Below are positions 1 through 64,000 of a DNA stretch of 64,000 nucleotides, one piece after another. The notes under the pieces were generated by a model that was not told the DNA's origin, searched no databases, and was given only the letters and a program-made list of their open reading frames with translations. This stretch comes from Gautieria morchelliformis (taxonomy: Eukaryota; Basidiomycota; Agaricomycetes; Gomphales; Gomphaceae), in NCBI GenBank assembly GCA_015179125.1, contig WHVA01000562.1:1-64000 (forward strand), in the 5' to 3' direction. Made by a program: the position numbers and the translations under genes. How positions within the stretch are numbered: the first letter of the stretch is position 1; the number at the start of each line of letters is the position of its first letter.

Positions 1-193
1 GAAGCAAATCCGACGCGCGCCTTAGGTACTGCAAACGGGTGTAATTGTTTAGCATGTAACATGGAGAACTATTTCCCAGAATTGCTTTTTAATAATAGAA
101 TAGTTTCTGAAAAGATATCACTATTTAAAGATGGGGTTTTATGGGAATGTCACTTTTATTAGTAAACATCTGATATTATAGTAATTCCAAACA
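1..193 (-). mobile_element. Partial 3' LTR of copia element I
   Basis: On the minus strand the copia reading frame ends at a purine tract (TAGGAGGG, 194-201), directly followed by TGTTTGG at 193, the expected start of a 3' LTR. The LTR runs off the left edge, so its end and TSD cannot be seen. No coding potential was noticed in it. Confidence 0.6.
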
Positions 194-633
194 CCCTCCT
201 AGGTTGATGTTCCCAGCTGTGAGCTGTTCCTTGGTGTAATGATAGTGGATGTCTATGTGTTTCATCCTGCTGTTATTGACACTGTCATTTGAGAAAGCAA
301 TTGAGGATTGGTTGTCGGTGAATATGGGGATGGGGGTGAAGTTGTGTTTGAAATCCTTCCCTAGTCTGATGAGTCATATTCCCTCTGCTGAAGGGAATGA
401 TCCTGCCACTAATTCTGACTCCATAGTTGAATGGCTGATGCTAACCTGCTTCTTTGATGCCCAATATATAGGTGCTCCATTGAATGTGAATAACCATCTG
501 GTTGTCGGCCTCCTGTTGTCTCTATCTCCAGCAAAATCCTGTATATCCCACTAGATTGTGAGCAAATCCCATAGCTCCATCCCCTTCTCTGACGTACATG
601 ATCCCATACTCCCTCGTATTCAATAGATATTGG
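194..633 (-). pseudogene. Copia I pol: end of reverse transcriptase and RNase H
   Basis: Minus-strand translation gives the copia RT tail (a TIFQYLLNTREYG-like stretch near 600-650) and an RNase H region with FTDNQSSIAFSND and KHIDIHYH near 240-310. These are hallmarks of the Ty1/copia pol C-terminus, which makes cDNA and degrades the RNA template. The frame is broken by indels. It ends at the purine tract beside the LTR at 193. It continues upstream on the far side of solo LTR J at 2270. This is a decayed, non-functional copy. Confidence 0.8.
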
Positions 634-638
634 AAGAT

Positions 639-2264
639 TGTTTTGGAACCCTTCAAGACTTTGGTGTTAGAGCTATGGCCTTGGTCTATCAGAACATGTC
701 GTATATGAAACTGCAAGAATATTAGACACTATTGGTGTAATGAATAACAAACTATTAGTTTGTAGGTTCGAGGATGACTATTGGGGTCCAAGTATTCCAA
801 AAAGAGAGGAATGGCTTTCGCAGGAGAGTTTGTAAGTGGGCTGACCCGATTAACGTCAACGCACTGCAATAAACAAGTGACTGGTTTTTGGGTAGTGACT
901 TGTGAAAGTCTCTGAACAGGAAAATTGACTGATCAGATTGTCTTGGGTATTGGAGTGCTAATTGGCAAGAAGATCGATTAAAAACCTCACTCTGCAGAAT
1001 TTCACCTAGAGGGTTAGTCTGGGTGGCTAAGTAGAAAAGCAACTACTTAACTGAGAATTAATACACTAAGCAAGTGTAATAACCCTAGCTGGGGTTAGCA
1101 GCCTGGTAAGCTGTGCAAGCTCAGCAAGTCATGCAAGGTGCGTTGGATAGAAGATGGTAGATTGGCTGATGAAAAGGCAGGCAAAAGGGCCTCCTTTTAT
1201 ATTGTAATGTACATGAGCTTAGTAAGCAGGTAGAACCTTCTATCTATTAATGGAATTGGGGGAGCAGCTTGTGGAAGCTGGAAGAAAGTATAGGAAGGTT
1301 CTGGGTGGTTCCAGATGACTCACAGTGTTTCCTACCAATCACAGCTTGATTTGACAGGTATGACTCACTGATCAGAGTCATGTGACTTGGCACAGCTTGG
1401 TTGAGTCATGTACTCCTTGTTGAATAAACCAGCACTTCGGCATACTGACATAAGCTGATGATGCGTGCAAGGTACGAGTAGTGAAAGGAGTAGGGAGTAT
1501 AAGGAGCGCAGTAGGAGGACAAGGGAATCATTGTTCTTCTCAAGACAAAGGCTACACTTATATTTAGACTAGCTACCCATGTATTTAAGCCAGTGACTTG
1601 CGTCGCTGGAGATTATCAAATCTACTACCGAAAACCTGATCCTCTAATTCCACTTCAACCTATACTCCTGACTCACCAAGATGTGCCTGGTTTGGTTGAG
1701 TCACTGAGGCTGTACATTTAGTTATGACTTTGGCACTCAGAGGCTGAGTAAGCAAATCTGAGCCAATTAGTGCTCTGTAGCCACAATAACCAAGGGCACT
1801 GCTTAGCACTGCCTTGTATAGCCTGATACAGCCTTGTTGCCATGACCAAGATCCCCACTGTTTGGTTCAGCCAAACAGGCTGCACAGTTGCTATGGCTGC
1901 ATATAGCAATAGTTTGAGACTCAGCTGGAATTACTGGGAGAGCCATCCTGCCGGACTTGTGGGCGCTTGAGTGACCAGAAGTCTGAAAATATGTTACCAC
2001 CAAGGTGTCTGGCGGAGTTTGAAATTGAAGGTCTGTGACAGAGTTGTGGGTGTAAGTAGACACACAACTCTGCAATAGCAGAAATAAGGCAGTTTGGGCC
2101 AAATAAATTGCGGAAAAATATGGAAAAATAGGGGAACGATGGAGGGGTGTTTGAAATACTCCCACAATTTCTTATATCTTCGTGTATATGCTATAACTCG
2201 CGAAAAAGTGGAAATACACCGGTATGAGTCTATTGCAGCTGGTTGAACAGCCAATTCCCCAACA
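639..2264 (-). mobile_element. Solo LTR of family J, about 1.3 kb plus a nested insertion
   Basis: On the minus strand it starts TGTTGGGGAATTGG (at 2264) and ends CCAAAACA (at 639). It is flanked by perfect 5-bp duplications AAGAT at 634-638 and 2265-2269, so it is an integrated LTR with the internal part lost. A TATAAAAGG box on the minus strand lies near 1193. The presumed U3 region holds several TGACTCA/TGAGTCA sites between 1315 and 1705. It interrupts the copia I RT between codons of the AAKRIF motif. Pieces of the same LTR recur at 17284-17695 and 20160-20702. Its length is unusual for a fungal LTR. Confidence 0.8.
1409..1691. mobile_element. 283-bp insertion inside LTR J with 12-bp TSD
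   Basis: The 12-mer TTGGTTGAGTCA occurs at 1397-1408 and again at 1692-1703. The related J copy at 17580-17600 reads straight through this site without the insert (an empty site), which shows that 1409-1691 is an insertion. A 12-bp duplication fits target-primed retroposition. I see no poly(A)/poly(T) run, no clear TIR and no coding frame, so the class is unknown. Confidence 0.6.
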
Positions 2265-2269
2265 AAGAT

Positions 2270-2339
2270 CCTCTTGGCTGCTTCCCAGTGAGTAATGTTT
2301 GGCTTGGATGAAATTGTGCACATTTGTTTACTGCATAGG
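2270..2339 (-). pseudogene. Copia I RT remnant between two insertions
   Basis: A short minus-strand stretch encodes KPNITHWEAAKRIF, the copia RT motif normally written P..HW.A.KRI..YL. It lies exactly between the TSD of LTR J (2265-2269) and the TSD of the AT-rich insert (2334-2339), so it joins the RT pieces at 194-633 and 2916-3862 into one ancestral frame. Confidence 0.7.
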
Positions 2340-2909
2340 AGGATAATCAAAATGGTCATGTGATACAGCATATATGAGTATATAATATATATTATAAGAG
2401 TATTAATAACAATATATAGGAATACATAGTAGTATTTATAAGGCGAATAATAGATGTTATTAGAATATTCTGTATATATTTAAACATCTCGGAGATATAT
2501 ATACATATGAGAGAGTATTAGACTACAAGATAGAGTAACAGATACTTGGACAGATACTTCTAACAGATATGAGTAGGAGTATTGGTATGAATAGTTATAT
2601 GAGAGAGTATTAGAGTACAATATGAAGTAACAGTAGTTGTCTAGATATTTGTAATATATATGGGAAGGTGTATTAATATGAATAGTTATAATGATATAGT
2701 ATATATTAAAAGTGGGTGGAAAAAATAAGAAGAGGCGTAAAAATAAAAAGAGGCGTTCTTGTCGGCGGAGCCGCCGCTCAGGGAGGGACAAAAGTAAATT
2801 TATTTATATCCCTGCAATAAGATTGCCATGTACTTTCACCCTCTTCTTTTCTATAATCTGAGAATAAAATGGGTGAGGCTACATGTAATAAAAGCTTGCA
2901 AGCATCCAC
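2340..2909. mobile_element. 570-bp AT-rich insertion with 6-bp TSD and a GC palindrome
   Basis: CATAGG flanks the segment at 2334-2339 and 2910-2915, and copia I coding sequence resumes on either side. The interior is extremely AT-rich. It has two diverged direct copies of a block beginning tatgagagagtattaga (near 2506 and 2600) and one GC-rich palindrome (ggcggagccgcc, near 2765). No coding frame is credible. It could be an unclassified non-autonomous element or captured organelle-like DNA. Confidence 0.5.
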
Positions 2910-2915
2910 CATAGG

Positions 2916-3862
2916 CTATGTTGGGTTGTGTCATGACAGCACAGTAATTGAGGTTGCCGATGATTGATGCATAAGTGTAGTGGATGATTTCTGATGTGGA
3001 GGTGGAAGCCTGTAATTCAATGTTTGGATCCATAGGTGAGTTGACTGTACGTCCTGGCGTGATCCCAAACCGTTTGGCAATGGTACTGATGAAAGCTGGT
3101 TGGGATATGTGTATAGTGCCTCATTCTCGGTTCCTGATGATCTGAATCCCGAGTAGGCGGGTCAGATCTCCCAAATCCTATATGTCAAAGCTCCCCCCAA
3201 TATCTGTAACCATTCTCTCCATCGCAGTTAATGAATTTGATGCGAGGAGCCTATCATCCACATACCATCCCACAATCTCAATGTTATTCCCTTCCCCAAA
3301 TCTGAAAAATATCATCTTGTCTGCCTCCCCTGCTTTGAATCCCAACTTCTCCATCTCCTTCCTCAGCGTTCCATGCCATACCCTCCCTGATTGTTTGAGT
3401 CCATATATGCCTTTGTTCAACTTGCATACCAAATGTTCCTCTCCCTCCTTGATAAATCCTTCTGGTTGGTGCATATATACAGCGTCCTCGAGTTTTCCAT
3501 TCAGGTAAGCTCCTTTTACGTCGATATGTCGTAATTCCAGGTCGTACTTGCTTGCTAGAGCAAGGATGAGTTGAATGGATGTGAGTTGAATTGTGGGGGA
3601 ATATGTTTCTTGAAAATCGACTCCTGGGACTTGTGTGTAGCCTTGTGCAACGAATCTAGCCTTGAACTTATCAACTTCTCCTAGGTTGTCCCTCTTCACT
3701 CTGAATGTCCACCTGCTTCCAACAATGTTTGTCTCCTCCGGTCTTTCCACTAGTTCCCATGTCTTGTATCCCATCAGTAAGTTGTATTCATCCTGACATG
3801 CCTTCCTCCATTTCTCTGCGTCCTTTGATTTCATTGCTTCCTTGTAACTGGCTGGTTCATCC
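2916..3862 (-). pseudogene. Copia I pol: N-terminal half of reverse transcriptase
   Basis: A minus-strand frame of 218 residues (3178-3834) runs from the RT entry (AMKSKDAEKWRKACQDEY) through WTFRVKRD, KARFVAQGYTQ, ETYSPT, DVKGAYLNG, GLKQSGRVWH and the catalytic YVDD. A second frame (2851-3033) carries the IIGNLNY...QPNIAYG block. Order and motifs are those of Ty1/copia RT. Stops and frameshifts make it a pseudogene. At 3862 it abuts, head to head, a plus-strand copia integrase tail. Confidence 0.85.
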
Positions 3863-4417
3863 TCCGCTCATCCCAAAAGCCATGAGGAAGAAAGGAGACT
3901 ACAAAGCAATTGAAGGAATTTTTGTTGGATATTTCGACAACTCCAAAGCTTACAAGGTGTGGATACCACGCACTCAGACACTAATGAAGTCTAGAGATGT
4001 TGTATTTCACAAATTAAAACATATCAAACACACTACATTGCACGTAGATGAGGAGGACGATAACCCTTACCTATGGGTACTCGATGAGAAATTACCATCA
4101 TTTTCCAAACCATCACAATCCAGAAACGACCCAACTCAGGATGAAGATGACAATGCAATCCCACCACTCATAAATCTCAGCCCAGAAGAAGAAGCAGAGA
4201 TTGAGGAAGAGGATGTCAAGGAGATCATAGTGAATCCATGCGAGGAGGAGGAAAGATCAAACACAGGAGACAATAACGGAGTAGGAGAATTGACAGAACA
4301 ATCAGAAGGTGATACAGAAAGAGGAGAAAGTGAGCAAGTGGCACCAAAGGATTTTTTGAAGGGTCCATAGATGAACACATCAAACGCTGATTATGGAAGG
4401 GGCAAGTGTCACATAGC
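3863..4417 (+). pseudogene. Copia integrase C-terminal region and acidic spacer, inverted
   Basis: The plus-strand frame (to 4370) contains GIFVGYFDNSKAYKVWIP and KSRDVVFHK, the C-terminal signature of copia integrase. A long acidic stretch follows (Glu/Asp-rich from about 4130), as in the spacer before RT. In an intact copia gene this directly precedes RT in the same direction. Here RT lies on the opposite strand with its start at 3862, so one of the two pieces has been inverted. The frame ends at 4370, and gypsy A sequence starts near 4418. Confidence 0.75.
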
Positions 4418-5316
4418 AAGCCTGGAGGCACCTTGGGTTTCTCTTCTCAATGCAGCTGCATTCTACCATGCCTGCAAGTTAGAGGGTTCCCAATGCTTCC
4501 AGCTAAATCTGGCAATGCCCAAGACTGAGGCTTCAGCCCACTCAGCTTCTGCAAAACCCAAACCCATGGACCTCAAGGATGTCCTGCCAGAGTATCATGA
4601 CTTCACCGATGTTTTCAGCAAGTCCAAAGCTGATACCTTGACTCCACATTGACCTTATGATCTCAAGATCGTTCTGGAGGATGGGCTACACCTCCTCAAC
4701 CTCCATTATACTCGCTCTCTACCTTGGAGCTTGCCACTCTCTGAGTGTTCATTGATAGCATCTGAACATGGGTTACATTTGGCCCACTCAGTCTTCACAT
4801 GGAGCCCCATCCTCTTTGTCAAAAAGAAGCATGATGAACTTCACTTTGTGTTGACTTCCAAGCACTCAACAAGATTATGAAGAAAGACTGCTATCCACTC
4901 CCCTTAATTACCGATCTGTTGGACGCACCCTGAAAGGCTTACATATACACCAAAATCAACCTTCGGCATGCTTTCCACCTAGTCCAAGTTGCAAGGCGAC
5001 GAGTGGAAAACAGCTTTCCAGACCCATTACAGCTCCTTTGAATGGCTTGTCATGCCATTTGGCTTTACCAATGGTCCTGCAGTTTGTCAACATTTCATGA
5101 ATGACATCTTTGAAGATATGCTTGATGTATGCGTTGTTGTGTACCTTGATGACATACTCATCTACTCCGACGACCCGGTCAAACACAGGGAACATGTCCA
5201 TGAAGTGTTGCGGCATCTTCAGAAACACGGTCTCTATGCCAAACCTGACAAATGTGAATGGCACTGTCATTCTGGAATTCCTCAGTTATATGCTCTCTAC
5301 TGACGGCTTTACCATA
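4418..5316 (+). pseudogene. Chromovirus A1: protease end to RT palm
   Basis: Translated pieces match the A2 copy at 11220-12790: LEAPWVSLLNAAAFYHACK, then EYHDFTDVFSKSKAD, the FVKKK RT block and [13 protein letters not shown] (YxDD catalytic motif near 5144). Several stops and indels break the frame. CpG sites in A2 are often TG or CA here. The copy is cut at 5316 by two nested solo LTRs and resumes at 6698. It is the oldest of the three A copies by visible decay. Confidence 0.8.
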
Positions 5317-6697
5317 TGTTATGTATTGAGATTTCCACAAGTCAGAACTAGAAAGGACAACGGCTTCAACTTATATGTTGTGCCCCCAATGAAATATCGT
5401 CCTAAGTATTTTGGATCATGAGTCGGAAGTCGGAAAGTATTGAACTAAACAGAAGTCGGAACTTGTGTCGGAACTAAGTCCGAACATGGAAGGTGGAAGG
5501 CGGAGAGACAGAGGTCTTGCAAAACTCACTGTGCTAAGAACAGGAGATAGAGTGAAGGAAATCAGGTATTGAAGGCGGTTATCTGATTGCAGAATAATAG
5601 ACATACATGAGAGGCTTTTATACAAAGAGCTGAGGCAACATGTAATGGGGTAGTACTAAGCAAATTCCGGAGGGAGCAGAAGTCAGATAGACATACAGGG
5701 TAATTAACTAATTGGGAACAAGGGGACTACAAGGGGGGTTCAGGGTAGGGTAAAACAATGGCAAAAGAACAAGGGGTCGAAAAGTATATCTGACAGAAAG
5801 GAACAATGAGACTACAAGGAGGGCTGGACATATGGTCTTGCTGTGCTGAGAGGCGAGTCCGGTGGGTCCAAGTAATAGAGTCGAAAGAACAAAGGAATAA
5901 AACAAGGGGCAGAATATTGGAACTATCGGATGGTTGGAATGTGAGCGGAACTGCGTGTCGGAAGTCAGAAATGCATGGTCGTAACTGTTACGTATTGGAA
6001 ATCCCGGAGATCAAAACTAGAAAGGACACAACGGCTTCAAATTATATGTTGCGCCCCTGATAAACTACTGTCCTAAGTATTTTGGATTTGAGTTCTGGAT
6101 GTCAGAGAAGGCGGAAGTCGAGACAAGAATGCTGAGGGTTGGAGGTTGGAGGACAGAGGTCGGAAGAGGTGGAAGAGGTGGGAGACAGAGTATTGAAGGC
6201 AAAGAGAGAGACGAGCTTGCAAGACTTGCTATGCTAAGAACAGGAGATAGTGCGAAGGAGTTCACGTATCGAAGTCAATTATCTGATTGCAGAGATGGAG
6301 ACATACCTGCAGGGGTTTTGTACAAAGAACTGAGACAACAGGTAATAGGGTAGTACTAAGCAAATTCCAGAGGGAGTGGAAAATGGATAGACATACGGGG
6401 TAAGTAACTAATGCGGAACAAGGGGATAACAAGGGGGTGCAGGGTAGAGTAAGAACAATGGCAAAAGAATAAGGGTGCGTAAGTACAATGGCCATTGGAG
6501 CAAACACAAATATGGAAATGGTAACTTGCTGTGCTCAGGGTCGAGTATGGAGGCCAGCGAGTAGAGTCGACCAGGGGTACCGAAGAACAAGGGATTGAGG
6601 TTGTGGGTTGCGGAGGATGCAGAATAGAGTTGGAGGTGCTACGGAGGTGTTCCGGAGGTGGCGGAGATGGTTGAGTGGCATGGTCGTAACAGTAACA
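5317..6697 (-). mobile_element. Solo LTR E1 (interrupted by E2)
   Basis: The LTR occupies 5317-5985 plus its last base at 6697. It begins TGTTATG on the plus strand and its terminus is CGTAACA-like. Flanks are CCATA (5312-5316) and CCATG (6698-6702), a 5-bp TSD with one change. It resembles the LTR at 60143-60824. By comparison with that element its sense direction is minus. It is inserted in the A1 RT just before the MSEDKVQT block. Confidence 0.75.
5986..6691 (-). mobile_element. Solo LTR E2 nested in the end of E1
   Basis: It starts TGTTACGTATTGG and ends GGTCGTAACA. It is flanked by perfect GTAAC duplications at 5981-5985 and 6692-6696. It landed one base from the outer terminus of E1. 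It is closer to the solo LTR at 39818-40544 than to E1, so at least two E subfamilies were active. No coding content. Confidence 0.8.
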
Positions 6698-8256
6698 CCA
6701 TGTCTGAAGACAAAGTCCAGACCATCGGTAATTGGCCCGAGCCTTGGAAGGTAAAGGATATTCAGTCCTTCCTTGGCTTCACCAACTTCTACCACCGCTT
6801 CATCTATAACTATTCCGACATCATGGTTCCCCTTACCTGGCTTACTTGTAAACCCATGGGCATTTACTGAAGAATGCTGAAGGTCTTTCAATTGTCTCAA
6901 GGAGGCTTTCACTTCGGCCCCGATTCTGTTGCATTGGGTTCCCAACTGGCCTATGGTTGTGGAAACCAATGCCTCAGACTATACCCTCAGTGCACTCCTG
7001 TCCCTGTTAGACAATGAAGGTGTCCTTCACCTGGTCGCTTTCCACTCCCAAATGTTTTCCGGTGACGAATTAAATTACGATGTCCATGATAAAGAGCTAC
7101 TGGCAATCTTTGAAGCACTTCAACGTTGGAGACACTATTTTGAGGACTCTGGCTCCCCTATTGACGTTGTCACTGATCACAAAAACTTGCCACCACAAAG
7201 TTGCTAACCTGATGACAAGCCTGCTGGTCCGAATTCCTCTTGCAATTTAACCTCATTATTCAGTTCCATCCCGGAAAGCTTGGTACAAAACCCGACACTC
7301 TAACTAAACGATGAGATGTCTACCTTAAAGAGGGAGGTAATGACTATGGCTCAGTCAACCTGCAGAAATTCCGACCGATTTTCACAAATCAACAACTGTC
7401 GGAATCCTTGCACCTGTTCTCTGAGCAAGCACTGTGATGGACTCTGAGAAGCTTCACACCAACATCTTAGCCAACCTGGCATCCGATCCCGCAGCTGCTT
7501 GGCATCTCGGTGATAGTTCTGACCCAAGATGGATGCAAACCGAGGATGGCTTCCTCCACCTCAATGGCTGCATATACATGCACGATGCCAATGATCTCTG
7601 GCTCAGAGTACTCCAGTACAAACATGACCATGTACTCTCGGGACACTTAGGCCAAAACAAGACCTTAGAACTCATCCAATGGGAATATACATGGCCCACA
7701 CTTCAGTCTTTTGTCATTGACTTCTGCAAGTCATGCGCCACTTGCTTGCATTCGAAGTCACAGCATCATTGGCCTTACGGCTCCCTGCAGCAGCTTCCAA
7801 TACCCGAGCAACCTTGGAATTCCATATCCATGGATTTCATTGAGCAGTTTCTGGCATCTTTGGGATTCACTGCAATCCTTGTAGTAGTTTGCCGCTTAAC
7901 CAAGCAGAGCATATTCATTCCGACTTATGACACGGTCACCTCCGCAGACCTCATCTGCCTGTTTGTCTTGCATGTATTCTTGAACCACAGTGTCCCTAGT
8001 CATGTGACATCGGACTGAGGTTCGGAATTCGTCTCGCACTTTTTCTGTTCCCTTGGTAAGGCTCTCGATATGAAACTGCATTTCACCTTGGTATCATCCC
8101 AAAGGCGATGGTCAAACCAAATGTGTAAATCAAAGTCTGGAGCAGTATCTTCATGTGTATTGCAACTATCAACAGGACAATTGGTCCATGTTGCTACCAC
8201 TCACCAAGTTTGTGTACAACAATGCTCCAAGTGCAACTACTGGCATCTCACCCTTC
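6698..8256 (+). pseudogene. Chromovirus A1: RT thumb, RNase H and integrase
   Basis: Reading resumes with [20 protein letters not shown] and FLGFTNFYHRFI (RT connection). RNase H follows ([41 protein letters not shown]), then integrase with the H-H-C-C region (HDHVLSGHLGQNKT, CKSCATCLHSK) and the catalytic core (ISMDFIEQF, then HVTSD near 8010). In-frame stops and frameshifts are frequent. It is interrupted at 8256 by the complete A2 insertion, and its continuation is at 17174-17283. Confidence 0.85.
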
Positions 8257-9313
8257 TGTTACAACCCGTTCCTGAATCCAGACTGAAGCTCAGCTTCAGC
8301 TCTCGTTCAGGAACCTTGGGTTATTCTCGACTTCCTTTGGGTTTCCCTTTGCACTTCCCATCACCCCTGATTCCCTTTTCTAGTTAGTTCCCCGCTTGCC
8401 TGACCCTTGTTCCCCTGACCGTTGATCCGATCATGTTCTCTTCACGACCCTGCACGCTACTTTACTATATAGACCTCCTGTCCATGTACAGTAAGATAGC
8501 AGACACCAGGAACCAGCAACCTTTATGTAAGCGAGCGCTTAGATCACATGACGCGCCAAATCGAAAGACTTGGATCTCAATTTTTCAAAAAGTGTGCCAG
8601 AAAATTCAATTTTGATATAGAGAAGTGTAAATTTTGTATCTAATTACTATAGATTGACTTGCTAATATGTTACTGGGCAAGGGACTCTGCCCATGTTTGA
8701 CCAATTTGCTGTGTCATGTGGCACGTGACCTCCCAGAATGGTCATCCGTCACTGAGCGCCAACATCCAAGCGCTGAGAAAGCTGACAAATCATGTCACGT
8801 GACACGCCAAATGTTGCGGTTGGAAAATACAAAATGTGTCCCAAATGGTTCCAAAGCACAAAATAAAGTATTTGGAAAAGTTTTCTTAGTCTGCACTTCA
8901 AGAGTATATAACTCAGCTACTCTGAATTATTTAGCTAAACCCTTTCCTACAAATTCAAACTAGACATACTGAGAGAAACTCTTAGGACTCAAATAAGTCA
9001 GAACTTAATGTATGTGGGTGGAATTGAGGATGTTGGAAGGTGGCTGCTACTGGCCTGCTCGCTTACATAAAGGTTGCTGATTCCTGGTGTCCACTATCTT
9101 AGCTCCTCAGTTCAGATATTGAATTAGCTTATCGTACTTGAGACCCTCTGCTTGATATTGAAATCCATATCTTGGCGTATAGCCGAGACCGCTCCCGAAA
9201 GTAGGGCGGAACATCGAGGGGGCGCAACCCAAGAGGTTGAAGCCAAGCCCTCAGACCCGAGACCCGAGTTCGGCTTGGTATAGCCGAACTGCAGTACAAA
9301 CACAACATTAACA
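8257..9313 (+). repeat. 5' LTR of A2 (contains a MITE)
   Basis: Begins TGTTACAACCC and ends CATTAACA. The TATA box (ctatatag, near 8466) and the presumed transcript start (AGTTCAGATAT, 9109-9119) are now separated by the MITE. In the intact 3' LTR they are 35 nt apart, so this promoter is probably disrupted. Confidence 0.85.
8494..9099. mobile_element. 606-bp MITE with 43-bp TIRs and TA duplication
   Basis: The first 43 bases (AGATAGCAGACACCAGGAAC...) and the reverse complement of the last 43 match at 40 positions. The element is flanked by TA at 8492-8493 and 9100-9101. The 3' LTR of the same element shows the empty site (acagTAgctcc). A TA target and AGATAG terminus fit a Tc1/mariner-type non-autonomous element. 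No transposase frame is present. The remnant at 22393-23436 has the same first six bases and the same target. Confidence 0.85.
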
Positions 9314-9315
9314 GT

Positions 9316-9326
9316 ATATCTGAACT
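9316..9326 (+). promoter_or_regulatory. Putative self-priming primer-binding site of A2
   Basis: ATATCTGAACT, two bases after the 5' LTR, is the exact 11-nt reverse complement of AGTTCAGATAT at 9109-9119 (and 16969-16979 in the 3' LTR), where transcription should start 35 nt from the TATA box. This is the arrangement of Tf1-type self-priming. No tRNA is needed for the match. Confidence 0.6.
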
Positions 9327-9337
9327 CTCTACGCTCT

Positions 9338-10760
9338 TTGTTCAGAATGCCGATCACCCGATTCACCCATGCCAAAGGCAGCCGCATAACGCCGACAATC
9401 GAAGCTTGGCGTGCACGAGGTGCTTTGAGCGTTCCGGAAAACCCCCCATTCCGTCACTGGTATTCCAACCCCCCATCAGTTCAACCCGCACCCTGGCACC
9501 GAGTTATTGGTGCTGGCCGAGGGCATGTCAGGGAAGTTCCCAAAGAACTGAGCGCTGAACCCCCCGAGCCGAGTGATCCTGGCGATGGTGGTGGAGGTGG
9601 CGATGATTCCGATTCCGGTTCCAAGCATAATTCCAATCCCGACATGGCAGGCCCAAGACCTAATCCCAACCCGAATGCAGCGGCAAACGGCGAGGATCAG
9701 GTTGGGCGACTGCTCACGGCTTTGGAAAAGCTCGCCGACAATGAGCTTGATGGTGGTGGAGATCGAAGTGACTCGAAAGCTAAACTCCAGGAACCCGACC
9801 GGTTTGATGGTTCGGACCCGAAACCTCCGAGGATTTCTTCTCCAGTGCACGCTGAATTTCTGTGCCAAACCATTCCGAGATGGTTCTACAAAAATGAACT
9901 ATGTTTTGTCCTTCCTCAAGGGAACAGCTCTGGATTATTTTGAGCCTTACCTTGCAGATGACCCTGCCAATGAACCCACATGGGCTTTGGATTATACGGC
10001 ATTCATGGAAGAGCTCTACCTGAATTTCAGTCCCTACGATCAAGTTGTGGATGCCGGAATTGAGCTCGAGAATTTGGTCATGAAGGATAACCACGAGGCA
10101 ACTTGGTTTTTCATTGAATTCTAAAGACTCGCATCCGTCCTTCAGTATAATGATTCAGCTTTGCATCGCCGAGCCTACCTGGCTTTGCCGAAGCGAATCA
10201 AGGACGGAAATGGTGCATTTGGACAAACCCTGAACCCTTGACAACCTCCAAGACCTTGTTCAGAAAATCGACCAGAGGTATTGGGAACGTTGCGGTGAAC
10301 ACTCTCGTGAGACTCATTCCGCTCCCAAACCCAAGGCCAAGAAGGACAAGTCAGCCAACCAAAACCGAGGCTCCCAGAACAACGACCGAGGTCAAGGTCA
10401 AGGTTCTGGCAACTCCAATGCTAATGCTGGTAATAACCAAGGCAAAGGCAAGGACAAGCCGAAAGGGAATAATCAGTCCGAGGGTCAGAAAAAACCCCAA
10501 ACTGGACAGACTCGGCAAGGACAGCAAACTCACACCTGCAGAACGCCAGCGTCGCATGGATAACAACCTCTGTTTAGTCTGTGTGCAGAGTGGCCACTGT
10601 GCGAAGGACTGTCCAAGAGCCACGTCGGCCTGGGAAGCCACGGCTTCTGATGGGAAGACGTCCGATGAGAAAGCCGATAGCTCAGCTTCGGGCACGAAAA
10701 AATAGTCAGCGGCCCTACGGCCTCCGCGCATACCGAGGGTCGCGTTGACTCGGCTTGCGC
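9338..10760 (+). pseudogene. A2 gag
   Basis: Three shifted plus frames together give a Ty3-type Gag. It has a Pro/Gly-rich N-terminus with a Gly-Gly-Asp run (9338-9830), a capsid-like region (MNYVLSFLKGTALDYFEPY, MEELYLNFSPYD, LASVLQYNDSALHRRAYLALP), a basic Asn/Lys-rich linker and a CCHC knuckle CLVCVQSGHCAKDC near 10571-10612. Gag packages the element RNA. Frameshifts near 9830 and 10220 and an in-frame stop after FFIEF make it non-functional. Confidence 0.8.
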
Positions 10761-10839
10761 ATTGGGGGAGGTAAGAATCAATGCTTCTGCTCTCTGTTCC
10801 CTGAATTCTCTTGTAGTTAGTTTATCCTCGTCTCTGCTC

Positions 10840-11723
10840 CCCAACCAAAAGTTTAAAGCCCTAGTAGATTCCGGCTCTACTCATTGTTTCATTGAATCCG
10901 TTTTTGTAAGTAGAAATAGCCTGAAAACCTGATCTGTAGATCTGATCCCGCTCCGTTTGTTTGATGGTAGTACAAATTCGGTAATTACTGAAGCTGTAGA
11001 ACTACCTATCCGTTTCCCTGATGGTCACACCCATTCCGTAGACTTTTATGTCACCCCCCTTGATTCGTCTGTTTCGGTAGTTCTCGGACACAACTGGCTC
11101 ACCCGCTACAATCCATTGATTGACTGGGTACTGGGCAGTATTAGGTTCCGAACTACCCTCCCAGGCAGTCCTGTGAACAACCTGCCGGCTTCGGCTGCTC
11201 GCACCTCTATGGCCGAGACCGAGCCAAACCCGAGCTTGGAAGCTCCCTGGGTGGCTCTCCTGAATGCAGCAGCATTTTACCGTGCCTGCAAACTAGAGGG
11301 TTCCCAATGTTTCCAGCTAAACCTGGCACAACACGAATCTGAGGCTTCGGCCCATTCGGCCTCTGTGCAACCCGATCCGTTGGATCTAAAGGGTGTTCCA
11401 AAGGAGTACCACGACTTTGCAGATGTCTTTAGCAAATCCAAGGGTGACGCCTTGGCTCCCCACCGACCCTACGATCTAAAGATTGCTTTGGAGGATGGTG
11501 CTACCCCTCCTCAACCCCCGTTATACTCGCTGTCTACCTTGGAGCTTGCCACGCTCCGAGCTTTCATTGATGAGCACCTGAACTTGGGTTACATTTGGCC
11601 CAATCGGTCCTCCCATGGAGCCCGCATCCTTTTTGTCAAAAAGAAGAGTGGCGAACTTTGGCTCTGCGTGGATTTCCGAGCACTCAATAAGATTACAAAG
11701 AAGGACCGCTATCCACTCCTGTT
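10840..11723 (+). pseudogene. A2 protease and start of RT
   Basis: The aspartic protease signature VDSGSTHCFIES starts near 10864, and a partner block VVLGHNWLTRYNPLIDW follows near 11075. The RT entry follows (PPLYSLSTLELATLRAFIDE, FVKKKSGELWLCVDFRALN, KKDRYPL). The protease matures Gag-Pol. A stop lies between protease blocks near 10930. RT is broken at 11723 by the SINE and continues at 12404. Confidence 0.85.
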
Positions 11724-12392
11724 TTTTTTTTTTTTTTTTTTTTTAATAATCCAAGCTTTGTCTTTTGGGGCAATGCCCTATGTAGGACGGTAAGTACAGC
11801 TTCTATCTTATGTCTTCTCCTTCTCGCCTTTTGTTCTCTATCTCTGCTTGTGCTCTTTGGGCAAGGCCCTGAGCTTGTCTGTGCCTATATATGGGTGGGG
11901 TGTGGATAATCATACCTCCGAAATGCCAATACTCCCCTCAGCACCCCTTTAAAGCTAAACAGTCCAACCCATAAACCGCATAGTAATCGACCTTCCACGG
12001 CTTATTTGGACATGTACTACCCATGTGTACTTTCAGTTTGTACCCCTCAGCTGCAACACCACCTTGACACCTTTCCCACACCCCAACAAGTGGCAGCAGC
12101 TGCAGTCTACTGCCGATGTTTTGGCCCAGCCTCCGGCTGTCGGTGTGACAAATCATGATAGTATGGGTACCCGGTACTCCAAAGCATCGGTTCTGAATTG
12201 GAAAGGATAGTTGAGTATACCACCATTCATATTTGGGGCAGGCAATCAGATGTTATTGGCAATCAGTGTGGCAGAAATTTTTTTCCAGAGTGTCTAGGGT
12301 GTTATCTCCGGAGGGGCCAGGATTGAATGCTCAGCCTTAGCTTATACGCTCAACCCCTGGGGTGGGCTTACCACTAAGCTACCACGGCCCCT
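11724..12392 (-). mobile_element. tRNA-derived SINE with a LINE-derived 3' tail
   Basis: Flanked by CCACTCCTGTT (11713-11723) and CCACGCCTGTT (12393-12403), an 11-bp TSD with one change. The minus strand begins AGGGGCC at 12392 and has a perfect pol III A box (TAGCTTAGTGG) and a weak B box (TTCAATCC, one base short). It closes the 7-bp match with GGCCCCT near 12312. The 3' end (11722-11890 on plus) ends in about 23 A residues. That tail matches the last 165 nt or so of the LINE at 45126-52091, including two GGGC...GCCC hairpins at 11768-11778 and 11859-11869. The body between head and tail is unrecognised. Confidence 0.8.
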
Positions 12393-12403
12393 CCACGCCT
12401 GTT

Positions 12404-13430
12404 GATTACCGACTTGTTGGATGCACCCGGAAAGCTCGGATTTATACCAAAATCAACCTTCGGCATGCATTCCACCTCGTCCGAGTGGAAAACAGCATTC
12501 CGGACCCAGTACGGCTCGTTCGAATGGCTAGTCATGCCTTTCAGCTTAACCAATGGTCCTGCAGTTTTTCAACATTTTATGAATGACGTCTTGGGAGATA
12601 TGCTTAATGTATGCGTCGTCGTGTACCTTGACGACATACTCATCTACTCCGATGACCCGGTCAAACACAGGGAACACGTCCGTGAAGTATTGCGGCGTCT
12701 TCGGAAACACGGTCTCTATGCTAAACCCGATAAATGCGAATGGCACCGAGATTCCGTGGAATTCTTAGGGTATATGCTGTTGACCAACGGTTTTACTATG
12801 TCTGAAGACAAAGTCCAGACAATCTGCGATTGGCCCAAACCTCAGAAGGTAAAAGACATACAGTCCTTCCTCGGTTTCGCCAATTTTTACCGCCGCTTCA
12901 TTTATAACCATTCCGACATCACGGTCCCCCTAACCCAGCTTACCCATAAAGGCACCCCGTGGGCGTTTACTGAAGAATGCTGAAAGTCTTTCAATTACCT
13001 CAAGGAGGCTTTCACTTTGGCTCCAATCCTGTCGCATTGGATTCCCGACTGGCCTATGGTCGTGGAAACCGACGCCTCGGACTAGGCCCTCGGCACAATC
13101 CTGTCATTGTTCGATGAAGAAGGTGTCCTGCACCCGGTTGCTCTCTATTCCCGAACATTTTCCGGTGCTGAATTAAATTACGATGTCCATGATAAAGAGC
13201 TATTGGCAATTTTTGAAGCATTTCAACATTGGAGACACAATTTGGAGGGCTCCGGCTCCCCTATCGACGTTGTCACTGATCACAAAAACTTGGAGTATTT
13301 TGCCACCACGAAGTTGCTAACCCGACGACAAGCCTGCTGGTCCGAATTCCTCTCTCAGTTTAACCTCATTATTCAGTTCGGTCCCGGAAAGCTCGGTACA
13401 AAACCCGACACTCTGACTAGATGATGGGAT
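12404..13430 (+). pseudogene. A2 RT palm/thumb and RNase H
   Basis: One 193-residue frame (12402-12983) carries [33 protein letters not shown] (YLDD at 12624-12635), [14 protein letters not shown] and [12 protein letters not shown]. RNase H follows: VVETDASD, a stop where Tyr is expected, then [18 protein letters not shown] and [10 protein letters not shown]. It makes and trims cDNA. A second stop at about 13422 is TGA where related copies have CGA. Confidence 0.85.
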
Positions 13431-13439
13431 GTCCACCTT

Positions 13440-15024
13440 AAAGAGGGAGGTAATGACTATGGCTCAGTCAACCCACAAAACTTCTGACCGATTTTCACTA
13501 ATCAACAACTGTCGGAATCTCTCCGGGCAACTTGTCTGCTTGAACCCATCCTCCGGGCAAGCATTGTGATGGACTCCGAGAAGCTTCATGCCAACATACT
13601 AGCCAACCTGGCATCCTATCCCGTAGCCGCTAAGCATCTCGGCGATAGTTCCGACCCGAGATGGACACAAACCGAGGATGGTTTCCTCCACCTCGATGGC
13701 TGCATATATGTTCCCGATGCCGACGATCTCTGGCTCTGAGTACTCCAGTACAAACATGACCATGTACTCTCGGGACATTTCGGTCAAAACAAGACCTTAG
13801 AACTCATCAGACGGGAATACACATGGCCCGCACTTCAGTCTTTTGTCATCAACTTTTGCAAGTCCTGCACTACTTGCATGCGTTCAAAGTCACAGCGTCA
13901 TCGGCCTTACGGCTCCCTGCAGCAGCTTCCGATACCCGAGCAACCTTGGAATTCCATCTCCATGGATTTCATTGAGCAGTTGCCAGTGTCTTTGGGATTC
14001 ACTGCAATCCTTGTAGTAGTTTGCCGCTTAACCAAACAGAGCATATTCATCCCTACCTACAACACAGTCACATCCGCAGACCTAGCCCGCCTGTTCATCT
14101 TGCATGTTTTCTCGAAGCACAGTGTCCCTAGCCACGTGACATCCGACCGAGGTTCAGAATTCGTCTCGCACTTTTTCCGTTCCCTGGGCAAGGCTCTCGA
14201 CATGAAACTGCACTTCACCTCGGGAATATCATCCCAAAGGCGATGGTCAAACCAAACGTGTCAACCAAACTCTAGAACAGTACCTTCATGTGTATTGCAA
14301 TTATCAACAGGACAATTGGTCTGAATTGCTACCACTCGCCGATTTTGCGTACAACAATGCTCCTAGTGCAACTACTGGTATATCACCTTTCTTTGCCAAC
14401 AAGGGATACAACCTGAACCTCACGGTTCACCCCAAACGGGACCTCACATTCTCCCGAGCCCGAGACTTCGCAGTTGACCTTGACCAGCTTCATGCTGCCC
14501 TGAAAGAGCAAATTAAATCCGCTCAATCTCGGTATCAGGTCTCGACCGACGCGCGTCGTGCTCCCGCTCCCGAGTTCGCGATAGGATCCTCAGCATTTGT
14601 AAAAGCGCAATTCTTCCAGACAACCCAGCCCTCAAAGAAGCTGGCTGAGAAGTACCTCGGTCCCTTTGAGATTATTGGCCAGGCCGGATCCCGAGCTTAC
14701 ATTCTATGCCTCCCGGATAACCTTCAGGCAGTCCACCCGGTCTTTCATGTCTCCATGCTCAAACCCACAATCCTGACTACCATTCCGAACCGGGTTCAGT
14801 CTCCACCGCCTCTGGTCGAGATCAACGGCGAGACAGAGTATGAGATTTCTGAGATTCTTGATTCCAAGATCGACTGACACCATAGACCCTGTAACCTCCT
14901 GTACCTTGTCCGTTGGGCTGGTTATGAAGGCACCAATGAAGAGACGTCATGGGTCCTTGCAGCTGAGATCATGACCGACTTTCACTCGGCCTACCCTGCC
15001 AATCCTGGACCATGGGTTCCTTGA
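13440..15024 (+). pseudogene. A2 integrase with C-terminal chromodomain
   Basis: Zinc-binding region (HDHVLSGHFGQNKT...CKSCTTCMRSK), core with ISMDFIEQLP and HVTSDRGSEFV, the QPTNLE region after a frameshift near 14225, then PLADFAYNNAPSATTG, the KYLGPFEI barrel and VHPVFHVSMLKP. The last ~60 codons (EYEISEILDSK, LLYLVRWAGYEGTNEETSWV, DFHSAYP) are a chromodomain, which targets integration to modified histones in chromoviruses. Stop at 15022-15024. Stops at about 13738 and 14875 and two indels inactivate it. Confidence 0.9.
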
Positions 15025-15281
15025 ACCCAAGCTTCGGCTCCCCGTTTCCTTTCACTCATTTGACAGTCATTTTTTTAGTTAGACAAAGAAACAAAAAAAC
15101 AATCTTTTGCTATGTTTTATTCTCGGCTGTTTTGCCGAATAGCTACGCTTGTAGTTCTTGGCTTTTCCTTCTCTCTGTCTGTTCATTCACTTCCGCTCCC
15201 GATCCCGATCCCAAAACAAAAGCACCAAGAAAAAAGATTCACATTAGGATAGAAAAAACAAAAACAAAAAAAAATAGTAGT

Positions 15282-16592
15282 CTAGCTATCTTCCATAGTC
15301 GCATCTTCCTCATCCGCATCCGCACCCTTTTCCCTGTCATCCCACTTGTCCTCCTCGCCCCCGTCTTCCAAATCTGAACCCGAACCCGCTTCTGCTTTTC
15401 CCTCTGTCTCCTCTTTCTCTTTTTCTTTCCCCTTATCCCTTTCCTCCACTCCCTTTTCCCTCTTCGCACCCCCCGAACCCAAACCCGAACCCCCAGCCAA
15501 ATCGAACCCACCCCAATCCGAACTCGTCCCCGTCCATAGGGATGCGTTCTCGGCCACTGTGGCCCACAGATGTAGTTAGTCGCTTGTTCAACTTGGCATT
15601 GTGCCGCTCGATCCGCTGCACAAAATCCAACACACCTCGGAGCAAGTGGTTGCTCTGCTCCAGCTGCTCGTTTTGATGAGTTAGCAAGTCCTTGACCATC
15701 CGAGAAACCTCAGCTCCCAAAAACCCGTCGGGTTTTAACCCCTTTATTCCTGCTCCCCACGGCCCCGCACGGATGTCTACCGTCGGTATGGCTCCCGACG
15801 GCTTGACCGGAGACATCTTGGCCTTCTTCGGCCCCGGTCCCTCGGTCGCGTCCGCATCCTTTCGTTTGCGTTTCCCGTCCAGGAAACTGCACCGGACCTT
15901 TCAGTCCACGCATTGCTGGCATGCAGTTTTTCTCCCATGTAGACACCAGGTTTGGTGATGCCTGCACGCATCACAAGGTTCACGCTGAAAAATAAACATA
16001 AGTTAAAGCCGAACCGACCCGACCCCAGGACTCACCTCTTCCTCAGACTCCTCTTTGTCTGACTCCTTGGTCATTTTCCGCTTTCGTGATCCCGAGGCTT
16101 GAGGCTTTGCCTTAGCCGCATTTCTTTCAGCCGCATGCTTCATGGCCAAAATCCACGCTTGTGCGGTTGCCGAATCCACTACGATCAGCTCGGGCGATGG
16201 GATGTGGTAGTTCTGGTCCACATCGGCTTGTCAAATCGTTTCAGCTTTCAGCATATCCAAAAACCGCTGTCGCTCACATTCAAAAACTGGCCCCATTGCT
16301 TTCCGAGCCTCGTTGGCTTTCACCTTCAAGGCCCGCTTCTGCACCTCCCACACTTCTTCGGCTTTCCGAGCTTCTTCAGCTATTTGCGCGGCTTCAGCCT
16401 GCGCCTTCCGTTCCGCCTCGGCTTTTTCAGCGTCCTCCCCCCGCTTCTTCTCTGCAGCTTCTTTGCGCTCCTGCACAAGTACCGTTTTTCTTGCAATTCC
16501 TTCATCCGCTCCGCAGCTTCGCGCTCAGCTTGTGCGAGCTCAGTGTCGACCTCATCGACCTCGCTGATGGGAATTTCATGTGTCTCTGACAT
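15282..16592 (-). pseudogene. A2 antisense gene: Zn2Cys6 coiled-coil protein, one intron
   Basis: It lies between pol and the 3' LTR on the opposite strand. From ATG at 16592 (MSETHEIPISEVDEVD) it gives a Glu/Ala/Lys coiled coil (AEKAEAERKAQAEAAQIAEE), an IPSPELIVVDSATAQAW block and KRKMTKESDKEESEEE, then a 51-nt intron (15985-16035: GTGAGT...TTTTTCAG, phase 0). After the intron CDAC-x6-C-x7-C-QQ-C-x6-C forms a Zn2Cys6 cluster. A basic patch, a second helix (MVKDLLTHQNEQLEQSNHLL) and an acidic tail ending DEEDATMEDS follow. It has two TGA codons where CGA fits and a frameshift near 16480. Homologous to 60947-62152. Its role is unknown; DNA binding is inferred. Confidence 0.75.
15985..16035 (-). 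other. 51-nt intron in the A2 antisense gene
   Basis: On the minus strand, exon ...GAGGAAGAG is followed by GTGAGT, a TTTAAC branch-like site, and TTTATTTTTCAG before CGTGAACCTTGTGATGC. Splicing joins Glu-Glu-Glu to Arg-Glu-Pro-Cys in phase 0 and completes the Zn2Cys6 cluster. Without splicing the frame runs into a stop. On the sense strand the intron cannot be removed, so it would survive retrotransposition. The E homologue lacks it. Confidence 0.7.
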
Positions 16593-16710
16593 GATCTGTG
16601 ATTTGATGATGATGGGAGAAGACAAGAAGCAGAACATGAAACAAAGCTTATGTAACTACCTCAACCCGGCGATCTCTGGGATCTCGCTTATGGCCTCATG
16701 GGTTCGGCCA

Positions 16711-16724
16711 TAAGGGGGAGGTAC
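16711..16724 (+). other. Polypurine tract of A2
   Basis: ATAAGGGGGAGGTAC immediately precedes the 3' LTR start TGTTACG at 16725. This is the plus-strand DNA primer position. The E element has the equivalent tract on the minus strand at about 60825-60837. Confidence 0.75.
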
Positions 16725-17173
16725 TGTTACGACCCGTTCCCAGATCTGGACCGAAGCTCGGCTTCGGCTCTCGTTCGGGAACCTCGGGTATATCTCGGCT
16801 TCCTTCTGGTTTCCCTTCGCACTTCCCATCACCCCTGATTTCCTTATTAACTAGTTCCCCGTTTGTCCACCCCTTGTTTCCCCTGACCGTTGATCCGATC
16901 ATGTTCTCTTCGCGACCCTGCATGCTACTTTACTATATAGACCTCCAGTCCATGTACAGTAGCTCCTCAGTTCAGATATCGAATTAGCTTATCGTACTTG
17001 AGACCCTCTGCTTGATATCGAAATCAATATCTCGGCTTATAGCCGAGACCGCTCCCGAAATTAGGGCGGAACATCGAGTGGGCGCAACCCAAGAGGTTGA
17101 AGCCAAGCCCTCCGACCCAAGACCCGAGTTCAGCTTGGTATAGCCAAACTGCAGTACGAACACAACCTTAACA
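16725..17173 (+). repeat. 3' LTR of A2
   Basis: 449 bp, TGTTACGACCC...CCTTAACA. TATA box (TATATA) at 16934-16939 and presumed transcript start AGTTCAGATAT at 16969. The first 80 bases are rich in CGG triplets. Confidence 0.9.
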
Positions 17174-17283
17174 CCTTCTTTGCCAACAAGGGATACAACA
17201 CAAACCTTACGGTTCACCCTGAACTGGACCTTGCATCCTCCCAAGCCTGAGACTTCCCAGTTGACCTTGACCAGTTACATGCT
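17174..17283 (+). pseudogene. A1 integrase continuation
   Basis: FFANKGYNTNLTVHPELDLASS-like sequence resumes the A1 integrase exactly after the A2 TSD. It is cut off at about 17283, where a J LTR fragment begins without a visible TSD. Confidence 0.8.
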
Positions 17284-17695
17284 TAGCAGCCTGGTAAGCT
17301 GTGCAAGCTTGGCAAGTCACGCAAGGTGCGTTGGATAGAAGATGGTAGATTGGCTGATGAAAAGGCAGGCAAAAGGGCCTCCTTTTATATTGTAATGTAC
17401 ATGAGCTTAGTAAGCAGGTAGAATCTTCTATCTATTAATGGAATGGGGGGAGCAGCTTGTGGAAGCTAGAAGAAAGTATAGGAAGCTTCTGGGTGGTTCC
17501 AGATGACTCACAGTGTTTCCTACCAATCATAGCTTGATTTGTCAGGAATGACTCACTGATCAGAGTCATGTGACTTGGCACAGCTTGGTTGAGTTACTGA
17601 GGCTGTACATTCAGTTATGACTTTGTCACTCAGAGGCTGAGTAAGCAAATCTGAGCCAATTAGTGCTCTGTAGTCACAATAACCAAGGGCACTGC
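17284..17695 (-). repeat. J LTR fragment (U3 and TATA part)
   Basis: Nearly identical over its length to 1093-1408 plus 1704-1797 and lacks the 283-bp insertion. It keeps the minus-strand TATAAAAGG and TGACTCA-type sites. Truncated at both ends; it meets the gypsy F LTR at 17696. Confidence 0.75.
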
Positions 17696-18185
17696 TGTGA
17701 GGGCAACCCTGGCTGGTTGTGGAGATCACACTACCACACAACTGACAAGGGGAAATCCAAAGTATGTATAAATGAACAGAGTACACATGAGAGGGGATTC
17801 TCACCTGACAAGGGGAAATCCAAAGAGAAAAGTCTAAGGACCCCCAATGTCAGCGAGCCCGTATTATACTACGCTGCGCAGCCAGGGACAACACTTGGCA
17901 CCCACCATCAACCCTACATCCCCCTGACCTCCCTGACCCTTGATTGACCCTTGATGCCACCTATTACGCAAGTCACTTGATTTCCGACACTGTTCCAAGA
18001 GCGAAAGTCGGAAATTGGAGTGGAACTGGCAAGGCGAACAGAACTGGTGGAAGTTCTCCCAGAAGCGGAATCATTTCCAAAAGCGGAGGCAGAGATGGAA
18101 TCGGAACTGGAACCGGAGTCGGAAATGGAGTCGGAACTGGGTGTGGTTTCGGAACTGGAAATGGAAAACAGGGTGTCCCCTGACA
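17696..18185 (-). repeat. 3' LTR of gypsy F
   Basis: Minus strand TGTCAGGGGACACC (18185) to CCCTCACA (17696), preceded by a purine tract (AGAGGGGGGGGA, 18186-18200). It contains two direct copies of acaaggggaaatccaaag (near 17745 and 17815) and about six CGGAA motifs in its first 180 bases. The far LTR is absent. Confidence 0.75.
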
Positions 18186-18255
18186 TCCCCCCCCCTCTAG
18201 CGTGCTGCGTCCTCGAAGCACGGGATACGAGGGATTGAAATGCCAGTGAGCGGAT

Positions 18256-19275
18256 TCAGCGAGGGGCACCAGGGTGTGTCCTATAGAACTTGTGGAGCTT
18301 GTCTGGAGTGGAGACATCTTGCTCCGGGACCCACGAATTCTCCTCATACCCATACCCTTCCCATTTCACAAGGAATTGGAGTCATCCTCGCACAAACCGG
18401 CTGTCCAGGATCCATTCCACCACATAGTGCTCTTCCCCATCTACAATTTCCGGTGGAGGTGGCAGATGAGCCTTCCGACCTGCAATTGGGTCCTCAAGCA
18501 TAGGGAGTAACTTCACCACATTGAAGACGGGGTGGAGGCGGGACATGGACATTGGAAGTCGGAGGCGGTATGCATTCCGTCCAACCCTCCGCATCACTGT
18601 GAAGGGCCCAAGGTAGCGGTGGGCAAGCTTCTGCGAAGGGCGTGTGGTGCGGATGTCACTTGCATCTAGATACACCTTGTCTCCAACTTGGTACTCCGGG
18701 GCAGGAACCCGGTGTTGGTTGTAGTACCTTGCCATGTCATCCTTGGCCTTCGCAAGGGCTGACTTGGCTTCCGAAAGGGTGGAATCCATGCAGTCTTGGA
18801 ACTCATTGACTGTCTCGAGTTGGGACTCTGCCTGGCATGGCTCGAAGCCCATCCGCGGGTGTCGTCCGGAGTCAAGCATGAAGGGAGTCTGTTGTGTGGC
18901 GGAATGTACATGGTTGTTGTATTGGAATTCCGCCAGTGGAAGTAACTCATCCCAGTCATCCTGCCTCTCATTGACAAAGAGGCGGAGATATTGCTCCAAC
19001 TCCTGATTGACCTGTTCCGTCTGTCCGTCACCTTGTGGATGGTACGCTGTGGTGGTAGCCAGCTTTATGCCGAGCAGGCGGTAGAGCTCCCGAGTCAGTT
19101 CCGTGACAAACTGCAGACCTCGGTCGGCAACGACTTGCTTCGGGAGCCCATGCAACTTCCAGATATGCACAAGGAACAGGCAGGCCGCTCCGCGGGCTGT
19201 GATCGTCGTGTGCATCGGAATGAAGTGGGACACCTTGCTTACCGAGTCCACGATGTTCATGATCGCTGTCATGAC
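18256..19275 (-). pseudogene. Gypsy F integrase core and chromodomain (5'-truncated)
   Basis: A 296-residue frame (18382-19272) starts inside the integrase core at AIMNIVDSVSKVSHFIP. It holds VADRGLQFVTEL, AYHPQGDGQTEQVNQELEQYL, LLPLAEFQYNNHVHSAT and the RYLGPFTV barrel. A frameshift near 18382 leads into chromodomain residues QFLVKWEGYGYEENSWVPEQD and a stop at 18256. Catalytic Asp and Glu of the visible core are present. Everything upstream is missing at 19275. A piece with the preceding integrase part occurs at 27090-27466, breaking near the same codon. Confidence 0.85.
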
Positions 19276-20159
19276 CTGTCTATTTCTCTTACCCCACTGC
19301 CTCTATGTTCCCCCTCGTCACTCCCTAGCATCTTCGCCAGAGTTCACCTCACCCTCCGACCACTCCTCCTCTACGTCCACTCTATCCACTGTTCGCCCCA
19401 TTCTCCGAACCGCTATTCGCTGCTCGCACATTTCGCCAGCAGGCACGCCATCAAATACGATCGATACCATTTACCCGGCATGATGGTTCATCACTAACCC
19501 CATCATCTTCTTAATCCAACCCCTTTGGGTGTTCATATGGCCAAAGTGTGTTCGCAGGACATCCCTTCCGTAGGTCATGCGGGATCAACCCAGTAGACGA
19601 AGAGTCTGTGCAGGGTAGCATGTATGCAGGTCCCAAGACATGGTTTTGTACATAAGTGCCTTCGCCACCTTTACTCTCCATTGTTTCATGTTCGCACTCT
19701 TCCCTCACTCTATTGTATGTTTATTCCATCTACTTAGTATCATGACTGCACACCCCTATCCAACCCTGACTCATGACGGCCTCTTTCCTATTCACTGATA
19801 CCTTACAAGCATTCGATATAAGTAGTTTACATTCGCATGTATATTCTCCAGTTCAATTATCATACGTCGTCCATCTTGTGCAAACTTGACCTCGCTGTGA
19901 TCATCGTCTTGAGCCTTCTCCTGGAGATTTCTATCTTCGACCAGAAGAGGACTTAGGCATCACTGGTGAGTTCTCATACTTCATCTTTGTTACCTTAGCC
20001 TTCAAACTATTTTCTGTGCTGACGGTGAAGGGCTCCGAAGGGGCACCTTCGCCGGCGAAGGGATTGTCGCTACTTAGACAACCCTTCCGTGAGACCTTGT
20101 ACATTATATCGTCAAGTGCCACGAGCTATTTTGCTACGACTGTAGATAGGGTGAGCTCC
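19276..20159. other. Unassigned stretch between gypsy F and J LTR
   Basis: No gene is recognised. Short minus-strand frames exist (19511-19708, 19931-20122), without familiar motifs. A hairpin-like cttcgccggcgaagg lies near 20050. Its position next to a J LTR terminus (20160) means it could be J internal sequence. Confidence 0.4.
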
Positions 20160-20702
20160 TGTTTTGGAACCCTTCAAGACTTTGGTGTCAGAGCTAACAC
20201 TTTGGTCTATCAGAACATGTCGTATACGAAACTCAAAGAATATTAAACAATGCTGCAGCACAACTCCAGAAATAATTTAATATTTGTACCTTGGTTGCAA
20301 TCCACGTAAAAACTAGTCCAAGTTAATACGGATGGAAGGCAATACATTTCTTAGCAGCACTGAACAATAAACTAAAAGTCTGTAGGTTCGAGGACGACTA
20401 TCGGGGTCCAAGTATTCTAAAAAGATAGGAAAGGCTTCACAGGAGAGTTTGTAAGTGGACTGACCCGATTAACGTCAATGCACTGTAATAAACGAGCGAC
20501 TAGGGTTTAAGAAGTGACTTGTGAAAGTCACTGAACAGGAAAGTCACTGATCAGTTTGTCTCGGGTATTGGAGAGCTAATTGACAAGGAAATCGATTGTC
20601 AGACTCACTCTGCAGAATTTCACCTGGAGTGTTAGTCCGGGTGGCTAAGTAGAAACGCAACTACTTAACTGAGAATTAATACACTAAGTAAGTGTAATAA
20701 TC
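20160..20702 (-). repeat. J LTR fragment (R-U5 end)
   Basis: Matches 639-1084 and begins at the exact LTR terminus TGTTTTGGAACCC. It contains about 115 bp near 20250-20365 not found in the first copy. It stops at 20702, where D sequence starts. Confidence 0.75.
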
Positions 20703-20990
20703 TCCACCAGCTGGACGTGGTTGGCGTCAGTGGCGGTCTTCAGGTGCGCTGCGAACGATGCGCAGTTGTCGCATCCATCGGGATGGACGATGGCCAAGCC
20801 ATTCCTCCATCCCACAATCTTCCAATGCTCCTCCGTTGTGGTTGGAGCACTGAGGATTGCTGCGGCCCCTTGCTTGGGGGCCGCTGGCAGCATTGTGGAC
20901 GCTGAGTGATCGACGTCCATTCCGTCTTTGGCTGTCATCACCTTCGAGAGAAGATGAGGGTGATGATGGTGGTTGCTTCTCAAGAAGCGA
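20703..20990 (-). pseudogene. D1 post-pol gene, N-terminal part
   Basis: Minus-strand frame with MTAKDGMDVDHSASTM, HWKIVGWRNGLAIVHPDG and CDNCASFAAHLKTATDA, closely matching 33747-34120. It lies in sense orientation downstream of D pol. Function unknown; the CxxC pair could bind metal. Truncated by the J fragment at 20702. Confidence 0.6.
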
Positions 20991-20999
20991 TGCGCCTCG

Positions 21000-21994
21000 G
21001 AAAGATCCGAGGTGAAAATTTAAGTGATGCCATCAGCAGGGTCCGGCATCTCACGTGATCTGCACGTGATCTACGCGACCTGGTGTCTTTTGGGCAGGTC
21101 GTGTGTTTAGTCACACCTCGGAGCTCTAGGTAGTGATCTAGAGCTTCCAGGTCTTTACACACTGACATGGACGCCTTGGCCGTCTATGATGTGGCCAAGG
21201 CACTCCATATGTTCTGAGTAGAGATCAGCTTTCTTCTTGCTCAAGAAGAGGTGGTTCTTCCGTAGTCTGTCGAAGACTATGCCGAGGTGTTCTTCGTGCT
21301 CCTTGATGGAGTGTGAGAAGACGAATATGTCATCCATATACACATGGACGAAGCGACCTATGCAGTCACAGAAGATTGCTGTCATCAGACGTTGGAACGT
21401 TGATGGCACATTGCAATCCCCCATCTGAATAACTTGACTTCGGAACGTACCAAGTATCGTTGCGAACGCCGTCTTTGCGACATCTTCGGGACAGATCTGG
21501 ATCTGTTCATATGCTTCCGACATATCGAGCTTCGTCCGGTATTGGCAGCGTGCTATGTCGCTGTGGATAACATCCTGATCCAGGAAGGGCATAACATCCT
21601 TCACCGTATTTTCGTTCTGCTGTCGCAGATCGAAGACTGTGCATAGCGTGCCGTTTTTCTTTGGCATGCAGAGCATTGGCACCGCTTGGTGTGCCACTGC
21701 TGGTATCCACCACCACCCTGCGGTGGTGTACCTTTCCAGTTTAACGGAAAGTTCTTCGTGGAAGTGCTCTGGGCACTTCAGCAGTCAATACCGCATGGGT
21801 TTGTTGGGATCAATGAGATTGATCTCGTGGTTGACCTCCCGCAGAGGCGGGAGTTCAAGTGGAATACCACTGACGAGGTCAGTGATCTTTTCCATCCATT
21901 CCTCATGCAAACGAGGAATGTCATCGTCTGTGGGGACGATACCAGCAGAACAAGACGCCATTAAGTGCCTTGTGCGTCTGTTAGTATTCAACAT
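21000..21994 (-). pseudogene. D1 reverse transcriptase fused to pol C-terminus by deletion
   Basis: Minus-strand RT: EWMEKITDLVSGIPLELPPL, LCMPKKNGTLCTVFDLRQQN, KLDMSEAYEQIQICPEDV, GDCNVPSTFQRLMTAIF and VYMDDIFVFSHS (YMDD near 21335). After DLYSEHMECLGHIIDGQG near 21170 it jumps straight to CKDLEALDHYLELRGV, which in copy D2 (34230-34330) is the end of the chromodomain-like tail. RNase H and most of integrase are therefore deleted. One frameshift lies near 21710. Confidence 0.85.
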
Positions 21995-22390
21995 TGGCTA
22001 CGTCGAAATACTCGTCATGGAGTTTACGACCGAATTTAATGGTCGTGTTCTTTCCATAGTTGATTGTGGAACGACAGCCGATGCATGCCAATTGTAGCGC
22101 AATTGGCTGTTCTAGGACAAACATCTTCATGCCTGTGGCCCATGTGAATTCAGGGGAGATCAACACCCCTTCACTCCCACTGTCGAGGAGACAGTGGGCC
22201 TTCACACCGTTGATTTCCCAGTACCCCGACAGGGTACGGTTCTCATGTCATGGCCATGTGGGGTGCGATCGCTGCTTGCTCCGATGGTGATACATTGGCT
22301 CGGCCGCCTTGTCAGGGATGGCCACTGTGCGGGCTGCCATTACTTTGGCGGTCCTGTCATTGTCCGGCGTGACTCTAATCGTGCTGGACC
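21995..22390 (-). pseudogene. D1 protease region
   Basis: The minus-strand frame from 22205 reads KAHCLLDSGSEGVLISPEF, a retropepsin active site (D-S-G), then ALQLACIGCRSTINYGKNT. Upstream is RVTPDNDRTAKVMAAR. It is separated from gag by the DNA transposon at 22393-23436. Confidence 0.75.
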
Positions 22391-22392
22391 TA

Positions 22393-23436
22393 AGATAGAG
22401 GACGCTCTAATAGGGCACCCTTATGTAATCTCTAACCCTAACCCTAAAAAGTGGCCAAAATCCAGAAGTTGAGTTTGAAAAAAAAAACTACTCATCAGAT
22501 TTCACATCAAGGATGCCTCCCCACTCATAGTCTATGTATTGTAATGTATCAAGTACCTCCAGATCAATAATGAAGTGCTATGCATAGGCAGCCTTTGCTT
22601 TCTCAGCCATCCAAAGTCTGGTGTCCATGATACCTTTGGTTTTGGTTTGCCCAGGCAGCCATTGAGCCAGAAAAGCCTTGTGAATATGCTGAAATGAATA
22701 TTGCAGATTGATTTGCATAGCTACTCTGAAAAAGAAATAAAAATAATAAAATAAAATAAAAATAAAAATAAAATAAAATAAAATAAAAAAACAATGAGTA
22801 ATCCATATTCAGATGATGGACTTGGAAACCACTGACTGCTGAATTTTAATCAATGGGATATCATCAAGGCAAGCAATCACATTGCGCTCCATGGCATCTA
22901 TATCTGTCGTATGTGCACTTGACCTGTATTGGAACTTGACTGCACCCCAGTATTGCTCAATAAAGTTGAGCTCACAATGAAATTTTGGATAAAAGTCATT
23001 CAGGGCACCTTTTCTCAGGTTTTCGAGGCATGCCAATCATGCTTTAGACTTCCAGCCCATGCTGGATGCTCAAGGTATAGAGATGTGGTTGGTTCAGCCA
23101 GCTTTTCTTCAATTTTTGCACTCTGCTGAGGTCACGTGATTGATTACATAAGCGGCCAAATGTCCTTCGTCGTCCTTGCCCCAAAGTTTTCTGAGCATGT
23201 CCTTGCATCATACAAGTGATTTCCTGCACATTTGTAAAATTCAAGTTTTTTGTCTATATACAGCTCAATTTTTATTCAAATAATATTCTGTTTCCTGGGA
23301 CTCATTTCTAGAGGTTAATTGCATGGATTGTAGGAGGCAAAGTGGTGAAAAAGTGACCGTGTGAACATCTATTGAGCTCAAAATATTGGGCTAAAGTAGA
23401 TTATGTAAGGGTGCCCTATCAGAGCGTCCTCTATCT
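22393..23436 (-). mobile_element. Tc1/mariner-type element, decayed
   Basis: TIRs AGATAGAGGACGCTCTAATAGG (22393 on) and the matching inverted end agree over about 36 bases with three differences. TA flanks at 22391-22392 and 23437-23438. It splits the D1 gag/protease junction. 1044 bp long, with a partial transposase on the minus strand and an AT-rich block near 22735-22800. Confidence 0.85.
22620..23040 (-). pseudogene. Transposase C-terminal remnant (DDE family)
   Basis: The minus-strand frame 22809-23036 has [20 protein letters not shown], the block with the final acidic catalytic residue of fungal Tc1-like transposases, then [12 protein letters not shown]. The conserved tail SYANQSAIFISAYSQG and AAWANQNQRYHGHQTL resumes after an AT-rich interval ending TTTCTTTTTCAG (CAG at 22726-22728), which may be an intron. 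The N-terminal DNA-binding part and the first two catalytic residues are not recognisable. Confidence 0.7.
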
Positions 23437-23438
23437 TA

Positions 23439-25865
23439 TATGCAGTCTGATTGTCCGCTGTTTCTTCGTCCCAGTCGTAATACTGGGATGGCTCGGGCTC
23501 CCATTTGTCTACAGGAGCCTCTACATCTCTCTGATCCTCATCGTTTTGAGGCTCACCCTCCCCCTCTTCATCAATTTGTGGAAGAGGGGCGTGGTCGGGA
23601 TCCGTGTCTGGGTCCTCATCGTCGCCGTGTCTTGCGGCTGCTGTCCGTATGCTGGACTTGAGCCATGGACACTCCGCTTTTCTGTGCCCTGGCTGGCCAC
23701 ATTCAAAGCATGTGACGCTGCTTGGAGCATTGCCAGGTCGATCTGGTGGTCAACCCGATGGTTTTGGAGGGAATTTTGGCTTTGACGAGCTTCCCAATGT
23801 CTGAGGCTGTTTAGGCCGTCCCACCAGGGCAGGATGGGGCGGCAGTGGACGTTGGGACGTCCCACTCCTCTGGAAGGGGGCAGGCCTGCTCAGGCCTGTC
23901 TGCGACGCCGGTTTGCTTTGCACAAACCGTGACGCGCTGGCTGTTGCGGCTGCGCTCTCTGCCCGACGCATCCCCATGTTGTAGCGGGATGCTTCCTCGA
24001 TCATGCGGGCCGCTTTGAAGAGCTGCTCGATGGAGCTGCTTTCTGCGTTGTAGCCCTTCTTGAGGACCTCATTGTGCAGTGTTTCACGCAATGCTGACAC
24101 GAACTGTCTCCGGAACATGTAATCGTCGGGCGGTTGTATCATGCGAGCCACGTATTCCGTGAGATCGTTCAGCATTTCCTGAATGGTCTTTGTGCCCTGC
24201 ATGACCGCATTGAACTTGTTCGACGCATGGTGTTATGTTATGTCAGGGTGTGCAGGAACCACTTCTGCAGGCCCTGCATCACCATCTCCAAGGTCCAATT
24301 GCGGACCTGGCAGTCAAAACGTTCCACGTTTCGAAGAAACCATTCTTGGGCCTCGCCGGTGAGGCGAGTGCCCATGTATCTGACCTGCATATCGATGCTG
24401 GTTGGTCCCAACAGGCAGTTCATCTTGAGCCATCTCAAGATGGCCACGATGAAGACCTCGAACTCTTCGAGGTCAGACCCTCCCGAGTATGGCTCAGGAT
24501 GGGCCAGCTTTATGCCGGCCTTTGCCAGTGCGGACTTCTCAGGGTCTGTGTCAATGGCGTCAGCCATTGCGACGCATATCATTCATGTGATACCGTCATA
24601 TGGCTCTTGCATGCTTTCTGGCTGGTCCGGTATGCCCTGGCCCTCAGTTGGGGCCATGGACCAGTTGTGTGGCTGTGAAGTCGCGCAGACCATGATGTCA
24701 GTGTAGGCTCTGACCGGGGCCGGGGCCAGGTCTGGCTATGGGCCAGACGCCTCAGGTGAGTGGGTCTCTGGCAGGGGCGCGTGACGCATGTCACCCGTCA
24801 GTCCTGCGTTGCGCAGGTGCAGCCTGCTATTGTAGGCTCCGTGCGCTTGTCGTGAATCCTGTACGGCGTGCATGAGCAGCTCGTCAGGCTGCCGGTCAGT
24901 GTGGCCTTGTGCCACGGCGGCTGCAGCATTCTGCGCTAACAGCTCAAGAGCCCGTGTGTGCCATCACACCGCACTGGCTTCTTTCCTTTGCCAGTGCGTG
25001 CCTCGAGCTCTAGGCTCTCTGTCGTGGTCTCCAAGTCAGGCTCTGAGATGACCTGTTCTCTGACAATCTGTTGGATCATCTTGCAGCTGCTCATCAGTGC
25101 AGCCGGTTCCGCGTGCGATTCACTTCTGAATCGTACATCTTGTTCGACAGGGGCGGCCGGCGGCGGCATGCGTTGTCAGTCCTGCTCCTGTTGTCGTCCT
25201 TGGTGGTCGGGGGGGCAAGCCTGTTCGCTCGCCGCGGTGCGGGCGCGCTCCTGATGGATGCTATGGGTTCTTCACCACATCCCATTTTCGGATCTCCTCT
25301 GTTTGGTGGAGTTCCTTACCAAGCTGCATGAGGGACGTCGCGATATCGTTGAGACGCGACGATATGTGCTCATGCTTATGGCCTGTAAGCATGTTTCAGT
25401 GCAGTGCATCCTGTACTTGCTTGGCCATCATGTCTGCCATCTCATCGTTGATGCTGTGCTTCCTCAAGCTTTTGCGACTCGAGCTCGAGTATTCCGAGGC
25501 TTGCCCGTCATCGTCGGGTGCTCGTCTTTTGGGTTGTCGTGCCCCTTCAGGGACAATGGTTGTCGCTCGACTCCATGAGTGGGGGCTGAGTTCCTGCTTC
25601 GAGCTCGTATCTAAGCATGCCCTGCTCTTGAGGCTCTGCCATCGGACGACCGTGAGACGTCTCTACCCTTGCCCTTGTCCCAGGGCCAGGGGGAGTGGGG
25701 CGGGGACGCCGGATTGTTGTCTATCGGTGTCCCCTCTTCGGCCACGCTGGGTGACATGTGGTCGGGTCCTTGCTCGTCCTCGATTGGGGGGACGAGTGCA
25801 GTGAGATCTACGATCTCTCCATCTTCTGGCGTCCTGGACTCTTGATCCAGGGTAGCGTCAGCCAT
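23439..25865 (-). pseudogene. D1 gag
   Basis: Begins MADATLDQESRTPEDGEIVD at 25865. A capsid-like part (IKLAHPEPYSGGSDLEEFEV, YMGTRLTGEAQEWFLRNV) lies at 24238-24582. A second part (FRRQFVSALRETLHNEVLKK, ARMIEEASRYNMG) is followed by a Pro/Ser-rich linker and a CCHC knuckle CFECGQPGHRKAEC near 23675-23715. The frame is broken in at least five places between 24240 and 25600. The same N-terminus occurs at 39044-39257. This is the RNA-packaging protein of family D. Confidence 0.75.
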
Positions 25866-25983
25866 TGTGTTGCTAGGCTATGCCTGGGGGGTTGTCCGCA
25901 AGCTAGAGGCTCGCGTCCTTCTTCGACTGCGTGGAATCATCATGCTCGCAGTCAACAGTAGGGGGTCTACGGGATGATGTTCG
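25866..25983 (-). other. D1 leader fragment
   Basis: Matches the D5 leader at 39258-39295 upstream of the gag start. It breaks off near 25983, where plus-strand D RT begins. No LTR is retained. Confidence 0.6.
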
Positions 25984-25989
25984 GCGAGA

Positions 25990-27075
25990 TTGTGACACGC
26001 CATCGACATTCCAACATCTGATGACAGCAATCCTCCACGACTGCATAGGTCACTTCGTCCACATGTATATGGACGACATATTCGTCTTCTCACACTCAAT
26101 TAAGCAGCACGAAGAACACCTCGGCATAGTCTTCAACAGACTATGCAAAAACCACCTCTTCTTGAGCAAGAAGAAAGTCGATCTTTACTCGGAACATATA
26201 TGGCCAGGGCCCCGACTGGAAAACATGCCGGCCAGCGGGCTTCTTGTCAAAGAAGTTCAGCGTGGCCCAACAGCAGCACTACAGGACCTACAAGCATGAG
26301 ACAATCGCCATGCTCGAGGCCCTGATGAAATGGGAGGACAAGCTCCTGGGGTGAAAGTTCACCCTAGTGACTGACCACAAGGGTCTTGAATACTTCGAGA
26401 CCCAGAAGAACCTATCCGACCGACAGGTCAGATGGTGGGAGTTCCTCTCCCATTTCAACTTCAACACGTGCACGTTGACGGTGTTGAGAATAAAGTCTTG
26501 GACTGTCTCTCTCGATACTGCGAGAGCGACACGAGTGACGATCGACATCCAGAACACGTGTTCGTCAATGCAGACGAACCCCTTGATCCAGATGGAGAAC
26601 TACTGCCCACCGATCGATACATTGAACTACAGGCAGCAGCCGCAAGGCGGTCAACCCACCTTGCAGAGAAAATGGAGGCACAGACAGCCGAGGCCACCGC
26701 CCTGCATGGAGGTCCTGCACGGGACCTGGAGATGGACGTCGCCCCTGAAACCGATGACGACCTCCACGCCATTGCCGCAGGCAATGACGGTACACCCCCT
26801 GCGCATACACATCGAAGGTAATATAGACCTGCCTAAGGCCCTATGCGATGCATACCACGAAGATGCCATGTTCTCGAAGATCATGGCGCACCCGGATGCC
26901 CACCCAAGGTTAGGCATCAAGGATAGGCTGATATGGACAAAAAATCAGCTCAGGCAAGATGTCATTGCCATCCCCCAGACTGGTTTTCACAGGGGAAGGA
27001 GGCTGATCAAAATCATAATCGATCACGCATACTTATTCGCACAAGTCATTCCAGCATTCGCTGTGTTCACTAATA
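25990..27075 (+). pseudogene. D6: RT palm, RNase H and integrase linker
   Basis: Plus-strand CDTPSTFQHLMTAIL, HMYMDDIFVFSHS (YMDD near 26070) and FLSKKKVDLYSEH are followed by a deletion into RNase H (TDHKGLEYFETQKNLSDRQV). Then come VLDCLSRY and an acidic linker (ADEPLDPDGELLPTDRYIEL), and HAYLFAQVIPAFAVFTNIRY at the end. It is head to head with D1 gag at 25983, so two D copies are joined in inverted orientation. Several frameshifts. Confidence 0.75.
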
Positions 27076-27089
27076 TACGATATTAACGC

Positions 27090-27466
27090 CTAAAAACCAA
27101 TCTTGACAATCACATCGTAGCCATGAGACTCTGGGAGTTCAACGATGAAGTCGACACTGATGGTGTCCCAGCAGGATTCTGGAATCGGGAGTGGAACAAG
27201 TTCTCCGACAGGCGGATGTCGTTGTGCTTTGGTTCGGAGACAAAGGTCACATGTCTTCACATACTGTCCAATGTAGCGGGGCATCTGAGGCCACCAGTAG
27301 TTCCGAGCCACTAACTCCAGCGTCTTCCATCTGCGAGCATGCCAAGCGACCCGTGTGTCATGGTGCTGGGACACAATGTGGCGGCGGAGGTCCGCCCCAC
27401 CTGGAACATAGACCTTGCCTCTGAAGTGGAGCAGCCCATCACATTCCAACCATTCCGCTGCCCGTA
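27090..27466 (-). pseudogene. Gypsy F integrase zinc-binding fragment
   Basis: Minus-strand frame with AAEWLECDGLLHFRGKVYVP, HIVSQHHDTRVAWHARRWK, ARNYWWPQM and CDLCLRTKAQRHPP (HHCC), then ISVDFIVELPESHGYDVIV. It stops where the fragment at 18256-19275 starts. Cut at 27466 by the copia L LTR. Confidence 0.8.
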
Positions 27467-27807
27467 TGTTGAATGGTAATATTAGAAGCCCTATCCATGC
27501 TACATTTCCTCTAATTTTCTTGGTATTTTTCTCTCCAGTAGTTAGTGACTTCTTGTTGACTCTTTGCTTTGTATCTGCGCTTTTTGGCATGCTTACATAA
27601 GCCAAAAAGCGCCAGCTAACAGCTGGGGAGTGTGGGAGAGTGCCCCTTATCTTGTGCACTCACCACACATCCCCAGGTATGATGTATCTAGCTGTATAAT
27701 CTGATCTTGTGCACTCACCACACATCCCCAGACCTGCTGGGGTGTTTGTTAGGCTTATCAGGCTTATCAGGCTTGTTGTAAGGCTCCTATAACTTCGCTT
27801 TTTTACA
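27467..27807 (+). repeat. 5' LTR of copia L
   Basis: Starts TGTTGAATGG and ends TTTTTTACA. It contains the aagcgccagctaacagctgggg palindrome near 27606 and a tandem copy of the cttgtgcactcaccacacatccccag block. Confidence 0.8.
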
Positions 27808-27820
27808 GGTTATGGGCCCC
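27808..27820 (+). promoter_or_regulatory. Primer-binding site of copia L (half tRNA-iMet type)
   Basis: GGTTATGGGCCCC follows the LTR with no gap. Its complement GGGGCCCATAACC matches the anticodon arm of eukaryotic initiator tRNA-Met, not its 3' end. This fits the cut-tRNA priming known for copia. Confidence 0.65.
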
Positions 27821-28549
27821 GGCCTTTAAACTGCCCTACAGGACAATCTAAAGCCTTATCAGACACCTCCTGCACCTCCTACACCTCCTCTGTCATTGCT
27901 GCCCCCCTTGGTCCTCATTTATCCCCTCAGATTTCGCCTCAGGACCCCCTGATAAGCTCCTAGGACCTCTGATAGTGTCACCAATCGCTTCAGCACCTCC
28001 ACATCCACCCAGGACACCTCCCAGGACCTCCATCCACCTTTTGTGCCCTTATCAGCCTCCTCATTGCCTGCATTTTCGCACTTTTTGGACCCCATCCTCC
28101 AACCGCTTATCTGGGCGCTTATTTGGATCGCTAGGGGGGTAGTTGACGCTCCTGAGAAGGTCTGGGTCCAAGATTTGAGGGATTAGCTTGAAGGGTTAGG
28201 CTGCAAAGGTCAAATCTTGAAATTGTGCTCATCTTGCTGTTTTGAACACTTCTGCAAATTTCGCTTCCGTGAGCGTCCACTGGTGCGCTCATAGGCGCCT
28301 CCCACTTGTCCAAGACTAAGTGAAGGGCGCTTGTTCGTTTGGTCCAATCCATTTGTCATTTGGATCAAATCCTGGCTGGCAATTCACATTTTGTCCGCCA
28401 TTCCCTCACTTCCAACCCATTTCTTCCCTTTGATTTTAGGTCCTTGTGTCGTCTCTGACACTGCTGTGTTATAGATTTGAACTGTTGGGGGTGTTCTCTC
28501 TGTTGAGTCACCTTTTATCTCACCTAACAATATCCTGGTAGTCATCCCA
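27821..28549 (+). other. Copia L leader, no gene seen
   Basis: 729 bases rich in cacctcct and ccaggacctc repeats. No credible reading frame. Probably the untranslated leader with packaging signals. Confidence 0.5.
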
Positions 28550-31342
28550 GTGAGTTGGGGAGTGTCACAACTGCTCGTCTTTCAGTTATTAGTGTTAGTT
28601 GACTGCGTCATGGGAAAGGACGGTGACCGTGTCACTAAACTTGGGGAGGGAAACTATAATACATGGGTGGGGGAGATGCGTGCATTGCTTATGACCAAAG
28701 AGGTCTGGAGTCTGGTCAAGGGAGAATATACTCAGCCTGGCGTCTCAGATATCACAGAGTTAAAGTCCTGGAGAAAGGACAGGGATATTGCAGCGGGACA
28801 GATATATCTGGCCTTGGAAGTGTCTCAGAAAGTCCATGTCAAGGGCTTGGAGGAGGATCCTGTGCAAATGTGGCGCAAACTGGAGTCTGTGCACCTCCAG
28901 AAGCGTCCTGCCACCAGGTTTAATGCTTTGGACGGGTTGTTCAGCATCAAGAAACAGGATGATGAGACGCTCAATGCTCTCATGACCAGAGTTGATGACG
29001 CCATAAACAAGGTTCAGGATTTGCGTCCACCCAACTTCACCATTGATGACATGGACGGAGAACTGGCTGCTATGGCACTCATCAGGGCACTCCCTGAGGA
29101 GTATACTGCCTTCAAATCTGCCCTCATGTTGCTTCCTCAATTTGACTATCAGACTGTCAAAGAAGCCATGATCTTGGAACAGCAGAACCGTGCTCCACGT
29201 GGCACTGATTCTACTACTATTGCCATGAACTCTGCTCAGATTGCCCAGACTCCACAGTCATCCTCTACCTGCGACTTCTGCTCTAGATCGGGCCACACAT
29301 TGGAAACTTGCTTCAAATATAGGGATGCAAAGCGTCAGGCTGAGCAGGAGGCCAAGGAGAGGAAGGCTAAGAAGAAAGACAAGGGGAAGAAGAAGCCAGA
29401 GCAGGCCAAGCAGGCTGAGCAGGAGGAGGAAGCTAGCCAGGTGGAATTTGCAGGCAACGCAAGTATCTCTCTCCCAGATCCCACTAGTCCCACAAATGCC
29501 CTCATTGTCGAGGCGAGTGCTGACTGGACTGCAGACACAGGTGCCTCTTCACATATGACACCTCATCGTCACTGGTTCACCACTTACCAACCCCTTGAAA
29601 TACCCATTCGTCTTGCAGATGGCCAAACCATCCATTCAGCGGGGGTTGGATCTGTGAGGTTTAAGCCAGTTGTAAATGGACTACCTAAGCGTCTGCTGGA
29701 ATTTGAAAGAGTCTTGCATGTCCCCCTTCTGAGAAGTAACCTCCTGTCTGTCTTGTATTTAACTCGACATAAACATTTCCATGTGTCTATTGTTGGAGAC
29801 AAGATGTTGTTCAATCGGCAAGGCAACCTCCTCTTCACTGCCACAGTAACTGGCAACAATACAGCCCACTTCGATGGTCTCACACAGCCAATGACAGAAT
29901 TTGCCGGGCTGATCAGCACATGTCCTCTGGACATAACATTATGGCACCGTCGTTTGGGACACTTGAACTTTCCTCATGTCCATCATTTGGTGTCAAAGGA
30001 GCTGGTCACTGGTCTGACTATCAAGTCACAGGCAACACTAGACCCCATCTGTGAGCCCTGCCTTGCAGGGAAACAACATCGGGTAGTAAACAAGACAGCA
30101 AACTTCCATGGTACTGAACCACTTGTTCTAATCCATTCTGACCTCCATGGTCCCATGCCTGTCACACAGGATGGTTACCGGTATTGGATTACCTTCATTG
30201 ATGATGCCACCAGGCTATGGGTGGTCATCAAGCTGAAGGCAAAGTCAGATGCGTTTGATGCATTCAAGCGGTTCAAGGCATATGTGGAGAATGCCACGTC
30301 TCAGAAGATAAAGACATTGCGAGATGACAAGGGAGGAGAGTACATGTCCACAGAATTTGACATGTTCTTAGCTACTGCTGGAATTGCACCCCAGCACACT
30401 GTGCAGAATGAACCCCATCAGAATGGGGTAGCAGAGCATGTTAACAGGACTCTCCAAGAGCAGGCCATTGCCATGCTCACGGAATCTCACCTTCCAACTT
30501 CCTTCTGGAGTTATGCTGTGCCAGCCCTGGTCCATGTGAGAAATAGGTCCCCCACATCGGCATTGCAGGGAGAAATTCCCTACACTGTGTTTTATGGATG
30601 TAAACCAGATGTCTCTCATTTACGGGTCTTTGGGTGCACAGCATATGTTCATGTCCAGAAGGACAAGCGCAAACCTCTTGGTTCTCATACCGAGAAATGT
30701 GTCTTTATTGGGTATCCTGCCGAGTATAAAGGGTGGATGTTCTATAATCCTCTGACCAGGAAGGTTATCATCAGCAACACTGCTGAATTTGATGAGCATA
30801 TCTTCCCAGGTCTAACAAGGGAAACCCACCCACCACTCCCAGAAGTTCCCCCTCCAGAACCATCTACCACTATTGAAGTGGAGCGACGTCCACCTCAGGT
30901 AGAGGTACAGGAAAAGGTGGGAGATATACCTAATCAGGTGGGAGCTGTTCCTGCACCTCTCCCAGAGCCTCCAGAAGCTGTCTCTCCTGACCCCAGTGAT
31001 CGCTTGGATGATTCTCACTCTGACTCTGACTCAGACTATGAGGGAGTTACACCTCCACCTCCAATGAGACGGTATCCTATGCGAGAGCGACGCCCTCCTG
31101 GCAGATGGTGGGAAGCCACCACATACAGAGAGGGAACTCCTGCTATTGAATCTAGCAGTGAGGAGGAGTCATCTCCAGCACCCTCCCAACCTGCTGATTC
31201 TGGAGAAGAATCTCTTTATACTCATGCTCAGACTGATACAGTGCTCAGTGCACATGATATGATGCCTTTGAGTGTGCATTCCAAGCTGCACTCAAGGTCT
31301 CTGCCCACAGCACCCATCCCAAGTCATTTGCTGAGGCCATGA
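28550..31342 (+). CDS. Copia L Gag-protease-integrase (930 codons, frameshifted from RT)
   Basis: An ATG at 28550 opens the frame, but the family-like start is MGKDGDRVTKLGEGNYNTWV at 28610. The order is Gag (UBN2-like, residues ~20-230), knuckle CDFCSRSGHTLETC (~242-255) and a basic linker. The protease active site is WTADTGASSHM (~327). Next come the integrase HHCC region (LWHRRLGHLN...CEPCLAGK) and a core with FIDDATR, LRDDKGGEY and NGVAEHVNRTL, giving D, D and E. An acidic Pro-rich spacer ends the frame. The frame should run into RT but shifts by one base near 31262-31270 and ends at 31342. The copy is young and otherwise open. Confidence 0.9.
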   Translation: MSWGVSQLLVFQLLVLVDCVMGKDGDRVTKLGEGNYNTWVGEMRALLMTKEVWSLVKGEYTQPGVSDITELKSWRKDRDIAAGQIYLALEVSQKVHVKGLEEDPVQMWRKLESVHLQKRPATRFNALDGLFSIKKQDDETLNALMTRVDDAINKVQDLRPPNFTIDDMDGELAAMALIRALPEEYTAFKSALMLLPQFDYQTVKEAMILEQQNRAPRGTDSTTIAMNSAQIAQTPQSSSTCDFCSRSGHTLETCFKYRDAKRQAEQEAKERKAKKKDKGKKKPEQAKQAEQEEEASQVEFAGNASISLPDPTSPTNALIVEASADWTADTGASSHMTPHRHWFTTYQPLEIPIRLADGQTIHSAGVGSVRFKPVVNGLPKRLLEFERVLHVPLLRSNLLSVLYLTRHKHFHVSIVGDKMLFNRQGNLLFTATVTGNNTAHFDGLTQPMTEFAGLISTCPLDITLWHRRLGHLNFPHVHHLVSKELVTGLTIKSQATLDPICEPCLAGKQHRVVNKTANFHGTEPLVLIHSDLHGPMPVTQDGYRYWITFIDDATRLWVVIKLKAKSDAFDAFKRFKAYVENATSQKIKTLRDDKGGEYMSTEFDMFLATAGIAPQHTVQNEPHQNGVAEHVNRTLQEQAIAMLTESHLPTSFWSYAVPALVHVRNRSPTSALQGEIPYTVFYGCKPDVSHLRVFGCTAYVHVQKDKRKPLGSHTEKCVFIGYPAEYKGWMFYNPLTRKVIISNTAEFDEHIFPGLTRETHPPLPEVPPPEPSTTIEVERRPPQVEVQEKVGDIPNQVGAVPAPLPEPPEAVSPDPSDRLDDSHSDSDSDYEGVTPPPPMRRYPMRERRPPGRWWEATTYREGTPAIESSSEEESSPAPSQPADSGEESLYTHAQTDTVLSAHDMMPLSVHSKLHSRSLPTAPIPSHLLRP

Positions 31343-32881
31343 GACGCCCTGATGCAGAATATTGGTTCAAAGCTGCATATGATGAGATCCAAGCTCAGCT
31401 TGACAATGGCACCTGGAAACTTGCCAAACTGCCCCCAGGCAGAAAGGCAATTGGCAGTCGATGGGTGTTTCTCATCAAGCGAAAAGCCGATGGGTCCATT
31501 GATCGCTACAAAGGAAGGTTGGTGGCCAAAGGATATGCCCAGAGGCCTGGCTTCGACTACACTGAGACGTTTGCACCCACTGCCAAATGGGCTGCATTGC
31601 GTGCTGTGCTTGCAATGGCCGCCATTGAAGACATGGAGCTCGAGAGCATCAATATCTCATCTGCATACCTAAATGGAGAGCTTGATCAGGAAGTTTACAT
31701 GGAGCAACCTGAGGGGTTCCACCAGGGGTGCTTATGATGATTTCCTCAAGCTTCTCAAAGGCATCTATGGTCTGAAGCAATCTGGGAGAATCTGGCATCA
31801 GAAGCTCGATAAAGAGCTGCGGGAGATGGATTTTGTCAAAGTGAGGTGTGACCATAGCATTTGGGTGTACCAGAAGGGTGATGATAAGGTCATCATCCCG
31901 GTCTTTGTGGATGATTTGACCATTGCATCCAAGTCCAAGGAAGCCATGCGGCGTGTGAAGGATGAGCTGAAGAAGCGTTTTAAACTTAGGGACCTCAGTC
32001 CTACGTCTTTCCTCCTTGGAGTTTCCATTGAGAGGGACCGAGCCAAGCGCACACTCACACTCTCACAGAAGCAGTATACCTTGGACCTTCTGGAGCGATA
32101 TGGTCATTCTGATTGCTATAGAGTCTTTACTCCTATGGATCCTGGCTGCAGGCTGTCCACTGAACAGGCTCCCTCTACACCGGAGGAGGTTGAATTCATG
32201 AAAGACAAGCCATATATTCATGCAGTGGGATCCTTGCTTTATTTGGCTACTGCAACCCGTCCAGACATAGCATATGCGGTGGGAGTATTGGCCAGATTCA
32301 ACTCCAATCCTGGCATGGCACACTGGACAGCTGTCAAGCACCTCTTCAAATACCTGAAGGGCACCCTTGACTACAAGCTGACATACAAGCCAGGCTTGAC
32401 ACAGTCAACCCAGCTGTTTACGTCATATTCAGATGCAGACCATGGTGGAGACAAAGACTGTGGTAAATCCACCGGTGCGTATGTGGTTAAAATGGGAACT
32501 GGAGCCATCAGTTGGAGAACAAAATTGCAGACCATGGTCACTCTGTCTACCACAGAGGCAGAATACATTGCGGCTGTCTCGGCAGGCCAAGAGATCCTTT
32601 GGTTGCGAAATTTGTTCACTGAGCTTGGGTGGAAACCTAGAGGTTCCTCCACACTCTTCATTGATAACCAGTCAGCAGTTCAAGTTGCTAAGAATCCTGA
32701 ACACCACGGGAGACTCAAGCAACTAGACTTGCGCTTCTACTGGCTGAGAGATGTGGTCACCGAAGGAAAAATCTCAGTTGCTCACATTCCCACTGATGAG
32801 ATGCCAGCGGACATGTTGACAAAGTCGTTGACAAAGGTCAAGGTTGAACGCTGCAGGAAAATGCTAGGACTAATGCTATAA
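31268..32881 (+). pseudogene. Copia L reverse transcriptase and RNase H
   Basis: From AMRRPDAEYWFKAAYDEI (31339) through GSRWVFLIKRKADG, GRLVAKGYAQRPG and ETFAPTAKW to a one-base loss near 31722 (PEGFHQG). It resumes in a 402-residue frame: LKGIYGLKQSGRIWH, catalytic FVDDLTIASKS (31905 on), then RNase H with YSDADHGGDKDCGKSTG, STTEAEYIAAVSAGQEI and FIDNQSAVQVAKNPE, and a stop at 32881. All catalytic residues are intact; only the two single-base shifts disable it. Confidence 0.9.
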
Positions 32882-33452
32882 TGATTCGCATTGAACATTG
32901 TTTAGTGCCTGGGGCGCTAAATAAAGTTTACAGTTGCTAATTATTTTCAGACTGCGCCAAACCTTGTTTTATCTTTACCAACGCTGTACATTTGCAATCA
33001 GCATATCCATGTGCCTCTCAGCGCGCCCATCTACCCCCGATTCCATCAGTTTCATCCAATCATCTCCACCTCCTTCTATCACATATCCCTCACCAGTACA
33101 CTTGTCGCCGGTCACTGCCCTGTCGAATTCAGACCTTCTACCACCCGGGTACCACCATCTCCTTGCAACACTGCTCACTCAGGCAGTCACATATCATTCA
33201 CACCACTCATACCACAAGTTCGCATTAAGGATCGGTGGCATGCCATGTTCTTATAGGCAACAGGGATTTTGCGACGGTGGATGAAGACTGATATGCCGAG
33301 GGTGGAAGAGGTGACTCCTGCCGTAGACTTGGGAGCTTTAGAAGAGGAGCGGTTTGAGATGCTGCGGATGAGGACATTGGATGAGCTGGAAGTGATTGAG
33401 GCGGTGTTCCTTGAAAGGCTGTGAGGTGTAGGAATGCAGAGCTCTATTATCA
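32882..33452. other. Unexplained interval between copia L pol and its 3' LTR
   Basis: Longer than a usual copia 3' untranslated stretch. On the plus strand an open stretch near 33270-33424 reads MKTDMPRVEEVTPAVDLGAL and ends LEVIEAVFLERL-stop, about 30 bases before the purine tract. On the minus strand 32975-33178 is open. Neither is recognised. It may be a captured fragment. Confidence 0.35.
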
Positions 33453-33460
33453 GGTGGGAG

Positions 33461-33746
33461 TGTTGAATGATGATATTAGAAGCCCTATCCATTCTACATT
33501 TCCTCTAATTTTCTTGGTATTTTTCTCTCCAGTAGTTAGTGACTTCTTGTTGACTCTTTCCTTTGTATCTGCGCTTTTTGGCATGCTTACATAAGCCAAA
33601 AAGCGCCAGCTAACAGCTGGGGAGTGTGGGAGAGTGCCCCTTATCTTGTGCACTCACCACACATCCCCAGACCTGCTGGGGTGTTTGTTAGGCTTATCAG
33701 GCTTATCAGGCTTGTTTTAAAGCTCCTATAACTTCAATTTTTTACA
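33461..33746 (+). repeat. 3' LTR of copia L
   Basis: 286 bp, TGTTGAATGATG...TTTTTTACA, preceded by AGGTGGGAG at 33452-33460. It lacks the tandem duplication seen in the 5' LTR. Confidence 0.85.
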
Positions 33747-34120
33747 GTTGCATGTAGTCAGCTGCGCGTTCCTCACTGCATGGCGTTCAACCTTGTCGAT
33801 CCACGTTGGCCACGGCGTGTACATGGCAGTGCCGACATCTTTCTCTACCAATTGGACGCAGTTGGTGTCGGTGGTGGTTTTCAGGTGCGCAGCGAAGGCT
33901 GAGCAATTGTCGCACCCATCGGGATGGACGATTGCTACGCCATTTTTCCATCCCACGATTTTCCAGTGCTCCACAGTTGCTGTAGTAGCGCTGAGGATTG
34001 CTGCGCCCCTTGCTTGGGGGCATTGCGGACATTGAGTGATCGACGTCCATACCGTCTTTGGCTGGCATCAGCTTCGATAGAAGGTGATGGGGTGATGGTG
34101 GTTGCTTCTTAAGAAGCAAT
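33747..34120 (-). pseudogene. D2 post-pol gene, N-terminal part
   Basis: Minus strand: LLSKLMPAKDGMDVDHSM, then (shifted frame) HWKIVGWKNGVAIVHPDG, CDNCSAFAAHLKTTTDTN and AMYTPWPTWIDKVERHAV. Matches 20703-20990, so the gene was conserved between copies D1 and D2. It starts about 200 bases downstream of pol on the sense strand. Its C-terminal part is probably represented by 37105-38806. Function not recognised. Cut at 33746 by copia L. Confidence 0.6.
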
Positions 34121-34229
34121 GCGCCTTGGAAAGATCCAAGGTGAAAATTTAAGTGACACTGTTGGCATGGTCCGGTGTCTCATGTGATCTACACGTGACC
34201 TACGCGACCTGGTGTCTTTTAGGCAGGTC

Positions 34230-35247
34230 ATGTGGCTTAGTCACACCCTGGAGCTCTAGGTAGTGGTCTAGAGCTTCAAGGTCTTTACACACTGGCATGG
34301 GCTCTCATGTCACATCGCCAAGGGTCCATTGGACCTGAAATTCCAGGTCCTTGGAGTTTATCCATCTATGGGATAAAATCTCATCGACGAGCCATTCTTC
34401 CTCGTCGTTCCTGCCAAAGTCATAGAGCAACTTCACTTCTTGACGAGGGAATAGGTCATCGTTGTTGGCCTCATATCGTCGTATGAGGCTGGTGTGGAAG
34501 ACTGGCGTGACGCGCCTGTTCTTCAGCTCGTCTGGTAGCTCGAGAGTTACCGTTGAGGCCTTGTTGTGGGCCTCGAGCACGCGATACATTGGCCTGTATC
34601 GCGGCACCAGCTTCCTGGCCCTTCCTTTGGGCAGTGTCAGGTTCTGAGTGGACAGGTATATGTGGTCGCCGACTGCATACATGTCACTATCCCGGTGTTT
34701 CTTATTTGCGTGAAACACCTGCGTTACACGGTGCTCCAGTATGGCATCGTGTGCCATCATCAGGTTCCAGCGAGCCTGTTGTGCGAACCGGGATACTCCC
34801 TTGAAAGGAGTGTCCGCTCTCATGGGCATGTCGATCCGTGGCATGTACCCATGGTTTAGCTTGAAGGGAGTGAACCCTGTGGTGGCGCTGACATTGCTGT
34901 TGATGGCCACTTTGACCATTGGGCACTTGTGTGCCCAGTCCTTCTGGTCATCTCTGACGACCGTCCATAGGATCTGTCCGATCGAGTGGTTGGCCCGTTC
35001 AGTGGCTCCATCTGTTTGTGAATGGAATGCGGTAGCCATGAGGAGTTTAGTCCCCATGAGCCGCTGAAGTTCACGCCAGAAAAGCGATGTGAACTTTGAG
35101 TCTTGATCGGAGATGATGGAGTGGGGGACTCCATGGAGCCTGACGACTTCCTTGAGGAATAGCCAGGCTACTTTTTTCACCCTGACCCTCATCGTCGTTG
35201 GGATGAGGTGGACGTGCAAAGTCAGCCTGTCTATGATTACCATGAGG
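34230..35247 (-). pseudogene. D2 integrase core and chromodomain-like tail
   Basis: A 320-residue frame (34305-35267) has VIIDRLTLHVHLIPT, SIISDQDSKFTSLFWREL and AFHSQTDGATERANHSIGQI (D, D, E). It goes on to VAINSNVSATTGFTPFKLNHG, the RYRPMYRVLEA barrel, VTPVFHTSLIRRYEAN and a chromodomain-like tail EWLVDEILSHRW, DLEFQVQWTLGDVTWEP, CKDLEALDHYLELQGV. It joins the zinc-binding part at 35708 once the 455-bp insertion is removed. Mostly open; one stop is seen after GDVT. Confidence 0.85.
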
Positions 35248-35702
35248 AGGATGTTTATAAATGTCATATATATGTATATATAGCTTAGCTCATCTATATT
35301 TCATAAAATGTATCAAAATTGAGGCAGTTGCCAGCACCTGTAAGGCATGCTTAATCCTAGCCCCAAAGTTCTTTCTCACAGTCTGCTGCTCCCCCAGAGT
35401 ATAAGTATTGTCCATACTTGCTTCTATATTCTGTGATTGTACATCTAACATGTTTCATGTATACTTTTAATATATAGTCATCCACATCCTCTCTGAAATT
35501 GCTCTGTTATATCAATACACACCATGCTTTAGCACATACAACCATATTTTTAAAATATCAGAACATTCAAAAAAATTTAGGATGTCCACAATATACAAGT
35601 TGCTCAAAATGATGGACTATGAATTTGGTAAGGGTTGATATTTTAAAAGATATCTAATATATCCTAGAAGAATGTACATTGTTGTCAATGTGAACATCCT
35701 CC
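35248..35702. mobile_element. 455-bp AT-rich insertion with 5-bp TSD and short TIRs
   Basis: TGAGG occurs at 35243-35247 and 35703-35707. The ends are AGGATGTT and AACATCCT(CC), a short inverted match. Removing it restores the D2 integrase reading SDGCDYLMVIIDRL. No coding frame. The class is uncertain. Confidence 0.7.
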
Positions 35703-35707
35703 TGAGG

Positions 35708-35950
35708 TAATCACAGCCATCTGACTTGGGCATCAACCCCATGAAATCGATTCCGATCGACTGCCACGGCCTGTCTGGGATGGGCAGGCTGTGCAGCAGG
35801 CCTTTGGGCTTCTGGGTGCCAGTTTTGTTCATCTGGCACCTCGCGCATGAGATGCAAAATGTCTCAATGTTGGGGCCCATGCCTTGCCACCAGTATGCTC
35901 TTCGAATATAATTCGAAGTCTTCATGTGGCCATAGTGACCCATGGTTCTG
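35708..35950 (-). pseudogene. D2 integrase zinc-binding region
   Basis: MHRTMGHYGHMKTSNYIRRA, YWWQGMGPNI and CISCARCQMNKTGTQKP give the HHCC zinc-binding domain, then SIGIDFMGLMPKSDGCDY (first catalytic Asp). It is cut upstream near 35950 by the J-like region. Confidence 0.8.
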
Positions 35951-37104
35951 TGCATGACTCACCCTCTAATTGTGGGCAGCGATTGGTCAACACAAGTTCT
36001 GACTCATTACCCTTTTTCACTCTGACTCACTACCCCATTTCTGTGTGACTCAGTGCATGACTCACTCCCTAATCGTGAACTGCGATTGGACAACACATGC
36101 TCTGACTCACTACCCTATTTCTCTCTGACTCACTACCCTATTTCTCTCTGACTCACTACCCCATTTCTCATGACTCAGTGCATGACTCACACCCAAATCG
36201 TGAACTGCGATTGGCCAACACATGCTCTGACTCACTACCCTTTTTCTCAATGACTCACTACCCTATTTTTTCGTGACTCATTCTAGTCTATTAATAGATG
36301 GTAGATACAATATAAAAGGAGGCCTTACTGCCCACCTTTCATTAGCCAATACATCAACTGTGTTGTGGATGTGGAGGCTTGGGAATAAATTGCTATTTCC
36401 AGAGTGCTGAGTCCGAACTGGCAGGTTGGCCAGAGTTTGTGGGTGCGTAAGTGTCCACAGGCTCGAGTTCGGGCTCGCACGCGTCGGAGTTTGAATAAGC
36501 AGAGTTGTGGATACATGTGGATTCATAACTCTGCTGCAACAGAATAGAAGTGTTTTGAGCCAAAGACTTCATTAAAAATGGCAAACAAATGGTAGGAAAT
36601 TAGAGGAAGTTTAAATAGTTCATCCCCAATGATAGCAATACCAGTATGCTATATTTTAAGGTCACTATTTCGAAAATACATCGAAAATATTCTGTTTGCC
36701 CAGCAAAGCTAGATCCCATACAGCTCCGCTCGGGCAGCCCTCTTATCTTGTGAACATTTATTGGTTCACCTATTATTGGTTCACCTATTCGCCGATGCAA
36801 TACAAACTCAGCCCAACCTATGCTACCATAGCAACAAGGCTGTGCTGTGCCATGACTACACTCCTAAAATAGAATTAGGGTCATGACTCACTGCCAAGCT
36901 GAAGTATTATTGGTCCAAAGTCTTGTGACTAGGGAAATGACTCCTGCATGACTTAGAGCCTGGCTCGGCACATGACTCATGCTCGGACTCTGGCATATCA
37001 TTGGCTGAGAGGCCTCTTACCAATGAAAGGCTGTGTTGAGCTAATCCTCTTTAAGAATAAGGGTGTATCTTATTCTTAGACGTGACTCATGCCTGACTCA
37101 CTAC
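35951..37104 (+). repeat. J-related LTR-like region
   Basis: Shares blocks with LTR J: a TATAAAAGGAGGCC box (36310), a gcagagttgtgg...aactctgc stretch (36497-36545) and a caacaaggctgt block (36835). The relative orientation of blocks differs from copy 639-2264, so it is rearranged or composite. A tandem attggttcacctatt pair lies at 36759-36790. Four more TGACTCA sites lie at 36880-37110. No TSD found. Confidence 0.5.
35955..36280. promoter_or_regulatory. Array of 13 TGACTCA sites with about 23-bp spacing
   Basis: TGACTCA starts at 35955, 36000, 36023, 36046, 36058, 36103, 36126, 36149, 36171, 36183, 36228, 36251 and 36274. Three higher-order units each carry an inverted CCAAT (gcgattgg). A TATA box follows at 36310. 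TGACTCA is the known site of Gcn4/AP-1 type bZIP factors, so this looks like an LTR enhancer. The binding protein is inferred. Confidence 0.7.
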
Positions 37105-38806
37105 CCCATGTGCGACCTGAGGGACGAGATTGGTGCCCTGAAGGATGATATCAGGGCCCTCGACAGCGCGCTCGAGACCGAGCGCAGCAAGACACGAGAC
37201 CTGGGAAAACTGGTCCAGGACCTACAGCGCAAGCTTGCGAGAATGAAGCGAGCAGAACCCACCCCATGACCAGTGGCGGGCCCATCATCTCGCGCGACGG
37301 CCCCATTGCCGTCGCACGCCAAAACAGGGCTAGCAGATCGAATTGCCACGCCTAACCCCAACCCGGGCCAATCCATGCCAGGTCTCAAGGCGCTGATCAC
37401 CAGCCCACCCAGCCCATCTTTCATGGGCCCCAGCGAACCCCTGGTGTCGAAAGTCGACATCCCCGAGGGCTTCTACTCAGACGACCCGGATCTCAAGCAC
37501 TACGATCCGGACCGCCCATGGCACGTCCCAAAGAAAAGATGCGCCTGGGGTTATGAGCAGCTCGTAACCTACGACCCCATTGGTGACCTGCGCAAGCACC
37601 TCACCGATGAGTACCTGGCACAGTCGCTGAGTCGTAGCGCGAACAACCCGGGGCTGGGGCTGGCCGCGGCTCAGAATGAGTATCTCACGGCCGAGCAAGA
37701 GAGGGCCAGATGAGCGGTCTTTAGGCCTGCGCCATCGGTGTCATTTCCCCCACTGGTGATGACAGTTCCCAACCCTCTCTTGTGGGGAAGGGGAGCTCAT
37801 GCCCCTCGGGGACCCTCCGTTAGCCATGATAGGCTGCTTGCTGTGGCCCCTCGGAAAAAAGACGCTGTTGCGAGCTGAATGGTTCGACCTCTGCGAAACC
37901 ACAGAGCAGAGGTTTCAGGACCTCCTGAAGGAGGCCAGGGAGATGCCAACAGCCTCCCACACGCGTGGGATGGTGACCACGATGAGACGGGCCCGGGAGG
38001 AGGCCCGTGCCAGTAGCCACTGAGTAAGCTACTTCCTTATCGGCGAAAGAACTGCTGATGACATTCAGGTCATGCTCCAGGGTTGGCTACGCAACCCTGA
38101 AGGCATCCCATCGGCCATCTGTGACAAGCTGGATCGCAGTCTAAACATCCACGATGTGGATGTGTGGATGTGGCTGAGGAGGCTGGCACCAAAGAACCCC
38201 AAGCCCCCTTCTCCCCTCAGGGCGTGGATATACGACCTATTCCACATCACCGGCCAATGGCAGGACCTCGTGCCAGCCAATGAGGTCCGGTACGCCATCA
38301 GCAACACCCTAAGGGCGTCAATCACAGGGATGTTCCCCATCCGAGGGCGGTCGCCCCGGGACATCCCTCTGGACGAGGTCGCCTGCTGGCTCGCCAGGTA
38401 CGGCGGCGTGAACCGAGATAGCGTGCCCCGGATCGAGCAGTTCATTCAGCGCGATCTATCCAGGACGACATTTAGTGCGCCTGCCCAAATAGAGCAGGAG
38501 AGATTGCGGTTGGCGGCCCTGCAGGACCGCCACAAGGCGGCACTCGTGGCCACAGAAGCGCCGACCGCCGCCTGCGCACAGCTAGACAAGGAGCTAGCTG
38601 TTACACGCAGCCCCTCACCGGTCCCCGACCCGGTCGCTGAAGTGACCTTTCGGCTAGACATGGGCATCGATTCCCCGCCCCATACACCCACCGACAACGC
38701 GGAGCTCCCAACGGACCCACATCCACAGCCGGCCCCATACAACGACATGCCTATGTCGGATGCGGACTCCGAGGACCTCACCAGGTCCATATATGAGGAA
38801 GTTTGA
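37105..38806 (+). pseudogene. D3 post-pol gene, C-terminal part
   Basis: Sense-strand gene ending 21 bases before the 3' LTR. Segments: a coiled coil (DLRDEIGALKDDIRALDSAL, near 37110-37250), a Pro/Ser-rich linker (37273-37430), DIPEGFYSDDPDLKHYDPDR, and LRKHLTDEYLAQSL. After a frameshift near 37790 come EWFDLCETTEQRFQDLLKEA, then a 244-residue open part with MLQGWLRNPEGIPSAICDKL, VDVWMWLRRLAPKN and ITGQWQDLVPANEVRYAISN. An acidic end SDADSEDLTRSIYEEV closes the gene. Stops at 37267, 37711 and 38021 are TGA. Family unknown; the position resembles that of env in retroviruses, but no membrane segment or signal peptide is seen. Confidence 0.55.
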
Positions 38807-38827
38807 GTTGTTCATAGAGGGGGAGGG

Positions 38828-39039
38828 TGTAAATATGATGTTTACCCGCATTGCCCTTAAGGCAATGCGTGCTACTGGACTAGCTTAGATAAGCACTGTA
38901 CAGTTCTTGTGTGGGAACCGCGCGGTGGTTCCCCAGATCTTACCTTACAACTGTCACTACGTAGCACATGGAATTACCACATCTTGGTCGAGTTCCGCTT
39001 GCCCTTGTGACACAAGGTCATAAGATTCACTATCTTACA
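38828..39039 (+). repeat. 3' LTR of D3
   Basis: 212 bp, TGTAAATATGATG...CTATCTTACA, preceded by AGAGGGGGAGGG at 38816-38827. It contains the hairpin gcattgcccttaaggcaatgc. Its outer end abuts D5 gag. Confidence 0.8.
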
Positions 39040-39043
39040 GGTG

Positions 39044-39257
39044 TCCCCTCTTCAGCCACACTGGGTGAGATGTGGTCAGGTCCTTGCTCGTCCTCGATTG
39101 GGGGGATGAGTGCGGTGAGATCTACGATCTCTCCGTCTTCTGGTGTCCTGGACTCTTTGTCCAGGGTAGCGTCAGCCGTTATGTTGCTAGGCTGCACCTG
39201 GGGGGTTGTCCACAAGCTAGAAGCTCGCATTCTTCTTCGACTGCGTGGAATCATCAC
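39044..39257 (-). pseudogene. D5 gag N-terminus
   Basis: ADATLDKESRTPEDGEIVDL and DEQGPDHISPSVAEEGTPV match the start of D1 gag at 25865. It is cut at 39040 by the 3' LTR of D3, which inserted in the opposite direction. Confidence 0.75.
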
Positions 39258-39397
39258 GCTTGCAGTTGACAGTAGAGGGTCTACTGGATGATGTTCAATG
39301 GTAAACAGCTGTCGACGCAGTGGTCTTTTTTAAGATCGTGCGGATTTCCACAATTCAGTTGTTTGCTTGGCGAACAACTGTAGGAAGTTCAAAAAGG

Positions 39398-39608
39398 TGT
39401 AAGATAGTGTATCTTAAGGCCTTGTGTCACAAGGGCAAGCAGAACTCGAACAAGATATGGTTATTCCATGTGCTACGTAGTGACAGTGTAAGGTAAGATC
39501 TGGGGAACAGCGCAGCGGTTCCCACGCAAGAACTGTACAGGGATTAGCTAAGCTAGTCCAGTAGCGCACATTGCCTTAAGGGCAATGTGGGTAAATATCA
39601 TATTTACA
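39398..39608 (-). repeat. 5' LTR of D5
   Basis: Minus strand TGTAAATATGATATTTACCC to CTATCTTACA, 211 bp, an inverted match to 38828-39039. Downstream on the minus strand lies a 140-base leader, then gag at 39257. It sits in plus-strand D4 RT. Confidence 0.8.
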
Positions 39609-39817
39609 CAAATAGACGTGCAAGGTGCTTAATGGTGTCTTGCCCTGCTGCCATCGTCCTCATGGACGATAACATTCCTCGCGCAAGCAAAGAATGGATG
39701 GAAAAGATCACTGACCTCATCAGTGGTATTCCACTCGAACTCCCACCTCTAATGGAGGTCAACCATAGATCAATCTAATTGATCCCAACAAACGCATGCG
39801 GTATCAACTGCTGAAGT
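39609..39817 (+). pseudogene. D4 RT N-terminal part
   Basis: NRRARCLMVSCPAAIVLMDD and EWMEKITDLISGIPLELPPL match D1 RT on the opposite strand. It starts exactly at the terminus of the D5 LTR and stops at the E-type solo LTR. Confidence 0.8.
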
Positions 39818-40544
39818 TGTTATGACCATGTTGCCCAACCATCTCCGCCACCTCCAGAGCACTTCTGTGCTGCCTCCAACTCATTTCTGCAACCTCCGCA
39901 TCCCACGTCCTCTACCCCTTGTTCTTCAACACCCCTGGACAGCTCTATTCATCAGCCCTCGTACTCGACCCTGAGCACAGCAAGAACCATTTTCGGTTCA
40001 TCAAGAATTCCATTCGTTCCACTGTCTATTAGACTTATGCACCCCTTGTTCTTTTGCCATTGTTCTTGACTCTACCCTGCACCCCCTTGTAGTCCTTTGT
40101 TCCCAATTAATTACTTACCCCCTATGTCTATCTGACTTCCACTTCCTCTGGAATTTGCTTAGTACTACCCCATTACCTGTTGTCTCAGCTCTTTGTATAA
40201 AACCCACCTCATGTGTGCTTGTTAATCTGCAATCAGATAATCGACTTTGATACGTGAATTCCCTTGCATTGTCTCCTGTTCTTAGTACAGCAAGGCCTGC
40301 AAGCACACTGTCTCTCTCTGCCTTCAATACTCTGTCTTCCGCCTCTTCCAACCTCTGTTCTCCAACCTCCGGTTCTCAACACTCCAGCCAAGATCAACTT
40401 CTGAATCTTCTCCACCTCTGCCTCATCCGATCTCTGGAACTCAAGTACCAAATATCTAGGATGATAGTTCATCAGGGGTGCAACACATAAGTTGAAGCCA
40501 CTGTCCTTTCCAGATCTGTTCTCCGGGATTTTTGATATGTAACA
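39818..40544 (+). mobile_element. Solo LTR of family E (E3)
   Basis: TGTTATGACCATG...ATATGTAACA, 727 bp, with perfect GAAGT duplications at 39813-39817 and 40545-40549. A TATAAAA box lies near 40195. The sense direction is inferred from the purine tract of the E element at 60825. Closest to E2. Confidence 0.85.
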
Positions 40545-40826
40545 GAAGTGCCCAGAGCACTTCCATGAAGAACTTTCTGTAAAATTGGAAAGATACACCA
40601 CTGCTGGGTGGTGGATACTGGTGGTGGCACACCAGGTGGTGCTAATGCTTTGCATGCCAAAGAAAAACAGCACACTATGCACTGTCTTCAATCTGCGCCA
40701 GCAGAACGAGAATACAGTGAAGGACGTTATGCCCTTCCCAGACCAGGATATCATCCACAGTGACATAGTGTGCTGCCGATACTGGATGAAACTCGACATG
40801 TCTGAAACATACAAGCAGATCTGGAT
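40545..40826 (+). pseudogene. D4 RT continuation
   Basis: CPEHFHEELSVKLERYTTAG, MLCMPKKNSTLCTVFNLRQQ and RYWMKLDMSETYKQIW continue D4 RT. It is cut at 40826 by the A3 5' LTR. Confidence 0.85.
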
Positions 40827-41281
40827 TGTTATGATCTGTTCCCAAATCCGGTCCTGAAGCCTCGGCTTCGGTTCTCATTCAGGAACCTTGGGTTCTACTC
40901 AGCTTTCCTTTGGGTTTCCCTTTGCACCTTCCATCACCCCTGACTTCCTTTTCTAGTTAGTTCCCCATTTACCTGACCCTTTGTTCCCCTGACCGTTGAT
41001 CCGATCATTGTCCCTTCGCGACCCTGCACGCTACTTTACTATATAGACCCCCAGTCCATGTATCATAGTTCCTCAGTTCAGATATCAAATTAGCTTCTCG
41101 TACTTAGACCTCCCTGCTTGATATCAAAACCTGCTTCTCGGCTTATAGCCAAGACCACTCCTGAAATTAGGGTGGAACATTGAGTGGGTGCAACCCATGA
41201 GGTTGAAGCCAGGCCCTCTGACCCGAGACCCAAGTTCAGCCTTGGTAAAACTGAACTACAGTACAACTCACAACCTTAACA
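40827..41281 (+). repeat. 5' LTR of chromovirus A3
   Basis: 455 bp, TGTTATGATCTG...CCTTAACA, homologous to the A2 LTRs with many CG to TG/CA changes. The transcript-start block AGTTCAGATAT is at 41075-41085. Confidence 0.85.
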
Positions 41282-41283
41282 GT

Positions 41284-41294
41284 ATATCTGAACT
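41284..41294 (+). promoter_or_regulatory. Putative self-priming site of A3
   Basis: ATATCTGAACT two bases after the LTR, exact complement of 41075-41085. The same pairing as in A2, kept although the LTRs have diverged. Confidence 0.6.
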
Positions 41295-41305
41295 CCCTAC
41301 ACTCA

Positions 41306-42256
41306 TTGTGCAGAATGCCAATCACCCATTCATACACCCATGCTGAAGGCAGCCATGTAACACCGACAATCGAAGCTTGGCATGCACGAGGTGCTTCGAG
41401 CGTCCCTGAAAACCCCCCGTTCCATCACCGATATTCCAACCCCCCGTCAGTTCAACCCGCACCCCAGCGCCGAGTTATTGGTGCTGGCCGAGGGTGTGTC
41501 AGCGAAGTTCCCGAAGAACCGAGTGCTGAACCCCCCGAACCGAGTGATCCTGGCAATGGTGGTGGAGGTGGCGATGATTCCGATTCTGAGCACAAGTCCG
41601 ATCCCAATGTAGCAGGCCCGAGACCCAATCCCAACCTGAATGCAGCGGCAAATGGCAAGGAACAGGTGGGATGGCTGCTCACAGCTTTGGAAAGGCTCGC
41701 CGACAATGGGCTTGGTGGTGGTGGAGACCGAAGTGACTCCAAGGCAAAATTCTGGGAACCTGACCAGTTTGATGGTTCGGACCTGAAGAAGCTCCGAGGA
41801 TTCCTTCTCCAGTGCACATTGAATTTCCATGCCAAACCCCAAGCATTCCGAGATGGTTCTATGAAAGTGAACTATGTTTTGTCCTTCTTCAAGGGAACAG
41901 CTCTGGATTATTTTGAGCCCTACCTTGCAGATGACCCTGCTGATGAACCCACATGGGCTTCAGATTACATGGCATTCACGTAAGAGCTCTATCTGAATTT
42001 TGGCCCCTATGACCAAGTTGCGGATGCCGAAATCAAGCTCGAGAATTTGGTCATAAAGGATAACCACAAGGCAACTTGGTTTTTTGTCGAATTCTACAGG
42101 CTTGCATCGGTCCTCCAGTATAATGATTTGGCTTTGCACTGCTGAGCCTATTTGGCTTTGCCGAAGCGAATCAAGGATGAAATGGTGCATTTTGACAAAC
42201 CCTGAACCCTTGATGACCTCCGAGACCTCATTCAGAAAATTGACCAGAGGTATTGG
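41306..42256 (+). pseudogene. A3 gag, N-terminal part
   Basis: A 225-residue frame (41306-41983) covers the Pro/Gly-rich N-terminus and capsid-like KVNYVLSFFKGTALDYFEPY. A stop after the ASDYMAFT stretch replaces the A2 EELYLNF reading. RLASVLQYNDLAL follows in another frame. It is interrupted at 42257 by a solo LTR. Confidence 0.85.
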
Positions 42257-42957
42257 GTGAAAAGAATAAAAGTTCCTAAGACCAATTGTTGAGTAGGGAT
42301 ATGATTCAGACTTTGAGATGAAATCAAATCAAGTACGAGTTTGATGTGAAAGAGAATGGTTTGCACAGAGTATATGTGCAGTAAAACAAAATCTACATGA
42401 GCAATATGCTTCAATGCGATGCCTTGTGTATCGAATAGGTGAGTATGATTTGACTGGGGACTGTACTGTACACACGGCAGCTTTTTAACTACTATGTGGA
42501 ATGAGCTAGGATGGATAAACGTAACCGGCGTATGAGGGTGCGGATGCAAGGACTAGGTTATGGGGTTTGATGTACCAGTTGCTGCGGAATATGACATACT
42601 CTGTCTATCGAATGGGAGGGGTGGAATATGGTGTGGACATCATAAACGAGTGATATGGATGAAAGAAAGAAATAAGAGAAAAGGACATATGAGTAGCTGG
42701 TGGGCTAGCCGTCGTGCCACTCCACAGATCAGATGCACTCGGGTTCGGGGACGTGTCCATGGTTTGATGTATCGACTGCCAATCCATGGCTCTTTGGGAT
42801 GATGTGGTTATGGGCTTTGTAGATATATGTGGGACTGAGGAGGCGAGTGTGGACTGGTGGGGATTGGGTGGCTGGTGTGGACATGTGTGTGGAATGTGGA
42901 TTGGGGATGTGTATGATAGTTTGAATCATGAATGAACAATACTTGTAATTTCATAAC
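42257..42957. mobile_element. 701-bp LTR-like insertion in A3 gag, TSD ATTGG
   Basis: ATTGG at 42252-42256 and 42958-42962. A2 gag reads through this position without a gap. Ends GTGAAAAG and TTCATAAC are weakly inverted. A minus-strand atatatcta box lies near 42820. Probably a solo LTR; the family is unknown. Confidence 0.65.
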
Positions 42958-42962
42958 ATTGG

Positions 42963-43440
42963 CAACGTCACGGTGAACTCTCTCACGAAACTCATTTGGC
43001 TCCCAAACCCGAGGTCAAGAACGACAGGTCGGCCAACCAAAACCGAGGTTCCCAGAACAACGACCGAAGACAAGGTCAAGGTTCTGGGAACTCCAATGCT
43101 AATGCCAGTAATAATCAAGGCAAAGGCAAGGACAAGCCGAAAGGGAATAATCAGTCCGAGGGTCAGAAAAAACCAGAACCGGACAGACTCGGCAAGGATG
43201 GCAAACTCATGCCTGCAGAACGCCAATGTCACATGGATAACAACCTCTGCTTAGTATGTGCGCAGCAGAGTGGCCACCGTGCGAAAGAATGTCCGAAAGC
43301 CACGTCGGCCTGGGCGGCCACAGCTTCTGATGGGAAGACGTCCTATGACAAAGCCGATAGCTTGGCTTCAGGCACAAAAAATAGTCAGCGGCCCTATGGC
43401 CTCCACACATACAGAGGGTCACATTGACTTGGCTGCGCAT
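42963..43440 (+). pseudogene. A3 gag, C-terminal part with zinc knuckle
   Basis: Basic linker (GNSNANASNNQGKGKDKPKG) and knuckle CLVCAQQSGHRAKEC. The knuckle has one extra Gln compared with the A2 CCHC, which breaks the canonical spacing. Confidence 0.8.
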
Positions 43441-43479
43441 TAGGGGAGGTAAGAATCAATGCTTCTGCTCTCTGTTCTC

Positions 43480-45124
43480 CAAATTCTCTTGTAGTTAGTT
43501 TATCCTCATCTCTGCTCCCCAACCAAAAGTTTAAAGCTCTAGTAGATTCCAGTTCTACTCATTGTTGTATTGAATCAGTTTTTGTAAGTAGAAATAGTCT
43601 CAAAACCTGATCCGTAGATCCAATCCCGCTCCGTTTATTTGATAGTAGTACATAGGTACTGGGCAGTATTACGTTCTGAACTACCCTCCCAGGCAGTCCT
43701 GTGGAACCCCTGCCAGCTTCAGCTCACACCTCCGTGGCCGAGACCAAGCCAAACCCAAGCTTGGAAGCCTCCCGGGTGGCTCTCCTGAATGCAGCAGCGT
43801 TTTACAGCGCCTGCAAACTAGAGAGTGCCTGATGTTTCCAGCTAAACCTGGCACAGCCTGAATCCGAGGCTTCGGCCCATTCGGCTTCTGTGCAACCCGA
43901 CCTGGTGGATCTTAAGGATGTTCTGAAGGAGTACCATGACTTCGTGGATGTCTTTAGCAAGTCCAAAGGCAACGCCTTGGCTCCCCACTGACCGTATGAT
44001 CTCAAGATTGCATTAGAGGATGGTGCTACTCCTCCTCAACCCCTGTTATACTCGCTCTCTACCTTAGAGCTTGCCATGCTCCAAGCTTTCATTGACGAGC
44101 ACCTGAACTTGGGTTACATTCAGCCCACTCGGTCCTCCCATGGAGCCCCTATCCTCTTTGTCAAAAAGAAGAGTGGCAAACTTTGGATCTGCGTGGATTT
44201 CTGAGCACTCAATAAGATTACGAAGAAGGACCACTATCCACTCCCATTAATCACCAACTTGTTGGATGTGCCCTGAAAGGCTTGGATTTATACCAAAATC
44301 AACCTTCGGCATGCATTCCACCTTGTTCGAGTCGCCAAAGGTGACGAGTGGAAAATAGCATTCCAGACCCGTTACAGTTCTTTTGAATGGCTAGTCATGC
44401 AGTTCAGCTTAACCAATGGTCCCGTGGTTTTTCAACATTTTATGAATGATGTCTTTGGAGATATGCTTGATGTATGCGTCGTCATGTATCTTGATGACAT
44501 ACTCATCTACTCCGATGACCCAGTCAAACACAGGGAACATGTCCATGAAGTATTGCGGCATCTTTGGAAACACAGGCTCTATGCTAAACCTGACAAATGT
44601 GAATGGCACCAAGATTCCATGGAATTTGTAGGGTATATGCTGTCTACCTACGGCTTTACCATGTCCGAAGACAAAGTCCAGACTATCCACGATTGGCCTG
44701 AACCTTGGAAGGTAAAAGACACACAGTCCTTCCTTAGCTTTGCCAATTTCTACCGCCACTTCATCTATAACTATTCCGACATCACGGTTCCCCTTACCCA
44801 GCTTACTCATAAAGGCACCCCTTGGGCATTTACCGAAGAATGCCGAAAGTCCTTCAATTACTTCAAGGAAGCTTTCACTTTGGCTCTGATTCTGTCACAT
44901 TGGATTTCCAACTGGCCAATGGTCGTGGAAACTGACGCTTCGGATTATGCCCTTGGCGCAATCCTGTCCTTGTTCGATGACAAAGGTGTCCTGCACCCGG
45001 TCGCTTTCCACTCCCGAACATTTTCCGGTGCCAAACTGAATTATGATGTCCATGATAAAGAGCTACTGGCAATTTTTGAAGCATTTCAACGTTGGAGAAA
45101 CTATTTGGAGGGCTCCAGCTCCCC
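43480..45124 (+). pseudogene. A3 protease, RT and start of RNase H
   Basis: VDSSSTHCCIES (protease, with DSS in place of DSG) near 43545 is followed by a deletion of roughly 160 bp at about 43653 relative to A2. RT follows: FVKKKSGKLWICVDF, then 251 codons (44397-45152) with [45 protein letters not shown] and [18 protein letters not shown]. It is interrupted by the LINE at 45125 and continues at 52092. Confidence 0.85.
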
Positions 45125-45150
45125 TTTTTTTTTTTTTTTTTTTTTTTTTT

Positions 45151-45345
45151 AATCCAATTTATTGTCTTTTGGGGCAGAGCCCTATGTAAGACAAGGTATA
45201 CATATCGCCGGTCGCAATTTATCTCTATCTGTCCTATGTTTCTCGATCTCTACTTGCGCTCTTGGGCGAAGCCCTGAGCCTGTCCGTGCCTGTGTGGGCA
45301 GGGGGAATTCTTCTTCGCTCCTCCGTTGTGCTCTCTGCCTCCTTG
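45151..45345 (-). other. LINE 3' tail with two hairpins
   Basis: GGGC...GCCC stems at 45172-45182 and 45264-45274. Sequence and hairpins are shared with the SINE tail at 11745-11890. This is the likely recognition site of the LINE reverse transcriptase. Confidence 0.7.
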
Positions 45346-45857
45346 TCATTCACCATTCCCGCCTGTCTCTTCCCTTAGAGTTAGATCGCCGAACGTCTCC
45401 TCGAACCTCCTCGTGGCTTGGATGTAACTGAACAGCGATTTCATCGCCTTGGGTCTGGCCAGTAGGACTCTCGTTGAGTCTGCTCCTCTGCGTAGCTCTC
45501 GTTTGAGTGCTTCCCTCTGTTTTGCGTAGCTTGGACATCTGAACAGGTAGTGGTGTACCGTTTCATCGGCCCTTCTGCATGCCGGGCACTTGGGTGATGG
45601 CGCCTTGCCGATCTTTGCTAAGTGCTTGTTCAACGCTACGTGCCCTGTCCTGAGCTGTACTAGCAGCGTCGCGTGCTTGCGCGGCATTCTTTCTGTGAGT
45701 TTGGCAAACACTGCAGATGGTAGTGAGGGGTCTGTTCTGTGTGTGATAGCTGCGCGCGGGGACTTAGCAAATGTTGCCTTCGCCTGTCCTCTGAGCTCCC
45801 TCTGATGTCTCTGCAGCTCCGCGATTTGCTCGCCGGCAATAGCCCCCTGCACTCTAT
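45346..45857 (-). pseudogene. LINE ORF2 C-terminus with zinc-knuckle-like motif
   Basis: Minus-strand 168 residues from AIAGEQIAELQRHQREL through LLVQLRTGHVALNKHL to CPACRRADETVHHYLFRC (C-x2-C-x8-H-x4-C type), then LFSYIQATRRF and a stop at 45346. This tail follows RNase H in fungal LINEs. It is separated from RNase H by the nested insertion. Confidence 0.8.
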
Positions 45858-46791
45858 TTTAGGAATAATAGATTAGATATATCAGAAGTGATATATTTGA
45901 TGACTCAGGGAGTTGGGACTCTTCGTGCACCCCTTTGCAGGGTATATGCGTGAGCTGACTAAGCTCTGTGGAGCGAGTCGTCACTGATTGATGTAGGTCA
46001 CGTGACTGAGTCAAGGAAGAAACAGGTGAGAACAGAGGAACAAGGGGTCCGAAGCTTTCGCTTTTGGAACAGTATAGTGTAGCCAGTTATAGTAGACTCT
46101 CAACAAAGAATTAGAGAAATCTATCAAGAAACAAGCTCTGTAGCTATCAAACAAGTCTACAGTTACTTCAGGAGGTGAAACAGTGAATCATGGATATTTC
46201 TGGATGATATTCTGGATGTTTTGTTCGTACATTTATGGTAGCTACTTATACTAAAATAGTAGTGAGTACCAGTGTTCAAGATATTGACAGAATGGGTCAG
46301 GATAATGTGGAAATGCTCCACAGGCTGCATACAGCTGTGGAGCAGGAACAATGATGGGGATACTTGTCCTACTGACAAGTATCTAAGCTGGGACCTTGGA
46401 GCAATGTACAAAGCCCCTTTCAACATGTAATATAGCTCGTAATCAGTGGAGCTGGTCAGGGGAATAGAATAGAAAAGAAATCATGTGTGTCCTGTGCTGT
46501 GTGCCTACAGCAGCCTTGGCAAGGCATTTGCCATCTCTGTACCTCTCTCCTGAGGTAGCTATTCAGTAAGTCCATAGATAGGACTGTATACTGTAATATC
46601 CATTGTGTCCGATGTCCCTGTATGGGTCTATTAGTCCCATAGCAATATTTCTTCTGACCAGGGCCCAGGTGCCTGCTTTCCAGGGCAGGCACTGCTACTG
46701 GTGCATGGATTATTTCTCCAGATGTTAGCTCAGTTAGACGATTGTGTAGACCTTAGAATACTCTGTGATATAGCTATCTCATTTATTCTAA
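45858..46791. mobile_element. 934-bp insertion in LINE ORF2 with 8-bp TSD
   Basis: CACTCTAT at 45850-45857 and 46792-46799. The ends (tttaggaataatagattagatatatca and, inverted, gttagaataaatgagatagctatatca) are loosely inverted. An 8-bp TSD suggests a hAT-type non-autonomous element. No transposase frame. A few TGACTCA-like sites lie near 45900 and 46010. Confidence 0.65.
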
Positions 46792-46799
46792 CACTCTAT

Positions 46800-47043
46800 G
46801 GGTATGCATTGCTCCTGGCTGGACTCTCCCCTCGCCGCTCTTTTGGCCTCCTCGTCCGCCCTTTCGTTCCCGCGCACTCCCTCATGTCCGGGAACCCATC
46901 TCATTATGACTTCGGTCTTTGCCCTTCGGGCGACCACTCCCTCTATCTGTCGATGCAGCGCGTTGACCAGATATTGCCCAGATATTGAACTATCTCGCCT
47001 CGTCGTCTGTATCACTGCTTGATTGTCGGCCGCGATCAGTATC
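46800..47043 (-). pseudogene. LINE RNase H, second half
   Basis: KILIAADNQAVIQTTRRDSS, MRWVPGHEGVRGNERADEEA: the third and fourth acidic residues and the H-E/D loop of RNase H. It joins the ORF2 frame after a one-base shift near 47043 (ERQT then KILIAAD). Confidence 0.8.
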
Positions 47044-50000
47044 TTGTTTGTCTCTCTTCGTTCAGCAGTTTTTCTCCTAATGCTGCCCCCACCAGCTCCG
47101 CCTCGAACACCGTGTGTTCCTCCTCTGGTCCTAGGTATAGTCGCACTACCTTTGTCTCTATACCCTTGTTGTATAGTATTGCTGCCGCGCCGACCCCCCC
47201 ATCAATACATGAGCCGTCCGAAAATATTTTGATGTCTGCGCTGTCGATCCTGACTTCCTCGATCGCCCGTTCCTTATCACTTGGGATCCTGATCTTGAAA
47301 GTGGGCTCCCATTTGGGACCGAGCACGACCGGCTGTATTTTCTCCATACGGTCTGGGTCGAGTCCATACGTGTGCAGTATTTCATGGAGGGGGGCGCGGT
47401 GCCGCTTGACGTACCTTTTGGCTGCTCTTCGGATCCTCGGTGCGAGCGGGTGGGCTTCTGGCAGGCATACCATGCGTGTGGCGGCTCTGTGGATGACTTT
47501 GGATACTAGGAGGTAGAACGTTAGTAGGTTCGCGTGGGCATCTAGCAGGTCGTTAGCGGTAGATCTCATGGCGCCGGTGATGAATAGCACAGCTTGTCGT
47601 TGAACCCTGGCAAGCTTGTTTATGAAACCTTTCGTGCCCTTGCTTCTTTCCAAGCCTGGGACAAGAAACACGTCAGCGGCATAAAGCATTCTGGGTACGG
47701 CTACCGCTAGATAGTATCTTCGCATGTGTTTGGCCGCGGTTCCTTTGGACGGTTTTGCCAACCTCTTGTACTGGTTGATAAACCTCTCCCCCTTAGCCAG
47801 CGCATAGTTGGTGTGGTCTTTGAACCTGAGCTCTTGGTCGAGTAGCACTCCCAAGAACTTGTGCATTGTGGTTGGCTCGATTGTGTGCTGGCCTATTTTG
47901 ATCGACGGTCGTGCTATGGGCTTTGTCTTTTTGTCCGCTGATGGGTCCCTCTCTCTTTTCCTGGTGAGTCCCATCAGTCCAAACTTGTCGATGGCAAATT
48001 GGCACTTATGCGTGTGTGCCCATGTCAGCGCTCCCTCATCTCTCGTCATTATGTTGGCTAGCTTGTTAAACACTTCTTGCAGGCTCTTCCCTTCCGCTAG
48101 TATCGTGGTGTCATCTACAAACCCGACCGCATCTTCCCCTCTCGCCATGTGTACCACCTCAAGGAGGTCCCCGTTGTAGTACTGATACGCGATCGCCGAA
48201 AGCGGACACCCCTGATCCATGCCTCTTCTGACCTCCATCATTGGTGTAGTGAAGTCGTCGAAGCTCATCGTGGTTCGCCTCCCCTCGACTTTCCTCCTGA
48301 TCCAGCTGGTATATTCTTGGGGGATCCCTCTCAGTCTCATATTGTGTATCAGCCTGTCTAATGTGATACTAGGGAACGCGCCTTTGATGTCCAGAAAGAG
48401 AAGGCCTAGGACTTTCCCCCGTCTCCACGCGTCCTTCGCTGCGCTGACCGTGTAGTGTATCGCGTCAGTAGCAGTGCGGCCCGGTCTGCACCCAAAGTGG
48501 TTGCTGGGCAGCAGGCGTTTGAGTTCTGTCATCTTTACTAGGTCTTCTGCCACGCAAGACGAGAGGACCTTTCCAATTGTGTCGAGCAGCGCTATCGGGC
48601 GATACGCTCCTGGGGCTGCGTAATCTGTTTTTGCTGGTTTTCGCAGTACCCGTGTGACCGAGTCTCGCCATTGATCAGGGTATGTCGCGAGAGTGAACGT
48701 GGCCCTGAACAGAGGGCCTAAGTAGCTGATCAACGTGTCTGCGCACTGCTTGATTAGTACATTAGGTATTCCGTTCATGCCCGGAGCTTTAAAGGGGTTC
48801 AGCTTAGCTATTGCCCTTCGGATCTGCTCGTCGGTGATGTGGGTAAACGGGAACGCTTCTGGAGGGTACGAGCCGTCGGTCGAGGTGTTTTCATTTGTTG
48901 GGTCGAACTCCGGAAAGAATGTGTCGTAAAGCATTGCAGCTTTTTGCTCATTGGTGCTGGCTACCCATTTGGTGCCGTCATCGTGTTTGGCTGTGAGCAC
49001 CGGCACTCTGGCCCTTCCACCATCCGACGGTTCGGTTGCTGCGTATTTGTGCGCTGTCCACACGGTCTTTTGGTCTATGCCCTCCAAGAAGTCCTCCCAA
49101 TGTTCCCTTTTCGACTTCTCTATGGCGCTCGCGTATCTGTTTCTGGCGGTCTTGTACCTCTCGTGTGTCTCGTGTGCGCCGTGCCTCCTGTTCGCATAGG
49201 ATCGCCGTCCTAGCCTTCTGGTTTCTGTCCAAAGTCGCGTTAGCTCTAGTGACCACCATCTTTTCATATAAGGCGAGGGCTTAGTCTTGGGTATCAATTC
49301 CTCTACTAAATACAGGATCGCCGTGGTGAGGGCTCCTAGGTTGCGATTGAATTCTCTCACGTCAGTCGGGATGGGCCCCGTGATGTCGTTTCTGAGTCTG
49401 TCCGCAAGCTCCTTGTTGAATTCTTTCCAGTCGACTTGTCGGAAGTTGGGTTTCGGTGTTTCTTCTGTCTCCGCTGTGCTCGTGTCTAATATCGTGTCTA
49501 TCAGATAGTGGTCGCTTTTTGCTGGCTGTTCTTCTGGGATCAATGTGCAGCTGATTAGCGTCTCGGCCATAGATGCGGACAAGAATACGTTGTCGGTTCG
49601 TGTTCGGTTGCCTGTAGACATCGCTGTTAGTGTGGGTATGCTTCTTGGTAGCATCATCTGTAGGTCGCGCTCAACGGTGAGGTCGATCAGCAGCTGAGCT
49701 GCGTTGAGGTTGTGCCTTGTGAACAGGTGCGAGTTCCGCGTGTCATCCCACTGCGGGTGATGTCTGTTGAAGTCTCTGACCCACAGCATTCCAGCGATGT
49801 CTTCCTGCGTGTCGTCGTTCCGCCGTGCTTGATCCTGTAAGTGCCTCCGCATGTTGTGTATGCTGTCAGCGTTCGTGCAGTCGCAATAGATGTTGTATAT
49901 TATTACTGTACCTGCGCCCGTTCTGAGCTTTATCGCTGTTATGTCAGGCGTGCCCACATCCAGCGCCGTCCATTCGCTTGTCGCTATCCTTTTGCTTACA

Positions 50001-50239
50001 AGGATCATCGCTCTCGTGCACTTCTCCTTATCCAGGTAATGCATTTTCGGGTATATCGTATACCAATGAGGGGTGGCCCTGGCGTTCCCTAGGAAGTCAA
50101 TATATGGTTCTTGCAGCGCGAGGATGTCGTATTTTTCTGGGGAGCACCATTGGAGAATGTTGGCCATGGCAGTAAGTGATTTGTTGGCATTCTGTTGTCT
50201 GACGCGCAAGTATTTTGTTTCGTTGGTGTTGTCGCTCAT
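47036..50239 (-). CDS. LINE ORF2: endonuclease, reverse transcriptase, RNase H start
   Basis: A 1067-codon open frame. The APE-type endonuclease (residues 1-240) shows VRQQNANKS, LALQEPYID, VRDFNRHHPQWDD and AKSDHYLID. The RT (about 480-760) shows LNPFKAPGMNGIPN, YRPIALLDTIGKVL, LFLDIKGAFPSI, RRGMDQGCPLSAIAY and catalytic GFVDDTTILAEG. A thumb and linker follow, then RNase H opening IKIFSDGSCIDGGVGAAAIL and FEAELVGAALGE. The frame ends after a single-base shift at 47043. It nicks target DNA and copies its RNA there. The start overlaps the ORF1 stop (ATGA). Confidence 0.92.
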   Translation of the reverse strand: MSDNTNETKYLRVRQQNANKSLTAMANILQWCSPEKYDILALQEPYIDFLGNARATPHWYTIYPKMHYLDKEKCTRAMILVSKRIATSEWTALDVGTPDITAIKLRTGAGTVIIYNIYCDCTNADSIHNMRRHLQDQARRNDDTQEDIAGMLWVRDFNRHHPQWDDTRNSHLFTRHNLNAAQLLIDLTVERDLQMMLPRSIPTLTAMSTGNRTRTDNVFLSASMAETLISCTLIPEEQPAKSDHYLIDTILDTSTAETEETPKPNFRQVDWKEFNKELADRLRNDITGPIPTDVREFNRNLGALTTAILYLVEELIPKTKPSPYMKRWWSLELTRLWTETRRLGRRSYANRRHGAHETHERYKTARNRYASAIEKSKREHWEDFLEGIDQKTVWTAHKYAATEPSDGGRARVPVLTAKHDDGTKWVASTNEQKAAMLYDTFFPEFDPTNENTSTDGSYPPEAFPFTHITDEQIRRAIAKLNPFKAPGMNGIPNVLIKQCADTLISYLGPLFRATFTLATYPDQWRDSVTRVLRKPAKTDYAAPGAYRPIALLDTIGKVLSSCVAEDLVKMTELKRLLPSNHFGCRPGRTATDAIHYTVSAAKDAWRRGKVLGLLFLDIKGAFPSITLDRLIHNMRLRGIPQEYTSWIRRKVEGRRTTMSFDDFTTPMMEVRRGMDQGCPLSAIAYQYYNGDLLEVVHMARGEDAVGFVDDTTILAEGKSLQEVFNKLANIMTRDEGALTWAHTHKCQFAIDKFGLMGLTRKRERDPSADKKTKPIARPSIKIGQHTIEPTTMHKFLGVLLDQELRFKDHTNYALAKGERFINQYKRLAKPSKGTAAKHMRRYYLAVAVPRMLYAADVFLVPGLERSKGTKGFINKLARVQRQAVLFITGAMRSTANDLLDAHANLLTFYLLVSKVIHRAATRMVCLPEAHPLAPRIRRAAKRYVKRHRAPLHEILHTYGLDPDRMEKIQPVVLGPKWEPTFKIRIPSDKERAIEEVRIDSADIKIFSDGSCIDGGVGAAAILYNKGIETKVVRLYLGPEEEHTVFEAELVGAALGEKLLNEERQTRY

Positions 50240-51948
50240 TCCCGGTATGGGTTAATGTTGTTGTTGTAGTCGTAGTTGTCGTGGTATTGCCGGGTTGTTT
50301 GTTCGTTTCCAATTCCATAGTCATCGAGAGTCCTTTGCCTGGAGCCTTGTCTCTCCCATCCCCTGTCGTTGTGGCCAATCCTGGGGTTGCTCCTTCTTGA
50401 TCGGTCTCGCCCTCGCTCAAATGTGTTTCCTCTCCATGCCCCCGCCCGTTCCTGGGTGTGGAGCTGCTGCATTGTCTGCTGCTGTATGTTGGCTTGCTTG
50501 AAGAGCTCCCCAGCGTCTTCCGCTTGTCCCCCCAGCCCCTGTGGTTCCCACGTCCAGGGCTCGTCTCCGGGGAAGTACTTGTACGTGTATTCGGCGTCAG
50601 TCCTCTCTACCGTCTGGCAGGCTGCCCTGAAGCTAGGACACGTGCGATCCCACGATGCGTGCCTCTGGGTGTTGCAGCTCACGCACTTGAACTGCGTCGG
50701 ATCGGTCATATCACACTCTGTCGTCTTATGGCTTTTCCCGCATGTGCCGCATGTCTCCTGTCCTTCGCATTCCGCCGCCATGTGCCTCGCATTGTATCTT
50801 TGGCATTTGAGGCAGCGGCGGGGCTCGCGTCTCATCCTCCTCGCCCACCCTCGCTTCCCCGCCACTATCATCCCGTCCCTGATAGCTATATTGGCCGCCT
50901 CGGTGGTGGCGAATCTCGCTATCAGGTGCGCCGACCGTTGGCCTTCCGTTCGTCTATGGGTGGGCTTTATCCGTCGAGTCGCCACGAGGCTGTCAGCCGG
51001 TATTTTGGAATCTCGTTCGATTTTCCTGTGTTCTGCTAGAGCTTCAGGTGAGTGGTTGATCGGTACATACTCCACAAGCACGGATACTGCTCTGTCTTTC
51101 ACCACGGATGTGCCGCTGAACTTCTCTATGAACGCCTCCCTATGCGCTTGGATCCACTTCGCTCCTTGCGGCTTGCTGAGATCTAGTACGACTCCCCCGT
51201 TCGTTAGTATTTTGGCCCCGATGAAAATTACCTCTGTGTCTCCTTTGAGTTCCCCGAGTGGGGCCACGGCTTCGTTAGCCTTGGTAACTATCTCCCACTC
51301 TGATAGTGTTGCTAACGCGTTTTGTTCCGCGCTGGGCTCCTTATCAATCAGCACTTGGCACTCCCTTGCTTTTGCTTTTGCTAGGTTGCTTGGGTGGGAT
51401 AGTGGGACGTTGCCCCGTAGGGCCGCCGCGTACGTTGTGCCTGCCGTTGTTGCCCCTCCTGCACCTTCCTCTCACATGCGGTGTGCCTCGCTTGCCTCTC
51501 CCACCACCTTCTGTGCCTGCTCTGCCGTTGTCCTCAGTGTCACCGTAGCTTCCTTGGCGGTGTTGGCCGCGTCGCTTAGCCTGTCGAAGACAGCGGCCAG
51601 ACTCTTTTTGACATACTGCGCCGTTGTGTCCGCCGTGCTTTTTGCTGCGCTGTCCATTAGGACCATCGCGACCGCCCTTGCCCCTTCCTGTACCAGTTTC
51701 GCGCCTGGGCTGTGTGCTATGGACAGCAAAACATAGCCGATCTGTTCGAGCGATGGCGTGTCGTCTTTGGGAAGGAAGCCGTTCCTGTTGAGGAACGCTC
51801 GTGCGTTTTCTTTGCTCCGTATGGATGAGCTAGGGTCCGTAAGCAGTTCCGCCTTGCTCCTTGAGTGAGCAGGTTGGTTTGATGCTCTGGTTCGGGTCCC
51901 CTGGCCTTGTGACGTGGCAGGCATCGCCGGGCCTGTGGTACTCGGCAT
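50236..51948 (-). pseudogene. LINE ORF1 (RNA-binding Gag-like), one in-frame stop
   Basis: Starts MPSTTGPAMPATSQGQGTRT at 51948. A helical region (residues ~95-155, AVAMVLMDSAAKSTADTTAQ) precedes a TGA near 51474 where the frame continues unchanged. Next come a globular part (EVIFIGAKILTNGGVVLDLS) and three knuckles: CLKCQRYNARHMAAEC, CGTCGKSHKTTEC and CVSCNTQRHASWDRTC (50640-50820). A Gln/Arg/Asn-rich tail follows. About 570 codons in all. It binds element RNA. The single stop may be a C-to-T change at an Arg codon. Confidence 0.88.
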
Positions 51949-52091
51949 GGTCTTTTTGTTTGCTTCTTTTTGGAGAAGCTTGTCTACTCTGTACGACGAT
52001 CGCTAGATGGTCTCTAGCTATTGCTTTATGTAGTGTGTTCGAGAAAATGAGTTTGGAGTATTTTGGTGGATGTGGTTAGCGTGAGAAAGTT
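51949..52091 (-). promoter_or_regulatory. LINE 5' untranslated region
   Basis: 143 bases between the 5' TSD and ORF1. An internal promoter is expected here in full-length LINEs, but no motif is recognised. Confidence 0.5.
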
Positions 52092-53862
52092 CTCCAGCTC
52101 CCCTATCGACATTGTCACTGATCACAAAAACTTGGAGTATTTTGCCACCACAAAGTTGCTAACCCGACGACAAGCCCGCTGGTCCGAATTCCTCTCACAA
52201 TTTAACCTCATTATTTGGTTCTGTCCCGGAAAGCTCGGTACAAAACCCAACACTCTAACTAGACGATGGGATGTCTACCTTAAAGAGGGCGGTAATACCT
52301 ACAGCTCAGTCAACCTACAGAACTTCCAACTGATTTTCACTAATCAACACCTGTTGGAATCCCTCTGGGCAACTTGCTTGCTTGCACCCATTCTCCGGGA
52401 AAGCACTGTGATGGACTCCAAGAAGCTTCATGCTGACATTTTAGCTAACCTGGCGGCATCCTATCCCATAGCCGCTCGGCATCTCGGCGATAGTTCTGAT
52501 CCAAAATGGATGCAAACTGAGGACAGCTTCCTCCACCTCGATGGCTGCATATACATTCCCAATGCTGATGACCTCTGGTTCTGAGTACTCCAGTACAAAC
52601 ATGACCATGTACTCTCGGGACATTTTGGCCAAAACAAGACCTTAGAACTCATAAGACGGGAATATACATGGCCCACACTTTGGTCTTTCGTCATTGACTT
52701 TTGCAAGTCTTGCACCACTTGCTTGCATTCAAAGTCACAGCATCATCGGCCTTACAGCTCCCTGCAGCGACTTCCGATACCCAAGCAACCTGTGACTTCC
52801 ATCTCCATGGATTTCATTGAGCAGTTGCTAGTGTCTTTGGGATTCACTGCAATCCTTGTAGTAATTTGCCGCTTAACTAAGCAGAGCATATTCATCCCAA
52901 CTTACGACACAGTTACATCCCCAGACCTTGCCCGCCTGTTTGTCTTGCATGTATTCTCGAAGCACGGTGTCCCTAGTCATGTGACATCCAACCGAGGTTC
53001 GGAATTTGTCTCGCACTTTTTCCGTTCCCTTGGTAAGGCTCCTGATATGAAACTGCATTTCACCTTGGGATATCATCCCGAAGGCGATGGTCAAACTGAA
53101 CGTGTAAACCAAACTCTGGAACAGTATCTTCATGTGTATTGCAACTATCAACAGGACAATTGGCCTGAGTTGCTACCACTCGCCGATTTTGCATACAACA
53201 ATGCTCCTAGTGCAACTACCAGCATATACCTTTCTTTGCCAACAAGGGATACAACCCGAACCTCATGGTTCACCCTGAATGTCACCTTGCATCCTCCCGA
53301 TCCCGGGACTTTGCAGTTGACCTTGACCAGCTACATGCTATCCTGAAAGAGCAAATTAAACTCGCTCAATCTCGGTATCAGGTCTCAGCTGACGTGCATC
53401 GCACTCCCGCTCCTGAGTTCGCGATAGGATCCTCCGCGTTTGTAAAAGCGCAGTTCTTCTGGACAACCCGGCCCTCAAAGAAGCTGGCTGAGAAGCACCT
53501 CGGTCCCTTTGAGATTATAGGCCAGGCTGGATCCTGAGCTTACATTCTATACCTTCCGGATAGCCTTTGGGCAATCCACCTGGTCTTCCATGTCTCCATG
53601 CTCAAACCCACAATACTGAACACCATTCTGAACTGGGTTCAGTTTCCACCACCTCCAGTCAAAATCAAGTGCAAGACAGAGTACGTGATTTCTGAGATTT
53701 TCGATTCCAAGATCAACCGATGATGTAGACCATGTAACCTCCTGTACCTCGTCCGTTGGGCTGGTTATGAAGGTACTGATGAAGAGATGTCATGGGTCCT
53801 TGGGACCGAGCTCGGCCATGTGGCCAAGATTGTGACTGACTTCCACTCAGCCTAGCCTTCCA
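52092..53862 (+). pseudogene. A3 RNase H end, integrase and chromodomain
   Basis: Continues A3 after the [44 protein letters not shown], zinc-binding HDHVLSGHFGQNKT and CKSCTTCLHSK, core ISMDFIEQLLVSLG, HVTSNRGSEFVSHFF (Asp to Asn at the second catalytic position) and YHPEGDGQTERVNQTLEQYL. The KHLGPFEIIG barrel and a chromodomain with LLYLVRWAGYEGTDEEMSWV close it. A stop lies near 52582 and frameshifts near 53230 and 53535. Confidence 0.85.
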
Positions 53863-54129
53863 AGCCTGGACCATGGGTTCTCTGAACCTGAGCTTCGGCT
53901 CTCCCATTTCCTTTCACTCATTTAATGGTCACTTTCTTAGTTAGACACAACACTCTTTTGCTATGTTTTATCTCGGCCATTTTGCTGAATAGCTACGCTT
54001 GTAGTTCTCAGCTCTTCCTTTTCTCTTTTCTCTGTCTGTTCATTTCACTTCCGTTCCCGATCCCAATTCCGAAACAAAAAACACCAAGAAAAAAGATTCA
54101 CATTAAGATAGAAAAACCAAAAAACATTA

Positions 54130-54741
54130 CTAGTTATCCTCCATTGTAGCATCCTCATCTGCCTCTTTTCCCCCATCATCCTGCTCATCTCCCAAACCCC
54201 CGTCCTTCGTCATTCCCACATCCTCATCCCTGTCCTTTGAACCCGAACCCACCTCCGCTCTTCCCTCTATCTTTTTTCCTTTTCCCTTCTCTTTTCCCTC
54301 TGACTTTTTTTCCTTTTCCCTTTCCACACTTCCCAAACCCAAGCCTGAACCCCCAGCCGAATCAAACCCACCCCAACCCGAATCCGAAACCGACCACAAA
54401 GCAGCATTCTCTGCCACTGTGGTCCACAAGTGTAACCGCTTGTTCATCCAGGAATTGTGCCGCTCGATCCGCTGCACAAAATACAACACTCCCCGAAGCA
54501 GATGGTTGCTGCGTTCCAGTTGCTGGTTTTGCTGGGACAGCAAGTCCCTCAGCATCCTGGACACCTCGGCTCCAGAATATCTGTCGGGTGTTAATTGATT
54601 CCAGACCCCAATGGCCCAGCATGGATGTCAACTATCAGTATGGCTCCCGACGGCTTGACCGAAGTGTCCTTGGCCTTCTTCAGCCCTGGCCCCTCAGTTC
54701 CCTCCTCATCCTTCCATTTCTGCTTCCCGTCCAGGAAGCCA
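54130..54741 (-). pseudogene. A3 antisense gene, C-terminal part
   Basis: Minus strand: FLDGKQKWKDEEGTEGPGLK, VKPSGAILIVDIHAG, MLRDLLSQQNQQLERSNHLL, FVQRIERHNSWMNKRL and a Gly/Glu/Lys-rich acidic tail ending EADEDATMEDN at 54130. It is the counterpart of the A2 antisense gene from just after its Zn2Cys6 cluster. The cluster and everything upstream are replaced by the copia K LTR at 54742. One frame break near 54560. Confidence 0.75.
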
Positions 54742-55227
54742 TGTAGAGGACAGGAATTATAGGCAGTAGGACTGGACTTGGTGCTCAAAAGAATAGACTA
54801 GAAATCAATTCATTCTCTCAGTGAATTTAGTTGTCACTGAATATATTATACACTACCTAGAAATCAATTCACTACAAGATTTCTGGGTCAACAAATCGAA
54901 GGAAAATAAGGCTAATTTACTTGCTTCTCTCAGTGAATTTAGTTGTCACTGAGAGAGGGGGGAAATGTGTCTTACTGTGCATATACTACCACCCGGCCCT
55001 TTAGCACCCATGGCAGCACACGTCAAAATGATTACATAAGGGTGCTGGTGGTGAAAAGAAGAAAAACAAATCGAAATAGAAGTACAAATATTTGATATAA
55101 AATTTTGGAAAAATTCTGAGAGATAAAGTGATCATAGTAGAACAATCTGAAAAGAAATTGGACAGAAATACACATGGTGGAATTTATTTGGCTTGATTTT
55201 GGTGCAGGAGCATAAATGCACCCAACA
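54742..55227 (-). repeat. 3' LTR of copia K
   Basis: Minus strand TGTTGGGTGC (55227) to CCTCTACA (54742), preceded by the purine tract GAGGGGGCG. It contains two copies of ctctcagtgaatttagttgtcactga (near 54811 and 54931). Inserted in the A3 antisense gene. Confidence 0.75.
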
Positions 55228-55239
55228 CGCCCCCTCAAG

Positions 55240-56631
55240 CCTAATATATTCCAAGCTTCTCATTGAGGATTTTCACTCTAGGACTAGGAAGTCCTTTAGT
55301 GAGAATATCTGCCAACATTTTTTCGGTTGGCAAATAAACGAGCTTGGCTTCTTGATTTTTGATTATATCTCAAAGGGAATATAATCTGATGTCAAAATGT
55401 TTGGTTCTCGTGTGTTGTTGAGTGCCATAAGTAATTGCAATGGCTGATTGATTGTCTGAATAAACTTGGACGGGTCTGTTCAGTGGTTGGAATACTTCAG
55501 AAATAAAATGGCACATCCATAGAGCCTCTTTGCCTGCATGGGTCAGGGTGACAAATTTGGCTTCAGTTTATGAGAGGGCTACTATCGATTGTTTCTGGCA
55601 ACTCCATGAAACAGTGCCCCCATCAATCTGAAATAAATATGCCGAATATGAATGCCTATGACTCTGTGAACCCCACTCCGCATCTGAATACCCAACAAAG
55701 CCGTCTCAATTTCTTCCAAGTGTCAGTTTGTAATGCTTCGTGCCTTTCAAATATTTGAAGACACGTTTAACTGCATTCCAATGTATGCCACCTGGATTAT
55801 CGAGGAATTGTGAGAGTAATGACACCGCAAACACAATGTCAGGTCGAGTGGCTATGGCTGCCCACATCAGTGATCTTATGGCTTGCCTGTATGGAAACTT
55901 CGACATGGCTTTCTTGCCTCTCTCTGTAGAAGGACATTGGTCTTTAGATAATTTAATGGCTGGATCAAGAGGCATAGCATAAGTCTTTGCATCTTCAAGA
56001 TTGAATTTTTTGATGATTTTCTCGATGTATGCCGGTTGTGAAATTGCAATGGTTTTCTTTTGCCAGTCCCTTTCGATTTTGAGGTTCAATAACCAATGAA
56101 TCTGGCCTAGATCTTTCATACTGAAGACCTGAGCAAGATCTCTTTTGACTTCGTCCAGGACTGACTGATTTTCTGCTGTGATGGTGAGGTCATCCACAGC
56201 TGTTGCAATGATCACATGCCCCTTTTGGCCACATCTATACAATACAGCTCCATCTGTGGCTGACGTAGTGAATCCTAATTTGTGGAATTCACCACTTAGA
56301 CATTTGTACCATTCTCTTCCAGATTGTTTGAGGCCGTAAAGTGCTTTCTTCAAAAGGAGCACTTTGTCTTTGTCTCCAGACTCATATCCATATGGCTGCT
56401 TCATGTAAATAGGTTCAGGCAATGTAGCATTGAGGACGCATAGTCTACGTCCATTTGATGAATAGGCCAGTTGTTCCTAGCAGCAATGGCGCATATGATC
56501 TGCAGGGAGGATAACCGAGCAACAGGTGAATATGTCTCATCATAGTCAACTCCAAACTTCTGTGTGAAGCCTTGTGTGACCATTCTCGATTTAGGCATTA
56601 TTGGTTTCCCTTCTTCCAAAGGCAGACCCAT
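55240..56631 (-). pseudogene. Copia K reverse transcriptase and RNase H
   Basis: SRMVTQGFTQKFGVDYDETY, then (56422-55706) KKALYGLKQSGREWYKCL, catalytic AVDDLTITAENQ, RQAIRSLMWAAIATRPDIVF and HWNAVKRVFKYLKGT. Broken RNase H follows with SYSAYLFQIDGGTVSW, YSDNQSAIAITYGTQQH and KHFDIRLYSL. Frameshifts near 56425 and 55700. Confidence 0.85.
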
Positions 56632-58433
56632 TTATTTCCAACAATATTGACTCCAGGAGGTGATTTAGCTTGTTCCCACACTCCCTTGTCGATTAGGGCC
56701 TCGTACTCTTTGTCCATTGATTTCTTCCACATAGGATTATTCAGAGCTTCATCTGCATTGCTAGGTTCAACTTGACTCAAATCCAGTGCCTTGTTATTCT
56801 TTTGACCATCGGCTGGAAACCCACTGATGGCAAACTCATAGCTACTGATGCCATCAATCTTGGAGGATAATTCTTGGTTGAATAGATTTTCTTTATGGTC
56901 CTCAACGTCCTCATAAGCTAGCATAGTCATATGTGTGCCAGCTTGTCTCTGAGTTTGAGATCTTGTTATAGGACCTGTTGGGGCTGGCTGCACTTGTTGT
57001 TGATGGATCCGTTCACTTTTCCTTATCGGTTCAGCTTCCGTAGGTCTGTCATCAACTCTCTGAATAGGTTGCGGCCCTTCGAGATGTTCCTCCGGTGCAC
57101 TTTCATCAATTTCTTTGATCTTTGCCTCTTCACTGACTAAACGACCGGGCACAGGCACTGATGCTGGAATGGCCTTCTTCATGTCTCTGGAGGTGGGTAG
57201 CTTGGATTCCTCAATAGAAATGATTGGGACTTTTCCCTTCTTCATCTCTGAGTCAAACACAATGTTCCGCTCGACAGAAACTTTGTGAGAGTCAGGCCAA
57301 TAAACATAATGACCATGGCTCTGCGCAGAAATTCCTATCCACCAAGCTCTTTTGGCACGAGCTGCCAATTTATCTCCCTGAGTAACCTTTACATAGACTT
57401 CGGTTCCCCACGTGTGAATGTCTTTGAGGTTCAGTTTCTCATGGTGAATCATTTCATAAGGCGTTTTATCCGGTAGAGCTCTTGTATGCGTCCTGTTCCT
57501 AAGATAATTGGCATGCTGTATCGCATAGCCCCATAATATCTTAGGAAGGCCTGATTCCAACAGCATGGCACGAGTTCTCTCAGTGAGTGTTCGGTTCAGA
57601 CGTTTGGCAACACCATTAGACTCTGGTGTGTCGTGTACTGTCAACCGATGCTTCGTGCCTTGTTTGGCCAGGTGCTGTTCAAATTCACAGCTTGTATACT
57701 CGCCCCCTCGGTCAGAAACAAGTGCCTTGATGTGCACATTTCTCTGTTGAAGCATTAGAGCCTCATAGAGTTTGTACTTTGAGAATGCTTCTGATTTGTT
57801 CGCCATGAGATAGATCACCGATTCCCTTGAGTAGTCATCGATAAAAGAGATATAATATGACTTTTTATCGATTGTGAGGTGTCTTGCAGGTCCCCAGACA
57901 TCAGAATAAATTCTGTCATCGAATTTTGATGTATGGTCTCTGGGTTCTCGAGGAAGAGATTTGCATGCAATCTTGGCTTGAATGCATGCATCACAGACAA
58001 TCTTATCGCCTGTGGAGCTCAGTTCAATGCCCAATATCATGCCATGGTTAAGTAAATGTTGTAGGGACTTCTGTGAGATGTGCCCGATTTTTTGATGAAT
58101 TTCCAGGAATGTGAGCAACCCATCCATCTCATCCCACTCTGCAGACACCAACGATTTCCCACCAGACTCTTGCAGCTTCTTTACCGCCCCTGCTACCTTG
58201 TCCTCCAGTGACCCATCTCCAAATGCCTTCTTCATGTCACGAATAATCCCACGTTCTTCCCCCACCAGGGTGAGCCCCTCCAGGGCGCAAACAATGAACA
58301 ACTCTGGGCATAGGAGCATCAAATCGCTGTTGTCCCCTGATCCTGAGTGCCGCGACAGTGCATCTGACTTGCCCATCGTGACACCAGGCCGATGGTGAAG
58401 CTCAAAATCAAAACACGACAAGTAGAGGGACAT
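56598..58433 (-). CDS. Chimeric frame: gypsy H RNase H tail joined to copia K integrase
   Basis: A 611-codon open minus-strand frame. Residues 1-108 are gypsy: [20 protein letters not shown], then the integrase linker ending [11 protein letters not shown]. From about residue 109 (near 58107) it is copia: [24 protein letters not shown], the integrase core [20 protein letters not shown] and [10 protein letters not shown], the acidic spacer, and the RT entry ending WVCLWKKG. The expected catalytic Glu in NGVAERLN is Lys (NGVAKRLN). The fusion is probably an insertion or recombination scar, not a working protein. Confidence 0.8.
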
Positions 58434-60142
58434 CTAGCCTGCCTGCGATTAAGCTTCTTTGAAGTGCGAAAATACTCCAGGTTCTTGTGGTCAGTCCAGA
58501 TCTCAATGTGATGCTTAGTGCCTTCAAGGAAATGTCGCCATTCCTCTAGGGCATGAATAATCGCCAGCATCTCCTTGTCATGAATCTTATAATTTCACCC
58601 CACAGGAGTGATACTCTTGGAATGAAATGCAATGGGATGCCATTTGTCATCATCTGGAGATCACTGGGACAGGACTGCACCAGTGGCGACATCTGAACTG
58701 TCAGCCTCCACCTGGTATGGTTGATTGTCATCTGCAAAGTGCAGGATCGGCGTTGATGTGAATTGCAGCTTCAGCCCATCAAATGCCTGCTGTTAGCGAT
58801 CACCCCATGACCATTGTACAACCTTCTTGGTGAGCTCGAACAGGGGTCGCGCATGATGTGAGAAGCCATCGATGAACCGGCAATAAAAGTTGGCAAATCC
58901 CAGGAAGGCCTGCACCTCCTTGCAATTTGCCGGGGTTGGCCAGTCCATGACACCTGCGACCTTGATGGGGTCCATCTCCACCTTGCCATGTGACACAACG
59001 AGCCCAAGGTACTCAATCCTTGTTTGCTCAAATTCGCATTTCTCGGGGTGAAGATAAAGCTTGTGCTGCCGTAGGCGCTCAAGGACTATTCACAGAAGTC
59101 AGTGATGCTCCTCAAGGGTGTCGGTGAAGATCAGGATGTCATCCAGGTACACACACACATGCCCTTCCATGATGAGGTCTTGGAAGATGTCATCCATCAT
59201 GGTCTGGAATGTCGCAGGGCTGTTTGTGAGTCCAAAGAACATGACGAGGGGTTCAAAGAGGCTGCGATTAGTGCGGAATGCAGCCTTCCACTCATCGCCA
59301 TCCTTTATCCGCACATTATTAAAGCCCCATCACAAATGGAGCTTGGTGAAGTATTTTGCTCCACGAAGCTGTGCAATGAGCTCAGAAATGATGGGAAGGG
59401 GGTAGCAGTTCTTCACTGTCATGGCATTGAGCACGTGATAATCCTGGACCAGGCACAGTGACCCATCCTTCTTCTTGATGAAGAACACTGGGCTGGCCAT
59501 AGGTGATTTCGAGGGGCGAATGCGACCAGTGTGCAGGTTTTCCTGCCGGAATTCATCCAGCTGCAACTGCTCACTGGGGGCAAGTGGGTAAACCTTGCAT
59601 GCAGATGGCTTGGCTCCTGGCTCAAGCTCAATTGCGTGGTCCCATGTCCTGTGTTCAGGAAGTGAATCAAAGGACTCTTTAGCAAGACATCCTCGAAGTC
59701 ACGGAGGTAAGGAGGGATGAGTTCCTTTTCCGCTGGGGGTACACTGCGAAGGGCCTTCTTAGCTAGCTGCTGTGAAGTGGTTGTGGTGGCTGCAATAATG
59801 GGTACAGGTACATTGGGCGTGGACACAGTTGCAAACAGGTGGTCGCCTGGCTCCAGAAGGGGCTCAACATCACCTGGCTCATCTCCTTCTGTGTCTCCCT
59901 CTTCCTCTTCCACCATCTGAGGCAGGGGGCCCAAGCAGCATGCACGTATCCTCGCCTCCTCCCTCTGCTCTTCCCGCAATGTTGCTCTGCAGGTGTGGCA
60001 CTGCGCAGGGCATCTATTCAGTGTCACCTCCTGCGTTTGCCAGTTAACCTCTGGATTGTGCTCCCGGAGCCATGGATAGCTGAGGATCATCTTGTGCTTC
60101 CCAAGGTTTGTAACAGTAAAGACAGCACATTCAGAGTGGTCG
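58108..60142 (-). pseudogene. Gypsy H protease, RT and RNase H
   Basis: Minus strand: protease end MILSYPWLREHNPEVNW (60090), an acidic linker, and RT entry QLDEFRQENLHTGRIRPSKS, SPVFFIKKKDGSLCLVQDY. Next come [31 protein letters not shown] (YLDD near 59150), YLGLVVSHGKVEMDP and [15 protein letters not shown]. RNase H follows ([40 protein letters not shown]). Shifts near 58433, 58570-58800, 59090 and 59420. Truncated at 60142 by the E LTR. Confidence 0.85.
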
Positions 60143-60824
60143 TGTTACGTATCGAGATTTCCACTAAGTCGGAACTGGAAAGGACAGCGGCTTCAACTTA
60201 TAGGTTGCGCCCCCAATGAACTATCGTCCTAGGTATTTCGGAAATGAGTCGGAAGTTGGAAAGTACTGAGCCAAAGGTTTGGTCGGAACTTGAGGCGGAA
60301 CTGAGGCGGAAAGCGGAAGACGGAGAGACTAAGATCTTGCTAGACTCGCTGTGCTAAGAACAGGAGATGGAGCGAAGGAAATCAAGTATCGAAGGTGATT
60401 ATCTGATTGCAGAATAACAGACATACATGAGGGGGTTTTTATACAAAGCGCAGAGCAACAAGTAATGGTGTTGTACTAAGCAAATTCCGGAGGAAGCGGA
60501 AGTCGAGTACAATGTGTGGGAACTAACTAATTGGGAACAATGGGACTACAAGGGGGGTTCAGGGTAAGGTAGAACAATGGCAAAGAACAAGGGGTCGGGA
60601 AAACATATCTGACAACGAACTACAAGGGTGACCGGATATATGGTTTTGATGGATGGCGAGGTGGGTCCGGTGGGTCCGAGTAATAGAGTCGAAAGAACAA
60701 GGGAAATGTACAAGGGGCGGAATGTCGGAAATGTCGGAGGGGCGGAACGTTGTGCGGAACTATTGGAGGGGCGGAAGGAGTGGCGGAACTGAGGGTCGGA
60801 AGTCGGAAATGAACGGTCGTAACA
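60143..60824 (-). repeat. 3' LTR of chromovirus E
   Basis: 682 bp with inverted termini TGTTACG/CGTAACA. The sense direction is minus, because a purine tract (AGAAGGGAGATAC) lies just outside at 60825-60837 on that strand. By hand count it holds about 16 CGGAA pentamers on the plus strand. It sits in the gypsy H protease. Confidence 0.8.
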
Positions 60825-60870
60825 GTATCTCCCTTCTAAGGTCGAGCCCCGCGAGACCACAAGTCGGAAT

Positions 60871-60946
60871 CACGTGACCTGTGAACAAACACGTCGGAGT
60901 TTGAAATATAGGCGGGAAACAAGACGCGTCTTCTGTTTACTCCATC
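60871..60946 (+). promoter_or_regulatory. Candidate promoter of the E antisense gene
   Basis: Upstream of the ATG at 60947 are an E-box CACGTG (60873-60878), a TATA-like aaatatagg (near 60903) and a short pyrimidine-rich tract. It lies between the LTR and the antisense gene, so either it or the LTR read backwards could drive transcription. Motif-based only. Confidence 0.35.
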
Positions 60947-62152
60947 ATGAGCTCTTCAGTCGATTTCTCTAAAATGTCCAGTGCCGAGATGAAACAGCAC
61001 TTTGCTGATATTCTTGCGCAGAAGGAACTGGCCGAGAAGCGCGAGGCCGAGGAAGCCGCGCGGAAAGAGAGGGAGCGGCTGGAGGAGGAGCGCAAGGAAC
61101 TGGAGCGTCGGGAGCAGGAACGGAAGGAGAAGGAGGAGCGTGACCGTAAGCGTCGCGAGGAGGAGTCGCGCGCCCGTGAAGAACAACGGAAATGGGATGC
61201 GGCCGAAAAGGCTGCGGAAGAAAAGGCCGTGGCGGAAAAGGCAGGGAAGTTCCGGGTGAGTCGGAAATGTCGTGGGGAGGTTCCGGAGCTCACAGAGAAC
61301 TGCCAGAGAGTTGCCGATTCCGAGGGGGAGTCGGAAGCGGAAAGCACGCCGACTCCAGAGGGCAAGGGGAAGCAAAAAGAAAGTGCTCCCATGCCGAACG
61401 TAGTTGAGGAGCGGAAACGGAGGGCGGACGAGTTCCAGCAGGCTCGGAAAGAGAAGCTGGCTCGGATACTGGAGTTGCGAGAGCTGGGGCCGGAAAATCC
61501 TGCGACCCGGAAAAGGAAGACCAGGGACGGTGAGGAGGAGAAGGCTCCTTGCGATACGTGCGAGGTCAAGGGCCTGGAGTGCGTGTGGTCGGAAAATCCG
61601 CGGGAGACGGCCTGCGAACGGTGCCGGGACAAGAAGTGCCGTTGCGTGGTGGATGGGTGTGCCGCGAGGGTGGAGCGGAAACGGCGCAGGGTTGAGACCG
61701 AGGGGCCTGAAACCCCCAAGTCAAAACCGGGACCAAGCGGGAAGAAGGCGGAGGGGTTTCCGGTGACCGGAACATCGGAGACAGCGGTGCTGAACCGCTT
61801 CAGCATGGCATCTCCGCTGCTAGACATCGCGGAGTCGCTGAGGGGGATCCGGAAAACCCAACGCGGGATCCGGAAACTGCTGACGGATATGGCGGTGGTT
61901 CAGGAACAGCAGTTGCTGTCGTTCCAGAACCAGATGACCGTCATGTCGGCGGTCCTGGAGCAGTTCAAGCGCGAGTACCGGTGGCGGAACGAGATGGTCC
62001 GGGAAAGGATGGAACCACGGGTGCAGGAGGAGAACGAGGCGGAAACGAGGGAACGGGTAGACACGGAGTTGGTGGTCGTCGAGGTAGGAGGGTCGGAAAA
62101 GGATCCGGAAGCGGAAAGGGAGGTCGAGGCGGAGACCATGAGGGAGGAGTAG
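60947..62152 (+). CDS. E antisense gene: Zn2Cys6 coiled-coil protein, 401 codons
   Basis: An uninterrupted frame on the strand opposite pol, between pol and 3' LTR. Residues ~20-105 form a charged coiled coil (REAEEAARKERERLEEERKE). An acidic linker follows, then a basic helix (ERKRRADEFQQARKEKLARI). Residues ~205-237 are CDTC-x6-C-x10-CERC-x6-C, a perfect Zn2Cys6 spacing, followed by the basic patch RVERKRRRVE. A second helical region (VVQEQQLLSFQNQMTVMSAV, ~325-350) and an acidic end close it. Its stop is 134 bases from the convergent pol stop. Homologues are at 15282-16592 and 54130-54741. A DNA-binding regulator is inferred; no known family name is assigned. Confidence 0.85.
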   Translation: MSSSVDFSKMSSAEMKQHFADILAQKELAEKREAEEAARKERERLEEERKELERREQERKEKEERDRKRREEESRAREEQRKWDAAEKAAEEKAVAEKAGKFRVSRKCRGEVPELTENCQRVADSEGESEAESTPTPEGKGKQKESAPMPNVVEERKRRADEFQQARKEKLARILELRELGPENPATRKRKTRDGEEEKAPCDTCEVKGLECVWSENPRETACERCRDKKCRCVVDGCAARVERKRRRVETEGPETPKSKPGPSGKKAEGFPVTGTSETAVLNRFSMASPLLDIAESLRGIRKTQRGIRKLLTDMAVVQEQQLLSFQNQMTVMSAVLEQFKREYRWRNEMVRERMEPRVQEENEAETRERVDTELVVVEVGGSEKDPEAEREVEAETMREE

Positions 62153-62286
62153 GGTGTCGAGGTGACTTGTAGTATTTTTCTTGAAGTGTCGGAAATTAGC
62201 ATATCGGAATAATAATCGGATTTTCTTTTGAATTATGACTTGAGAAATGTAAGCAAGCCGTGGTGTCGGAATGAGGTCGGAATTGA

Positions 62287-64000
62287 CTAGGGCGCGGAAA
62301 TGGGGCCAGGCTTGTCAGGATATGACTTGTGGAAATCAGAGACGAGGTCAGAGGCGTGGTCAAGTTCCGTGGCGGAAATCCATGAGGTCTCTTCGTCGGT
62401 GTTTTCATAGCCTGCCCACTTGACTAGGTACTGGAGTTGGCAGCGGTATCGTCTGTCGAGCTTGGAGTTGAGAATTTCCAAAATCTCATATTCCGGTTCT
62501 CCGTCGATGACGACTGGCGGAGGCGGAGGTTGTTCTCGATTCGGAATTGTATTCGGAACTGCTGGCTCAAGCATAGAGACATGGAATACCGGATGTACTG
62601 CGCGCATATTGTCAGGAAGTCTGAGGGTGAAAGAACGACTGCCGGCCTTAGCGATGATCTCGTAAGGACCGAGGTATTTCTCAGAGAGCTTCTTCGAGGG
62701 GCGAGTGGTGCGGAAGTTTTCCGCTTTGACAAAGGCTTTGTCGCCTATCTCGAATGCCGGTTGCGGAAGGCGTTTCCGATCGGCGGAAGTTTGGTATCTC
62801 TTCTGGGCAGCTGTAATGTTCTCTCGGAGGTGCTGGTGAAGGTCATCAAGTTCCACAACGAAATCTCGGGCTCTTGCAGAGGCGAGGTCGCGTTCAGGGT
62901 GGATGGCGAGATTCGGGTGGTAGCCCTTGTTGGCGTAAAAGGGTGAAATTCCGGTGGTAGCGGAAGGCGCATTGTTGTAGGCAAATTCCGCGAGTGGAAG
63001 AAGGTCGGACCAATTGCTATGTTGGTAGTTGCAATAGACGCGGAGATACTGCTCAAGGGTCTGATTAGTACGTTCCGTCTGTCCGTCTCCTTCGGGGTGA
63101 TAACCGGAGGTGAAGTGGAGTTTCATGTCGAGAGCCTTGCCGAGTGTGCGGAAAAAGGAGGACACAAATTCGGATCCACGGTCGGAAGTGACATGGGAAG
63201 GTATTCCGTGCTTGGAAAAGACGTGGAGCACAAAGAGCTGTGCGAGCTGGGCGGAAGTTATGGTGTCGTAGGTCGGAATAAAGATGGACTGCTTTGTGAG
63301 GCGGTCAACGATCACTAGAATGGTATCATAGCCGGATGACTTAGGAAGTTTCTCAATGAAATCCATGGATATTGAATTCCACGGTTGTTCCGGGATCGGA
63401 AGTTGCTTCAGGAGGCCGTAGGGTTTGTGACGTTGAGGCTTGGCTCGCATACAGGTGGTGCATGACTTGCAGTAGTCTTGGACCATCGTGCGGAGGAGAG
63501 GCCAAGTATAGGTACGTCGGATTATGTCGAGGGTTTTGTTCTGGCCTTGGTGTCCTGAGAGCGGATGATCGTGGCTTTGCTGGAGCACGCGAAGTCGTAG
63601 ATCGTTGGTGTCCGGAACGTAAATCCGGGACTTGTACCGGAGAAATCCGTCGGAATCGAGGGACCATCCAGGACTGGTGGGGTCATCAAGGTGGGTTGCG
63701 GAGGTGGGGTCGGAACGGAGTGCGGAACGGATGTCGGAATGGAGAGACTCGGTGTCCATAATAATTGAGGCGCGGAGTAGCGGAAACTGCAATGCTGTGG
63801 CACGCAGGGACGATGCCAGTTGCTCAGTGGAGAATACTGGGCGGAAATTGTGCGGATTAACGCTGGCATAGTCGCTACTTCCCTCTTTTGGGTAGACGTC
63901 CCAACGTCTAGTGAGCGCGTCGGGTTTTGCTCCGAGCTTTCCGGGGCGGAAACGGATCACCATGTTGAACTGTGAGAGGTATTCAGACCAGCGGACTTGA
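62287..64000 (-). CDS. Chromovirus E pol, C-terminal part (RNase H end, integrase, chromodomain)
   Basis: Open to the window edge; the first visible codons read QVRWSEYLSQFNMVIRFRPG (RNase H end). The zinc-binding region is SHDHPLSGHQGQNKT and CKSCTTCMRAK. The core has ISMDFIEKLP, HVTSDRGSEFVSSFF and DGQTERTNQTLEQYL with all D, D and E present. The YLGPYEIIAK barrel and VHPVFHVSMLEP follow. A chromodomain (EYEILEILNSKLD, QLQYLVKWAGYENTDEETSW, DFHKSYP) ends at 62287. No stop or shift in 570 codons, so the copy looks intact. It is a close sister of family A. Confidence 0.92.
   Translation of the reverse strand, partial: QVRWSEYLSQFNMVIRFRPGKLGAKPDALTRRWDVYPKEGSSDYASVNPHNFRPVFSTEQLASSLRATALQFPLLRASIIMDTESLHSDIRSALRSDPTSATHLDDPTSPGWSLDSDGFLRYKSRIYVPDTNDLRLRVLQQSHDHPLSGHQGQNKTLDIIRRTYTWPLLRTMVQDYCKSCTTCMRAKPQRHKPYGLLKQLPIPEQPWNSISMDFIEKLPKSSGYDTILVIVDRLTKQSIFIPTYDTITSAQLAQLFVLHVFSKHGIPSHVTSDRGSEFVSSFFRTLGKALDMKLHFTSGYHPEGDGQTERTNQTLEQYLRVYCNYQHSNWSDLLPLAEFAYNNAPSATTGISPFYANKGYHPNLAIHPERDLASARARDFVVELDDLHQHLRENITAAQKRYQTSADRKRLPQPAFEIGDKAFVKAENFRTTRPSKKLSEKYLGPYEIIAKAGSRSFTLRLPDNMRAVHPVFHVSMLEPAVPNTIPNREQPPPPPVVIDGEPEYEILEILNSKLDRRYRCQLQYLVKWAGYENTDEETSWISATELDHASDLVSDFHKSYPDKPGPISAP

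Follow-up and report, generated by a model that had tools for sequence, protein, structure and literature searches.

Whether an LTR retrotransposon can encode, on the strand opposite to its own gag and pol, a protein that recognises the element itself is the question raised by one end of the 64,000-nucleotide stretch of Gautieria morchelliformis DNA analysed here (the window, on contig C629; the antisense gene was searched for in the whole genome, 122 Mb in 1113 contigs). The initial annotation had placed a 401-codon frame antisense to pol, between pol and the 3' LTR of a chromovirus that we call E, and both the frame and its position were borne out. The gene occupies 60947..62152 of the plus strand (401 aa and a stop codon; open reading frame, genome matches and dN/dS). 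On the minus strand, at 62290..64000, lies the 3' part of pol (RNase H end, integrase and chromodomain, found by tblastn, ORF and Pfam), which is read from 63999 to 62290, matches the RT-INT of the full copy L013 at 99.3% identity over 570 aa by tblastn, and continues as an open frame to contig position ~64248. On the other side of the gene the 3' LTR, 682 bp long (TGTTACG...CGTAACA), extends over 60143..60824 of the minus strand, and is repeated at both ends of the full copies L012, L013, L014, L016, L017, L019 and L053. A probable polypurine tract, to judge by position and purine content, abuts this LTR at 60825..60841 (minus strand; CCTTAGAAGGGAGATAC in the sense strand, read in seven full copies). 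The leader at 60842..60946 (plus strand), between LTR and antisense start codon, is well conserved across the 13 copies whose sequences were compared and is a candidate antisense promoter. A G. morchelliformis database protein, P0002, joins the N-terminus of the antisense frame to a piece of the LTR read antisense and to a syntaxin-looking C-terminus (window parts 60204-60254 and 60959-61030); it may be either a gene-model artefact or the trace of a transcript that starts in the antisense gene and extends into a neighbouring one.

Full copies of E are ~8 kb long with LTRs of ~680 bp at both ends, and carry frames for gag and for PR-RT-RH-INT-chromodomain; the LTR pairs, together with the reverse transcriptase, RNase H, integrase and chromodomain recognised by Pfam in the frames of L013 and L014, identify the element as a chromovirus. 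Target duplications of 5 bp flank four of the seven full copies, and the two LTRs show 100% identity in L013 and L014, 99.9% identity in L012 and values of 90.8-96.3% in the remaining four copies, so that some E insertions are very recent. Over most of its length the copy in the window matches L013 at 97.4% identity, and the annotation had taken its pol to be intact as well, which did not hold: pol is split into two overlapping frames of 653 and 575 codons, the window ending inside it. Compared with a full copy, its gag region is interrupted by ~1.45 kb of other sequence, and the contig stops short of the expected start of the 5' LTR. The window copy is one degraded member of a family with full copies elsewhere. 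In six of the other copies (L009, L012, L013, L014, L016 and L019) pol lies in at least two frames, with breaks at different places and even where the LTRs are identical; all six have an open antisense gene. The broken pol frames would be explained by recent decay, by frameshifting or by an error of assembly. In L012-L019 and L053, the stretch that follows the 5' LTR (TATTATCTGATTCCCACC) does not have the TGG start typical of tRNA primer sites, and self-priming as in Tf1-type elements is possible.

In the window copy two other frames of the same region are also open on the other strand, over 320 and 254 codons, so the openness of one copy would prove little. Among the 105 genome matches listed (103 of 1090 candidates scored), we counted by hand at least 38 stop-free copies spanning residues 1-401, of which 23 have 96-100% identity and 15 have 71-81%; an internal stop was absent in 24 of the 32 copies that we read, which were chosen and are not a random draw. 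Over 66 pairs from 12 divergent copies, dN/dS ranged from 0.15 to 0.40 with a median of 0.22, and pooled pN/pS among eight young copies was 0.23. When computed by frame, pooled pN/pS was 0.30 in the antisense frame against 1.27, 1.40, 1.08, 0.47 and 1.71 in the other five, and the 12 divergent copies had no stop in the antisense frame and 27-133 stops in the others. The values are close to those of gag and RT-INT in the same elements, with dN/dS of 0.07-0.21 for gag, 0.07-0.16 for RT-INT and 0.15-0.24 for the antisense gene. Within the gene, the lowest pN/pS, 0.16, was that of the zinc cluster block (alignment columns 200-240). The many intact copies, the dN/dS and the comparison of frames allowed us to conclude that the gene is under purifying selection and is maintained for its protein.

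A homologue is found at the same place in a sister family, A, as had been noticed at first sight (28% identity over 177 aa, E 7e-7). In family A the order is gag, PR, RT-INT, antisense gene and LTR-like repeat, and its pol is 67% identical to that of E over the longest stretch. One such element lies in the window, with similarity to gag, protease and RT-INT at 9776..15012 (plus strand; tblastn with E proteins) and a degraded antisense gene at 15282..16592 (minus strand; homology to the E gene), which had to be read in pieces and matches best at 15541-15978; a second fragment of the family A antisense gene is at 54430..54621 (minus strand), after pol pieces at 52102-53873. The pair of findings named as speaking against the annotation, a dN/dS near 1 and the absence of homologues from related elements, were therefore both contradicted, and the many intact copies, the dN/dS of about 0.2 and the homologue in family A uphold the proposal of a retrotransposon-borne antisense gene, probably for a Zn2Cys6 DNA-binding protein. 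The expectation of homologues in other Agaricomycetes fared less well. In the protein database, the window protein gave one match (best 7990 candidates scored), its residues 170-360 gave none at E <=1, and an alignment of 28 sequences gave four (best 7992 candidates scored); relatives do exist, but all four are named Gautieria morchelliformis, one of them being 86% identical over 7% of the query. As genes of transposons are often left out of proteomes, and a limited number of candidates was scored, this is weak evidence of absence elsewhere. Three Gautieria gene models of 444-524 aa (P0003, P0004 and P0005), relatives of a clade C, have the layout of the antisense protein, with an N-terminal charged helix, an acidic stretch, a Cys cluster, a basic stretch and an acidic C-terminus with TMRED; the cluster is incomplete in all three.

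Of the class of the protein, the annotation had said that the cysteine spacing fits the fungal GAL4-type cluster. The spacing C-x2-C-x6-C-x10-C-x2-C-x6-C is indeed exact in the window copy (Cys202, 205, 212, 223, 226 and 233; 61550..61645, plus strand; sequence, profiles and structure searches), and all six cysteines are present in 30 of 32 copies; an additional cysteine at 231 in the window copy is an arginine in 20 of the 32 copies read. The general pattern C-x2-C-x6-C-x(5-12)-C-x2-C-x(6-8)-C is found in E and, with a 7-residue loop, in family A. Over 28 sequences of E, A and C, Pro201, Cys202, Cys205, Cys223, Cys226 and Lys230 are invariant, and Cys212 and Cys233 are kept in at least 90%. 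Zn_clus was the commonest Pfam match, in 20 of the 28 members at E <=1 (best 0.0021); the window copy scored 12.6 bits against the curated cut-off of 21 for PF00172, and the protein is therefore described here as resembling GAL4-type Zn2Cys6 proteins and not as a confirmed member of PF00172. At E <=10 the cluster profile had only four matches in the PDB, namely LAC9, CBF3 subunit B and LEU3 twice, and GAL4-type factors made up 24 of 28 Foldseek matches, no single PDB or Foldseek match being significant. For A3, Zn2Cys6 proteins were 4 of 9 PDB matches, and the best match was GGA1. The structural model of the cluster is of low confidence (pLDDT 62.5), and in the AlphaFold2 model of the whole protein (pTM 0.27) what can be read are the helices and two short cluster helices. 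The coiled coils said to flank the cluster appear there as predicted long helices at residues 12-105 (60980..61261, plus strand, pLDDT mostly >90) and 288-375 (61808..62071, plus strand), and the basic patch was confirmed as basic stretches on both sides of the cluster; the middle domain of fungal transcription factors was not found by Pfam in the window protein.

The likeness to GAL4-type factors lies in the cysteine spacing, the basic flank, the C-terminal coiled coil and candidate sites that contain CGG, the classic half-site of Zn2Cys6 proteins. On the other hand, the E cluster scores below the Pfam cut-off, is encoded by a retrotransposon and stands in the middle of the protein, after a coiled coil of 94 residues. 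From these features the protein would be expected to bind zinc and DNA.

A candidate target was found in the element itself. In the sense strand of L013 the pentamer TTCCG, which is CGGAA on the plus strand of the window, occurs 119 times against 19.2 expected from dinucleotides (z 22.8), and CGGAA 31 times against 9.4. The counts in the main orientation are 118 in L012, 127 in L014, 118 in L016, 93 in L017, 94 in L019 and 118 in L053, and every 500-bp bin of L013 holds 4-12 such sites. In 104 of the 119 cases CGGAA is preceded by G or T, giving KCGGAA. In the window the array (60143..64000, both strands, motif count) comprises 64 CGGAA and 15 TTCCG in 3858 bp, against 44 and 73 in the remaining 60142 bp; on the plus strand there are 13-18 CGGAA per kb over E and 0-7 in the other 1-kb bins. 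The density is highest in both LTRs (26 sites per kb, with 18 CGGAA in each LTR of L013; the window 3' LTR has 16 CGGAA and 1 TTCCG on the plus strand), followed by 18 per kb for the antisense gene and, for gag-pol, by 11 main-orientation sites and 5 of the opposite orientation per kb. Neighbouring sites in the same orientation are 6-18 bp apart in 42 cases against 19.5 expected, most commonly at 12, 7, 11, 13 and 17 bp. In 52 overlapping 8-kb windows taken elsewhere in the window, the strongest 5-mer reached z 10.4 and was CCGAG, the motif of family A. As a possible origin of the sites we considered tandem duplication; short tandem arrays, some with the motif, were all that was found, and these leave the dispersed sites in coding sequence unexplained. 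At 33000-39000 of the window, TGACTC occurs 20 times against 2.1 expected, perhaps as a local repeat.

The array goes beyond what amino acids and codon usage require. For ten sense ORFs of L012, L013, L014 and L019, which lack independence as the copies are related, synonymous codons were shuffled 1000 times with the protein and its codon usage unchanged. No shuffle reached the actual number of TTCCG in any of the ten ORFs, or that of CGGAA in seven of them, the other three showing no CGGAA enrichment. For the antisense gene, the CGGAA count was equalled or surpassed in no more than one shuffle per 1000 in six of seven copies, the exception being L031 (57 of 1000). Among all 1024 5-mers TTCCG ranked first in each of the four RT-INT frames of E, at z 7.9-8.5. 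Seven other frames served as controls (chromovirus N, LINE-like, copia, two of family A or A-like, and two more); there z was -1.2 to 1.5 for the motif and only 3.4-4.7 for the top 5-mer. That both orientations are over-represented at synonymous sites speaks for a motif of double-stranded DNA. Single CGGAA sites are only slightly better kept between copies than other CpG-containing 5-mers (0.86 v 0.81, 0.77 v 0.70, 0.78 v 0.69, 0.73 v 0.68 and 0.68 v 0.64).

In family A the motif is different. Over 12 loci, AGCCGA occurs 92 times against 10.0 expected and TCGGGA 80 times against 16.2, whereas AGCCGA is found 1-3 times in each of seven E copies, at chance expectation; family A has in addition a mild excess of CGGAA (89 against ~57 summed over the 12 loci). 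CCGAGG occurs 11 times against 1.4 in the clade C stretch of L056, the A' relative L055 had no clear array and the L054 ORF showed no motif enrichment. The A copies are older and more decayed, which makes the coding test unclean for this family: a synonymous shuffle of pooled A frames, some of them out of frame and some from related copies, gave z 10.7 for CCGAG, 6.2 for CCCGA, 4.9 for TTCCG and -0.8 for AGCCG, values to which no weight is given here. A dense, family-specific array whose motif changes between families is therefore seen, more weakly for A than for E. In a nested chromovirus without the antisense gene, N, clusters of ACGGAA are mostly confined to the LTRs. The chromovirus at L056:400-6990 has a single open pol frame of 1416 codons and LTRs with tandem ACGGAA clusters; pol and 3' LTR are separated there by a sense ORF of ~190 codons.

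The histories of the antisense gene and of the rest of the element are decoupled. In 250-bp windows, the identity of L013 and L053 is 0.95-1.00 outside a block from ~750 to 2250 and only 0.71-0.82 over the antisense gene; the pair has a dS of 0.040 for gag and 0.087 for RT-INT, against 1.06 for the gene. In five other pairs of L013, L017, L019 and L053, dS was 0.15-0.20 in gag, 0.16-0.18 in RT-INT and 0.46-1.48 in the gene. Among 325 pairs of 26 copies (L010, L025 and L026, in which the pol block is partly or wholly other sequence, were left out), identity was 0.914-0.992 at the pol end and 0.655-0.993 in the gene, with a Pearson correlation of 0.20, and 113 pairs had pol at >=0.95 yet the gene at <0.85. 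Of 15 gene clades with support of at least 0.9, seven are contradicted by an equally supported pol clade, and three clades are shared. This decoupling indicates that recent backbones have acquired old alleles of the gene through recombination: the antisense gene is an exchangeable cassette, and the zinc cluster and the motif of the array stay constant despite the exchange.

To explain these observations we lean, with some reserve, towards the reading that the antisense Zn2Cys6 protein recognises the KCGGAA array and keeps its own family expressible. The co-occurrence of protein and motif suggests such a link, and with a CGG-containing motif over the whole element the autonomous regulator envisaged in the annotation would be likelier. 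The frame would be the accessory gene of a young LTR retrotransposon, with transcription most probably setting out from the leader next to the 3' LTR into the element, opposite to gag-pol; its product would be a nuclear protein that forms dimers or oligomers and has a GAL4-type cluster between coiled coils, and would most likely recognise KCGGAA across the LTRs, gag, pol and its own gene, marking all copies of the family. By analogy with the plant VANC proteins, the likeliest outcome would be that copies are kept expressible, through LTR activation or relief of silencing, while relatives may have changed both the protein and its CGG-containing motif, and recombination would have swapped the gene between backbones. 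Against this reading we counted the ACGGAA clusters in the LTRs of chromovirus N, the excess of CGGAA in family A, the lack of a clear array in L055 and of enrichment in L054, the weak conservation of single sites between copies, a CpG transition rate barely lower within the motif than outside it, the low Pfam score and the uneven split of the sites between strands (119 to 31), which would also suit a function at the level of RNA.

That the protein is a repressor acting on the array, for copy-number control or the exclusion of newcomers, with the diverged alleles as an escape by partners or newcomers, we regard as unlikely, but it is the strongest of the alternatives. It would agree with the dense sites of the LTRs, and deep alleles on near-identical backbones resemble the diversification of interference systems; the zinc cluster, however, is the most constrained part of the gene and the motif is common to backbones with different alleles, so that the alleles are unlikely to differ in target, and sites all through gag-pol are hard to explain by repression. 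Somewhat less probable still is that the array serves RNA packaging, export or translation, or a host factor, with the protein acting in import of the pre-integration complex or in target choice. The strand bias and the LTR clusters of chromovirus N, which has no antisense gene, are what this explanation would expect; it does not account for the enrichment of the reverse-complement 5-mer in 7 of 10 sense ORFs under synonymous shuffling, which points to double-stranded DNA, nor for the pol of N, where the motif is not enriched (z -0.8 and -0.3), nor for a CGG core in two families that both have a Zn2Cys6-like gene.

As the motif contains a CpG and most of the other stretches tested are CpG-poor, the array could also be a mutational by-product, left by loss of CpG outside a protected context or by an error habit of the reverse transcriptase, and we hold this to be very improbable. 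Protection cannot produce 15 sites per kb in the main orientation, far above the expectation from base composition; E is not depleted of CpG, with observed/expected ratios of 1.07-1.21 against 0.33-0.92 in nine other stretches; and transitions are alike inside and outside the motif (7/1188 v 28/3890), with no clear difference in CpG protection. CpG transitions in E are little more frequent than transitions at other C and G sites, and this, with the high CpG content, would fit weak methylation of E, which the youth of the element explains equally well. That the antisense ORF lies open by chance, facing a purine-rich tail, and yields no product has next to no probability, because, although this low-complexity stretch has other open frames in young copies, it is refuted by the frame-wise pN/pS, the stops in every other frame of divergent copies and the dN/dS, and the kept cysteines and the homologue in family A also oppose it.

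Antisense genes between pol and the 3' LTR have been described as aORF-3R, with gene23 of maize Grande, rice RIRE2, Silene Retand and PvRetro13 as examples (PMC7264820), and brtn of Botrytis Boty as a fungal one (PMC7264820, PMC8365987). According to the available text of PMC7264820, the Grande gene23 product is nuclear, the products have no clear similarity to other proteins except for SMC and transposase_28 domains, their function is stated as unknown, and antisense promoters of HTLV are mentioned. The E gene is like them in its position between pol and the 3' LTR, its orientation opposite to gag-pol and its coding conservation across many copies; it differs in its Zn2Cys6-like product and in the array of its own motif, neither of which is described for aORF-3R in the available text of that paper. 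In open-licence papers we found no Zn2Cys6 gene antisense in an LTR retrotransposon. A close counterpart is VANC of the Arabidopsis VANDAL elements, which, in the available text of PMC5735166, is encoded by the element, is associated with a dense motif mostly in one orientation, with other motifs in related elements, and is far more diverged than the transposition protein. In E, too, there are an element-encoded protein, a dense motif mostly in one orientation and a diverged accessory gene; by contrast, VANDAL is a Mutator-like DNA transposon (PMC5735166), whereas E is a retrotransposon, with the gene in antisense and the motif throughout the coding sequence. DUF1985 and DUF287 had no Pfam match in the window copy and are not among the six families listed for the 28 members, so that the E protein is not a VANC homologue, and by this analogy convergence with plant VANC is the best reading of the E system.

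A further parallel is HBZ of HTLV-1, a nuclear DNA-binding regulator of the bZIP class encoded in antisense near the 3' LTR. The E protein would share with it the antisense position near the 3' LTR and a predicted role as DNA-binding regulator; it differs in being Zn2Cys6-like and not bZIP, and element and host are unrelated. We know of no motif array for HBZ.

We give about even chances to the wider proposal that E is a retrotransposon with a complete self-recognition system, an independent counterpart of the plant VANC anti-silencing system, in which protein and motif change together and the gene is traded as a cassette. On this proposal the GAL4-like protein would have been captured or have evolved in fungi, and its binding sites would extend across all 8 kb of the element, including synonymous positions of gag, pol and the antisense gene. 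The antisense ORF of E has a testable DNA-binding class and a predicted target, KCGGAA, with ~150 predicted sites per element, and family A, with another motif, offers a natural control. The exchange of the cassette represents modular evolution inside a retrotransposon. If the main reading is true, retrotransposons too can carry sequence-specific self-recognition, their coding sequence would have been shaped by selection for protein-binding sites, and the fungus would harbour a small DNA-binding protein aimed at one repeat family.
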